Origin: Actinomycetes bacterium
GTDB taxonomy: Bacteria > Actinomycetota > Thermoleophilia > RBG-16-64-13
Assembly (NCBI GenBank): GCA_021372435.1
Contig: JAJFUK010000111.1
Coordinates: forward strand, 1-44,637
Length of the DNA stretch: 44,637 nt
Direction: 5' to 3'
Part shown: in pieces, positions 1-44,637 of the stretch
How the letters are laid out: the number at the start of each line of letters is the position of its first letter
Numbering within the stretch: the stretch's first letter is position 1
Notes under the pieces: model-generated
What the model was told of the DNA's origin: nothing
The model's database searches: none
What the model saw: only the letters and a program-made list of their open reading frames with translations
Position numbers and translations under genes: made by a program

Positions 1-1005
1 TTCATCTGTCGCCTGGGTCTGGCGACCAGGCCGGGCGAGAACATCCATCAGTACGGATGGCACCTCACCACCCTCTTCGGCTACATGACCGCCGCCGCCG
101 TGGCAGCTCGTCTCTTGGGCCTCAGCGAGGAAGGCATCACCAACGCGATCGGGATCGGCTATCACCAGTCCTCGGGCAACGGGCAGTGCGTCAAAGACGG
201 CGCGCTCACTAAACGGATGGGCCCGGGCATGGCGGTCCGAGGCGGCATCGCCGCCGCCCTCATGGCCAAGCGCGGCATCACCGGTGCGCGGAACTGCCTC
301 GAGGGCAAAGCGGGGATGTACCAGGTCTATCACGGGGGTTCCTATTCGCGGGACATCCTGATAGACGGACTGGGCACCCACTTCGAGGGGATCAACGTCT
401 CCATCAAACCGTATCCGTGCTGCAGGGGCACCCACCCCTTCGCCGACGCCGGCCTGGCGGTGGTGGCCAAGCATGATATCCGTCCCGGCGACATCGAGAG
501 CATCCTCATCGAGTGCGGGGAGGGTACCTACGGGCTCCTCGGTTCGCCGTTGGAGGTGAGGGCAAGGCCGCGAAACCCGGTCGACTCCCAGTTCAGCATC
601 GTCTGGGTGGTGGCGACGGCTCTGGCCAGACGCCGCGTGGCCCCGGAAGATTTCAGCGAGACCGCCATCAAGAGCCCGGACATCCTGGAAGTCGCAGCCA
701 AGGCCGAGGTACGGATCGATCATGACTTCGACCGCGGCGACGTGGGCATCGAGCCGGCCCGCGTCAGCGTCACCATGAGAGGCGGCCAGGTCTTCACTGA
801 ACAGGTCGATCTACCCACCGGGACCCCATCGCGTCCCCTTTCTTTCGCAGACATCGAGCGCAAGTTCCAGGACTGCCTCGAACACGCCGGGCAGCCGGTC
901 TCGCCCGCCAATGCCGCCTGCCTTGTCGAGAGGGTCAGCCGGCTCGAGGAGTTGGCCGACGTGCGGGACCTCATCGCCCTCTGCATCCAAGGCTCGGGCA
1001 GGTAA
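1..1005 (+). CDS. MmgE/PrpD family protein, 5'-truncated
   Basis: The reading frame is open from base 1, so the true start lies upstream of the window. About 334 residues of the middle and C-terminal part are present. MmgE/PrpD proteins include 2-methylcitrate dehydratase, iminodisuccinate epimerase and cis-aconitate decarboxylase, all acting on polycarboxylates. Family-like features are the helical stretch with GIGYHQSSGN, a KR-x-GPGMA loop and the PYPCCRGTHPFADA segment, the usual KPYP(C)C-x-x-x-H motif. It ends 3 bp before the hydantoinase A gene, so it belongs to the same transcript. The substrate cannot be deduced. The MmgE/PrpD assignment is firm; a dehydratase, epimerase or hydrolase role remains open. 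Confidence 0.85.
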   Translation, partial: FICRLGLATRPGENIHQYGWHLTTLFGYMTAAAVAARLLGLSEEGITNAIGIGYHQSSGNGQCVKDGALTKRMGPGMAVRGGIAAALMAKRGITGARNCLEGKAGMYQVYHGGSYSRDILIDGLGTHFEGINVSIKPYPCCRGTHPFADAGLAVVAKHDIRPGDIESILIECGEGTYGLLGSPLEVRARPRNPVDSQFSIVWVVATALARRRVAPEDFSETAIKSPDILEVAAKAEVRIDHDFDRGDVGIEPARVSVTMRGGQVFTEQVDLPTGTPSRPLSFADIERKFQDCLEHAGQPVSPANAACLVERVSRLEELADVRDLIALCIQGSGR

Positions 1006-1008
1006 CGG

Positions 1009-3189
1009 ATGGGCTACTACCTCGGAGTGGACGGAGGAGGGACCTTCACCGACTGCGCGGCCATGGACGACAAAGGCCGTTTGTACTTCGCGAAGGCCAC
1101 CACCACCAAGGACGACTTCGCCGCCGGCATGTTCGACGCCCTCTCGGCTCTGGCCGATGAATGCGGGACGTCGGTACCCGATCTAATCGCCGAGACGGAG
1201 CGCTTCAATCTGGGAACCACGGTGGGCACCAATCTGCTGGTCGAGCGGCGCGGCGCCCGGACGGGATTGCTGACCACCGCCGGACACGGTGACGCGATCC
1301 TCATCATGAGAGGCACCGGCCGGACCGCGGGACTCGAGTTGGACCTGCTGTTCCACCCGCAGGCCACTCAGAAGCCGCTTCCGCTGGTGCCGCGGGCGCT
1401 GATCAGAGAGATCGACGAGCGTACCGACTGCGCAGGCAACGAGGTGGTCCCACTGGACGAGGCGGCGGTCGAAGCAGCGGTGCGCAGTCTCGTCGAGGAT
1501 GCCCGGGTGACCGCCCTCGCGATCGCCTTTCTCTGGTCGTTCAAGAACCCGGCCCACGAGCTGCGCGCTCTGGAGATCGTGCGCCGGGTCGCTCCCGCGG
1601 TCTACGTCTGCTGTTCGCACCAGGTGGCGCCGCGTCTGGGCGAATACGAGCGTACGGTGGCCACGGTCATCAACAGCTACGTGGCCCCGGCCTCGGCGGC
1701 GTGCTTCCAGCAGTCCGCCGACCGTCTGCGCCGTTCCGGCCTTAAGCATCCCCTGCTCATCATGCAGACGTCGGGCGGAGTATTGCCCGCGGACAAAGCC
1801 ATCGAGATCCCCCTTACCTCCCTGGGTTCCGGACCGGTCGGCGGACTTATGGGATCGCTGTCGCTGGCCCGAGCACTCGGTCACAAGAACATCATCGCGA
1901 CCGACATGGGTGGAACCTCCTTCGAGGTCGGCCTGATCATCAACGGCGAGCCTCTGGTCGGAGAGGAGAAGATCATCGACCGGTATCGCTACAGGCTCTC
2001 GCAACTGGAAACCACCTCCATCGCCTGTGGAGGCGGCAGCATAGCCCGGATCGACCCATACAGCCGCTCGATAAGGGTAGGCCCGGAAAGTGCCGGGGCC
2101 GAGCCCGGTCCGGTCTGCTACCGACGGGGGGGCACCGAGCCGACCGTGACCGACGCCGATGTGGTGCTCGGACTCCTATCGGCGGACGGTTTTCTGGGCG
2201 GCCGCATGCCCCTCGACCGGGAAGCCGCCCTGCGGGCGGTCGCCGGTCTTGGAGAGCAGGTCGGGCTCGGGCCCACCGAGACGGCTGCCGGCATCCTGCG
2301 CATCAACAACTTGCGGGCCGCCGAGCTCATCCGACAGCAGACGGTAGTACGAGGATACGACCCGCGCGATTTCGTGGTCTACGCATACGGTGGAGCCGGC
2401 CCGCTGCATGCCTTCGCCTTTGCTCAGGAGCTCGGCGTCAAGGGAGTCGTCATCCCCTTAGGCAACGGGGCTTCCACCCTCTCGGCCTATGGCTGCTCTA
2501 CCTCGGATCTAGTGCTCAACGTCGAGAGAGAGCGACTCTTTTTCGCGCCTTTCCCCGCCGACGAGGTGAACAGCCTGATGGTCGAGCTCGAGAACCAGGC
2601 GCTCGATTCCATGCGCGACATGGGGAAATCCGGCCATGAGGTCGAGATCGAACGCTTCGGGCTCATGCGCTACGGCGGCCAGTGGCTGCACAGCCTCCTC
2701 GTGCATGTGCCCCCCGGCGAGCTGACGGCTGAAGACCTCACCGCGGTCGTGGACGACTTCCGCGCGATGTACGATGCGCTCTACGGTCACGGCGCCGGCG
2801 TGGTGTCGCAGGGCGTGGAGATGGTGACCGCCCGCATCCGCGTAGTCGCCCGCCTCCAACGCCCGACCCAGGCCGCCCAGGAGCCCTTCAACGAAGCAGC
2901 CGGCACGAAGGGCCGTCTCGGCACACGTGAGATCTTCTGGCCCGACCGCATGGAACGGTTGGAGAGCGACGTCTTCGACGGTCGTGAGATCGGCCCCGGC
3001 GAGCGCATCGCCGGTCCGGCCGTGGTCGAACTCCCCTACACGTCCGTAGCGGTCGGAGTCGACCAGATGCTTGAATGCGATCTTTTCGGCAACTTCCTGC
3101 TGCGGCTTGATCAGCCGGCCGGCCGCGCTGCAGGCTGCGCGGCCGCGCAGCGGCCGGCCGCGGGGGCTCTGCTATGGGCAGCAACATGA
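1009..3189 (+). CDS. HyuA-type hydantoinase/acetophenone-carboxylase-like ATPase subunit
   Basis: A 726-residue protein of the hydantoinase A/oxoprolinase family (usual length about 650-720). The N-terminus has the ASKHA phosphate loop GVDGGGTFTD, followed by FNLGTTVGTN. A second nucleotide-binding loop, ATDMGGTSFEVG, lies near residue 300, and a glycine-rich GGAGPLHAFAFA segment near residue 465. The family uses ATP to activate a carbonyl or amide substrate: hydantoinase, 5-oxoprolinase, acetone carboxylase beta and acetophenone carboxylase. It starts just after the MmgE/PrpD stop, and its 3' end overlaps hyuB by 16 bp, which suggests translational coupling and a stoichiometric complex. The C-terminal 30 residues are an Ala/Arg-rich tail of low complexity. 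The fused zinc tail on its partner favours a carboxylase over a hydrolase, but this is inference. Confidence 0.88.
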   Translation: MGYYLGVDGGGTFTDCAAMDDKGRLYFAKATTTKDDFAAGMFDALSALADECGTSVPDLIAETERFNLGTTVGTNLLVERRGARTGLLTTAGHGDAILIMRGTGRTAGLELDLLFHPQATQKPLPLVPRALIREIDERTDCAGNEVVPLDEAAVEAAVRSLVEDARVTALAIAFLWSFKNPAHELRALEIVRRVAPAVYVCCSHQVAPRLGEYERTVATVINSYVAPASAACFQQSADRLRRSGLKHPLLIMQTSGGVLPADKAIEIPLTSLGSGPVGGLMGSLSLARALGHKNIIATDMGGTSFEVGLIINGEPLVGEEKIIDRYRYRLSQLETTSIACGGGSIARIDPYSRSIRVGPESAGAEPGPVCYRRGGTEPTVTDADVVLGLLSADGFLGGRMPLDREAALRAVAGLGEQVGLGPTETAAGILRINNLRAAELIRQQTVVRGYDPRDFVVYAYGGAGPLHAFAFAQELGVKGVVIPLGNGASTLSAYGCSTSDLVLNVERERLFFAPFPADEVNSLMVELENQALDSMRDMGKSGHEVEIERFGLMRYGGQWLHSLLVHVPPGELTAEDLTAVVDDFRAMYDALYGHGAGVVSQGVEMVTARIRVVARLQRPTQAAQEPFNEAAGTKGRLGTREIFWPDRMERLESDVFDGREIGPGERIAGPAVVELPYTSVAVGVDQMLECDLFGNFLLRLDQPAGRAAGCAAAQRPAAGALLWAAT

Positions 3190-5549
3190 CCGCGTCCCCA
3201 CAACAGCCGGACATGATGGGCGCCGACGTCGTCTGGGACGGCATGGTCCGCGGTTATGCTCCCCCCGAGGTGCTCTCCATCAGCCCGCGGCTACGGCTGC
3301 ACACGGCCGAGGAGCCCGAGGTCGATCCCATCTCGTACGAGGTGATCCGCAACAGCCTCCAGAACATCAACCTGGAGAACGGCCACACGATCCAGAAGCT
3401 CAGCATCTCGCCCATCACCATGATCAACCGGGATTTCCAGTGCGCCATCCTGACCGAGAGCGGCGACGTGATGTTCATGGGGCCGTATCTCATGTATCTG
3501 GCCAACACGCTCGGCCTCATGACCAAGTGGGTGCTCGAGAACCGGAGCGAGTCGCCGGGAATCGAAGACGGCGACGTCTTCTTGTGCAGCGATCCGTATG
3601 TGGGGAGCTCTCATCAGCAAGACACGGAGCTCACCTCGCCGGTGTTCTGGGAGGGCGAACTCTTCTGCTGGGTGGCGAATTCCGTCCACTACAGCGATGT
3701 AGGCGGACCGGCTCCGGGCAGCTTCTGCCTGGCTTCCCGGACCATCTGGGAAGACCCGCCGCTTTTCCCCCCGATGAAGCTCGTCGAGCGAGGCGGCCTG
3801 CGGGCGGACATGGAGCAGCTCTATCTGCGCCAATCCCGCGTGCCGGCCACGGTCGCCATGGACCTTCATGCGGCGCTGGCGGGCCTGACCGTTTCCAGGC
3901 AACGCATCCTCAAGCTCCTGGAGCGCTACGGGTCGAAGACCGTGAAGGCGGTGATGAAGAGGACTCTTGACGCGGGCGAGCGGGCCTTCGTCGACAAGCT
4001 GCGGATGATCCCCGACGGACGCTGGTCGGAGCGCATCTACACCGAGGCGGCGGTGCCGGGCGACACAGGCATCTACATCAGCCAGGTGAATATCACGAAA
4101 AACGGCGACTACCTCTACGTCGATAACGAGGGGACGTCGCCTCAGATAGGCGCCATCAACAACACCTATGCCGGCTTCGTGGGCGCGGTGCTTGCTCCCC
4201 TCACCCTCATGCTGGCCTACGACCTCGGGGGCGTATGCGGCGGCGTGAGCCGGAGGGTGAAGTTCCGCCCGACTCCCGGCACGATCACGTGCGCCGATTA
4301 CCCCGCTCCTATCAGCGGCGCCGGCGTCTGCAACATGCCCATGGTGGTGGCGACCGCGACCGGCGCCACAGCCAAGATGGTGGCCTGCGCGGCTCCTCCC
4401 CTGCGGGACAAGGCCCTCGGCATCGCCGACGTCCATGCGTACGGCGGGTGGATCTTCAACGGCATCAACCAGTACGGCAAGTTCTTCATGGCCATGCATT
4501 CCGGGATGGCGCCCGGCGCCATCCCCGCCTCCCCCGGCCGCGACGGCATCGACACCGGGGGCCAGGACTGGGTGCCCGGCATGGAAGCGTCGAACGTCGA
4601 AGAGAACGAGCTGTCTTGGCCGGTCCTCACCCTCTTCCGTCGGGAGAACCGGGCGGACGAAGCCGGCGCCGGCCGGTACCGCAGTGGAGTCGGTGCTGAG
4701 GAAGCCTGGATACTGCACGGTACCGACTCCCTCGATACCCAGGTCTACAACAACGAGAGCTTTACGAAATGCCAGGGCCTTCTGGGAGGTAACCCGGGCG
4801 GTCGGGCCTTTTTCCGGGTCAAGCGGGATACCGACGTGGCCGCCCGGCTGGCGGCAGGCAGGGTCCCGCAGAGTGTGGACGAGGTGTCGGGCGAAGAGAT
4901 CCCGCTCTTCTGGAAGGGGGGACCCATAGAGCTCGATAGGATGTCGGTGTGGACGCTCAACCTGCCCAACTTCGCCGGCTATGGCGATCCCCTGGATCGC
5001 GACCTCGAGCTGGTGACGCGTGATCTCCTCGAGGGCATGACCACGGCCGAAGACGCGTTCCGTGCCTATGGGGTGGTCGCCGACGGGGACGGCGTGGTCG
5101 ACGCCCGGAAGACCCAGATGGAGCGGGAGAAGCGCAGACGGCAGCGTTTGGAGGACGGCCTACCTCCCCGTGAAGTCCGCGGCCTTATCCGGCCACTCGA
5201 GGGCTCGGAGCACCGGGCGGTCGGCGACAGGCTCGAGGCCGTCCGGACACCCCGCGGTATCCGTTATGCCTGCACATGCGGCCAGGACCTGGGCCCCGAG
5301 GGGGCCGATTTCAAGGACTCCTGCGTAGTGAGAGAGACCCCGGTTGACGCCATCGGCCCTGGATACTCCTCTTTTGCCGAGGAGATGATGCGCAAGATGT
5401 GCTTCAGGGAGTTCTTCTGTCCCCGCTGCGGAGCGCGCTTGGCGACTGAAGTGGCCCGCTTGGGTGACGACTATCTGTGGGACATCGATCTGCGGCTCTC
5501 GCAAGGACGGCAGGACCCCCGCGAGCGAGATAGCGGCGAAGAGACGTGA
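3174..5549 (+). CDS. HyuB-type subunit with fused C-terminal zinc-ribbon (carboxylase gamma-like) domain
   Basis: A 791-residue protein. Residues about 45-640 are a hydantoinase B/oxoprolinase domain, with DPISYEVIRN near the start and the DGDVFLCSDPYVGSSHQQD substrate loop. Residues about 690-780 are an added domain with cysteine pairs C700-x-C702 and C749-x2-C752 and the tail YLWDIDL, resembling the small zinc-binding gamma subunit of acetone carboxylase or the small Zn subunit of acetophenone carboxylase. In those enzymes the gamma part is normally a separate polypeptide, so this looks like a fusion. The start ATG at 3174 lies inside the 3' end of hyuA; a second ATG at 3186 is possible. 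Hydantoinase B membership is clear; the carboxylase reading rests on the tail. Confidence 0.86.
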   Translation: MGSNMTASPQQPDMMGADVVWDGMVRGYAPPEVLSISPRLRLHTAEEPEVDPISYEVIRNSLQNINLENGHTIQKLSISPITMINRDFQCAILTESGDVMFMGPYLMYLANTLGLMTKWVLENRSESPGIEDGDVFLCSDPYVGSSHQQDTELTSPVFWEGELFCWVANSVHYSDVGGPAPGSFCLASRTIWEDPPLFPPMKLVERGGLRADMEQLYLRQSRVPATVAMDLHAALAGLTVSRQRILKLLERYGSKTVKAVMKRTLDAGERAFVDKLRMIPDGRWSERIYTEAAVPGDTGIYISQVNITKNGDYLYVDNEGTSPQIGAINNTYAGFVGAVLAPLTLMLAYDLGGVCGGVSRRVKFRPTPGTITCADYPAPISGAGVCNMPMVVATATGATAKMVACAAPPLRDKALGIADVHAYGGWIFNGINQYGKFFMAMHSGMAPGAIPASPGRDGIDTGGQDWVPGMEASNVEENELSWPVLTLFRRENRADEAGAGRYRSGVGAEEAWILHGTDSLDTQVYNNESFTKCQGLLGGNPGGRAFFRVKRDTDVAARLAAGRVPQSVDEVSGEEIPLFWKGGPIELDRMSVWTLNLPNFAGYGDPLDRDLELVTRDLLEGMTTAEDAFRAYGVVADGDGVVDARKTQMEREKRRRQRLEDGLPPREVRGLIRPLEGSEHRAVGDRLEAVRTPRGIRYACTCGQDLGPEGADFKDSCVVRETPVDAIGPGYSSFAEEMMRKMCFREFFCPRCGARLATEVARLGDDYLWDIDLRLSQGRQDPRERDSGEET

Positions 5550-5571
5550 CACCGGAGAAAGGAAGACCGTG

Positions 5572-6363
5572 ATGCTGCTGAAAGACCGCGTGGCCATCGT
5601 CACCGGAGGAGCCAAGGGCATGGGGCGGGCCATCGCGCAGCGGTTTGCCGGCGAAGGCGCCAAAGTGACCGTCGCCGACATCGACGTGCCGGCCGCTGAA
5701 GAGACGGTCCGCGCGATCAGGAGGACGGGCGGCGAGGCCCTTGCCTTCGAATGCGACGTCACCGACGGCCGCCAGATAAGAGAGATGGTGGCCGCCACGG
5801 TCGCGGCTTTCGGCAAGCTCGACATCCTGGTCAACAACGCAGGCGCGGTGGTCGGCGCGCACGGCAGGCCGACCAACCTCACCGCCCTCAGCGAGGATGC
5901 CTGGGACCGGGTGATCGCCCTGAACCTCAAGGGGGTCTTCCTCTGCAGCAAAGAGGCGGTGCCCTACATGAAGGCCAACGGTTACGGCAAAATCATCAAC
6001 ATGTCCTCGCTGGGCGCCATCAATCCTCCGTCGCCACACCCGCACTACCACGCTGCCAAGGCCGGCGTTCTGGGGCTGACCTACGACATGGCCGCCGAAC
6101 TGGCCAAGGACAACATCTATGTCAACGCCATCATGCCCGGACCCTTCCGCACGCCGTTCTTCGGCGAGATCGTGGAGGACAAGACCAGCGAAGAAGCCGA
6201 GGCCTTCTTCGCTTCGGTGGGAAGCAACGCCCCTCTGGGACGCATGGGACGGCCTGAGGAGATGGCCGGCCCCGCTCTGTTCTTGGCCTCGGAGATGTCG
6301 TCATACGTCACCGGGATAGTCCTGCCGGTGACCGGCGGCCTGCCCCTCCCCGTCCAACGGTGA
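5572..6363 (+). CDS. Short-chain dehydrogenase/reductase (SDR-1)
   Basis: A 263-residue classical SDR. It has the NAD(P) loop TGGAKGMG near residues 11-18, NNAG near residue 84, the catalytic Ser in the NMSSLGA strand and the YHAAK catalytic Tyr/Lys. An acidic residue (VADID) ends the second beta strand, which usually favours NAD+ over NADP+. The start chosen is ATG 5572, behind GGAGAAAGGAAG (5554-5565); GTG 5569 would add one residue. It lies 22 bp after hyuB and 50 bp before AOR-1. It is most like SDR-3 at 36657: both begin MLLKD(R/K)VA and share GGAKGMGR. A role as alcohol dehydrogenase or ketoreductase acting with the adjacent AOR is inferred. Confidence 0.9.
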   Translation: MLLKDRVAIVTGGAKGMGRAIAQRFAGEGAKVTVADIDVPAAEETVRAIRRTGGEALAFECDVTDGRQIREMVAATVAAFGKLDILVNNAGAVVGAHGRPTNLTALSEDAWDRVIALNLKGVFLCSKEAVPYMKANGYGKIINMSSLGAINPPSPHPHYHAAKAGVLGLTYDMAAELAKDNIYVNAIMPGPFRTPFFGEIVEDKTSEEAEAFFASVGSNAPLGRMGRPEEMAGPALFLASEMSSYVTGIVLPVTGGLPLPVQR

Positions 6364-6413
6364 TCGTATAGAGATCATGGAGATGCCGGCACGGAAGCAG
6401 GAGGTACTGCGGC

Positions 6414-8306
6414 ATGAGTGACGAGAAGTCCATAGAGCAGCCCTGGGCGGGCATGACCTGTAGGATCCTGCGGGTGGACCTCTCCAGCGGCACGATCTCG
6501 AGGGAGGAGCGTGACGAACGCTACTACCGCAAGTGGCTGGGGGGCTCGGGACTGATCGCGCAGATACTCCTCACCGAGGTCCCGGCCGGCGCCGACGCCC
6601 TGGGACCCGAGAACAGGCTGGTCTTCGCCCTCAGCCCCGTCACCGGGACGCCCGTCTATGCCGCGGGGCGTAACGGGGTCGGCGCCAAGTCGCCGCTCAG
6701 CGGCGGTATCGCCCTGTGCCAGTCGGGCGAGTATTGGGGGGCCGAGCTGAAGAAGGCCGGTTACGACGTCCTCATCGTAGAGGGCAAGGCGGACAAGCCG
6801 GTGTATATCTCCATCAAAGATGGTGAGGTCGCCATCCGCGACGCCGCCGCTTTGTGGGGTCTGCTGACGAAAGACACGCAGGCCGCTATACGGGAGGAGC
6901 TCGGCGACAAGCGGGTCCGTGTCGCCATGATCGGGCCGGGTGGAGAGAACCTCATACCGTTCGCCTGCATCATGAACGGGCCCTTCGACGCCGCGGGCCG
7001 CGGCGGTCTGGGAGCCGTCATGGGGTCCAAGAACCTCAAGGCGGTGGCTGTGCGGGGGACCGGCCGAGCCCGCGTCTTCGATCGGGAAGGCGTGAAGGCC
7101 TTCAACACCTGGCTGACCCAGAAGCACTGGGACCACTTCTGGATCCAACAGGTGCTCCCGGAGTTCGGCACCGGGGGACCGGAGATGGAAGGCATGGAGA
7201 CGGTCGGCCATCTTCCGGTGCACAACTGGAGGGGCGCCCCGTTCGCAGAGGGGATCAAGAACGTCCATGGTGGGGCGCTCAAAGAGAGGATGGGCCTGCC
7301 GCAGGAGGGCTGCTTCGGTTGCCCGCTCCGCTGCAAGAAGCGGCTCAGATCCGGTGGTCCTTACTTCGTGGACCCGGACTACGGCGGCCCCGAATATGAG
7401 GCCATGTGCGCCCTCGGCACCAACCTTGAGGTCGACGATCCGGAAGCCATGGTGAAGGCGAACGAGATCTGCAACGCCTATTCCCTCGATGTTATCTCCA
7501 CGGGCAACACGATCTCGTTCGCGATGGAGTGCTTCGAAAGAGGCCTGCTGACCCTCGAGGACACCGGGGGACTCGAGCTCCGCTTCGGTAACGGTCCGGC
7601 CCTGGTCCAATGCGTGGAGCTCATAGGCCGGCGCGAGGGCATCGGCGCTTTGCTGGCTCTGGGCTCCGCCGAAGCGGCCAAGAAGATCGGCCGTGGAGCA
7701 GAGGCGTTCTCCGTAGAGGTGAAGAGCGTCCATCCGGGGATGCACGAACCCCGCCTCAACCCCGCGTTCGCCCTCGGCTTCATGGTCAACCCCAATGGCG
7801 CGGACCACTGCGCCAACGTCCACGACGACATCCTAGCCGCCGAGCACGGAATCAAGGACTTCAACCAGCTGGGCTTCTACGATACGGTACCGGCTCTGGA
7901 CATCGGCCCTCGGAAGGTGGCGCTCTTCAAGGTGGGGCACATCCGGGAGTTTCTCAACGATTGCCTGCTTACGTGCCACCTCGCGTACGTCGGCGTCACC
8001 TATAAGCAGCCTGCCGACATCCTGAACGCTGTGGCCGGATGGGATGTCAGTTCGGCCGAACTGATCCGCAGCGCAGAGCGCATCCTCACGGCCGCCCGGC
8101 TGTTCAATATCAATCAGGGTCTCAAGGCGACGGACGACCGGCTGCCGCCTCGGTTCTATGAAGACAAGACCGTCGGCCCGTTCGTCGCCGGACTCAACCC
8201 TGAGAAGATGGAAAAGGCCAAGAAGTACTACTACACCCTTATGGGCTGGGACCAGGACGGGGTACCGACTCCGGAACGCGTCGAGGAGCTCTACATCTAT
8301 GGCTGA
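6414..8306 (+). CDS. Aldehyde ferredoxin oxidoreductase family enzyme (AOR-1)
   Basis: A 630-residue tungsto- or molybdo-bispterin enzyme. The N-terminal domain runs from RILRVDLSSGTI through WLGGSGL to the pterin-binding region with GRGGLGAVMGSKNLKAV. The [4Fe-4S] ligands are C300-x2-C303-x3-C307 (CFGCPLRC) plus C521 in DCLLTC, which aligns with the DSLGxC motif of archaeal AOR. PEYEAMCALG matches the conserved substrate-side loop. AORs oxidise aldehydes to acids with ferredoxin, and some reduce acids or aromatic thioesters. RBS GCAGGAGG precedes the ATG. It sits between an SDR and the mutase E gene. Other members (BamB, YdhV-like, formaldehyde type) mean the substrate cannot be read from sequence. 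Closer in motif to AOR-2 than to AOR-3. Confidence 0.93.
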   Translation: MSDEKSIEQPWAGMTCRILRVDLSSGTISREERDERYYRKWLGGSGLIAQILLTEVPAGADALGPENRLVFALSPVTGTPVYAAGRNGVGAKSPLSGGIALCQSGEYWGAELKKAGYDVLIVEGKADKPVYISIKDGEVAIRDAAALWGLLTKDTQAAIREELGDKRVRVAMIGPGGENLIPFACIMNGPFDAAGRGGLGAVMGSKNLKAVAVRGTGRARVFDREGVKAFNTWLTQKHWDHFWIQQVLPEFGTGGPEMEGMETVGHLPVHNWRGAPFAEGIKNVHGGALKERMGLPQEGCFGCPLRCKKRLRSGGPYFVDPDYGGPEYEAMCALGTNLEVDDPEAMVKANEICNAYSLDVISTGNTISFAMECFERGLLTLEDTGGLELRFGNGPALVQCVELIGRREGIGALLALGSAEAAKKIGRGAEAFSVEVKSVHPGMHEPRLNPAFALGFMVNPNGADHCANVHDDILAAEHGIKDFNQLGFYDTVPALDIGPRKVALFKVGHIREFLNDCLLTCHLAYVGVTYKQPADILNAVAGWDVSSAELIRSAERILTAARLFNINQGLKATDDRLPPRFYEDKTVGPFVAGLNPEKMEKAKKYYYTLMGWDQDGVPTPERVEELYIYG

Positions 8307-8393
8307 AGGCGCGAAGAACTCGTTTCAGAATGAAGCCACGGCCGCCTTCGGCAAGACGGGCCTCGGAACGGCCGGCGCGGGACTGGAGGAACG

Positions 8394-9890
8394 TTGATCA
8401 AGGTCAAGCAGCAGCGCATGGACGAAGATCTCTTTATGCGGAAACACAAGGAAGTGCTTGCCATCTGGCCCACCGGCCGAGACGTCGACCTCGCCGAGGC
8501 GGTCGCGTACCAGAAGGCCCTCCCGGACGGCAAGCGGTTCCACAAGATCCTGCAGAAGGTGCACGAAGAAGGGCGCATCACGCTTTTCCCCCGGCAGGGC
8601 ACCCCGCTCGTCGAAGACGAGATCGCGCTGATCCGTTCGTTGAACGAGCTGGACATCCACCTTCTGCCCTTCACGACCGACAGCTACACGCGCAACCTGC
8701 AGCTGGACAAGGTGGAGAAAGGCCTGCAGGAGACCATCAGGACCGGCAGACCGGCCCTCAATGGGTACCCCCTCATCAACCACGGGGTGAAGACGAACCG
8801 CCGGGTCGTAGAGGCGTGCGACGGGGCCCTCGACCCGCGCTCCTCACGGATCGGCCAGGCTCTGGTGGCGGAGATCGCCTTCGCTTCGGGCATGAACGCG
8901 TTCCCCAACAGCTTCTTCGGGTGGATCGCGGGCTATGACAAGAAGGCCACCGTCGAGGAATGCATCGAGACGGCTCAGTACACCGGCCGGCTCATCGGCT
9001 ACTACGCCGACCACGGGGTGACCATCACCACCGACTGCCACGGCTGGCTGCCCAACTTCGTCATCCCCATGAGCATCAACATGGCCACGCAGATCATCGA
9101 GAGCCTGGTTTCGGCCGAACAGGGCGTGAGGAGCGTCTTCCCCCAGGTGAACATGCAGGGCTGCCTGTTCCAGGATCTCGCCGATATGCGGACTCTGCCC
9201 AAGCTGATGCGGGAGTACCTCGACAAGTTCGGCCATGCCGACGTGCTCATCCCCGGCGTGTTCGGGAGTCAGTCGCCGCTCTTCCCCTTTCCGCAGGAGA
9301 TGGGGAGCGCCTTCGGCTACATCGGCTACACGGCGGTCACCGCCGCCCTGGGAGGTTGCGACGCCGTCTCCGTCAAGACGGTGGACGAGGCTGCGGGCGT
9401 GCCCACCATGGATTCCCACCGGGAGAGCTACCTGGCAGCCAAGTGGATCCTGGGGGTCTTGGAGGACCAGGAGATCGAGATCGACAACGAGATCATCGAC
9501 CAGGAAGAGGCGGTGGCGACCGCGGAGGTGCACGCCATCCTGGAGAAGGTCCTGGAACTGGGCGATGGCGACCTGGTCGTCGGCACCATCAAGGCGGTGG
9601 AGGCGGGGGTGCTCGACTCACCCATGTCCATCAACATCCATGCTCAGGACAAGGTGCTCGGCATCCGCGACAACACGGGCGCCTGCCGGTACCTGGAGTT
9701 CGGCCACCTGCCCATCCCGGAGGACATCAAGGATTTCCACCGGCAGAAGGTGGCCGAACGTGAAAAGGCCGAGGGCCGCAGGCTCGACTACTACGCCTCC
9801 ATCGAGGACTTCTGGGGCATCAGCAAGAGCCGACTGAAGGGCCTGCCGGCGGACAACTCGTCGTTAGGAGGGGGGCAGCAGGCGTGCTAG
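8394..9890 (+). CDS. Glutamate mutase E-like (GlmE-like) adenosylcobalamin mutase subunit, altered active site
   Basis: A 498-residue TIM-barrel protein that aligns over its whole length with the recalled Clostridium cochlearium GlmE: WPTGRDVDL near the start, LNGYPLINHGVK, and RYLEFGHLPIPEDIK near the end. In glutamate mutase the substrate carboxylates are held by an arginine claw; its counterparts here are R67, R100 and R149. The adenosine-contacting Lys and Glu are present as K328 and E332. However, the residue aligned with amine-binding Glu171 is P171 and with Tyr177 is W177, while Y181 is kept. The alignment is ungapped from R149 to Y181. The start is TTG 8394 behind GGAGGA. Its B12 and reactivase partners lie about 19 kb downstream. 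A dicarboxylate substrate lacking an amino group is likely. Confidence 0.88.
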   Translation: MIKVKQQRMDEDLFMRKHKEVLAIWPTGRDVDLAEAVAYQKALPDGKRFHKILQKVHEEGRITLFPRQGTPLVEDEIALIRSLNELDIHLLPFTTDSYTRNLQLDKVEKGLQETIRTGRPALNGYPLINHGVKTNRRVVEACDGALDPRSSRIGQALVAEIAFASGMNAFPNSFFGWIAGYDKKATVEECIETAQYTGRLIGYYADHGVTITTDCHGWLPNFVIPMSINMATQIIESLVSAEQGVRSVFPQVNMQGCLFQDLADMRTLPKLMREYLDKFGHADVLIPGVFGSQSPLFPFPQEMGSAFGYIGYTAVTAALGGCDAVSVKTVDEAAGVPTMDSHRESYLAAKWILGVLEDQEIEIDNEIIDQEEAVATAEVHAILEKVLELGDGDLVVGTIKAVEAGVLDSPMSINIHAQDKVLGIRDNTGACRYLEFGHLPIPEDIKDFHRQKVAEREKAEGRRLDYYASIEDFWGISKSRLKGLPADNSSLGGGQQAC

Positions 9891-10060
9891 TGTTTGCCCG
9901 CGTTACGGGACAGCGGGAGGCGGACAGGGATACCGGCGGATGTGACCCATACGGGTACGCGAAAGGGGGTAGCGAGAAGCAGCGTACGTGCACTTCTTGA
10001 AGAGCAACCTACAAGAGTTGGAAACGCTACAAAGGGTACCCAACAAGGAAGGGGAGTGAG

Positions 10061-11359
10061 ATGAGAAGATCAAAAATGATTCTTGGTCTCGTACTTCTGG
10101 TACTGGCGCTGGGCCTTCTTCCGCTGGTAGCCGCATGCGGAGGAGAAGAGGAGACCACGACCACCGCGCCACCGGCTACTACGGCCACTACGGCCGGCCC
10201 GACGACCACCGCCGGTCCGACGACCACGGCGGCACCGGCGTCGACAGACACCACCGCGCCCGCCGCGATGGAGACGCTCCGGATCGGCGCCATCCTGTCG
10301 CTGTCCGACTGGTACTCGGTCGTCGACGCAGCCGACAAGGTAGACCTCGAGTACACGGCGCAGATGATCAATGACGACGGCGGTATCCAGGTCCAGGGCA
10401 AGAACTACAAGATCGAGCTGGTCATCGAGGATGGCAAGAGCTCCCTCGACGGCAACACCGCCGCTGCCACCAAGCTCGTCTTGGACGAGAAGCTCCCATT
10501 CGTCGTCGGCCCGGGAGCGTTCTTCAATCTGGCCACCACCCCGATCTTCGAGCAGAACAAAGTCCTGCACGTGGCGAACTACAATGGCCTTAATCCGGCC
10601 GAGATGAACAAGGACACCAGATACGCGTTCCTGGGTCTGGACCCGATCACCCAGGCCAATGCCGAACTGAAGTCCCTCATGCTCTACTATCCCGACGTCA
10701 AGACCGTGTGCCTGGCGACTGAGGATGCCACCTACCCGGCCTTCGAGCCGCACTTCAAGGCCCTCGTGGAGAGACTGGGTCTGACCCTCTCGGGCGATCC
10801 GGTGCTGTTCGCCACCAACGCTGAGGACTACAACCCCGTCGCCTCCAAGATCAAGGCCCAGAATCCGGACGCCGTATGGATGCCCGTCGGTATCGACCCG
10901 TCCTACTTCGGCATCCTTACGGGGCTGCGCACGCTGGGCTATGAAGGCCCCGTGACCTTCCCAATCGATGCTCCGTCGGTGACGGGCGCTCTTGGTGACG
11001 CGGCTACCGGCATCGTCGGCGTCCTCAGCAAGCAGGTCACCGACCCGCACATCTCGGCACCGATGAAGAGATTGCTGGAGATGGGAGACGTCAACCGGCA
11101 CGTGTTCGGGCTGGCGCCGAATGCGCTCTATCTGCTGGCGCATGCGATCGAAGCGGCCGATAGTCTCGATCCGACCGCGGTACGAGACAAGTGGGAGACG
11201 CTGACCAGCCTTCCGACGCTCTACGGTGACGGGTTCCCGAGCGGGAGCCAGTTATTCGGTCTGACGAACCACGCTTGGGCCCACCCGATCCCGGTCGCCC
11301 TCATCAACAACGGACAGGTGGAGTACAAGCCCTGGATCATTCCAGACGTGACCCCGTGA
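10061..11359 (+). CDS. Branched-chain amino acid-type ABC transporter substrate-binding lipoprotein
   Basis: A 432-residue protein with a lipoprotein signal: MRRSK, a hydrophobic helix, and lipobox V-A-A-C26. A Thr/Ala/Pro-rich linker (residues about 31-67), typical of high-GC Gram-positive lipoproteins, precedes a periplasmic-binding-protein type I domain of the LivJ/amide-binding class (LRIGAILSLSDW, MINDDGGI, VVGPGAFFNLA). The RBS GGAAGGGGAG ends 5 bp before the ATG. It is the first gene of a complete importer. Family members bind branched-chain amino acids, amides, urea or aromatic acids, so the ligand is not predictable; the catabolic neighbours suggest an organic acid or aromatic compound. 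Confidence 0.92.
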   Translation: MRRSKMILGLVLLVLALGLLPLVAACGGEEETTTTAPPATTATTAGPTTTAGPTTTAAPASTDTTAPAAMETLRIGAILSLSDWYSVVDAADKVDLEYTAQMINDDGGIQVQGKNYKIELVIEDGKSSLDGNTAAATKLVLDEKLPFVVGPGAFFNLATTPIFEQNKVLHVANYNGLNPAEMNKDTRYAFLGLDPITQANAELKSLMLYYPDVKTVCLATEDATYPAFEPHFKALVERLGLTLSGDPVLFATNAEDYNPVASKIKAQNPDAVWMPVGIDPSYFGILTGLRTLGYEGPVTFPIDAPSVTGALGDAATGIVGVLSKQVTDPHISAPMKRLLEMGDVNRHVFGLAPNALYLLAHAIEAADSLDPTAVRDKWETLTSLPTLYGDGFPSGSQLFGLTNHAWAHPIPVALINNGQVEYKPWIIPDVTP

Positions 11360-11367
11360 GGGTAGAT

Positions 11368-11386
11368 AGCCGGCCGACGGCCGGCT
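11368..11386 (+). promoter_or_regulatory. Perfect 8-bp stem-loop downstream of binding-protein gene
   Basis: AGCCGGCC, loop GAC, GGCCGGCT. It begins 9 bp after the stop of the binding-protein gene and has no T-run. It may stabilise the upstream mRNA end or cause partial attenuation. Confidence 0.5.
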
Positions 11387-11399
11387 GACACTACAGAAC

Positions 11400-11447
11400 G
11401 AGCCGGCCGGCGCGGGCAGGATGCGCCCGCTCCGCGCCGGGCGGCTC
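11400..11447 (+). terminator. Long GC-rich hairpin, likely attenuator or mRNA processing site
   Basis: The arms at 11400-11415 and 11432-11447 are 16 bp with one mismatch (GAGCCGGCCGGCGCGG against CCGCGCCGGGCGGCTC). No poly-T follows, so it is not a classic intrinsic terminator. Its position between the binding-protein gene and the first permease gene fits differential expression, as is common in ABC importer operons. Confidence 0.5.
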
Positions 11448-11478
11448 CCTACTCTCGGCAAGACGAAAGACGAGTTGA

Positions 11479-12345
11479 TTGGTTGAAAGCGTGGAGACTG
11501 CAGTTCAAACAGTGATCAACGTAGTCCTGCTCGGGGTGGTCTACATCCTCATGGGCGTGGGGTTCGCGTTCATCCTCAACCTGCTGGGTATCTTCAACCT
11601 GGCCCACGGCGCCATCTTCATGTCCGCTGCGTATGGCTGCTATCTATTGGTGGTCAAGCTTGGTCTGCCCGGGTTCGTGGCCTTCCCATTGACGGTCCTG
11701 GCCGCCGCCGCATTCGGTGTACTTGTGGAGAGGTTCTTGTTCAGGCCTATGAAGGCCGACTTCAACCGCACTATGATGGTCTGCATCGCCCTCTCCACCA
11801 TCCTCGTGACCACTTTCAACCGGTTCCTGGGCACGAGGGCGCTTTCCATACCTCCCTTCCTCGCCGGGACGACCGGCATCGGCCCTTACAAGGTCCAGAC
11901 CGATAGGATATTGGCCTTTGCCATCGGTGTCGTGATCCTTGTGGCGATCATCCTGTTCGTCGATCGCTCCCGTTGGGGAGCGCAGATGCAGGCCGTCACC
12001 CAGAACAGGGAGGGTGCCGCCCTGCAGGGCATACGCTTCGGCCGGGTCGCCGCCATCGCCTGCGCCGTCGGTTTCGGACTTGCCGCCATAGGCGGAGTGT
12101 TCATGGGCTCGTTGTACAACCTGACGCCGTTCATCGGCGACGTCACGCTCATCAAGGTGCTGATGCTCGTGATCCTGGCGGGGCTGGGCAGCTTCAACGG
12201 TATCTTCTACGTCGGAGCCCTGCTGGGCGTGCTCTATGGGGCTCTGCCGGTAGTCCTCAATGGAGCGGTGGTCGACGCCCTGGCGTCGATCATGGTCCTA
12301 GCGCTCTTGGTCATCAGACCTCGGGGGTTCTTCGGCCATGAGTGA
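11479..12345 (+). CDS. Branched-chain amino acid-type ABC transporter permease (LivH-like)
   Basis: A 288-residue integral membrane protein with about eight hydrophobic segments. It has the LivH-type sequences NLLGIFNLAHGAIFMSAA near the N-terminus and AVTQNREGAALQGI, the cytoplasmic loop that contacts the ATPase. The start is TTG 11479; GTG 11491 would remove four residues, and neither has a strong RBS. Its 3' end overlaps the next permease gene by 8 bp. It forms the channel with the following LivM-like protein. Assignment to the importer family is firm; the substrate is unknown. Confidence 0.92.
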   Translation: MVESVETAVQTVINVVLLGVVYILMGVGFAFILNLLGIFNLAHGAIFMSAAYGCYLLVVKLGLPGFVAFPLTVLAAAAFGVLVERFLFRPMKADFNRTMMVCIALSTILVTTFNRFLGTRALSIPPFLAGTTGIGPYKVQTDRILAFAIGVVILVAIILFVDRSRWGAQMQAVTQNREGAALQGIRFGRVAAIACAVGFGLAAIGGVFMGSLYNLTPFIGDVTLIKVLMLVILAGLGSFNGIFYVGALLGVLYGALPVVLNGAVVDALASIMVLALLVIRPRGFFGHE

Positions 12346-13375
12346 GGTGACAAAGATCAGCCCGGCGCCCGAAGAAGCCGCGAGAATCGAAGAGGCTCCC
12401 AAGACGAGGCCACGGCGTTGGCCCCGCCTGAGTATGGTGGGTGCGCTGGCCGTCGTGCTCGCTCTTCTTCCCTTGGGGATATCCGGCTCCTACTACATGC
12501 ACGTCTTGATCCTCGCGTTCATGTATGTAGTCATCGCGAGCTCGTGGCGCGCTATCTCGATATCAGGGCAATTCAACATCGCCATCGGCGCCTTCATGGG
12601 CATCGGCGCCTACGCGACCGCGATACCTTCGGTCTGGCTGCATTGGTCGCCGTGGGTGACCATCCCGCTGGGCGCCGTTGCAGCGACCATCGTGGGTGCT
12701 GCGCTCGCCTTTCCGTTCGCGCGGCTGCGGACGATCTACTACGCGATGGGCACCCTCTTCCTGGGCTACGTCGTCATCAACCTCATCACCGCGGGGGGAA
12801 AGACGACCGGCATGAGCACAGGACTTGGCGGAGTACAACCGCTGTTCAGCGACCGCACGTACTACTACTACCTGACCTTCGGTCTGATGATCGTCAGCAT
12901 GCTCTGCATGTACAGGTTCGAGTTCAGTCGCATCGGCGTGAGGATGAAGGCCGTGGCACAGTCCCACGAGGTGGCCGCAAGCGTGGGTATCGGAGAAAGG
13001 CGCAATCGCATCCTGGCCGTCGCGTTCGGCAGCTTCTTCGCCGGCCTCATGGGAGCCGTCTATTGCCACTACCAAGGAGTCGCTTCACCGAGCAGTTATG
13101 GTCTGGGAGCGACGCTCTGGATCATCATGTACATTCTCGTCGGCGGGATCAACAGCTTCTGGGGGCCGGCCATCGGCGTCGGGATCCTCTTGATCATCCC
13201 GGAGTTCTTCTTCCGCGATCTGAAGGGCGACCTCCCGTACGTCACAGCCGCCATGCTGCTGATCATCGCCTTCACGATGCCCGAAGGCATCGCCGGACTC
13301 GTGAAACTGGTCAGGGGGCGGATCTTCGACCGCGGGCGCAGGGAGGAGGTGAGGGCCGATGCTTCTGGAGACTAG
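12338..13375 (+). CDS. Branched-chain amino acid-type ABC transporter permease (LivM-like)
   Basis: A 345-residue membrane protein with a charged N-terminal extension of about 35 residues, then multiple hydrophobic segments. Typical LivM features are SGQFNIAIGAFMGIGAYA and the coupling loop MKAVAQSHEVAASVGI. LGATLWIIMYILVGGINSF matches the conserved late transmembrane region. It overlaps the LivH-like gene by 8 bp and the LivG-like gene by 17 bp, so the four genes are co-translated. It pairs with the LivH-like permease. Confidence 0.92.
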   Translation: MSEVTKISPAPEEAARIEEAPKTRPRRWPRLSMVGALAVVLALLPLGISGSYYMHVLILAFMYVVIASSWRAISISGQFNIAIGAFMGIGAYATAIPSVWLHWSPWVTIPLGAVAATIVGAALAFPFARLRTIYYAMGTLFLGYVVINLITAGGKTTGMSTGLGGVQPLFSDRTYYYYLTFGLMIVSMLCMYRFEFSRIGVRMKAVAQSHEVAASVGIGERRNRILAVAFGSFFAGLMGAVYCHYQGVASPSSYGLGATLWIIMYILVGGINSFWGPAIGVGILLIIPEFFFRDLKGDLPYVTAAMLLIIAFTMPEGIAGLVKLVRGRIFDRGRREEVRADASGD

Positions 13376-14120
13376 AGCGCTGACGAAAAGGTTCGGCGGA
13401 TTGCGGGCGGTCAACGACTTCGATATCTGCGTGGCCGAAGGCGAGATCGTGGGCCTCATCGGCCCCAACGGAGCCGGCAAGTCGACCGTCTTCAACCTGA
13501 TCACCGGGGTTCTTCCTGTGACAAGCGGCACGATCACGTTCCAGGGCAAGGACATCACACGCAGGCAGCCGGAGCAGGTAGCGGCCCTGGGCATCGGCCG
13601 CACGTTCCAGCTCAACCCGCTCTTCCACGAGTTCACCGTACTCGAGAACGTCACTTCGTCGTTCCAACTGCACCCCTACTCGAGCCTGTTCGACATCTTC
13701 TTCAACACCCCCAAGTACCGCCGCAACGAAGCCTTCATCCGGGAGAAGGCGTACGAGATATTGGAGCTGGTAGGCCTGTCGAAAGAGGCCGACGAGCTGG
13801 CGAAGAACCTCGCCCATGGGCATCAGAAGATGCTCGGAGTGGCGCGCGCGCTGGCAACGAAGCCTACGCTCCTCTTACTCGACGAGCCTTTGGCAGGCAT
13901 GAACCCGTCGGAGATCCAACACAGCCTCGATACCATCCGGGGCATGCGCGACAACGGGATCACCGTCCTCATCGTCGAGCACAACATGCAAATCCTCAGC
14001 CTTTGCGACCGGGTGGTCGTCATCAGTTTCGGCGAGAAGATCTGCGAAGGGTCGCCCGCAGAAGTGAGGGCCAACTCAGAAGTCATCTCCGCGTACTTCG
14101 GGGCCGACTATGTTTGCTGA
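13359..14120 (+). CDS. Branched-chain amino acid-type ABC transporter ATPase (LivG-like)
   Basis: A 253-residue ABC ATPase. Walker A GPNGAGKST spans residues 35-43 and Walker B is LLLLDEPLAGMNP. The Q-loop/LivG insert contains GIGRTFQLNPLFHEFTVLENV. The signature motif reads LAHGHQK rather than LSGGQ or the LSYGQQR usual in LivG, a modest departure. It overlaps its neighbours by 17 bp (upstream) and 11 bp (downstream). It energises the importer together with the LivF-like ATPase. Confidence 0.92.
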   Translation: MLLETRALTKRFGGLRAVNDFDICVAEGEIVGLIGPNGAGKSTVFNLITGVLPVTSGTITFQGKDITRRQPEQVAALGIGRTFQLNPLFHEFTVLENVTSSFQLHPYSSLFDIFFNTPKYRRNEAFIREKAYEILELVGLSKEADELAKNLAHGHQKMLGVARALATKPTLLLLDEPLAGMNPSEIQHSLDTIRGMRDNGITVLIVEHNMQILSLCDRVVVISFGEKICEGSPAEVRANSEVISAYFGADYVC

Positions 14121-14817
14121 GATACGGAACATATCTGTCTACTACAACAAATCGATGGCCGTCAAAGATGTCACGGTCAACGTCCCCGAGGGCGGGGTGG
14201 TGAGCATCATCGGCGCCAACGGCGCCGGCAAGAGCACGATATTGAGATCCCTGATGGGTCTGGTACCCATCAGGCATGGCGACATACTCTTCAACGGCGA
14301 GAGCGTGACCCGCCTGGAAACCGCCGCCAGGGTCAAGAAGGGCATAGCCCTCGTGCCCGAGGGCCGGCAGTTGTTCCCCTATCTGCCCGTCATCACCAAT
14401 CTCAAGTTGGGAGCGACTGTGCGTAGAGACCGAGCCGGCATCGCTGAGTCTCTAGAGTACGTTTTTCGACTGTTCCCGCGGCTCAAGGAGCGGCAGAAAC
14501 AGAACGCCGGGACTTTGAGCGGCGGTGAGCAGCAGATGCTGGCGATCGGGAGGGGTCTCATGGCCAATCCACGCCTGCTGTGCCTCGACGAACCTTCCGT
14601 GGGCCTCGCCCCCATCGTGGTGGAACAGGTCGGCGAAGTGATCAGGGACATCAACGGACGGGGCATCAGCGTCCTGCTCGTGGAACAGAACGCCCACCTC
14701 GCCCTCGGCGTCTGCCAGACCGGCTACGTGCTCGAAGTCGGCAGGGTGGTGCTCGAGGGCGATCGTGAGACCATCAGGTGCAGCGATATCGTCAGAAGAG
14801 CCTACCTCGGAGGATAG
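14110..14817 (+). CDS. Branched-chain amino acid-type ABC transporter ATPase (LivF-like)
   Basis: A 235-residue ABC ATPase with Walker A GANGAGKST (residues about 35-43), the LivF-typical GIALVPEGRQLFPYLPVITNL, signature LSGGEQQ and Walker B LLCLDEPSVGLAP. It overlaps the LivG-like gene by 11 bp and is the last gene of the importer block. A 121-bp gap separates it from the aldo/keto reductase start, so the downstream genes may be read by run-through. Confidence 0.93.
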   Translation: MFAEIRNISVYYNKSMAVKDVTVNVPEGGVVSIIGANGAGKSTILRSLMGLVPIRHGDILFNGESVTRLETAARVKKGIALVPEGRQLFPYLPVITNLKLGATVRRDRAGIAESLEYVFRLFPRLKERQKQNAGTLSGGEQQMLAIGRGLMANPRLLCLDEPSVGLAPIVVEQVGEVIRDINGRGISVLLVEQNAHLALGVCQTGYVLEVGRVVLEGDRETIRCSDIVRRAYLGG

Positions 14818-14938
14818 GGGGACAAAGGCAGTGATAGACGACGGCGATCCCCCACCCGGCCACCTGAGTCCGGCGCGTCCGCGCGACTCGTCGCTCCCGA
14901 CGGCCGCTGAGTCGGTCACGAGCGGGGTGACACGCGGC

Positions 14939-15940
14939 ATGCAGTACAGAAGTATGGGCAGGTCCGGCCTCAAGGTGTCGGCCCTTTCGCTTGGCACCCT
15001 CTGGTTCGGTAACCGAGTGGACGAACGGACGGCCCGCGAGATCATCGACAGGGCCCTCGCGGCCGGAATCAACTGCCTCGACACCGCCGATATCTACGGT
15101 AAGGACAGGTGGGACACGCCTGAGCGGGGGCCGGCGGAGGAGATCGTCGGGCGGGCACTCAAAGGTCGACGCGGATCGGTGGTGTTGGCGACCAAGGTGT
15201 GCGCGATGACCGGGCCGGGAGTTAATGACCGGGGACTCGGCCGCAAGCACATCTTCGAGGGGGTCCATGAGAGCCTCTACCGTCTCCGGACCGACTACAT
15301 CGATATCCTCTACCTCCACGAACCCGACTACTCCACTCCCCTCGAGGAATCTCTGGAAGCCCTCAACGACCTGGTGCGACAGGGCAAGATCCTCTATATC
15401 GGTCTGTCCAACTACTACGCCTGGCAGGTCTGCAAGGCGCTGTGGTACACCGACAAGAGGAACCTCGCCGGGGTCGACTGCATCCAGATGGTCTATAACG
15501 TCGTAGCCCGCGACGCCGAGCTGGAGATGACCAGGCTCTGCGAGGCCGAAGGTCTCGGCATCAACGTCTGGGGAGCGCTCGCGGGCGGGTTGCTGTCGGG
15601 GAAGTATCTGCAGTACGACCCGGGCGGGCCGCCGCCGGAGGACGTGAAGCCCTATCCCGGCACGTGGCGGACCCAGTACTTCGAGGCGGTGAGCCGCCTG
15701 AGCGACGTCGCCGGCGGGCGTAGCCTCCCCCAGTTCTCTCTGGCCTGGTTGCTGCGGGATCCCCTGGTGAGCTCGATCGTCTGCGGGGTGTCCTCGGTGG
15801 AACAGTTGGAGGAGAACCTCCGCGCCCTCGATCTGGAGCTGAGCGATGAGGACCTGAACGCCTGCGACGAGATCTGGCAAGGACTCCGGCCCACTCCCGC
15901 CATGTTCTACGCCCGGGGTTATGGCATCGATTTCAAGTAG
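14939..15940 (+). CDS. Aldo/keto reductase
   Basis: A 333-residue TIM-barrel oxidoreductase. The catalytic tetrad is complete: D48, Y53, K86 and H127 (DTADIYG, LATKV, LYLHEPD). SIVCGVSSVEQLEEN near the C-terminus is the NADPH-binding region of the YajO/Tas/YghZ-like branch. The start is ATG 14939 by family length; an in-frame GTG at 14831 would add 36 residues of low-complexity sequence. Members reduce aldehydes and ketones with NADPH, and some cleave aryl ethers. It is followed by the ABM-fold gene and the LigM-like demethylase, so a role in modifying an aromatic or oxo substrate is plausible but unproven. Confidence 0.9.
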   Translation: MQYRSMGRSGLKVSALSLGTLWFGNRVDERTAREIIDRALAAGINCLDTADIYGKDRWDTPERGPAEEIVGRALKGRRGSVVLATKVCAMTGPGVNDRGLGRKHIFEGVHESLYRLRTDYIDILYLHEPDYSTPLEESLEALNDLVRQGKILYIGLSNYYAWQVCKALWYTDKRNLAGVDCIQMVYNVVARDAELEMTRLCEAEGLGINVWGALAGGLLSGKYLQYDPGGPPPEDVKPYPGTWRTQYFEAVSRLSDVAGGRSLPQFSLAWLLRDPLVSSIVCGVSSVEQLEENLRALDLELSDEDLNACDEIWQGLRPTPAMFYARGYGIDFK

Positions 15941-15989
15941 TGACAGCAGCGAGAAGACAGCGACCGGCATGGAAGGAGCGAACGGCATC

Positions 15990-16277
15990 ATGTTGACGGT
16001 CACCGCCAAGGTAAGGTTGCAGAGCGATAAGACGGAGGAGTTCCTCGAAGCCGTACGGGTGATGAAACCCCAGGTCATGAGGGACCCGGGAGCCACCCAA
16101 TACAGCCTCTACCGGTCGACCGGCGATCCCGACGAGTTCCTGTTCTACGAACGCTACGAGAGCGAGGAGGCGTTCGCCTACCATCTGTCGACCGACCACT
16201 TCAAGACCCTGTCCGGGACCATCGACCCCCTCATGGCCAAGCCGGGGGAGTTCGGCCACTGGGTGGAAGTTGTTTGA
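15990..16277 (+). CDS. Small ABM-fold (quinol monooxygenase-like) protein
   Basis: A 95-residue protein with the dimeric alpha/beta-barrel pattern of antibiotic biosynthesis monooxygenases: LTVTAKVRLQSDKTEEFLEA, DPGATQYSLYRS, EFLFYERYESEEAFAYHLST and a terminal HWVEVV strand. ATG 15990 is preceded by GGAAGGAG at 15971-15978; ATG 15969 is an alternative. The family includes YgiN-type quinol oxidases and many uncharacterised proteins, so oxygen use cannot be assumed in this anaerobic context. It lies immediately upstream of the LigM-like gene. Confidence 0.82.
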   Translation: MLTVTAKVRLQSDKTEEFLEAVRVMKPQVMRDPGATQYSLYRSTGDPDEFLFYERYESEEAFAYHLSTDHFKTLSGTIDPLMAKPGEFGHWVEVV

Positions 16278-16357
16278 CCCCCCGCGCAGGGTAGAAGTCG
16301 AATGTCCATGGGCGAAGATGACCAGGCGAAGACACCCAGCACCTTAGGATGCGCACG

Positions 16358-17734
16358 ATGACCGAGCCCACTCTTATCCCCTTCAATCCCGCTATCCCCT
16401 TCCACGGCGACGTCACGAGCTTCGCCATGCTAGGACCGTTCCTGGGGCCCCTTGAGTACGACGGGTGGCGTGCAGAGTCGCAGTCGTGGAAGAACGGCGC
16501 CTATCTAGGGGCGGCGATAACGTGGGGACCCATGTATACGGTGAAGGGCCCCGAGGCAGAGCGTTTCTTCAGCGACCACTTCGTCAACGACTTCGCCGAC
16601 CTTCCCACCGGCGGCTTCCGCCACGGCATAGCCTGTGACCCCCAGGGCCGCATCATGACCGACGGCGTCGTCATGCGGACCGCTCCCGACGAGTTCTACA
16701 CTTCCTGGCTTGCACCCTACATCGACTATGCCCTTGGCAAAGGCTCCTATGAGGCAACGGGAGAGGACCTGACCGGTAGGCGCTTTCTGTTCCAGGTGGC
16801 GGGACCCCGGTCCCTGGAGATCCTGGAACGGGCCGCAGGCGCCGATTTGCACGATATCGGGTTCGGCCAGCACCGCATAGCAAGGATAGGTGGAGCCGAG
16901 GTGCGGGTCTTTCGTCTGGGCATGGCCGGTTCGCTGGCGTACGAAGTCCACGGCGACATTGCCGAAGCTCAGAACGTCTTCAACACCATTTGGGAGGCGG
17001 GGCGCGGCTACGGTCTCCAAAAGCTGGGGCAGGTAGCCTACATGCTGAACCATACCGAGGACGGCTTCCCGCAGGCCAACTACCACTTCCCCTATCCTTG
17101 GTACGAAGACCCGGACTTTGCCGTCTACCTCGACGCCCATCCCGGCGCCGGCTGGATGCACTACCATCCGCGCCTGTTCGGCAGCATGGGCGACGACCTC
17201 ACGAAGCGGTACGTGACGCCGTTCGACACGGGCTGGGAGAACCGCATCGACTGGGACCACGACTTCGTGGGCAGGCCGGCCCTGCAGGAAATGGCGAAGG
17301 CGCCGCGGCGCACGGTGGTCACCCTGGAGTGGAACACCGATGATGTCGCCGAGGTCTATGCCAACCAGTTCCGCGACGAGGAGCCCTACGAACCTATCTC
17401 CGACCGTCCCAACGATATCCGCTATGACCCGGGCACTCTGGATCAGGCGACCGGCCAGATCCGCACCTTCGCCTACCATGCCGACAAGGTCACGAAGGAT
17501 GGGCGCGAAGTCGGCTTTTCCTCGGGCCGGGCGGTGAGCCAGACCTACCGGCGCATGATCTCGCTGGGATTCATCGAGCGTGGGCTTGCCGAGCCCGACA
17601 CCGAGGTCCGCGTCGTCTGGGGCAGCCCTGGGTGGCGGCAAAGGGAGATCCGGGCCACCGTGGCCCGCTTCCCCTACCTGCAGGTCGAGCGCAACGACAA
17701 GGTCGACGTTGACAAGATACCCCGGCCGGCCTGA
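16358..17734 (+). CDS. LigM/DesA-like tetrahydrofolate-dependent O-demethylase (GcvT fold)
   Basis: A 458-residue protein of the aminomethyltransferase fold with the length of LigM (about 470). Recognisable LigM segments are NHTEDGFPQANYHFPYPWYED, GSMGDDLTKRYVTPFDTGWE, DHDFVGRPALQ, TVVTLEWNTDDV and YRRMISLGFIE. LigM and DesA move the methyl group of vanillate, syringate or related methoxy-arenes to tetrahydrofolate, giving 5-methyl-THF. ATG 16358 sits 8 bp after AGGA; ATG 16349 is an alternative. Neighbours are the ABM-fold gene and, 134 bp on, the NuoF-like gene. Whether the substrate is a methoxylated aromatic or another O- or N-methyl compound is not decided by sequence. Confidence 0.87.
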   Translation: MTEPTLIPFNPAIPFHGDVTSFAMLGPFLGPLEYDGWRAESQSWKNGAYLGAAITWGPMYTVKGPEAERFFSDHFVNDFADLPTGGFRHGIACDPQGRIMTDGVVMRTAPDEFYTSWLAPYIDYALGKGSYEATGEDLTGRRFLFQVAGPRSLEILERAAGADLHDIGFGQHRIARIGGAEVRVFRLGMAGSLAYEVHGDIAEAQNVFNTIWEAGRGYGLQKLGQVAYMLNHTEDGFPQANYHFPYPWYEDPDFAVYLDAHPGAGWMHYHPRLFGSMGDDLTKRYVTPFDTGWENRIDWDHDFVGRPALQEMAKAPRRTVVTLEWNTDDVAEVYANQFRDEEPYEPISDRPNDIRYDPGTLDQATGQIRTFAYHADKVTKDGREVGFSSGRAVSQTYRRMISLGFIERGLAEPDTEVRVVWGSPGWRQREIRATVARFPYLQVERNDKVDVDKIPRPA

Positions 17735-17737
17735 CCC

Positions 17738-17869
17738 ATGCTCGGACCGTCTCTCCCAAGAATGTTCACCGGCCTGTCGCGTCCCTGCTTCGTGGTTACC
17801 GCCCTGGCGGGATACCCGCCGATCACCGGTCTTGAGTCCGGCCTCGAGGCGTACGTGACGGTGAAGTAG
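17738..17869 (+). CDS. Possible 43-residue ORF between demethylase and NuoF-like genes
   Basis: ATG 17738 opens 43 codons ending in TAG at 17867-17869, so the stop shares one base with the GTG start of the NuoF-like gene. No family is recognised, there is no clear RBS, and the composition is ordinary. It may be a leader peptide coupling translation of the next gene, or chance. Confidence 0.2.
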   Translation: MLGPSLPRMFTGLSRPCFVVTALAGYPPITGLESGLEAYVTVK

Positions 17870-19254
17870 TGAACTACGAGCAGGTCCGTACCAAGGCTGA
17901 GTCCGCTTTACGGCGGGCGCAGGCGCCGGCGGCCGCCGGGCCTGCGCCCCGGGTGTACCCGCTCGAGCGCAGGGTGGCTTTGCGGAACTGCGGGCGGATC
18001 GACCCCGGCAGCATCGACGAGTATATCGCCCGTTGCGCAGGCTACTCGGGGTTCGCGCACGCCCTGGGACTGGGTCGCGAGGGAGTCGTCGCCGGGCTGC
18101 TAAAGACCGGCCTGCGCGGCCGCGGCGGCGCCGGCTATTCTACGGCGCTGAAATGGCTGAGCTGCCGCGACGCCCAGGGCGACGTGAAGTACGCGGTCTG
18201 CAACGCAGTCGACGCCGACCCGCGGGCTCGGACCGCCCGGCTCCTCCTGGGCGGCGACCCGCACTCCGTTCTCGAGGGGCTGCTCATCGGGGCGTACGCC
18301 ACCGGCGCGAACCACTGCTTCGTCTGCACGAACGCCGCCTACCGCGAAGAGATCGCGACGATGAGTGAGGCCGTGCTCCAGATGAGGGAGCGCGGCCTGC
18401 TCGGGGACGACATCCTGGAATCGGGGTTCTCCTGCGACATCACCGTCCGGGAGATCGCCTCCTCGCCGGTAGCAGGCGAAGAGACCGCTCTGATACAAGC
18501 GCTGGAGAACAGGCAGCCCCTGCCCTACCTGCGCCTTGACTATCCCGCCGTGAGAGGCCTGCACGGCAAACCGACGCTGGTGAACAGCGCGGAGACCCTG
18601 GCCAACGTCTCGGCGATCTTCCAGCAGCCGTCCGGGCAGCGACCCGGCAGTGTCGACGGCGACAACACCGACGGCCGGGTGGAGATGGGCACCAAGGTGG
18701 TCACCGTGTGTGGCGACGTCGCCCGCCCCGCGACGGTGGAGGTGCTACTCGGCACCACCATAGGGGCACTGCTCGAGGCTACGCAGGGCCCCTCCTTCAG
18801 CAGATTGGATATCAAAGCCGTTCAGTTTGGAGGCCCGACGGGGGCGTTCTTCGCAGGGGCGTCCCTCGACACCGCGATCGCCTATGAGGACATCGCAGCC
18901 GCCGGCTCCGTCATGGGATCGGGCACGCTTCGCGTGATCGGCGACGGCGGAAGCGTCTGCGCCGTGGAGATGGCGCGGGAGACCATGTTCCTCTTGCGCG
19001 ACCAGTCGTGCGGCAAATGCGCCGCCTGCCGCGAAGGGACCTACCAGCTGGCCGGCATGCTCGACGACATAGCCGGCTTCCGGGCCAAGCCCGGGGACCT
19101 CGAGTTGATGATGGAACTGTGCGCGGCCATGAAGACCGGCAGCATCTGCGGCCTCGGCAGGACGGCGCCTCTCCCGCTCTTGAGCAGCCTCAAGCTGTTC
19201 GCCGACGATTTCAGCGCACATATCGACGCCGGGCGTTGCCCCGTCAAGGGATAG
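17869..19254 (+). CDS. NuoF-like FMN/iron-sulfur subunit with altered NADH loop
   Basis: A 461-residue protein matching the core of NuoF/HndC/HydB proteins: RNCGRIDP near the start, GLRGRGGAGYSTALKW (FMN loop), GDPHSVLEG, YPAVRGLHGKPTLVNSAET and GSGTLRVIGD. The [4Fe-4S] ligands are C381-x2-C384-x2-C387 and C427. The usual N-A-D-E-G-E-P-G loop that helps bind NADH and FMN reads NAVDADPRARTAR (from N112), losing the glycines and the usual acidic pattern. No NuoE-like partner and no fused ferredoxin domain are seen. The start GTG 17869 overlaps the previous stop by one base. It probably forms a complex with the NuoG-GltD fusion 6 bp downstream. NAD(H) specificity is uncertain. Confidence 0.9.
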   Translation: MNYEQVRTKAESALRRAQAPAAAGPAPRVYPLERRVALRNCGRIDPGSIDEYIARCAGYSGFAHALGLGREGVVAGLLKTGLRGRGGAGYSTALKWLSCRDAQGDVKYAVCNAVDADPRARTARLLLGGDPHSVLEGLLIGAYATGANHCFVCTNAAYREEIATMSEAVLQMRERGLLGDDILESGFSCDITVREIASSPVAGEETALIQALENRQPLPYLRLDYPAVRGLHGKPTLVNSAETLANVSAIFQQPSGQRPGSVDGDNTDGRVEMGTKVVTVCGDVARPATVEVLLGTTIGALLEATQGPSFSRLDIKAVQFGGPTGAFFAGASLDTAIAYEDIAAAGSVMGSGTLRVIGDGGSVCAVEMARETMFLLRDQSCGKCAACREGTYQLAGMLDDIAGFRAKPGDLELMMELCAAMKTGSICGLGRTAPLPLLSSLKLFADDFSAHIDAGRCPVKG

Positions 19255-19260
19255 CCGGCC

Positions 19261-21372
19261 ATGGATGAGCCCCTCGCAGCGCTTACGATAGACGGCCGGG
19301 ACGTCGAAGCCCGCCCGGGGGCCGGCGTGCTGCAGACGGCTCTAGAAGCCGGCATCTACATCCCCCATCTGTGCGACCACCCGGACCTGCCCCCATACGG
19401 CGTCTGCCGTTTATGCGTCGTCGAGATCGATGGCGTCGCCGGTCTGCCCGCCTCCTGCGTGACTCCCGTCGTTGCAGGGATGGTGGTCCGGACTCGATCG
19501 GAGCGGATCTCCGCGGCGCGACGCCTGGCTATGGAACTGCTTCTGGCCGGCCACCAGGCCGATTGCGGCACCTGCCAGAAGTACCTGAACTGCGAGCTGC
19601 AATCGTTGAAGCAGTACTTGGGAGTCGAAGAGCTCAGGATCAAGAGGCACGCGAAACTTCTGCCGCTGAACAGCAGCAACCCGCTCTTCGTCCATGACCC
19701 CAACAAATGCGTCCTGTGCGGACGCTGCGTACGAGCCTGTTGGGACCTACGCGGGGTCGGGATCCTCTACTACCGCAAGCGCGGTGACGAGTTCTACATC
19801 GACACGGCCCAGGGCACCTCTCTGGCCGAGGCGGGCTGCCGTTTCTGCGGAGCATGCGTGGAAGTGTGCCCTACCGGTGCCATGCAGGACAAGGAGGGGC
19901 TCATCAAAGGCGACAACCGCAAAGCGGGCCTGGTGCCCTGCAAGAGCACCTGCCCCGCGGAGATAGACGTCCCGCGATACGTGCGCTTCATCAGAGAGGG
20001 CGACTACCCGGCCGCCACGGCGGTGATCCGGGAAAAAGTACCCTTCCCCCACGTCCTCGGCTACGTCTGCGACCGCCCCTGCGAGGCTGAATGCCGGAGA
20101 CGGGAGATCAACGAGCCCATCTCCATCCGCGAGTTGAAGCGTTTCGCGGCCTCACACGACGAGGGTGGTCTCTGGCGGGAAAGAGCCGCTCCCAAAGACC
20201 CGACCGGTAAGCGCGTGGCCGTCATCGGCTCCGGCCCGGCCGGCCTCACTGCGGCCTACTACCTGCGGCTGCAGGGCCACGAGGTGACCGTCTTCGAATC
20301 GCTGCCCGCAGCCGGCGGTATGCTGCGCTACGGCATCCCCGGCTACCGGTTGCCGCGCGCCGTGGTCGACCGGGAGATACGCGAGATCGAAGAGGCGGGC
20401 GTCGTCATCGAGACGGGTGTTCGGATAGAGTCGCTCGACGCCCTGTTCGAGCAGGGTCACGACGGCGTCGTCGTTGCGGTCGGCGCTCATCAAGGACAGA
20501 AGCTGCGCATACCCGGCGCGGGCAGCCGGGGCACGCTGGTGAGCACCGACTTCCTCCGCGAAGTGAACCTCGGCAAAGACGCGGCCGTCGGTAGGCGGGT
20601 GGTGGTGCTCGGTGGTGGCAACGTAGCCTTCGACTGCGCCCGCGCGGCGCGGCGCCTCGGCGCGGAAGAGGTGTTCGTCGCCTGCCTGGAGTGCCGGGAG
20701 GAGATGCCGGCCGCCGACGACGAGATCCGGCAGGGTGAAGAGGAAGGCATCATCATCAGGCCCTCTCGCACCTCCACCCGCATCCTCACCGAGGACGGCA
20801 GGGTGGCCGGCGTGGAATTCCTCGACGTGAACGCATGCTACTTCGACGAGGACGGCTTTCCGCAGATCGAGGCCGTCGAGGGCTCCACACACCTGGTTGA
20901 GGCGGATACGGTCATATTTGCGATCGGCCAGCGGCCGGACATACCCGACGGGTTCGACCTGGCCAAGACCGACCGCGGACTCATAGAGCTCGATCCCCTC
21001 ACCTTTTCCAGCAGCCGGGAAGGCGTGTTCGCCGCCGGTGACGCGGTCACCGGGACGGCTTCGGTCATCAAGGCGATCGCTTCAGGACGAAGAGCGGCCA
21101 TAGCGATGGACAGGTACCTGGGCGGCAACGGCCGCATCGACAGGAAGCTGGCTCCGCAGGCCGAGCCACAAGGCCGTCTGGGGTCTGAGTCGGGCTTCGC
21201 GGCCCTTGGCCGTGCAGCCGATACCTGTTCGCCTCCCGAGGAGCGGGTACGCAGTTTCTGCGAGGTAGTGAGAAGCATGGACCAGGGGGCGGCCGAGTAT
21301 GAGTCTTCGCGCTGCCTGCAGTGCGACCTCAGACTGAAGATCAAGACGGTGGATTTCTGGGGCAGTTACTGA
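19261..21372 (+). CDS. NuoG-like ferredoxin module fused to GltD-type FAD/NAD(P) oxidoreductase
   Basis: A 703-residue multidomain electron carrier. Residues 1-80 are a [2Fe-2S] domain (C38, C49, C52, C66). A His/Cys cluster follows (H98, C102, C105, C111), then two [4Fe-4S] clusters (C150/153/156/160 and C193/196/199/203). A GltD-like linker has C227, C231, C270, C274 and C278. Residues about 310-640 are an FAD/NAD(P) domain with GSGPAGLTAAYYL and VVLGGGNVAFDCAR. The C-terminus ends with the GltD-typical RCLQCD. Such proteins pass electrons between pyridine nucleotide and ferredoxin, sometimes by flavin bifurcation. With the NuoF-like protein it could serve the AORs in this window, which is inference. 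Confidence 0.92.
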   Translation: MDEPLAALTIDGRDVEARPGAGVLQTALEAGIYIPHLCDHPDLPPYGVCRLCVVEIDGVAGLPASCVTPVVAGMVVRTRSERISAARRLAMELLLAGHQADCGTCQKYLNCELQSLKQYLGVEELRIKRHAKLLPLNSSNPLFVHDPNKCVLCGRCVRACWDLRGVGILYYRKRGDEFYIDTAQGTSLAEAGCRFCGACVEVCPTGAMQDKEGLIKGDNRKAGLVPCKSTCPAEIDVPRYVRFIREGDYPAATAVIREKVPFPHVLGYVCDRPCEAECRRREINEPISIRELKRFAASHDEGGLWRERAAPKDPTGKRVAVIGSGPAGLTAAYYLRLQGHEVTVFESLPAAGGMLRYGIPGYRLPRAVVDREIREIEEAGVVIETGVRIESLDALFEQGHDGVVVAVGAHQGQKLRIPGAGSRGTLVSTDFLREVNLGKDAAVGRRVVVLGGGNVAFDCARAARRLGAEEVFVACLECREEMPAADDEIRQGEEEGIIIRPSRTSTRILTEDGRVAGVEFLDVNACYFDEDGFPQIEAVEGSTHLVEADTVIFAIGQRPDIPDGFDLAKTDRGLIELDPLTFSSSREGVFAAGDAVTGTASVIKAIASGRRAAIAMDRYLGGNGRIDRKLAPQAEPQGRLGSESGFAALGRAADTCSPPEERVRSFCEVVRSMDQGAAEYESSRCLQCDLRLKIKTVDFWGSY

Positions 21373-21411
21373 CCGATCGTGGCATCGGCACTCGACGAGA
21401 GGGAGACGACG

Positions 21412-22863
21412 ATGGGCGCTATACCTGACAAAACCGACGCCGCCGTTGTGGGTTCCGGCGCTACCGGCCTGGCCGCGGCGGTCACCTTGGCCGAGGGCGG
21501 AGCCAAAGTCGTGGTGTTCGAGAAGCAGCGCTCTCTCGGCGGCACCTCCAACTTCTTCCAGGGCACCTTCGCGGTGGAGAGCGAGATGCAGCGCGGGCGC
21601 TACGTGGACTACACCCGCGACCAAGCCTTCAAGAACACCATGGACTACAGCCATTGGCGCGCCAACCCCAGGCTGGTGAGGACGATCATCAACGAGTCGG
21701 GCCCGACCATCGCCTGGCTGCAGGCCCAGGGCGTCGTCTTCACCGAGGCGACCATCAACATGCCCGATGCGCCCCTCACATACCACGTCATCAAGGGGAA
21801 GGGAGAAGCGGTGGTCAAGACCCTGGTTGACCGGGCTAAAGCCAAGGGTGTCACCGTACTGCCCGGGACGCCGGTGACGAGCCTCCTCAAAGAAGGAGGG
21901 CGGATCGCGGGGGTCATCGTCGACGCCGACGGTGAAGAGGTCGAGGTGGCGGCCAGGGTGGCTGTGGTGGCGACCGGCGGCTTCGCCAACAACAAGGAAT
22001 GGATCAAGAAATACACAGGGTTCGAGCTGGGAGTCGATCTGATCCCCGTGGGCAACACCGGCAAGACGGGCGACGGTCTACGCATGGCCTGGGAGGCCGG
22101 AGCGGCCGAGGAAGGGACCGGCACCATCGAGATGTTCCGGGTCGCGCCGGTGGGAGACGAGTTCGCCATGGGCTGCAACCTCGAGCAGGCCGCCGCGCAA
22201 CCGGATCTATGGGTGACCGCCAGGGGCGAGCGCTTCTGCGACGAGGCGATCGGCTTCTGGGATACGCCGGTCGGGAATGCCCAGGCCCGGTACAAGAGCG
22301 ACGGTTACACTTTCAGCATATTCGACGACTCCATAGTCCGGCGATTACTGGAGCACGGCCTCGACAAGGGCGTCGGCATCGATTTTCCTCCCGGATACAG
22401 ACTCACGGACCTTCCCAGGGAGATCCAGGCGGCGATCGACAACGGGAGCAGGCAGGTGTTCGCCGCGGATTCGCTCGACGACCTGGCCGCGCAGATCGAG
22501 ATCGAGCCGGCGGTGTTACAGGCGACCGTCGAGCAGTACAACCGCTACTGCGCGCAGGGCTGGGACGAGTTGTTCGCCAAGGACCGCCGTTATCTGTGTC
22601 CCTTGGTCGGACCCCGGTTCTACGCGGTCCGGGCCCGCGCCGTGTTCCTCGGGACCATGGGGGGCATCAAGGTCAACGAGAGACTGGAAGTGCTCGACAA
22701 GAAAGACAACGTCATACCCGGCCTTTACGCGGGCGGCTTCGATGCCGGCGGCATGTATGGCGACAGCTATCCGATCAAAAGCTCGTCGGGCCTTGCCTCG
22801 GCTTTTGCGCTCAATTCCGGACGCCTCGCGGGCATGGGCGCGCTGAAGTACCTGGGTAAGTAG
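21412..22863 (+). CDS. FAD-dependent oxidoreductase (fumarate reductase/ketosteroid dehydrogenase-like flavoprotein)
   Basis: A 483-residue flavoprotein of the FAD_binding_2 family. It has the Rossmann loop VVGSGATGLAAA, the SLGGTSNFFQGTFA flavin segment, VVATGGFANN and a late GLYAGGFDAGGMYGDSYPI. The catalytic Arg/His set of true fumarate reductases (around GGxHGxxR) is not seen; GDSYP stands there instead, so another enoate or a cyclic-ketone substrate is more likely. The start ATG 21412 follows GAGAGGGAG; an upstream GTG at 21379 is less likely. It lies 39 bp after the NuoG-GltD gene and may take electrons from that module. It is followed by a long intergenic stretch. Confidence 0.87.
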   Translation: MGAIPDKTDAAVVGSGATGLAAAVTLAEGGAKVVVFEKQRSLGGTSNFFQGTFAVESEMQRGRYVDYTRDQAFKNTMDYSHWRANPRLVRTIINESGPTIAWLQAQGVVFTEATINMPDAPLTYHVIKGKGEAVVKTLVDRAKAKGVTVLPGTPVTSLLKEGGRIAGVIVDADGEEVEVAARVAVVATGGFANNKEWIKKYTGFELGVDLIPVGNTGKTGDGLRMAWEAGAAEEGTGTIEMFRVAPVGDEFAMGCNLEQAAAQPDLWVTARGERFCDEAIGFWDTPVGNAQARYKSDGYTFSIFDDSIVRRLLEHGLDKGVGIDFPPGYRLTDLPREIQAAIDNGSRQVFAADSLDDLAAQIEIEPAVLQATVEQYNRYCAQGWDELFAKDRRYLCPLVGPRFYAVRARAVFLGTMGGIKVNERLEVLDKKDNVIPGLYAGGFDAGGMYGDSYPIKSSSGLASAFALNSGRLAGMGALKYLGK

Positions 22864-22877
22864 CAAGAGCGCGGCCA

Positions 22878-22905
22878 AGTACCCGGCTGAGCAGTACCCG
22901 GCTGA
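22878..22905 (+). repeat. Two copies of a 13-bp direct repeat
   Basis: AGTACCCGGCTGA occurs at 22878-22890 and 22893-22905, separated by GC. It lies 15 bp after the FAD oxidoreductase stop. Its function is unknown; it could be replication slippage or a small regulator site. Confidence 0.6.
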
Positions 22906-23274
22906 ACAAGGTGACGGATTTGACTCATACACCGACGACAGGGCAGGTGTATCGAGGTAGGGGAACTAAATACGGGCGGTACTTCATAGATACGCCCTTG
23001 GCTCGCAGCCCGCACCATGCTTCTGCCTCTATGGGGACGGGGATACGAGTCGAGCATAGCCTTGATGTTCCCGAAGGTAGCTGGGCCATGTACTAGGTAG
23101 ACGGGTCCTCTTCCATGACTTCGACATATACCTGCTCTTGCTGTCATTCGGCCCGGATGGCATGGAAAGGCTAGAATGGTCTGTTTCCATCTGATCTGTG
23201 AGCAGGTAGGTAAGCCTATTTTATTCATACAGGCACCGGTTGCTGCCGAATACTCTAAAGTTACTGACGAGAGA

Positions 23275-23283
23275 TGATATAAT
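23275..23283 (+). promoter_or_regulatory. Extended -10 promoter upstream of small gene
   Basis: TGATATAAT matches the extended -10 consensus TGnTATAAT exactly and lies about 57 bp before the start codon of the small gene. No good -35 is seen 16-18 bp upstream, as is common for extended -10 promoters. Confidence 0.6.
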
Positions 23284-23339
23284 ACTATGAGAACGAAGTT
23301 GACCCAAGGACGGGGTCCAACTGAAAGGAGCCGAGGGAC

Positions 23340-23603
23340 ATGGCAACCGACGCGTTCAAGTTCATACCGGCCGTCGTACCGACGGCCCGGGGCGCGCGAA
23401 AAAGCAAGTACGCGACCACCGTCGAGGCTGTGTATCGATACCTGGAGCAGCACAAAGACACCCAGTCCGTGAAGATCGAACTGGGAGACGTTGGGGTGAA
23501 GTCGGCCGTCGCCAGCTTCCGGAACGCGATAGCCAGACAATATCCGGATACCCTGCGCTTGGTACAGCGGGGCGATGAACTCTACATCGCCCGGCGTGAC
23601 TGA
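23340..23603 (+). CDS. Small conserved-looking protein of unknown function
   Basis: An 87-residue protein, not recognised. It has its own RBS (GAAAGGAG, 23323-23330) and an extended -10 promoter, so it is likely real. The N-terminal 20 residues (FKFIPAVVPTARGARKSKY) are basic and probably flexible. The remainder alternates helix and strand (TVEAVYRYLEQ, SVKIELGD, SAVASFRNAIAR, LRLVQRGDELYIARR), compatible with a compact winged-helix-like or small alpha/beta fold. The charge pattern would fit a nucleic-acid-binding or regulatory role, but no motif proves this. It is separated by 133 bp from the SDR that follows. Confidence 0.7.
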   Translation: MATDAFKFIPAVVPTARGARKSKYATTVEAVYRYLEQHKDTQSVKIELGDVGVKSAVASFRNAIARQYPDTLRLVQRGDELYIARRD

Positions 23604-23736
23604 CGCCACCCGACCCTCGTGAAGCCGGTACAGGCGCTTCCCGGGTTCTTCCCCCGTGCCCGTCCGGCGCGGCCTGATCAGCGTTGCTTCATCTTGAATC
23701 GAGTTCCTGCACAGCCGGGCATCTGGAGGCGGCCGG

Positions 23737-24570
23737 ATGGGCCTGAACGGTAAGGTAGCGATCATCACCGGGGCCGGCACCGGCATCGGCAGGGCCATAA
23801 CAGAGCGGTTCGTGGCGGACGGGGCTCACGTCTGTATCACGGGCCGCAGGACGGAGGCGCTCGCAGACACGGCCGCCTCGTTGCCCCCGGAACAGATCAA
23901 GATCTGCCCGGCCGATGTGACCGATCCCGCCGCGGTGGACCGGGTAGTCGCGACCGCCCTCTCCTTCGGCGAAGGTATCCACATCCTCGTCAACAACGCC
24001 GGCATGGACCAACCGATGGGCACCGTCGTCGATCTGGACGCGGCTCTGTGGGACCGGGTGCTGCAGGTCAACCTCACCGGGCCGTTCCTCATGATGAAGG
24101 CGGTGATCCCCCACATGATCGAAGCGGGGGGAGGTTCCGTCATCAACATCTCTTCTCTGGCGGGCCTCCTGGGCGTTCCGGGCCTACCGGCCTACTGCGC
24201 ATCGAAAGGCGGACTGATCAGCCTGACGAAGCAGGTGGCCGTCGACTACGGCGTGCACAACATCCGCTGCAACGTGGTATGCCCAGGGGCCACCAAGACC
24301 GAGATGTTCGTCAGTTCCATGACGCCCTTCGCAGAGACCTGCGGCATCGAGGTAGAAGAGGTCTTCCGCACGTTCTCAGAGGACGTCCCGCTGCGACGCG
24401 TCTCTAGTCCTTGCGAGATGGCGGGTCTCTGCAGCTTTCTGGCCGGCGACGATGCCGGCTTCGTGACGGCCGCCTGCATCCCCGTCGACGGCGGGGCCGT
24501 CGTTGTGGACGTCTCCGGCGCCGCCATCAACCGGCTGGCGGCGAAGCATCGCGGCTCCGGGGGTGCCTAG
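23737..24570 (+). CDS. Short-chain dehydrogenase/reductase (SDR-2)
   Basis: A 277-residue classical SDR with TGAGTGIGRA near residue 11, NNAG near residue 87, the SSLAGLLG strand with catalytic Ser and YCASKGG with Tyr/Lys. ITGRR at the end of the second beta strand (Arg rather than Asp) suggests possible NADP(H) use, unlike SDR-1. ATG 23737 follows GGAGG at 23722-23726. An insertion around residues 190-215 (SSMTPFAETCGIEVEEVF) lies in the substrate-lid region. It is followed by the MoaD/ThiS-like gene. The substrate is unknown. Confidence 0.88.
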   Translation: MGLNGKVAIITGAGTGIGRAITERFVADGAHVCITGRRTEALADTAASLPPEQIKICPADVTDPAAVDRVVATALSFGEGIHILVNNAGMDQPMGTVVDLDAALWDRVLQVNLTGPFLMMKAVIPHMIEAGGGSVINISSLAGLLGVPGLPAYCASKGGLISLTKQVAVDYGVHNIRCNVVCPGATKTEMFVSSMTPFAETCGIEVEEVFRTFSEDVPLRRVSSPCEMAGLCSFLAGDDAGFVTAACIPVDGGAVVVDVSGAAINRLAAKHRGSGGA

Positions 24571-24652
24571 ATATGATCCGAAGGACCGGGACCGCCACCG
24601 GCGGGGACGAACACGGGGCCGGGTCGGTAGAGAGACGTCGCGGGAGGAAGAG

Positions 24653-24931
24653 GTGGCGATAAGGGTCAGACTGCTGGGCGACCTCCGCCGGTTCGTCGAA
24701 TCCGACACCTTGGAGATCGAAGGCGGCGAGCGCAGCCTCGGAGCCGCCTTGGATGAGCTTGTCCGGGGCCATCCCCGCCTGGGGCAAGAGCTGTTCGACG
24801 ACCAGGGCAGGCTCCACTATGCCGTCGTCCTTATGACAAGCGGCCGGCGGGCTCTGTGGCCCGGCGACAAGGAGAGGCTGATAGAGGACGGCGGCGAGCT
24901 GATGCTGACACGGTTCCACACCGGCGGATAA
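24653..24931 (+). CDS. MoaD/ThiS-like sulfur carrier protein (MoaD-1)
   Basis: A 92-residue beta-grasp protein starting IRVRLLGDLRRF and ending in the diagnostic Gly-Gly (FHTGG). The C-terminal Gly of MoaD/ThiS proteins is adenylated and thiocarboxylated to deliver sulfur, for MoaD to build the dithiolene of the pterin cofactor. GTG 24653 is preceded by GGAGG (24643-24647). MoaD-like genes often sit near AOR genes, and three AORs plus two molybdopterin oxidoreductases are encoded here, so a cofactor-assembly role is likely. It lies directly upstream of the terminator that precedes the large operon. Confidence 0.82.
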   Translation: MAIRVRLLGDLRRFVESDTLEIEGGERSLGAALDELVRGHPRLGQELFDDQGRLHYAVVLMTSGRRALWPGDKERLIEDGGELMLTRFHTGG

Positions 24932-24968
24932 GAAGTTGCGGCCGATCGCGCCGGCGGAGGGCACCAAG

Positions 24969-24997
24969 CCCGGACGGCTACGCGTCCGTTCGGGTTT
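24969..24997 (+). terminator. Rho-independent-like terminator
   Basis: A stem CCCGGACGG (24969-24977) and CCGTTCGGG (24986-24994) pairs over 9 bp with one G-T wobble and an 8-base loop, followed by TTT. It lies 38 bp after the MoaD-1 stop and just ahead of the promoter of the large operon. The short T-run makes it moderate. Confidence 0.6.
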
Positions 24998-25023
24998 CCG
25001 CCCGTGTCGGGGGCGGGTTTGAG

Positions 25024-25052
25024 TTGACAAGGCCTTGGGAATCCGGGACAAT
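25024..25052 (+). promoter_or_regulatory. Sigma-70-type promoter of the glycyl radical enzyme operon
   Basis: A perfect -35 TTGACA (25024-25029), a 17-bp spacer and -10 GACAAT (25047-25052) lie about 110 bp upstream of the start codon, right after a terminator. This is the best promoter match in the window. Confidence 0.75.
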
Positions 25053-25151
25053 AGTGTCCACGTGATACAGAACACTGTTCCGCATACAGAACATGACAAG
25101 GCCTGCAGAGCCGCTCCGTGCGCAGTCGTGAATCCGGGTCGCAGTCGTGAA
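25025..25151 (+). repeat. Four pairs of direct repeats and a palindrome in the operon leader
   Basis: TGACAAGGCCT occurs at 25025-25035 and 25094-25104, GAATCCGGG at 25039-25047 and 25130-25138, ATACAGAACA at 25065-25074 and 25084-25093, and CGCAGTCGTGAA at 25121-25132 and 25140-25151. The last two pairs are both spaced 19 bp start to start, close to two helical turns. GAACACTGTTC at 25070-25080 is an 11-bp palindrome just downstream of the promoter. These are candidate operator sites for a regulator not encoded in the window. Confidence 0.6.
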
Positions 25152-25161
25152 GGGAGACAGA

Positions 25162-27717
25162 ATGACAACTGAGTCCTCGACAATCATCCCCGTGCTCCAA
25201 GGCACGGTCCACCCGGAGGCGGCCGAGGAGATCGAGTCTCTCACCGTCATGACCGAGCGCCTCAAGAAGCTCAAGAAGGAATGGGAGAACGCGGCGCCGC
25301 AGGTCTACGTCGATGACACGCTCCTTTTCACCGAGTCCTGGAAAGAGACCGAGCAGATGCCGGTGGACTTCCGCTGGGCCAAAGCCTTTCAGAAGAGGCT
25401 GGAGAACTGCCCCATCCTCATCCGCGACGGCGAGATCATCGTCGGCTCGTCGACGAAGTTCATCCGCGGCAACAACACGCTCTGCGCCGTGAAACCGCGC
25501 GAGATCCTGGCCATGTGCGAGAGCGGCCGCTTCGACCGCAAGCTGAGTGACATCTCCTCGACCGTCATCGACCCTGAGGACCTGGAGAAGCTCAAGGCCG
25601 ACGCCCGGTACTGGGTCGAGCATATGAACCCGGTCAACTACGTGAACGTCGCGCTGGAAGAGGAGCTCGGCAAGGAGCACTTCGACCTCTTGTTCGACCA
25701 CGCCATGATCTTCGAAGGTCGGGGCGTGCGCGAGAATCCCGACCGTGGCCTATTCCAGGGGTACGGCGCCATGGGAGGCGGGGTCATCATGCTGTCCGGC
25801 GACGTGCTGAGGCACGGCTTCAACTACGTCATCGACCTGGCCAAGGCCGAGATGGCGAAGATGAAGAGCGAAGGCGCGCTGGAAGACCGGGCCAGCAGTA
25901 ACGCCCTGCGCAAGTGGTACCTGCTCAAATCCATCGTCATCATGTTCGAGGCCGTCATCACCTTCGCGAGGCGGCACGCCGCGCTGGCCCGCGAGATGGC
26001 CGACAAGACGGGCGACCCGGTCCGCAAGGCCGAGCTCCTCAAGATCGCGGACGTATGCGAGCACGTTCCTGCCGAACCTCCGCGTGACTTCTGGGAGGCC
26101 GTCCAGTCGGTGCGCTTCATGCATCTGGCCGCGTGGAAGGAAAGTCCCGAACGGGCCGAGGTGGGAATCGGAAGGATCGACCAGTTCTGGTATCCCTATT
26201 ACAAAGCGGATATCGAGAGCGGCAGGCTCACCCGTGCGCAGGCGGCGGAGCTGATCGGCGCTATGTGGCTGAAGATCCGCGAGGTCGAGAACCTGGTCAC
26301 CATCAAGCGCGAGCATCGCGCCGCCCCAGGCAGCCAGCTGCCGAACGTCACGCTGTGCGGCCGGGACAAGGACGGCAACGACCTCACCAACGAGCTCTCC
26401 TGGATGATCCTAGAAGTCATGGTTCAAGTCCATCTGTCCGAGCCGGCCGTATACGTCCGCTACCACGAGGACCAGGACGAGAACTTCATCATCCACGCGC
26501 TCAGGTGCAACCGTGAGTTCGGCGGTGGGAACCCGGCCTTCTTGAACGACGAGCTAGGTACCCGGCGCTACCTCGACCGGGGCATCCCGATAGAAGATGC
26601 CTGCAACTGGAGCGCGAGCGGCTGCCTCGGCTATCACCTGGAATGCGCCGAGCACATGGCCGGTGCCTTCAACCTGGTGCAAGCCAAGGTGATGGAGGTC
26701 ACCCTGCACGACGGCTTCGATCCGCGCACGGGCAAGCAGGTGGGCCTGCACACCGGCGACGTGACCAAGTTCACCTCCATCGAGCAGTTCTACGAAGCCT
26801 TCCTCAAGCAGGAGGACTACTTCGCGGAGAGGATGCGCGACCACTACTTCATCTGGTGGACCACCGAGATAGCGAACAGCCCCATGAGCGGATACCGGGC
26901 GGGCATGCTCTATCGCGACTGCATCCCGGCCGGGCTCGCCTCGCGTGAGGGCGGCTGCCGCTATCCCATCGGCAAGATGTCGTGGGTCGGCGACAAGGGC
27001 ATCTGCGACTGCGCCGACTACCTGGCCGCCATCCAGTACCTGGTCTTCGACCAGAAGAAGATCACCATGGCTCAACTTCTAGAAGCCATGGATGCCAACT
27101 GGGAGGGCCATGAGGACATCCGTCAGATGTGCTTGAAGGCGCCCAAGTACGGCAACGATGACGACTACGTGGACGATTTCTACGTTCGTCTGTCGCGTGA
27201 CACGCAGAGGATCCTGCAAAGCCGGCCCGACCCCATCACGGGCGAGAAGCCTATGTTGTTCAAGGGGGCGGCGGCCGGCCACGTGACTCAAGGCAAGGCT
27301 GTAGGCGCCATGCCCAACGGCCGCTACGCCGGCACTCCGATCTACGACGGCGGCACCTCGGCTATGGCCGGCGGGGACGTCAACGGCCCGACTGCCCTCA
27401 TCCGGTCGGCCACCAAGTATCCGACCCCCTACGAATGCGCAGGGGTCGCCCACAACATGAAGTTCTCCAAGGCGGTGCTCAACTCCCCGGAGAAGCTGGC
27501 CAAGGTGGCCTCCCTCATCAAGACCTTCACCAAGCGCGGCGGCTGGCACATCCAGTTCAACATCCACAGCGCCGAGGAGCTCATGGAAGCCCGCAGAGAT
27601 CCGGCGGCCCACAAAGACCTGCTCGTCCGCGTAGGAGGCTACAGCGCCTACTTCGTCGATCTGCCGCCGGAGTTGCAGGACGAGATCGTCGAGCGGACGA
27701 TGCATGAGGTGGGCTGA
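25162..27717 (+). CDS. Glycyl radical enzyme, PFL-like family, unassigned substrate
   Basis: An 851-residue enzyme with the family's overall length. The glycyl radical loop RVGGYSAYF places the radical on G826, 26 residues from the end. The catalytic thiyl cysteine is C488 in SASGCLGYHLE. In 4-hydroxyphenylacetate decarboxylase and the diol/choline/isethionate lyases this loop reads GCxE, with Glu as a base; here G490 replaces it, leaving the usual acid-base partner absent. The N-terminal region (DGEIIVGSSTKFIRGN) and late THGxx-like GAAAGHVTQGKAVGAMPNGR fit the family. ATG 25162 follows AGGGAG; a GTG at 25147 is less likely. The activase is next downstream. Fumarate-adding, decarboxylating or C-X lyase chemistry all remain possible. 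Confidence 0.92.
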   Translation: MTTESSTIIPVLQGTVHPEAAEEIESLTVMTERLKKLKKEWENAAPQVYVDDTLLFTESWKETEQMPVDFRWAKAFQKRLENCPILIRDGEIIVGSSTKFIRGNNTLCAVKPREILAMCESGRFDRKLSDISSTVIDPEDLEKLKADARYWVEHMNPVNYVNVALEEELGKEHFDLLFDHAMIFEGRGVRENPDRGLFQGYGAMGGGVIMLSGDVLRHGFNYVIDLAKAEMAKMKSEGALEDRASSNALRKWYLLKSIVIMFEAVITFARRHAALAREMADKTGDPVRKAELLKIADVCEHVPAEPPRDFWEAVQSVRFMHLAAWKESPERAEVGIGRIDQFWYPYYKADIESGRLTRAQAAELIGAMWLKIREVENLVTIKREHRAAPGSQLPNVTLCGRDKDGNDLTNELSWMILEVMVQVHLSEPAVYVRYHEDQDENFIIHALRCNREFGGGNPAFLNDELGTRRYLDRGIPIEDACNWSASGCLGYHLECAEHMAGAFNLVQAKVMEVTLHDGFDPRTGKQVGLHTGDVTKFTSIEQFYEAFLKQEDYFAERMRDHYFIWWTTEIANSPMSGYRAGMLYRDCIPAGLASREGGCRYPIGKMSWVGDKGICDCADYLAAIQYLVFDQKKITMAQLLEAMDANWEGHEDIRQMCLKAPKYGNDDDYVDDFYVRLSRDTQRILQSRPDPITGEKPMLFKGAAAGHVTQGKAVGAMPNGRYAGTPIYDGGTSAMAGGDVNGPTALIRSATKYPTPYECAGVAHNMKFSKAVLNSPEKLAKVASLIKTFTKRGGWHIQFNIHSAEELMEARRDPAAHKDLLVRVGGYSAYFVDLPPELQDEIVERTMHEVG

Positions 27718-27734
27718 TCTACAGGCCTTCTATT

Positions 27735-27768
27735 CCGGGAGCGCCGCCGGCGCCGGCGGCGCTCCCGG
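27735..27768 (+). terminator. Perfect 34-bp palindrome between enzyme and activase genes
   Basis: The arms CCGGGAGCGCCGCCGG and CCGGCGGCGCTCCCGG flank CG, forming a very stable hairpin 17 bp after the glycyl radical enzyme stop. TTCCCTTA follows, a weak T-tract. It probably works as a partial terminator or 3'-end stabiliser, keeping activase mRNA below that of the enzyme. Confidence 0.65.
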
Positions 27769-27795
27769 TTCCCTTATGACGGAAGCGAGGAGTGA

Positions 27796-28713
27796 GTGGT
27801 AGTGGCAAGCGCTACGGGGACCGTGTTCAACATCCAACGGTACAGCATCGACGATGGTCCGGGTATCCGGACTACCGTCTTCTTCAAGGGCTGCCCACTC
27901 AGCTGCGTATGGTGTTCAAACCCGGAGTCGCAGAACCTTGCGCCGGAGTTGATGCATCGCGACTCGCTCTGCAAGCGGTGTTACAGGTGTGTGGCGGCGT
28001 GCCCGGAGGGCGCCATCTCGGTGGGCCCTGATGGCGTCGAGATCGATCGCGACGTCTGCACCGTGTGCGGTGATTGCGTGGAGGTATGTCCTCACGGCGC
28101 GATGCGCATCACCGGCCGGGAGATGACGGCCGACGAGGTGTTCGACGTCATCGAACGCGACGCCGACTTCTACCGTGACTCCGGTGGTGGCGTCACTCTG
28201 TCGGGCGGAGAAGTCCTGTTGCAGCCTGATTTCGCCGCCGCTTTGCTCCAGCGGTGCCGGGAGGCGGGCTTCCACACCTGCGTGGATACGGCGGGCCAAG
28301 GGTCCCTAGAAGCCCTACGAAAGATCATTCCCTACACCGACCTGTTCTACTTCGACATCAAACACATCGACCCGAAGATACACCGCGCCCAAGCCGGGCG
28401 GTCAAACGAGGTCATCCTGCGTAACTTCCAGGAAGTGGCAGCAAGCGGAGTCCCCTTGGTCGTGCGTGTACCCGTCGTTCCCGGGTTCAACGATACGAGC
28501 GACGCCATCTCCGACATCGCGGAGTTGGTCGCGGTCCACGCACCGGGCGCCACCGTTCACCTGCTGCCTTACCACCGTTACGGCCAGCAGAAGTACGACA
28601 TGCTGGGACTGGACTACGAGCTGGCGGGAGCCGAGACTCCCTCCCCGGAGTTCCTCAGGGCGGCCCGCAACATAGTGGAGTCGCGGGGACTCACGTGCGA
28701 GGTCACAGTCTAG
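27796..28713 (+). CDS. Glycyl radical enzyme activating enzyme (radical SAM)
   Basis: A 305-residue radical-SAM protein. C33-x3-C37-x2-C40 (KGCPLSCVWC) holds the SAM-binding [4Fe-4S] cluster. YSIDDGPGIRTTVFFKGC is the typical activase start. Two ferredoxin clusters follow (C59/62/65/69 and C88/91/94/98), as in activases of decarboxylase- and lyase-type enzymes but not in PFL-AE. GGGVTLSGGE is the SAM-contacting GGE-type motif. The activase abstracts hydrogen from Gly826 of the upstream enzyme using 5'-deoxyadenosyl radical. GTG 27796 is used; GTG 27802 is better spaced from GCGAGGAG. The B12 subunit gene follows 35 bp downstream. Confidence 0.93.
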   Translation: MVVASATGTVFNIQRYSIDDGPGIRTTVFFKGCPLSCVWCSNPESQNLAPELMHRDSLCKRCYRCVAACPEGAISVGPDGVEIDRDVCTVCGDCVEVCPHGAMRITGREMTADEVFDVIERDADFYRDSGGGVTLSGGEVLLQPDFAAALLQRCREAGFHTCVDTAGQGSLEALRKIIPYTDLFYFDIKHIDPKIHRAQAGRSNEVILRNFQEVAASGVPLVVRVPVVPGFNDTSDAISDIAELVAVHAPGATVHLLPYHRYGQQKYDMLGLDYELAGAETPSPEFLRAARNIVESRGLTCEVTV

Positions 28714-28748
28714 TGGAGACTCTGCACGAAACAGAGAACGAGAGAGCG

Positions 28749-29180
28749 ATGGACCATCTAGGCTGCGTCATCACAGGGACCGTGGGCGTTGACGCCCACG
28801 TCATTGGCACGAAGATCGTATCCAGGGCCCTGCGGGAGGCCGGGTTCAGGGTGGTGGAGTTGGGCGCTCAGACGCCTCCGGAGGAGTTCATCATGGCCGC
28901 CCAGGAGACCGCGGCCGACGCCATGATGATCAGCTCGCTCTACGGCATGGCCGAACTGGACCTCGAGGGCTTTCGCGACAAGTGTACCGAGGCGGGTCTG
29001 GAGGACATCATCCTCTATGTAGGCGGCATCTTGGGGGTTTCTCGCCGTGATTTCCCCGAGGACGAGGCGAAATTCAAGCGGATGGGGTTCGACCGGGTCT
29101 ACCCGCCCGAGACCGATATCCGGGTGGCCATCGAAGACCTGAAGGCCGACCTCAACCGAAAACGGGCCGGGCGCCCGTAA
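28749..29180 (+). CDS. Glutamate mutase S-like (GlmS-like) cobalamin-binding subunit
   Basis: A 143-residue B12-binding protein with the size of GlmS/MutS (about 137). The base-off/His-on motif D15-x-H17-x2-G20 is present, followed by ISSLYG (SxL motif) and LYVGGILGV (GG motif), so all cobalamin contacts are kept. The text aligns throughout with GlmS, including DKCTEAGLEDIILYVGG and GFDRVYPPETD. ATG 28749 is used; GTG 28713 is an alternative with 12 more residues. It should pair with the GlmE-like barrel at 8394 to form the adenosylcobalamin mutase. It lies between the glycyl radical activase and the GlmL-like gene, so it is co-expressed with the radical enzyme. Confidence 0.93.
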   Translation: MDHLGCVITGTVGVDAHVIGTKIVSRALREAGFRVVELGAQTPPEEFIMAAQETAADAMMISSLYGMAELDLEGFRDKCTEAGLEDIILYVGGILGVSRRDFPEDEAKFKRMGFDRVYPPETDIRVAIEDLKADLNRKRAGRP

Positions 29181-29217
29181 CTTCGGACTCGCGGTCCCGG
29201 CCGGCAGGTCGATCATC

Positions 29218-30588
29218 GTGGGAAGCATACGGCTCTTCGTCGATCTCGGCAGCACGTTCACCAAGCTGGTGGCTTTCGATCTTGAGGCTGAGGAGCTCCT
29301 CGGCCGCGTGCAGGTGCCGTCCACGGTAGACCATGACGTGACCGTTGGTCTGGAGCAGGCCTTCTCGCTCCTCGCGGAGACCGTCCCGATCGATGAGACC
29401 GATCGCCGGCAAACGCTGGCCTGCAGCAGCGCGGCCGGCGGACTCCGAGTCGTCTGCATCGGCCTGGTTCCAGAGTACACCACTGAAGCCGGCCGCCGGG
29501 CAGCCCTGGGAGCCGGAGCCAAGATCGTCGGTTCGTACTCCTTCGAACTCTCCGAGGCCGAACTGCGGGAGATCGAGGAGACCGGCCCCGATATCGTGCT
29601 GCTGACGGGAGGCACCGACGGCGGCAACAAGAAGGTGATCACCCACAACGCCGCCCTGCTGGCCCGGAGTGACTCCCGGGTGGCCAACATCATCGTCGCC
29701 GGCAACAAGTCGGCGTACGACGACGTCGAGAGCCTCTTCGCCGGCTCGGGCAAGAACGTCATCTATACAAGCAACGTCATGCCCGAGATCGGAGTGCTCG
29801 AGGTCGAGGCCGCCAACCACAAGATCAGGGACCTCTTCATCGCCCGCATCACCCAAGCCAAGGGTATCGCCCGGGCGAAGAGCATGATAGCCGACGTCAT
29901 CATGCCTACCCCGGCGGCCGTCCTCGAAGCCGCGAAGCTCTTCGCCGGCGGCGTCGACGGTCGCCGGGGCATCGGGGAGCTTCTCCTTGTCGACGTGGGA
30001 GGCGCAACCACCGACGTCTACTCAGTGGCCACGGGGGCTCCCACGTCGGGCGCGGTCCGTTCCCTCGGCCTGCCCGAGCCATACGCCAAGCGCACCGTCG
30101 AAGGCGACCTGGGTCTGTTCCACAACCTCGACACCTTGATGACACTCGCCGGGAGGGAGTCCCTGCCCGCGGGCTTCGATGACATCGTGGCCGCTATGTG
30201 CCACGAGAACAGCGTGCCTACCGGCGACGAGCAGACGGCGTGCCACCTGCTGCTCTCGCGGGTCGCGGTGCGCTCAGCGGTGGACCGGCACGTAGGGTCG
30301 TTGAAGTACATCGTCACGCCCAACGGCGAGGTGGTGGTGCAGCGGGGCAAGGACCTCACCGGGCTCCGTTGGGTCGTGGGGGCGGGCGGGCCGGTCTCGT
30401 TCTCGGCCGACCCGGTCAAGGTGCTCGAGGGCGCGCTCTTCGACGAGGCCTTCCCCCTGCTGCTTAAGCCGAAGGCCCCCGAGTTCCTGCTCGACGGTCA
30501 GTACGTACTTTTCGCCCTCGGCTTGCTCGCCCAGAGCGAGCCGGGGAAGGCGCTCAGACTCATGCAGAAATACGTCGTACACCTATGA
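29218..30588 (+). CDS. GlmL/MutL-like mutase reactivating ATPase
   Basis: A 456-residue ASKHA-fold protein of the MutL/GlmL family. Phosphate loops are VDLGSTFTKLVAFD at the N-terminus and LVDVGGATTDVYSV near residue 263. GLVPEYTTEAGRRAALGAGAKIV and LLTGGTDGGNKK are family hallmarks. GlmL proteins are encoded between glmS and glmE in clostridia and are thought to reactivate or protect the B12 mutase. GTG 29218 starts it 37 bp after the GlmS-like gene. The E subunit normally next in line is missing here and is located about 19 kb upstream. Confidence 0.9.
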   Translation: MGSIRLFVDLGSTFTKLVAFDLEAEELLGRVQVPSTVDHDVTVGLEQAFSLLAETVPIDETDRRQTLACSSAAGGLRVVCIGLVPEYTTEAGRRAALGAGAKIVGSYSFELSEAELREIEETGPDIVLLTGGTDGGNKKVITHNAALLARSDSRVANIIVAGNKSAYDDVESLFAGSGKNVIYTSNVMPEIGVLEVEAANHKIRDLFIARITQAKGIARAKSMIADVIMPTPAAVLEAAKLFAGGVDGRRGIGELLLVDVGGATTDVYSVATGAPTSGAVRSLGLPEPYAKRTVEGDLGLFHNLDTLMTLAGRESLPAGFDDIVAAMCHENSVPTGDEQTACHLLLSRVAVRSAVDRHVGSLKYIVTPNGEVVVQRGKDLTGLRWVVGAGGPVSFSADPVKVLEGALFDEAFPLLLKPKAPEFLLDGQYVLFALGLLAQSEPGKALRLMQKYVVHL

Positions 30589-30619
30589 ACACCTGTCGGA
30601 TGATCCTGGAGGCGGGCCG

Positions 30620-31120
30620 ATGAGCGATGAGCAAGCACCGAAGGCTGTGGGATCCGGCGTGGAGCGGTATTTCGTACCAAGACCGGCCTACGAGGTGGTC
30701 CCGGCTCTGAAGGTGGTGGGCCGCATCCCCGCCATGACACTCATGAGCAACGACCTCGTCCCAGGGTCGAACATGTATGTAGAGACAGGGTGGGTACTCG
30801 CTATGCCGGATCCCAACCCCCACATCTTCGAGCACGTCCATGACTACGACGAGATCGTCATCCACTTGGGCACCGACCCGGACGACCCCGAGGATTTGGG
30901 CGGCGAGATTGAGTTCGTCCTGGATGGACGGCCTTTCACCATCGACAAGTCCTCTTCGGTCTTCGTTCCCAAGGGGGTGAAACACGGGCCCCTGACCTGG
31001 AGACGCTTCACCCGGCCTCATCTGGAGTTGACGATCATGATCGGCGCCGGGAGTCTGGCCGAGGCCGACCCTGGAGGGCATCAAGAAAAGATGGAGGGAA
31101 AGGAGGGCAGAGATGACTGA
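30620..31120 (+). CDS. Cupin-domain protein 1
   Basis: A 166-residue single-domain cupin. The metal-binding residues look complete: H72, H74 and E78 (HVHDYDE) in motif 1 and H122 (VPKGVKHGPL) in motif 2. An unusual acidic insertion with DLGGEIEF lies between the motifs and is shared with the next gene. Start ATG 30620 lies 31 bp after the GlmL-like gene, with GGAGG upstream. Possible roles are an isomerase, lyase, epimerase or metal-dependent sensor; none can be chosen. It overlaps cupin 2 by 8 bp, so the pair may form a heteromer. Confidence 0.85.
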   Translation: MSDEQAPKAVGSGVERYFVPRPAYEVVPALKVVGRIPAMTLMSNDLVPGSNMYVETGWVLAMPDPNPHIFEHVHDYDEIVIHLGTDPDDPEDLGGEIEFVLDGRPFTIDKSSSVFVPKGVKHGPLTWRRFTRPHLELTIMIGAGSLAEADPGGHQEKMEGKEGRDD

Positions 31121-31619
31121 ATCGACCGAACCGTCCGGATCGAAGTACGGCAAGTACATCCTTACCGAGGACCGCATGCCCCCCATGCCCGAGGCGATGG
31201 TCAAGGCCATGGACGACCAGGCCAAGGAGGGGAAGATCCTCGACCGGACGATGCTGCTCGGGATAATGGATTCGATCGTTCCCGGCTGCTCTCTGTTCGT
31301 GGGGTGCGAGATACTATGGGGCCTCCCCGGTGGCAGACCGGTCGACATCGAGATACCCCATACCCACGACTTCGACGAGGTCATCGGCTTCGGGGGCACC
31401 AACCGCAACTACCCTCGCGACCTGGGCGGTGAGATCGAGTTCAACATCGGCGGAGAGAAACACACGATCACAAAGACCTGCCTCATCTTCGTGCCCAGAG
31501 GGGTGGAACACTGCCCCGTCACACTCAAGAGGATCGATACTCCCATCTTCATGTTCGAAGCAGCCAACGACCCCGATTATGTGAAGCATTTCCAGCCGCT
31601 GACCGACTGCGGAGGGTAG
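31113..31619 (+). CDS. Cupin-domain protein 2
   Basis: A 168-residue cupin, a diverged paralogue of cupin 1. The candidate metal ligands are H83, H85 and E89 (HTHDFDE) and H133 (VPRGVEHCPV), with the same DLGGEIEF insertion. An N-terminal extension of about 70 residues differs from cupin 1. AAGGAGG precedes the ATG inside the 3' end of cupin 1. The tandem arrangement suggests a paired complex with two metal sites. The function is unknown. Confidence 0.85.
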   Translation: MTESTEPSGSKYGKYILTEDRMPPMPEAMVKAMDDQAKEGKILDRTMLLGIMDSIVPGCSLFVGCEILWGLPGGRPVDIEIPHTHDFDEVIGFGGTNRNYPRDLGGEIEFNIGGEKHTITKTCLIFVPRGVEHCPVTLKRIDTPIFMFEAANDPDYVKHFQPLTDCGG

Positions 31620-31623
31620 ACCC

Positions 31624-32091
31624 ATGAAGCTGACGTACGATGAGATGCTCGCCTGGATCAAGGAGTACTTCGACGCCTTCAACCTCTACGGCCAAGACCC
31701 CGACGAGATCCACCGCATGGACGAGTACTTCTCCAAGGATTTCGTCTTCAACCCCTTCATCGCCCACGTAGGCAAGGTGTACAGCCGTGATGACTGGTAC
31801 AAGGTGCTCCTGTCCCATCCCTCCGGCGTCGAGACCCTCACCCCCGAAGACCTCGTCATCGACGAGCGGCGACAGACCTTCGTCGCCCAGATCAAGGCCG
31901 AGCTAAGCGACCGCGATACCAAGGAGCTGTTGCTGACCAAGCGCTACTTGGCCCGGTATCCTTTGCTCGAAGAGGACGGCGCGATGAAGATCGAGCGCCT
32001 CGATTTCTTCTGGGAGGTCCTTCCCGCCGGGGCCCTGGAGATCGACGACGTGTTCGAACGGGACTGGAAGAAGCAGCGGGGTGAGGAATGA
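31624..32091 (+). CDS. SnoaL/NTF2-like protein 1
   Basis: A 155-residue cone-fold protein with TYDEMLAWIKEYFDAFN, HRMDEYFSKDFVFNPFI and a final IERLDFFWEV strand. NTF2/SnoaL-like proteins include small dehydratases, isomerases and cyclases that use a deep pocket with no cofactor. It starts 4 bp after cupin 2 and is followed by a paralogue whose gene starts 29 bp downstream. A binding or isomerase role in the operon's pathway is likely, but no catalytic residue can be named with confidence. Confidence 0.75.
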   Translation: MKLTYDEMLAWIKEYFDAFNLYGQDPDEIHRMDEYFSKDFVFNPFIAHVGKVYSRDDWYKVLLSHPSGVETLTPEDLVIDERRQTFVAQIKAELSDRDTKELLLTKRYLARYPLLEEDGAMKIERLDFFWEVLPAGALEIDDVFERDWKKQRGEE

Positions 32092-32120
32092 GAACGGACG
32101 GTGAGCGGAGGGCGGACGGC

Positions 32121-32591
32121 ATGAGACCCACATATGACGAGATCGTGCAGTGGATGAAGGACTACTTCGCCGAGTACAACGCCGGCGCGCAGAATCCGGA
32201 GACCGTGCACGCCATGGACAAGTACTTCGCCCCGGATCTCACCTTCATCCCGTACATGTACGTGTTCGGCGGGCCGGGCAACGCCATAAGGAGCAGAGAG
32301 GACTTCTACGGCATGTTGACCGGGCACTCGGAAGACTACGAGAAGTTCGTAGTGCACGACATCTTCGTCGACGAGAAACGCATGGTCGCGGTGGCGTCCC
32401 TTCAAGCGACCATCTATGAGACCGGCAGCGATCGCGTGAAAGTGCAGAAGGACTATCTACCGCTCTACGAGCTGTCGGTCGATGAGAAGGGCTCGCTCAA
32501 GATCGACACCATCCGGTTCTTCTGGGAAGCGGCCCCGCCTGAGGTCGAGGCAGCCGCGTACACGGTCGATGAGTCCAAGTGGGGGAAGTGA
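32121..32591 (+). CDS. SnoaL/NTF2-like protein 2
   Basis: A 156-residue paralogue of the preceding protein: TYDEIVQWMKDYFAEYN, HAMDKYFAPDLTFIPYMY, SREDFYGML and IDTIRFFWEA correspond segment by segment. The start ATG 32121 agrees with its sister protein; an upstream ATG at 32088 would add 11 residues and overlap the previous gene by 4 bp. The two probably arose by tandem duplication and may form a heterodimer. The function is unknown. Confidence 0.75.
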   Translation: MRPTYDEIVQWMKDYFAEYNAGAQNPETVHAMDKYFAPDLTFIPYMYVFGGPGNAIRSREDFYGMLTGHSEDYEKFVVHDIFVDEKRMVAVASLQATIYETGSDRVKVQKDYLPLYELSVDEKGSLKIDTIRFFWEAAPPEVEAAAYTVDESKWGK

Positions 32592-32625
32592 CTCTAGCTA
32601 CGGACAAGTGCAAGGAAGGCATCAC

Positions 32626-34725
32626 GTGACCAGTAACCCCGCGTATCAGAAGCTATTGGAACCCGGCCGGATCGGGCCGGTCGTTACTCGCAACCGGGTG
32701 ATCAAGACCGGGGCGGGCGTGATGATGTGGCACGAGGACGACGTCGTCATGAGAGACGAGGTCCTCGCGTTCTACGAGGCCATGGCCCGGGGAGGCACCG
32801 GACTCATCATCGTCGAGTCTCCCACCGTCGACTACCCGGCCGGCTGCCGTTGGCGGGACCGCTACCGCCTGGACGACGACAAGTACATCCCGGGGATGGC
32901 GCAGATCGCCGAGGTCATCCACAAGCACGGATGCCCTACCTTCATGCAGATGAACCACGACGGCACCTGGCAGGTCGGCCTGCCCTTCGTGCCCGACCCT
33001 CCCTATTCCGGGCCGCCCTACGCCGCCTCGGACGTGGTGGTGCCCTGTGAGACCGACTTCCACAACGAGGTCCCCCATCCGCTCTCCATCCCGGAGATCG
33101 AGGGCATCGTCGAGAAGTTCGCCCAGTGCGCCCTGCGGGCGAAGAAGGCCGGTTTCGACGGGGTCGACGTCAACGCCTCGAGCAGCCATCTGCTCCACAA
33201 CGTCCTCTCCCCGTTCTGGAACAGGCGCACCGACGAATACGGCGGCAGCGCTGAGAACCGCTCCCGTTTCGTCTGCCAAGTGGTCTCCGAGATCAAGCGG
33301 CTGTGCGGGCGCGACTTTCCGGTGACGGTGTGCATCAACGGACTCGAGGTCGGCCAGATCTGCGGTATCGACGACAAGCGGTGCATCACCAACGAGACGG
33401 CCAAGGAACACGCGCGCTTCATCGAGAAGGCGGGGGCCGACGGCATCATGGTCCGCAGCCACTGGATCGGCTATCATGAGGCGGCCTACCTGTGCGACGC
33501 GCTCTTCTATCCCGACGCCCCCATCCCCCTGAAGGACTTCCCCAAGGAGTACTACACGAAGGGCAAGGGCGCCGGCGCCAACATGCTGATCGCCGCTAAC
33601 GTCAAGAAGACTGTGAACGTGCCGGTCATCGTGGTGGGCAGGCTCGATGCCGACCTGGGCGAGAAGATCCTCGAAGAGGGGATGGCCGACTTCATCGGGA
33701 TGACCAGGCGTCTTCACGCCGATCCCGACTATGTCAACAAGATCAAGGAGGGTCGCCTCGAGGACATAGCCCCATGCACCGGCTGCGACAACTGTCTGGG
33801 CAGCCGGCGCTGCCGTATCAACGCCCTCATGGGTCTCCCGGTCAACACGATAGAGAAGGCCGCGAATAAGAAGAAGGTCCTGGTCATCGGCGGGGGCCCC
33901 AGCGGCTTAGAAGCCGCGCGGGTCTGCGCGCTCCGTGGCCACGACGTGACCCTCTACGAGAAGGCCCCGATCCTGGGCGGCCTGCTGCCCATCGCGGCGA
34001 TGGTCAAAGGCCCGCATCCGGAAAACGTGCCCCTCATCATCAAGTACCTGCGGACGCAGCTGGCCGAGCTGGGAGTGAAGGTGGTCCTAGGCCGGGAAGC
34101 GGATGTTCCCATCGTCGAAGAGTTCAAGCCCGACGTGGTCTTTCTGGCCACCGGCGCTTCCCCCACCGTCCCCGCCATCAAAGGGATCGACAGGCCCAAT
34201 GTGGTCAGTGGCGGCGACCTCCACAAGCAGCTCAAGTTCTATTCACGCATCTTCACTCCGTACACCTTACGTGCTCTGACCAGGTTCTACATGCCGGGCA
34301 TCGGCAAGAACGTGGTGGTTATCGGGGGCGCTCTGCAGGGCTGCGAGCTGGCCGAGTTCCTCGCCAAGCGCGGCCGGAACGTGACCATCGTAGAGAAGGC
34401 GGACGAGCTGGGCGAGGGAATGGTGCCCGCCCTTCTTGGATATCTCCTGCGCTGGTTCAAGAAGAAGGGTGTGGTCACCTACGCGGGTGTGAAGAAGTAC
34501 GTGGAGATCACGGACGAGGGCCTGACCATCGTGACCAAGGAAGGCGAGACCAAGACCCTCCGGGCCGATACCTTCATATCGGCCCTCCCACTGACCGCTA
34601 AGGAAGATCTCCGGGCCAAGCTTGAGGGCAAGGTGTCCGAGATCTATGCGGTGGGCGACTGCGCACAGCCCGGTCTCATCGCCGACGCGATCGGTACCGG
34701 GCTTCGGACGGCCATGAATGTCTAG
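32626..34725 (+). CDS. Old-Yellow-Enzyme/FAD iron-sulfur reductase (2,4-dienoyl-CoA reductase/TMADH type)
   Basis: A 699-residue protein. Residues about 1-370 are an FMN TIM barrel of the OYE family, with LSPFWNRRTDEYGGSAENRSRF. A [4Fe-4S] segment CTGCDNCLGSRRC follows, then an FAD/NAD(P) domain with VIGGGPSGLEAARV and VVVIGGALQGCELAEF. These enzymes reduce enoates or dienoyl-CoAs, or demethylate amines. The usual HGAHGYL before the LSP segment reads NASSSHL, so His188 stands where E. coli FadH has the proton-donor Tyr166, and both usual His are lost. GTG 32626 follows AAGGAAGG. It lies 34 bp after NTF2-2 and 9 bp before AOR-2. Confidence 0.92.
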   Translation: MTSNPAYQKLLEPGRIGPVVTRNRVIKTGAGVMMWHEDDVVMRDEVLAFYEAMARGGTGLIIVESPTVDYPAGCRWRDRYRLDDDKYIPGMAQIAEVIHKHGCPTFMQMNHDGTWQVGLPFVPDPPYSGPPYAASDVVVPCETDFHNEVPHPLSIPEIEGIVEKFAQCALRAKKAGFDGVDVNASSSHLLHNVLSPFWNRRTDEYGGSAENRSRFVCQVVSEIKRLCGRDFPVTVCINGLEVGQICGIDDKRCITNETAKEHARFIEKAGADGIMVRSHWIGYHEAAYLCDALFYPDAPIPLKDFPKEYYTKGKGAGANMLIAANVKKTVNVPVIVVGRLDADLGEKILEEGMADFIGMTRRLHADPDYVNKIKEGRLEDIAPCTGCDNCLGSRRCRINALMGLPVNTIEKAANKKKVLVIGGGPSGLEAARVCALRGHDVTLYEKAPILGGLLPIAAMVKGPHPENVPLIIKYLRTQLAELGVKVVLGREADVPIVEEFKPDVVFLATGASPTVPAIKGIDRPNVVSGGDLHKQLKFYSRIFTPYTLRALTRFYMPGIGKNVVVIGGALQGCELAEFLAKRGRNVTIVEKADELGEGMVPALLGYLLRWFKKKGVVTYAGVKKYVEITDEGLTIVTKEGETKTLRADTFISALPLTAKEDLRAKLEGKVSEIYAVGDCAQPGLIADAIGTGLRTAMNV

Positions 34726-34734
34726 GAGACGGTC

Positions 34735-36621
34735 GTGACACGGGCCAGATACGGCTACATGGGTAAGATGCTGTTCGTCGACTTGACGAACAACACCTGG
34801 CATGAAGAAGAGCTGTCGGAGACGATGGCCCGTAAGTTCGTCGGTGGCTACGGGATCGGCGCCCGGGTCATCTTGGAACGGATGAAGCCGGGCGCCGATC
34901 CTCTTGGTCCGGATAACATCTTCGGCATCGGGACCGGCCCTCTGACCCTGTCCGGCGTCTACGCGTCCTGCCGGTTCTCGACCCTGGGCAAGTCTCCTCT
35001 CACCGGGTACTGGGGCGACGCGAACTGCGGCGGTAGTTTTGCCAACGCCTTCAAAGCTTCCGGCTACGACATCGTCTTCTTCGAGGGAAGGGCGGAACAC
35101 CCGGTCTACCTGCTCATCGAAAACGACAAGGTGGAGATCAAGGATGCCCGGCACCTCTGGGGCAAAGACACGGCGGTCACCGAGGAGCTCATCAGAGAAG
35201 AGACCGGGAACGCCCGGCTGAAGGTGGCGTGTATCGGTCCGGCCGGGGAGCGTCTTGCGAGGATCGCGGCCGTCATAAACGACCGGGGCAGAGCCGCCGC
35301 CAGGTCGGGACTGGGGGCGGTCATGGGGGCGAAGAATCTCAAGGCCGTCGCGGCCATGGGCACCATGAAGCCGGAGGTCCTCGACAGGCCGAAGGTGCAG
35401 GCGCTGATGAGGCAGATGATGAAGGAGGCCAAGGAGAATCCTTCAGGCATGTTCTTCGGGCTCACCCACGGGGGATCTGCCGGAGCCATGATCGCTCATT
35501 TCCACGATGCCGACGTGCCCATCAAGAACTGGGGGGGCAACAACGTCGAGGACTTCCCCGAGCCGAACTGGGACTCGGTGGCCTTGCCCGGCATGCTCAA
35601 GTACATCACGAAGAACTACGCCTGTACCGGCTGCCCTATCGGATGCGGCGGCCACGTGACGGTGGAGGGAGGCAAGTACCCCGTCCACGACGCGCACAAG
35701 CCGGAGTACGAGACGCTGGCCGCCTTCGGTCCCATGTGCCTGAACGTGGACATGGAAGCCCTCATCTATGAGAACGAACTGTGCGACCTCTACGGTCTCG
35801 ATACCATATCGGCCGGCACTACCGTGGCTTTTGCCATTGAGTGCTTTGAGAACGGCCTTCTCACCAAGGCCGATACAGACGGTCTGGAACTGACGTGGGG
35901 GAACAGCGACGCCCACGTAGCGATCCTCAAGAAGATGTGTCGGCGAGAAGGCATCGGCGACGTTCTGGCCGACGGGGCCAAATGGGCCGCGGAGAAGATC
36001 GGCAGGGGAGCGGAACACTTCGCCATGCACGCCGGTGGCGAGATGCTGGCCATGCACGACCCCCGCTGCTTCCCGGGATGGGGGGCGACCTATATCTCGG
36101 ATTCCACGCCGGGCAGGCACACTCGGGGAGGCACGGCCTTCGCCGAGCACGGCGGCGTGAACGAGATCATCTACGCCGGTCTGGGCGTACCTTTCAAGTT
36201 GGAGAGATACAATCCTGAGGGCAAAGGCAAGTACCACGCTCTGCTCGCCGGATGGCAGCACTGGGCGAACACCTCTGGCGCCTGCATGTTCGGCATCGAC
36301 AGCATGCCGATGGATTTCGTGGGTTGCATGAATGCCATCACCGGCTGGGGTCTTGACTATCCCGAGCTGGCCGAGACGGGTAAACGGATCACCACCCTGC
36401 TGCACGGCTTCAACCTGCGGGAAGGCTTCAAGCCAAGCGATTTCAAGCTCCCGGAGCGGGCTCGAGGCAATCCGCCCCTCACGGCGGGCGATCTCAAAGG
36501 GGTCACCATCGATTCAGAAGAGCTGAAGCGGCAGTTCTACGAAGCCATGGGCTTCGATATCAAGACCGGAGCGATCGACCGGGAGCGGATCGCCGCCCTC
36601 GGTCTGGACGATGTGCTGTAG
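34735..36621 (+). CDS. Aldehyde ferredoxin oxidoreductase family enzyme (AOR-2)
   Basis: A 628-residue tungsten or molybdenum bispterin enzyme. The order of motifs matches archaeal AOR: MGKMLFVDLTNN, FVGGYGIGARV, STLGKSPLTGYW, GLGAVMGAKNLKAV, then the [4Fe-4S] ligands C297-x2-C300-x3-C304 (CTGCPIGC) and C517 in SGACMF. HKPEYETLAAFG is the conserved substrate-side loop. GTG 34735 lies 9 bp after the OYE gene. It is followed by SDR-3 and SDR-4, then AOR-3. The canonical cluster spacing makes a true aldehyde oxidoreductase likely; the substrate is unknown. Confidence 0.93.
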   Translation: MTRARYGYMGKMLFVDLTNNTWHEEELSETMARKFVGGYGIGARVILERMKPGADPLGPDNIFGIGTGPLTLSGVYASCRFSTLGKSPLTGYWGDANCGGSFANAFKASGYDIVFFEGRAEHPVYLLIENDKVEIKDARHLWGKDTAVTEELIREETGNARLKVACIGPAGERLARIAAVINDRGRAAARSGLGAVMGAKNLKAVAAMGTMKPEVLDRPKVQALMRQMMKEAKENPSGMFFGLTHGGSAGAMIAHFHDADVPIKNWGGNNVEDFPEPNWDSVALPGMLKYITKNYACTGCPIGCGGHVTVEGGKYPVHDAHKPEYETLAAFGPMCLNVDMEALIYENELCDLYGLDTISAGTTVAFAIECFENGLLTKADTDGLELTWGNSDAHVAILKKMCRREGIGDVLADGAKWAAEKIGRGAEHFAMHAGGEMLAMHDPRCFPGWGATYISDSTPGRHTRGGTAFAEHGGVNEIIYAGLGVPFKLERYNPEGKGKYHALLAGWQHWANTSGACMFGIDSMPMDFVGCMNAITGWGLDYPELAETGKRITTLLHGFNLREGFKPSDFKLPERARGNPPLTAGDLKGVTIDSEELKRQFYEAMGFDIKTGAIDRERIAALGLDDVL

Positions 36622-36656
36622 CGGGTACGACCTACTTCCCGAACATGGAGCCGAAC

Positions 36657-37487
36657 ATGTTGCTTAAAGACAAAGTAGCGATGGTCACGGGCGGAGCCAA
36701 GGGAATGGGCAGAGGCATCGCCCTCAGGTTCGCCGAGGAGGGAGCAGGCCTCGCCTTGTGCGATCTCGACCTCGAGGGCGCGCAGAGCGTGGCCGGCGAG
36801 ATCGAGTCCCTGGGCGGCAGAGCCCTCGCCCTCAGGACCGACATCACCAAGAGCGCCGAGGTGGCCGCCGCGGTGGCGGCCGCCCTCGAGGAGTTCGGGA
36901 CCATCGACATCCTCATCAACAACGCGGGCGGAGTCCCCGGCACGCACGCGAGTGGCGCGACCGGCACCTTCGACGAAGCCGAGTGGGACAGGATACTCGC
37001 CATCAACCTCAAAGGCCCCTGGCTGGTCACCGAGGCGGTGCTCCCCACTATGAAAGAGCGGCGGTCGGGTAAGATCGTCTTCGTGTCGTCCATGGGAGCG
37101 GTGTCTCCGGTCGTGTCGGTGCTCCACTACCATGCGGCCAAAGCGGGGGTCCTCGGGCTGGCCCTCAACCTGGCCTTCGAACTCGCTCCCTTCAACATCT
37201 GCGTCAACAGCATCGTCCCGGGGCCGGTCGAGACGCCCTTCTGGGACTCCCTGATGCCGGCGGGGCCGGAACGGGACGCCTTCTTCGCAGCCGTCTCGAA
37301 ACACGAAGTACCGCTCGGAAGGATGGGCACGCCGAAGGATATCGCCGAGGCGGCTCTGTTCTTCTCGTCGGAGCTTTCCGACTTCGTCACCGGGCAGACG
37401 CTCTGCGTGGCGGGCGGCCAGCCAATGCTTTCCCAGCAGGCCACCTTCAACATCGAGGGCTACTTGAGAGAACGAGGTCTACTATGA
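36657..37487 (+). CDS. Short-chain dehydrogenase/reductase (SDR-3)
   Basis: A 276-residue classical SDR with TGGAKGMGRG near residue 11, ITKSAEVAAAV, NNAGGVPG, SSMGAVSP and the YHAAK catalytic pair. It is a close paralogue of SDR-1 (same MLLKDKVA start and GGAKGMG loop). ATG 36657 has a GGAG at 36647-36650; ATG 36645 would add four residues. Its stop overlaps the start of SDR-4 by 4 bp. Both copies sit next to an AOR gene, which suggests they handle the alcohol or ketone partner of the AOR substrate. Confidence 0.9.
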   Translation: MLLKDKVAMVTGGAKGMGRGIALRFAEEGAGLALCDLDLEGAQSVAGEIESLGGRALALRTDITKSAEVAAAVAAALEEFGTIDILINNAGGVPGTHASGATGTFDEAEWDRILAINLKGPWLVTEAVLPTMKERRSGKIVFVSSMGAVSPVVSVLHYHAAKAGVLGLALNLAFELAPFNICVNSIVPGPVETPFWDSLMPAGPERDAFFAAVSKHEVPLGRMGTPKDIAEAALFFSSELSDFVTGQTLCVAGGQPMLSQQATFNIEGYLRERGLL

Positions 37488-38335
37488 GTGAGCTTAACGG
37501 TAGGGTCGCCCTTGTCACCGGGGCGGCCGCCAAGCGGAGCATGGGGCGCGCCATCGCGGTGCAGTTGGCAGGCGACGGCGCCGACGTGGCCGTCGCCGAC
37601 AAGTCGGCCGTCCCCCGCAGCATCTGGCCGGGCGACGAGGACTGGAAGGGCCTGGAGGCCGTCGTCGAGGAGATCGAGGGCCGAGGCAGGAAGGGTCTGG
37701 CCCTCACCTGCGACGTGAGCAGGAGCGCCGAGGTCGACGTCATGGTGGCCCGCACGCTCGAGGAGTTCGGGAAGATCGACATCCTGGTCCACTGCGTCGG
37801 CATCCGCGGTCCGGTGCCCGTGCCGGTGGTAGAACTGGACGAAGCCACTTGGCGGATGCTGCTCGATGTCAACCTCACCGGGGTGTTCCTGGTCGCGAAG
37901 GCCGTCGCCCGGACGATGATCGCGCAGCCCGAGGGCAAGAAGATAGTCCTGATCTCGTCGATGGCGGGCGTGGGCCCCTACCCCGGCGGCGCCGGCTACT
38001 GCGCCTCGAAGCATGGGCTGCTGGGGCTGATGAAGACCCTGGCCAGGGAGCTCGCCCCCTACCGGATCAACGTCAACGCGGTCAATCCCGGGGGGTTCGA
38101 CACCAACTTCCGGGACGAGAGCCTGGTCAAGCAGGCCAAGGACCGGGGGATGACCGTAGAAGAGTCGCTCAAGACCCCACCGGCCGGCCCTACCGGCCAA
38201 GCCGGGCCGCCCCCGATCCCCTTGGGCCGCCTCGGCACTCCCCAGGATGTTGCCGACCTCGTATCGTTCCTGGTGTCCGACCGCGCTAAGTACATCACAG
38301 GGGAGGACATCAACCTCTCCGGCGGCGCCGACTGA
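37484..38335 (+). CDS. Short-chain dehydrogenase/reductase (SDR-4)
   Basis: A 283-residue SDR. The nucleotide loop TGAAAKRSMGRA is longer than the usual TGxxxGIG and is followed by an insertion (KSAVPRSIWPGDEDWKG) after the second strand. CVGIRGP replaces the usual NNAG, whereas the catalytic SSMAGVG strand and YCASK are intact. A proline/glycine-rich lid (TPPAGPTGQAGPPP) precedes the C-terminus. It overlaps SDR-3 by ATGA. Insertions of this kind occur in carveol- and mycofactocin-type SDRs, but no mycofactocin gene is present in the window. The substrate is unknown. Confidence 0.88.
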   Translation: MSELNGRVALVTGAAAKRSMGRAIAVQLAGDGADVAVADKSAVPRSIWPGDEDWKGLEAVVEEIEGRGRKGLALTCDVSRSAEVDVMVARTLEEFGKIDILVHCVGIRGPVPVPVVELDEATWRMLLDVNLTGVFLVAKAVARTMIAQPEGKKIVLISSMAGVGPYPGGAGYCASKHGLLGLMKTLARELAPYRINVNAVNPGGFDTNFRDESLVKQAKDRGMTVEESLKTPPAGPTGQAGPPPIPLGRLGTPQDVADLVSFLVSDRAKYITGEDINLSGGAD

Positions 38336-38375
38336 GGGGACGGCCTGGTCGAGTGAGTGAAGGAAGGAGAACGTT

Positions 38376-40220
38376 TTGACATCGGGAGAACCCTACACGC
38401 TACGGATCATGCGGGTCGATCTCGGAAGCGGAGAGATCAGCGAAGAACTGATCGACGGAGAGACGACCGCGAAGTATGTCGGCGGTACCGGGCTCGCCAC
38501 GAAGTATCTCTGGGAAGAGGTGCCGGCCGGCGTGAAGTGGTCGGACCCCGAGAACCGGCTGACCTTTTTCACCGGACCCTTGGCGGGAACCCGGGTCTGT
38601 GGGTCAGGCACCTTCTCTGTGACCACCCTGGGCGCCTGCACCGGCATGGCCGGCACGGCCCAGGCCAACGGCTTCATGGGCGCCTTCATGAGGATGAACG
38701 GCATCGACGGCATCATCGTGCAGGGGGCGGCCGAGAAGTGGACCCGTCTACATATCCAGGACGGCAAGATCCATCTGCTCGACGCGGAGCCCCTGGTGGG
38801 TCTGGATACCTGGGAGACGGAGGACGCCGTCAAGGCCGAGACCGAGGGCAGGTGCAGCGTCTACAGCATCGGCCCCGCCGGTGAGCACTTGGTGCGGTTC
38901 TCGGCGATCGTCGGCGACCGGGGCCACGTAGCGGCGCACAACGGCGTGGGCGCGGTCATGGGGTCGAAGAAACTCAAGTGCATATCCGCGGTGAAAGGCG
39001 GCGTCAAGCCCCGCGTGGTCGACCCCGAGCGCCTGGTGGCTACGGCGAAGAAGCTCGCGGAGCTTACCAAGGAGGTCGACCCGGGCCTCGTGCAGTTCGG
39101 CACGAACGCCGGGTTGGTGCCGCTCGGGGCCATGGGGGCCGTTCCCATGCGCAACTACACCACGAACGTGTGGCCCGAGGGAAACAAGTACGTCCCGGAA
39201 TACATGCGCGAGCACTTCAAGTCAAAGCCTTCGGCGTGCTGGGCGTGCTCCGTCGCCCACTGCCGCATCATGGAGCTGACGGAGGGACCCTATACCGGGT
39301 TCGTGGGAGAGGAGCCCGAATACGAGGGAACGGCGGAGATGGGCCCACTGATCGGGATGACCGAGCCGGCCTCTACCGTCTACCTCTGCAACCTGGTCGA
39401 CCGGCTGGGATTCGACATCAACGAGTCGGGCTACCTGATCGCCTGGCTGATGGAGTGCTACGAGAAGGGTCACCTCACCAAGGACGAACTCGACGGCGTG
39501 GAGATGAACTGGGGCGACGCTGAAGCGGTCGCCACCATGCTCAGGAAGATCGCCTACCGGGAAGGTTGCGGAGACCTCTTCGCCGAAGGCACGAAGCGGT
39601 CGGCCGAGAGGGTGGGAGGCGAGGCCCGAGACTGTTGCGTCTATACGATGAAGGGAGCCACTCCGCGGGGGCACGACCACAGGGGCCATTGGTCGGAATT
39701 CATCGACACCTGCCTCTCCAACACGGGTACCATCGAGACGAGCGGGCACCTCTTCACTCCACCCAACTTGGGTCTGGAGAGGGTGAAGGACCGCTTCGAC
39801 CCGATCGCCATGTCGACCATGAACGCCCTGCTCAACGGCGGCAGGAACGTCGAGGACTCCCTGGGCATCTGCCGCCTCTGTACGCCGAATCTGGCGCTCA
39901 CCCTGGAGATCATCAACGCCGTCACCGGTTGGGGCTGGGACGTGGAGAGCGCCAAAGAGATGGGGCTGCGCATCGTCAACCTGATGCGGATGTTCAACTT
40001 CCGGCACGGCCTTACCAAGGAGATGGAGGCGCCGTCGGTCAGATACAGCTCCACCCCTGTCGATGGGCCGGCGGCCGGTATCGGCATCAGGGAGCATTGG
40101 GACACCATCAGGGCCAACTACTACGAGAAGATGGGCTGGGATGTCGAAACAGGCAGGCCTCTGCCCGAGACGTTGGAGAAGTACGGCTTAGATCATCTCG
40201 TCGAGGAGCTGAGCGTCTGA
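38376..40220 (+). CDS. Aldehyde ferredoxin oxidoreductase family enzyme, divergent (AOR-3)
   Basis: A 614-residue AOR-family enzyme with LRIMRVDLGSGEI, YVGGTGLATKYL, GVGAVMGSKKLKCI and EEPEYEGTAEMG. The cluster motif is C288-x2-C291-x4-C296 (CWACSVAHC), one residue longer than in AOR-1 and AOR-2; the fourth ligand C499 lies in a textbook EDSLGIC. The loop after PEYE differs (GFDINESG in place of LD-x-IS-x-G), so the active site is probably different. The start is TTG 38376 behind AGGAAGGAG. It is the last gene of the large operon and converges with the MoaD-2 gene 16 bp away. It may represent a separate AOR subfamily. Confidence 0.91.
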   Translation: MTSGEPYTLRIMRVDLGSGEISEELIDGETTAKYVGGTGLATKYLWEEVPAGVKWSDPENRLTFFTGPLAGTRVCGSGTFSVTTLGACTGMAGTAQANGFMGAFMRMNGIDGIIVQGAAEKWTRLHIQDGKIHLLDAEPLVGLDTWETEDAVKAETEGRCSVYSIGPAGEHLVRFSAIVGDRGHVAAHNGVGAVMGSKKLKCISAVKGGVKPRVVDPERLVATAKKLAELTKEVDPGLVQFGTNAGLVPLGAMGAVPMRNYTTNVWPEGNKYVPEYMREHFKSKPSACWACSVAHCRIMELTEGPYTGFVGEEPEYEGTAEMGPLIGMTEPASTVYLCNLVDRLGFDINESGYLIAWLMECYEKGHLTKDELDGVEMNWGDAEAVATMLRKIAYREGCGDLFAEGTKRSAERVGGEARDCCVYTMKGATPRGHDHRGHWSEFIDTCLSNTGTIETSGHLFTPPNLGLERVKDRFDPIAMSTMNALLNGGRNVEDSLGICRLCTPNLALTLEIINAVTGWGWDVESAKEMGLRIVNLMRMFNFRHGLTKEMEAPSVRYSSTPVDGPAAGIGIREHWDTIRANYYEKMGWDVETGRPLPETLEKYGLDHLVEELSV

Positions 40221-40236
40221 CATGCGCAGTTCGCCG

Positions 40237-40476
40237 TCAGCCGCCCGACATGAAGGGGATCACCTTCACCCGGTCACCGTCCTGCAACCGGTAGTCGGGT
40301 TTGACGTAGACCCCGTTGACGGTCACGGCTTCAGTGTCGCCGGGCAACTGGAGGATCTCCAGGAGGTGCTCCAGCGTCATGCCCTCTCGCAAAGGCACCG
40401 CCTTCGCGGGGTAACCCCTGCGCGGAGGGAACGTCTCCACCGTGACCGCGGGCCCCTTGTCGACTCCCACCGGCAT
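40237..40476 (-). CDS. MoaD/ThiS-like sulfur carrier protein (MoaD-2), minus strand
   Basis: A 79-residue beta-grasp protein and the only minus-strand gene recognised. The C-terminal half has ThiS/MoaD features: MTLEHLLEILQLPGD, AVTVNGVYVKPDYRLQDGDRVKV and the ending PFMSGG, with the terminal Gly-Gly needed for thiocarboxylation. The VNG and L-x-DGD-x-V signature is closer to ThiS than MoaD-1 is. ATG (40476 to 40474) is preceded by GGAAAGGA on the minus strand. It faces AOR-3 and is divergent from the UroD-family gene. It probably serves tungsten/molybdenum cofactor synthesis; thiamine synthesis is an alternative. Confidence 0.82.
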   Translation of the reverse strand: MPVGVDKGPAVTVETFPPRRGYPAKAVPLREGMTLEHLLEILQLPGDTEAVTVNGVYVKPDYRLQDGDRVKVIPFMSGG

Positions 40477-40544
40477 CGTCCTTTCCGAGCCTCTTCTGCG
40501 CGCAGCAGAGTTTACCGGATGGCGCGGAAGCAGGAGACCTTCAC

Positions 40545-40570
40545 GCCAGACCATCGCGCCAGACCATCGC
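40545..40570 (+). repeat. Tandem 13-bp repeat in divergent intergenic region
   Basis: GCCAGACCATCGC is repeated twice head to tail (40545-40557 and 40558-40570) between the divergent MoaD-2 and UroD-family genes, 23 bp upstream of the latter's start. It may be an operator for one or both genes, or a slippage product. Confidence 0.55.
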
Positions 40571-40592
40571 GCGAGATCTTCAGGAGACCCTC

Positions 40593-41960
40593 ATGAGTGA
40601 GACGGGCGCCGGCGCCGGACAAGACACGACCTTCGAAGGCTGGGACCGGCTGAATTGGAGAGAGCGCCGCGCGCGCCGGCTCCGGCGCTGGATCGGCGCA
40701 AAAGGCGTTCCGTTCGCGACCGCCTCAGCCAAGTCGGCCTACAGCGAGCGGGTACAGCTGCTCATCGACGCCTTGAGACTCATGAAACCCACACGGGTAC
40801 CCGTCTCGGCGATCATGGGCTTCTATCCGACGCGCTACGGCGGACTCTCTGCGAAGGAGGCCATGTACGACTTTGAGAAGTCGGCCGTCGCCCACAGCGC
40901 CTTCTACGAGCATTTTCTGCCTGATTTCCAATCACAGCCGGTACCGCCTGCTCCGGTCTTCGACCGGCTTGGTCTTCAGTTCGTGCAGTGGCCCGGCCAC
41001 GGCGTCGGAGACGACACCCCGTGGCAGTATCTCGAAGCCGAGTACATGAAGCCCGAAGAATACGACGCGCTGATCGCCGATCCCTCGGACTACTTCCGAC
41101 GGGCGTTCCTTCCGCGCATCGGGTCGGCCTTCGGCCCCCTGGCGGGACTCGAGTCGTTCGCCAACCTGATGGAGGCCTCGACGATCCCCTTCAACATCCT
41201 GCCTTTCGCCGACCCGGCCGTGCTTGAGGCGGTGCGGCGGCTGGCAGAGGCGGCCGAGGAGAGCCTCCGCTACTTGAACGCGGTGGGAGCGGCGAACACC
41301 GAGGCGGCCGCCCGTCTGGGGATACCCCCTCTGGCAGGAGGGATGGCCAAAGCCCCTTACGATGTTCTCGCCGATACGTTGCGCGGTACGAAAGGCATCG
41401 CCGTGGACCGCTTCCGGCAGCCCGAGAAGATACTCGCGGCAGTCGAGCGGCTGACTCCGCTCATGATCGACTGGGCCGTCGACCAGGCGGCGGCGGCCGA
41501 CGCTCCGTTGGTCATCTTCGTGCTGCACAAAGGTGCTGACGGCTTTATGTCGGATGCCGACTTCCGCACGTTCTACTGGCCGACCCTGAAGGCCGTGATG
41601 AACGGTCTGATCGACGAGGGTCTTGTGCCCCTGATGTTCGCCGAGGGCGGGTATGACTCGCGGCTCGGGGTGATCGCCGATGAGGAAATACCGGCGGGGA
41701 GCGTGATCTGGCTTTTCGACCGCACCGATATGGCGGCCGCCAAGCGTGTTCTCCGGGACCGAGCCTGTATCGCGGGCAACGTGCCGAATTCGCTACTCGC
41801 GGTCGGTGCGGCGCAGGAAGTTGAGCAATACGTGACCAGACTGCTTGACGAATGCGCTACCGAAGGCGGGTTCATGCTCATGAGCGGTGCGGTGGTCGAC
41901 GACACCAAGCCTGAGACGTTGGAGGCCATGATCGAGACCGGACGGGCCTGGAGGGGCTGA
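40593..41960 (+). CDS. Uroporphyrinogen decarboxylase-family protein, function unknown
   Basis: A 455-residue UroD/methyltransferase-fold protein with an N-terminal basic extension (residues about 15-40, Arg-rich). The body shows PTRVPVSAIMGFYPTRYGG, EAMYDFEKS, GGYDSRLGVIADEEIP and IAGNVPNSLLAVG. UroD-family members include Zn-dependent methyltransferases (MtaA, CmuA) with an HxC...C zinc site; the corresponding region here reads MFAEGG, so the zinc ligands appear absent. True uroporphyrinogen decarboxylase is also unlikely. ATG 40593 follows CAGGAG. Such proteins often accompany O-demethylase and aromatic clusters, but the reaction is unknown. Confidence 0.83.
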   Translation: MSETGAGAGQDTTFEGWDRLNWRERRARRLRRWIGAKGVPFATASAKSAYSERVQLLIDALRLMKPTRVPVSAIMGFYPTRYGGLSAKEAMYDFEKSAVAHSAFYEHFLPDFQSQPVPPAPVFDRLGLQFVQWPGHGVGDDTPWQYLEAEYMKPEEYDALIADPSDYFRRAFLPRIGSAFGPLAGLESFANLMEASTIPFNILPFADPAVLEAVRRLAEAAEESLRYLNAVGAANTEAAARLGIPPLAGGMAKAPYDVLADTLRGTKGIAVDRFRQPEKILAAVERLTPLMIDWAVDQAAAADAPLVIFVLHKGADGFMSDADFRTFYWPTLKAVMNGLIDEGLVPLMFAEGGYDSRLGVIADEEIPAGSVIWLFDRTDMAAAKRVLRDRACIAGNVPNSLLAVGAAQEVEQYVTRLLDECATEGGFMLMSGAVVDDTKPETLEAMIETGRAWRG

Positions 41961-42080
41961 GAAGTGCCTGAGATAGGGAACGACCTCCGCGACCTCGGCT
42001 TCGTGCACGATCGACGCGGACCACTGGACGGTCGCCCGCGTTGATCGACCGGACGTCCCACGACGGAGAGGACGGCAAGG

Positions 42081-44375
42081 ATGGCGGAGAAAGCGACAGA
42101 AGGCGCAGTCGACGAGAAGAAGATCGTCTGCTGGGCCTCGCCGGGCTGCATCCACCAGTGCGGGCTGGTCGCCACGGTGAAGGAGGGCAGACTGGCCGGC
42201 CTCCGCGGCAACAAGGACTACCCGACCCCGAACCACGGCTGTACCGACCGGATGCCCCATCACATCAAGTGGCTCTACAGCTCCGAGCAGCTCCTGCATC
42301 CGCTGAAGAGGAAGGGGGAGCGGGGCGAGAACCGGTGGGAGCAGATCCCCTGGGACCAGGCGCTTGACGAGATAGCGGTGAAGCTGGCCGACTTGAAGGA
42401 CAAATACGGGCCCGAGACCCTGGCGGTCCACGAGGGTACCTACCGCAGTGACATGTACCCTATGCGCACGCGCTTCCTCAACCTGTTCGGCAATCCGTCG
42501 AACATCGGCTGCGCCGGCACTATCTGTCGCTGCAACACCATCGCCATGAACTACGCGCTGCTCGGCATGGCGAACCAGCGCGCGAAGCTCCCCGGCCTGA
42601 AGTGCATGGTGATCGAAGGCTGCAACCTCAGCGCCACGGCGCCTCTCGATTTCCAGCGGCTCAAGCAGCGGATGAACGCGGGCGACCTCAAGCTTATCGT
42701 CATCGATCCCAGAAGGACCGAAGCAGGCCGGTTTGCCGATATCTGGGTCCAGTTGCGGCCGGGCACCGACACGGCACTCCTCATGGGCTGGATCAACGTC
42801 ATTATCGAGGAAGGCCTCTACGACAGGTCCTTCGTCGAGGAATGGACTGTCGGGTTCGACGAATTGCGCGCGAGGGCCGCAGGGTACACGCCTGAGAGGG
42901 TGGCGGAGATCACTTGGGTGCCGCCGGAGGTCATCCGAGAGTCGGCCCGCATGTATGCGACCAACCGGCCGGCCGGTTTTCACTGGGGTTCGGCCACCGA
43001 CATGCTGGGGCGTAACTCGGCCCGGGTCGAGCAGGCCCGGATCTGCCTCCGGGCCTTGACCGGCAACCTCAAGATAGGCGGGGGCGAGGTGATCGTCGGC
43101 CCTGGTCCGATCGTCGACGGCAAGATCGCCATCCGTGACTCCATGCTCGCCCTCCCTGACAAGGTCTCCCCCGAGCAGCGCAAGAAGCAGCTCGGCTCCG
43201 ACCGGTTCAAGCTCATGGGCTGGCCAGGCTACGAAGTCATGGCCAGGTACCACGAAGCGACCTACGGCACCCCCTTCCCCGTGACCGCCCACAACTTCTT
43301 GGCGGTGCAGCCCTTGATCTGGAAGGCGATACTGGAGCGGGACCCGTATCCGATCACGGCCATGATCACCTGGGGCAGCAACTTCCTCTTGAACGGCGGC
43401 GACGTCAAGACCATGTACAAGGCCGCTAAGAGTCCCAACCTGGAGCTGCACGTGGTGCTCGAACATTTCATGACCCCCACCGCGCTCCTGGCCGACTATG
43501 TGCTGCCTATCGCCAGCAAGCTGGAGAAGCCCATGTGCGCTACACACGAAGATTTTGCGCCCAACCTCGCCTGCGGGGAGGCGGCGGTGGAGCCGCTTGG
43601 CGAGCGCCACGGCGACTTCTACGTCTGGAGAGGGTTGGCCGACCGCCTTGGCTTCGGCGAGTACTTCCCTTGGGAGACCGAGGAGGAGCTGGCCGACTAT
43701 CGCCTGGCGCCGCTGGGGCTGACCTTCGAAGAGGTGGCCAGGGAGAAGTACTTCGTTCGCAGCGACGAGCCCTGGACCTATCAGACCGTGAACCCACGCA
43801 CGGGCAGGCTCACCGGCTTCGCCACGCCGTCCGGCAAGGTCGAGCTCTACTCCCAGGTGCTCGAAGAGCTGGGCTACGACCCCCTCCCCTACTACGAGGA
43901 GCCCCCGGAAAGCCCCCTCAGCACGCCGGAGGTGGCTGAGGAGTACCCGTACATACTCATCACCGGCGGGAACTTCCGGCCCATGTTCCACTCCGAGAAC
44001 CGGCAGCTCGGCCTTGGCACGCGCGAGCAGTATCCCGATCCCATCATGGATATCAACATCGAGACGGCTCGGGAGTTGGGCATCGAGGAAGGTGATTGGG
44101 TCTACGTGGAGACCCGCCGGGGCGTGATCAGGCAGCGGGCCACCCTCAGTGACGAGATCGACCCGCGGGTCGTCAACATCCAGAGTCACTGGTGGTTCCC
44201 GGAGGAACCGGCGCGGGAGCCCTGGCTCCGGGGCCTCTGGGAGTCGAACTGCAACGTGCTCACCATCGCCGATGATCCCGACACGTTCGACCCGATAACA
44301 GGCGGCTGGCCGCTCAGGGCGCTGCTCTGCAGGATCTGGAAGGCGGAGACCGTGGCCAAGAAAGACCTCCCATGA
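42081..44375 (+). CDS. Molybdopterin oxidoreductase (DMSO reductase family) with N-terminal [4Fe-4S]
   Basis: A 764-residue enzyme. The N-terminal cluster ligands are C17, C23, C27 and C54 (CWASPGCIHQC and NHGC), the CW-x2-PGC-x3-CG form. The body has LKRKGERGENRW, WDQALDEIA, GNPSNIGCAGTIC, IDPRRTEAGRFADIWV and LRPGTDTALLMGWI. C149 or C151 after the GTIC segment is a candidate protein ligand to Mo/W. The C-terminal molydopterin-binding domain includes LITGGNFRPMFHSENRQ. There is no Tat signal, so it is probably cytoplasmic. ATG 42081 follows GGAGAGGA. The stop overlaps the next gene by ATGA, so the two Mo enzymes are translated together. The substrate is unknown. Confidence 0.9.
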   Translation: MAEKATEGAVDEKKIVCWASPGCIHQCGLVATVKEGRLAGLRGNKDYPTPNHGCTDRMPHHIKWLYSSEQLLHPLKRKGERGENRWEQIPWDQALDEIAVKLADLKDKYGPETLAVHEGTYRSDMYPMRTRFLNLFGNPSNIGCAGTICRCNTIAMNYALLGMANQRAKLPGLKCMVIEGCNLSATAPLDFQRLKQRMNAGDLKLIVIDPRRTEAGRFADIWVQLRPGTDTALLMGWINVIIEEGLYDRSFVEEWTVGFDELRARAAGYTPERVAEITWVPPEVIRESARMYATNRPAGFHWGSATDMLGRNSARVEQARICLRALTGNLKIGGGEVIVGPGPIVDGKIAIRDSMLALPDKVSPEQRKKQLGSDRFKLMGWPGYEVMARYHEATYGTPFPVTAHNFLAVQPLIWKAILERDPYPITAMITWGSNFLLNGGDVKTMYKAAKSPNLELHVVLEHFMTPTALLADYVLPIASKLEKPMCATHEDFAPNLACGEAAVEPLGERHGDFYVWRGLADRLGFGEYFPWETEEELADYRLAPLGLTFEEVAREKYFVRSDEPWTYQTVNPRTGRLTGFATPSGKVELYSQVLEELGYDPLPYYEEPPESPLSTPEVAEEYPYILITGGNFRPMFHSENRQLGLGTREQYPDPIMDINIETARELGIEEGDWVYVETRRGVIRQRATLSDEIDPRVVNIQSHWWFPEEPAREPWLRGLWESNCNVLTIADDPDTFDPITGGWPLRALLCRIWKAETVAKKDLP

Positions 44376-44637
44376 GCGACGACGCCGCCCGCGGTCGTCG
44401 AACCGCTTTCAGAGCCGGAGGACAGGTCATCCGGGGCACCGGCCTGATCGGCAACGGGGATTCCGGTCCTCCCGCCCTCGTCGATGTCGAAGAAGGCCGC
44501 ATCACCCGCATCCGCCCCCTTCACTACGACATGAGCTACGACCCCAAGGACTTCGATCCCTGGAAACTGGAGGCTAAGGGCAAGACGCTCGAACCGCCGC
44601 TGCGTCCACCCCTGGGCCCCATAAGCCTTGCCTACAA
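44372..44637 (+). CDS. Transhydroxylase-like molybdopterin enzyme, 3'-truncated by window end
   Basis: The first 88 codons of a gene that continues past the window. Residues about 30-85 (LVDVEEGRITRIRPLHYDMS, PWKLEAKGKTLEPPLRPP) resemble the N-terminus of the pyrogallol-phloroglucinol transhydroxylase large subunit (VxVxxGKIxRMxP, PSWKIEARGKTFxPPRK). As in that enzyme, no N-terminal [4Fe-4S] cysteines are present. The family transfers hydroxyls between aromatic rings or hydrates/reduces other substrates. It overlaps the preceding Mo enzyme gene by 4 bp. The call rests on a short segment recognised from memory. Confidence 0.65.
   Translation, partial: MSDDAARGRRTAFRAGGQVIRGTGLIGNGDSGPPALVDVEEGRITRIRPLHYDMSYDPKDFDPWKLEAKGKTLEPPLRPPLGPISLAY

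Follow-up and report, generated by a model that had tools for sequence, protein, structure and literature searches.

The GlmE-like protein encoded at positions 8394–9890 of the window (the whole stretch of 44,637 nucleotides that was analysed) is probably a subunit of an adenosylcobalamin (AdoCbl) mutase whose dicarboxylate substrate lacks a 2-amino group; it would share a catabolic pathway with an unclassified glycyl radical enzyme (GRE). That it is not a glutamate mutase is well supported by genome context, whereas the lack of an amino group in its substrate, likely in our view, is read from the residues of the substrate site. The features of the window on which the argument draws are as follows.

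85–1005, + strand: MmgE/PrpD family protein, truncated by the contig start (PF19305, PF03972)
5464–6363, + strand: short-chain dehydrogenase SDR1, true start probably internal (PF13561)
6414–8306, + strand: aldehyde ferredoxin oxidoreductase (AOR)-family protein AOR1, directly upstream of GlmE (PF01314/PF02730)
8394–9890, + strand: GlmE-like mutase subunit E of the P171/W177 type (PF06368, E = 4e-144; residues mapped on PDB 1CB7; clade support 100/99)
24503–24931, + strand: MoaD/SAMP-like small protein upstream of the GRE, a weak match (NF041918, 37 bits, below cut-off)
25147–27717, + strand: glycyl radical enzyme, 856 amino acids (PF02901, E = 6e-162; PF01228), with orthologs in all P171/W177 genomes
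27796–28713, + strand: radical SAM activase of the GRE (TIGR02494, 358 bits, cut-off 174)
28749–29180, + strand: GlmS-like B12-binding subunit with DAHVIG as its DxHxxG motif (NF002612, 186 bits; TIGR01501, 162 bits), fused to GlmE in four relatives
29218–30588, + strand: GlmL/MutL accessory protein of glutamate-mutase-type enzymes (NF040745, 517 bits, cut-off 475; PF13941)
32482–34725, + strand: OYE-family (FMN/FeS/FAD) enoate-reductase-like protein, probable start internal (PF00724, PF07992; NCBIfam OYE/BaiCD models below cut-off)
34735–36621, + strand: second AOR-family protein, AOR2 (PF01314/PF02730)

The substrate site and the P171/W177 clade

The GlmE reading frame comprises 498 amino acids, with a TTG start and GGAGG immediately 5' of it, and its PF06368 match covers model positions 1–439 of 441, which places it in the GlmE family. 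With TIGR01503, the NCBIfam model of methylaspartate mutase, it reaches 395.7 bits against a cut-off of 390.1, such that automatic annotation would read glutamate mutase. Identity with GlmE from C. cochlearium (PDB 1CB7/6H9E) is 38%. The residue table of the first-pass annotation proved exact on mapping: R66, R100, R149, Y181, K326 and E330 of the clostridial enzyme are kept as R67, R100, R149, Y181, K328 and E332, while E171 and Y177 are replaced by P171 and W177, and the stretch from R149 to Y181 shows zero gaps and identical spacing in the two sequences. In the adenosine pocket, residues G69, N123, K328 and E332 are retained. Of the complete glutamate mutase site (R66, R100, R149, E171, Y177, Y181), E171 and Y177 are thus missing, and the sequence alignment offers no acidic substitute for E171 within the ungapped segment. 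In glutamate mutase R66, R149 and E171 serve the glycyl half of the substrate, E171 contacting the amine and R66/R149 the carboxylate, and R100 and Y177 hold the carboxylate of the acrylate half (PMC9545868). Two acidic residues close to the pocket, D147 and D214, were considered as replacement amine partners; canonical enzymes already have Q/E and E at these positions, which would give no sign of a new amine site.

Seventy-one distinct GlmE-like sequences, gathered by one scan of the collection and by six genome searches across several classes, were aligned. Canonical GlmEs are uniform at the site (R66, R100, R149, H150, E171, Y177, Y181, E214 and F216). P171 and W177 occur in every sequence of the window's clade that covers the site (at least 12) and jointly in none of the other aligned sequences, a pattern that, as judged from the alignment, exceeds chance; one distant sequence (L099) carries P171 without W177. 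Further exchanges co-vary with the pair, namely H150 to S or C, E214 to D (A in two sequences) and F216 to H. A family tree with P171/W177 fixed in a separate clade had been proposed as a check, and the maximum-likelihood tree bears this out with support of 100/99; the sister is a sequence from Dehalococcoidia with G171 and E177 and the claw kept. The hosts are Actinomycetota of the window's family, the Peptococcaceae-class genomes G300, G1010, G1011 and G1017, one deltaproteobacterium (L007) and one spirochaete (L008). In one relative (G331; L010 9938–11454 / L142) GlmE is split in two overlapping frames, by frameshift or assembly error, within an otherwise intact cluster. Although this frameshifted copy and the loss of two conserved active-site residues might suggest a decayed, inactive mutase, such decay is very hard to reconcile with identical replacements fixed across several phyla, adenosine-site residues that are all intact, GlmE fused to GlmS and an operon that keeps GlmL.

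The missing ammonia-lyase and the partner glycyl radical enzyme

The module lies in two parts in the window, GlmE at 8.4 kb and the GRE, activase, GlmS and GlmL at 25.1–30.6 kb, with ≈ 15 kb between them. Both companions of a glutamate mutase, a GlmS with DxHxxG and a MutL/GlmL protein, are encoded; the GlmS frame opens at GTG 28695, with the methionine at 28749 fitting the homologs better. The order GRE–activase–GlmE(–GlmS) is contiguous in L007, L008, L133 and L135 and recurs in L134, where the contig ends within the GRE. Next downstream comes GlmL in L008, L133 and L134; in L007 it lies separately on the opposite strand, and in L135 it comes after MmgE/PrpD and a transporter. In L007, L008, L133 and L134 GlmE and GlmS form one chain of 640 amino acids. 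The model of the L008 fusion superimposes its E domain on 6H9E/1CB7 (6H9E_B) with a TM score of 0.92 and its S domain on 1I9C with 0.88, so that the earlier assignment to AdoCbl mutase subunits with the GlmE fold holds on both the Pfam match and the fold of a fused homolog.

Methylaspartate ammonia-lyase adjoins GlmE in all 13 canonical-GlmE genomes searched (E ≤ 3e-108); it was found neither in the 13 P171/W177 genomes, that of the window (G000) among them, nor in the 10 genomes whose GlmEs are altered in other ways. Weak matches in the negative genomes (E ≥ 4e-7) resemble those in control genomes, as expected for other enolase-superfamily proteins. The difference of 13/13 against 0/13 corresponds to a Fisher p of 2e-7, uncorrected for relatedness. 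The window GlmE, which has no methylaspartate ammonia-lyase encoded with it as catabolic glutamate mutases do, is hence supported as standing outside the methylaspartate pathway.

The partner is a GRE. It carries the catalytic Cys493 within SGCLGYHL and the glycyl motif RVGGYSA and has its own activase, the full set of marks of the family. Orthologs of 63–92% identity occur in 13 of 13 P171/W177 genomes, in G1011 as contig-end fragments only (69–79% identical, one of them directly upstream of an activase–GlmE–GlmS–GlmL run), and in none of 22 genomes whose GlmE is canonical or altered in another way, where no match exceeds 41% identity over a long stretch. One fragmented metagenome-assembled genome (G365) has the GRE with no GlmE detected. 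A glutamate mutase that still converts glutamate to 3-methylaspartate, in a pocket that has been relaxed or re-engineered, would fit the score above the TIGR01503 cut-off, the complete arginine claw and the presence of GlmS and GlmL; this we regard as improbable in view of the lyase distribution, the fixed association with a GRE, and the alteration of E171, Y177, H150 and F216, all invariant in canonical enzymes.

With glycyl radical eliminases and X-succinate synthases the window GRE shares the cysteine and glycyl-radical loops and the radical SAM activase; unlike the eliminases (GCxE) and the X-succinate synthases (Arg at Cys+15) it has SGCLG, and it falls far below the cut-off of every NCBIfam GRE model, equivalogs included. 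In an alignment of 11 orthologs Cys493 and the glycyl loop are conserved, and SGCLG is invariant, so that the Glu of eliminases and decarboxylases at Cys+2 is missing. The fumarate-binding Arg of X-succinate synthases at Cys+15 (Arg508 in BSS, Arg492 in MASS) is replaced by Phe, Tyr or His, as counted by offset rather than by structure. Two candidate classes were accordingly rejected, a GCxE eliminase, its Glu position being Gly, and an X-succinate synthase, for want of the Arg and of any match to an X-succinate-synthase model. By fold comparison the GRE is ≈ 21–30% identical to HypD, glycerol dehydratase, CutC, IslA and BSS/MASS, though on a weak AF2 model (pLDDT 61), and the fold ranking was left out of the class assignment. 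With SGCLGYHL in place of GCxE invariant across several phyla, the GRE may itself form a new class.

Set against classical glutamate mutase, GlmES (EC 5.4.99.1; C. cochlearium; PDB 1CB7, 1I9C, 6H9E), the system of the window at 38% identity shares the fold, R66/R100/R149, Y181, K326/E330, the DxHxxG of GlmS and a GlmL-type accessory protein. Its clade is set apart by E171P, Y177W, H150S/C and F216H, by the lack of the ammonia-lyase, and by a partner GRE, an MmgE/PrpD neighbour and, in four relatives, the fused E–S chain.

Neighbouring genes and candidate substrates

An MmgE/PrpD gene lies at most 10 kb from the P171/W177 GlmE in nine of 13 genomes, at 2–9 kb in eight (G000, G337, G343, G318, G326, G359, G300 and G1017) and at ≈ 4 kb or less in G331; with 1–3 copies per genome, the chance of each single proximity is ≈ 0.001–0.02. 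MmgE/PrpD also stands beside many other altered GlmEs, and it appears to occupy the slot filled by methylaspartate ammonia-lyase in the glutamate pathway. It is not near the mutase at the four fused GlmES loci, an observation that counts against the proposal together with the gap of ≈ 15 kb in the window and the TIGR01503 score still slightly over cut-off. Among the PDB matches of MmgE/PrpD homologs the nearest solved relatives are IRG1-like/cis-aconitate decarboxylase and iminodisuccinate (IDS) epimerase. A 2-hydroxy diacid mutase (2-hydroxyglutarate type to 3-methylmalate type), followed by dehydration to a mesaconate-like acid by MmgE/PrpD and reduction by OYE/FAD enzymes, is a possible, though not the preferred, pathway. 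It would account for MmgE/PrpD in the lyase slot and for the reductase genes within the cluster, and the glutamate mutase site does bind tartrate, a hydroxy diacid (PMC9545868). On the other hand, P171 would give the hydroxyl no polar partner, and the solved MmgE/PrpD relatives just named are decarboxylases and an epimerase, not dehydratases.

The claim of the first-pass annotation that no GlmE-family reaction on a non-amino dicarboxylate is known needs qualifying here: classical glutamate mutase has been reported to rearrange 2-hydroxyglutarate to 3-methylmalate in vitro. A literature search that covered few subscription papers returned nothing relevant on this rearrangement.

Besides AOR1, also a neighbour in L003, L005, L010 and L138, and AOR2, which adjoins the module in L007 as well and has a more distant relative in L134/L135, the cluster encodes a third AOR-family (tungsten/molybdopterin) oxidoreductase at 38376–40220. 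SDR1 is syntenic in L003, L004, L005, L010 and L138, and the OYE-family gene is conserved in L140, L141, L143 and L167. Accompanying the AOR genes are short-chain dehydrogenases, the OYE protein, two cupin-like and two SnoaL-like proteins, a vinylphenol-reductase-like FAD protein and a LigM/DesA-like demethylase. The HyuB-like protein encoded at 3174–5546, whose C-terminal part matches the acetone carboxylase gamma subunit (PF08882), is paired with a HyuA-like protein intermediate between caprolactamase and acetophenone carboxylase.

A larger substituted succinate or glutarate, for example a GRE-made aryl- or alkyl-diacid in aromatic (lignin-type) catabolism, is a somewhat more doubtful substrate than a 2-hydroxy diacid. 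The GRE as partner would suit it, the smaller residues at positions 150 and 171 might leave a wider pocket, and cluster neighbours match best, if far below cut-off, vinylphenol reductase, vanillate/syringate O-demethylases and acetophenone carboxylase/caprolactamase. Yet the HyuAB and demethylase-like genes are found only in actinobacterial clusters, and the GRE lacks the Arg that marks the fumarate site of X-succinate synthases.

For the preferred reading, in which the dicarboxylate has no amino group at C2, a mechanism can be outlined. The window GlmE, as catalytic E subunit, would team with GlmS (28.7–29.2 kb) and the MutL-type accessory protein (29.2–30.6 kb) and interconvert two dicarboxylates, one linear and one methyl-branched. 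Conservation of the adenosine site and of R100 argues for the same Ado-radical chemistry. Retention of R67 and R149 suggests that the migrating group carries a carboxylate, which these two would grip while R100 would hold that of the acceptor half. Where glutamate mutase contacts the amine and one of the carboxylates, P171 and W177 would present an apolar surface; that E171 and the hydrogen-bond donor Y177 are lost argues against an ammonium group at C2, and the surface would better suit an apolar or unsaturated C2 substituent, as in 2-methyleneglutarate. An amino substrate might still bind without E171, though this is less likely. On chemical grounds the migrating group should be stabilised, which favours 2-methylene- or 2-hydroxy-type diacids over plain glutarate; a carboxymethyl-type radical that had no amino, hydroxyl or unsaturated group next to it would be chemically poor, and the glutarate/methylsuccinate pair is therefore doubtful. 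The leading candidate substrates are 2-methylene or 2-hydroxy diacids. MmgE/PrpD would probably isomerise, dehydrate or decarboxylate the branched product. Fold, residues, clade, co-occurrence, gene order and the missing ammonia-lyase are computed results, whereas substrate, lack of an amino group, direction and the order of the GRE and mutase steps are inferences.

A precedent for an AdoCbl skeleton mutase acting on a diacid without an amino group is 2-methyleneglutarate mutase from the nicotinate fermentation of Eubacterium barkeri, a single chain with a B12 domain and in this respect like the fused GlmES relatives. Unlike that enzyme, the window genes do not lie in a nicotinate cluster, and we know of no GRE associated with 2-methyleneglutarate mutase. 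In anaerobic alkane degradation a GRE product is passed to a B12-dependent (1-methylalkyl)malonyl-CoA mutase; that mutase resembles methylmalonyl-CoA mutase and its substrate is a CoA thioester, whereas the enzyme of the window is of GlmE type and is proposed to act on a free diacid.

The wider GlmE radiation

Altered-claw GlmE-like proteins are frequent in some genomes of the Dehalococcoidia and deltaproteobacterial classes searched, with up to six matches per genome (G688). Across the aligned GlmEs R100, D96 and E330 are near-invariant, and R66, R149, E171 and Y177 vary. The genome of the window has a second GlmE-like gene (L002 1357–2829, G000:C112; L056) with R66Q, R149N, E171N and Y177E, its own GlmS and GlmL, MmgE/PrpD next door and orthologs in the genus, and it is seen also in L148. 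At L149 9174–15217 (G688:C9) an altered GlmE (G171, L177) precedes GlmS, another GRE (30% identity, motif GCVA, likewise without the GCxE Glu) and MmgE/PrpD. G688 and G706, from the Dehalococcoidia class search, hold 5–6 GlmE-like matches, 40 and 21 GRE matches and 47 and 68 MmgE/PrpD matches, respectively. The literature search, with few subscription papers covered, returned no description of a GRE–GlmES cluster, of a GlmE radiation or of GlmE homologs of unknown function.

Few AdoCbl skeleton mutase reactions have been described, and methylaspartate mutase is the default annotation of GlmE-like proteins. Against this background the P171/W177 clade is a clear, testable case of altered substrate class. 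We see an even chance that several anaerobic phyla have a pathway in which an unclassified GRE and a B12-dependent radical mutase work on one and the same skeleton, that of a free dicarboxylate, the clade being one branch of a wider GlmE radiation with re-cut arginine claws. The clade's obligate GRE partner points towards an anaerobic catabolic route, so far undescribed, that joins two radical chemistries and by which, as the lost amine residue and the GRE indicate, anaerobic bacteria would degrade a compound other than an amino acid, and the altered claws elsewhere suggest several further, undescribed mutase reactions in uncultured anaerobes.
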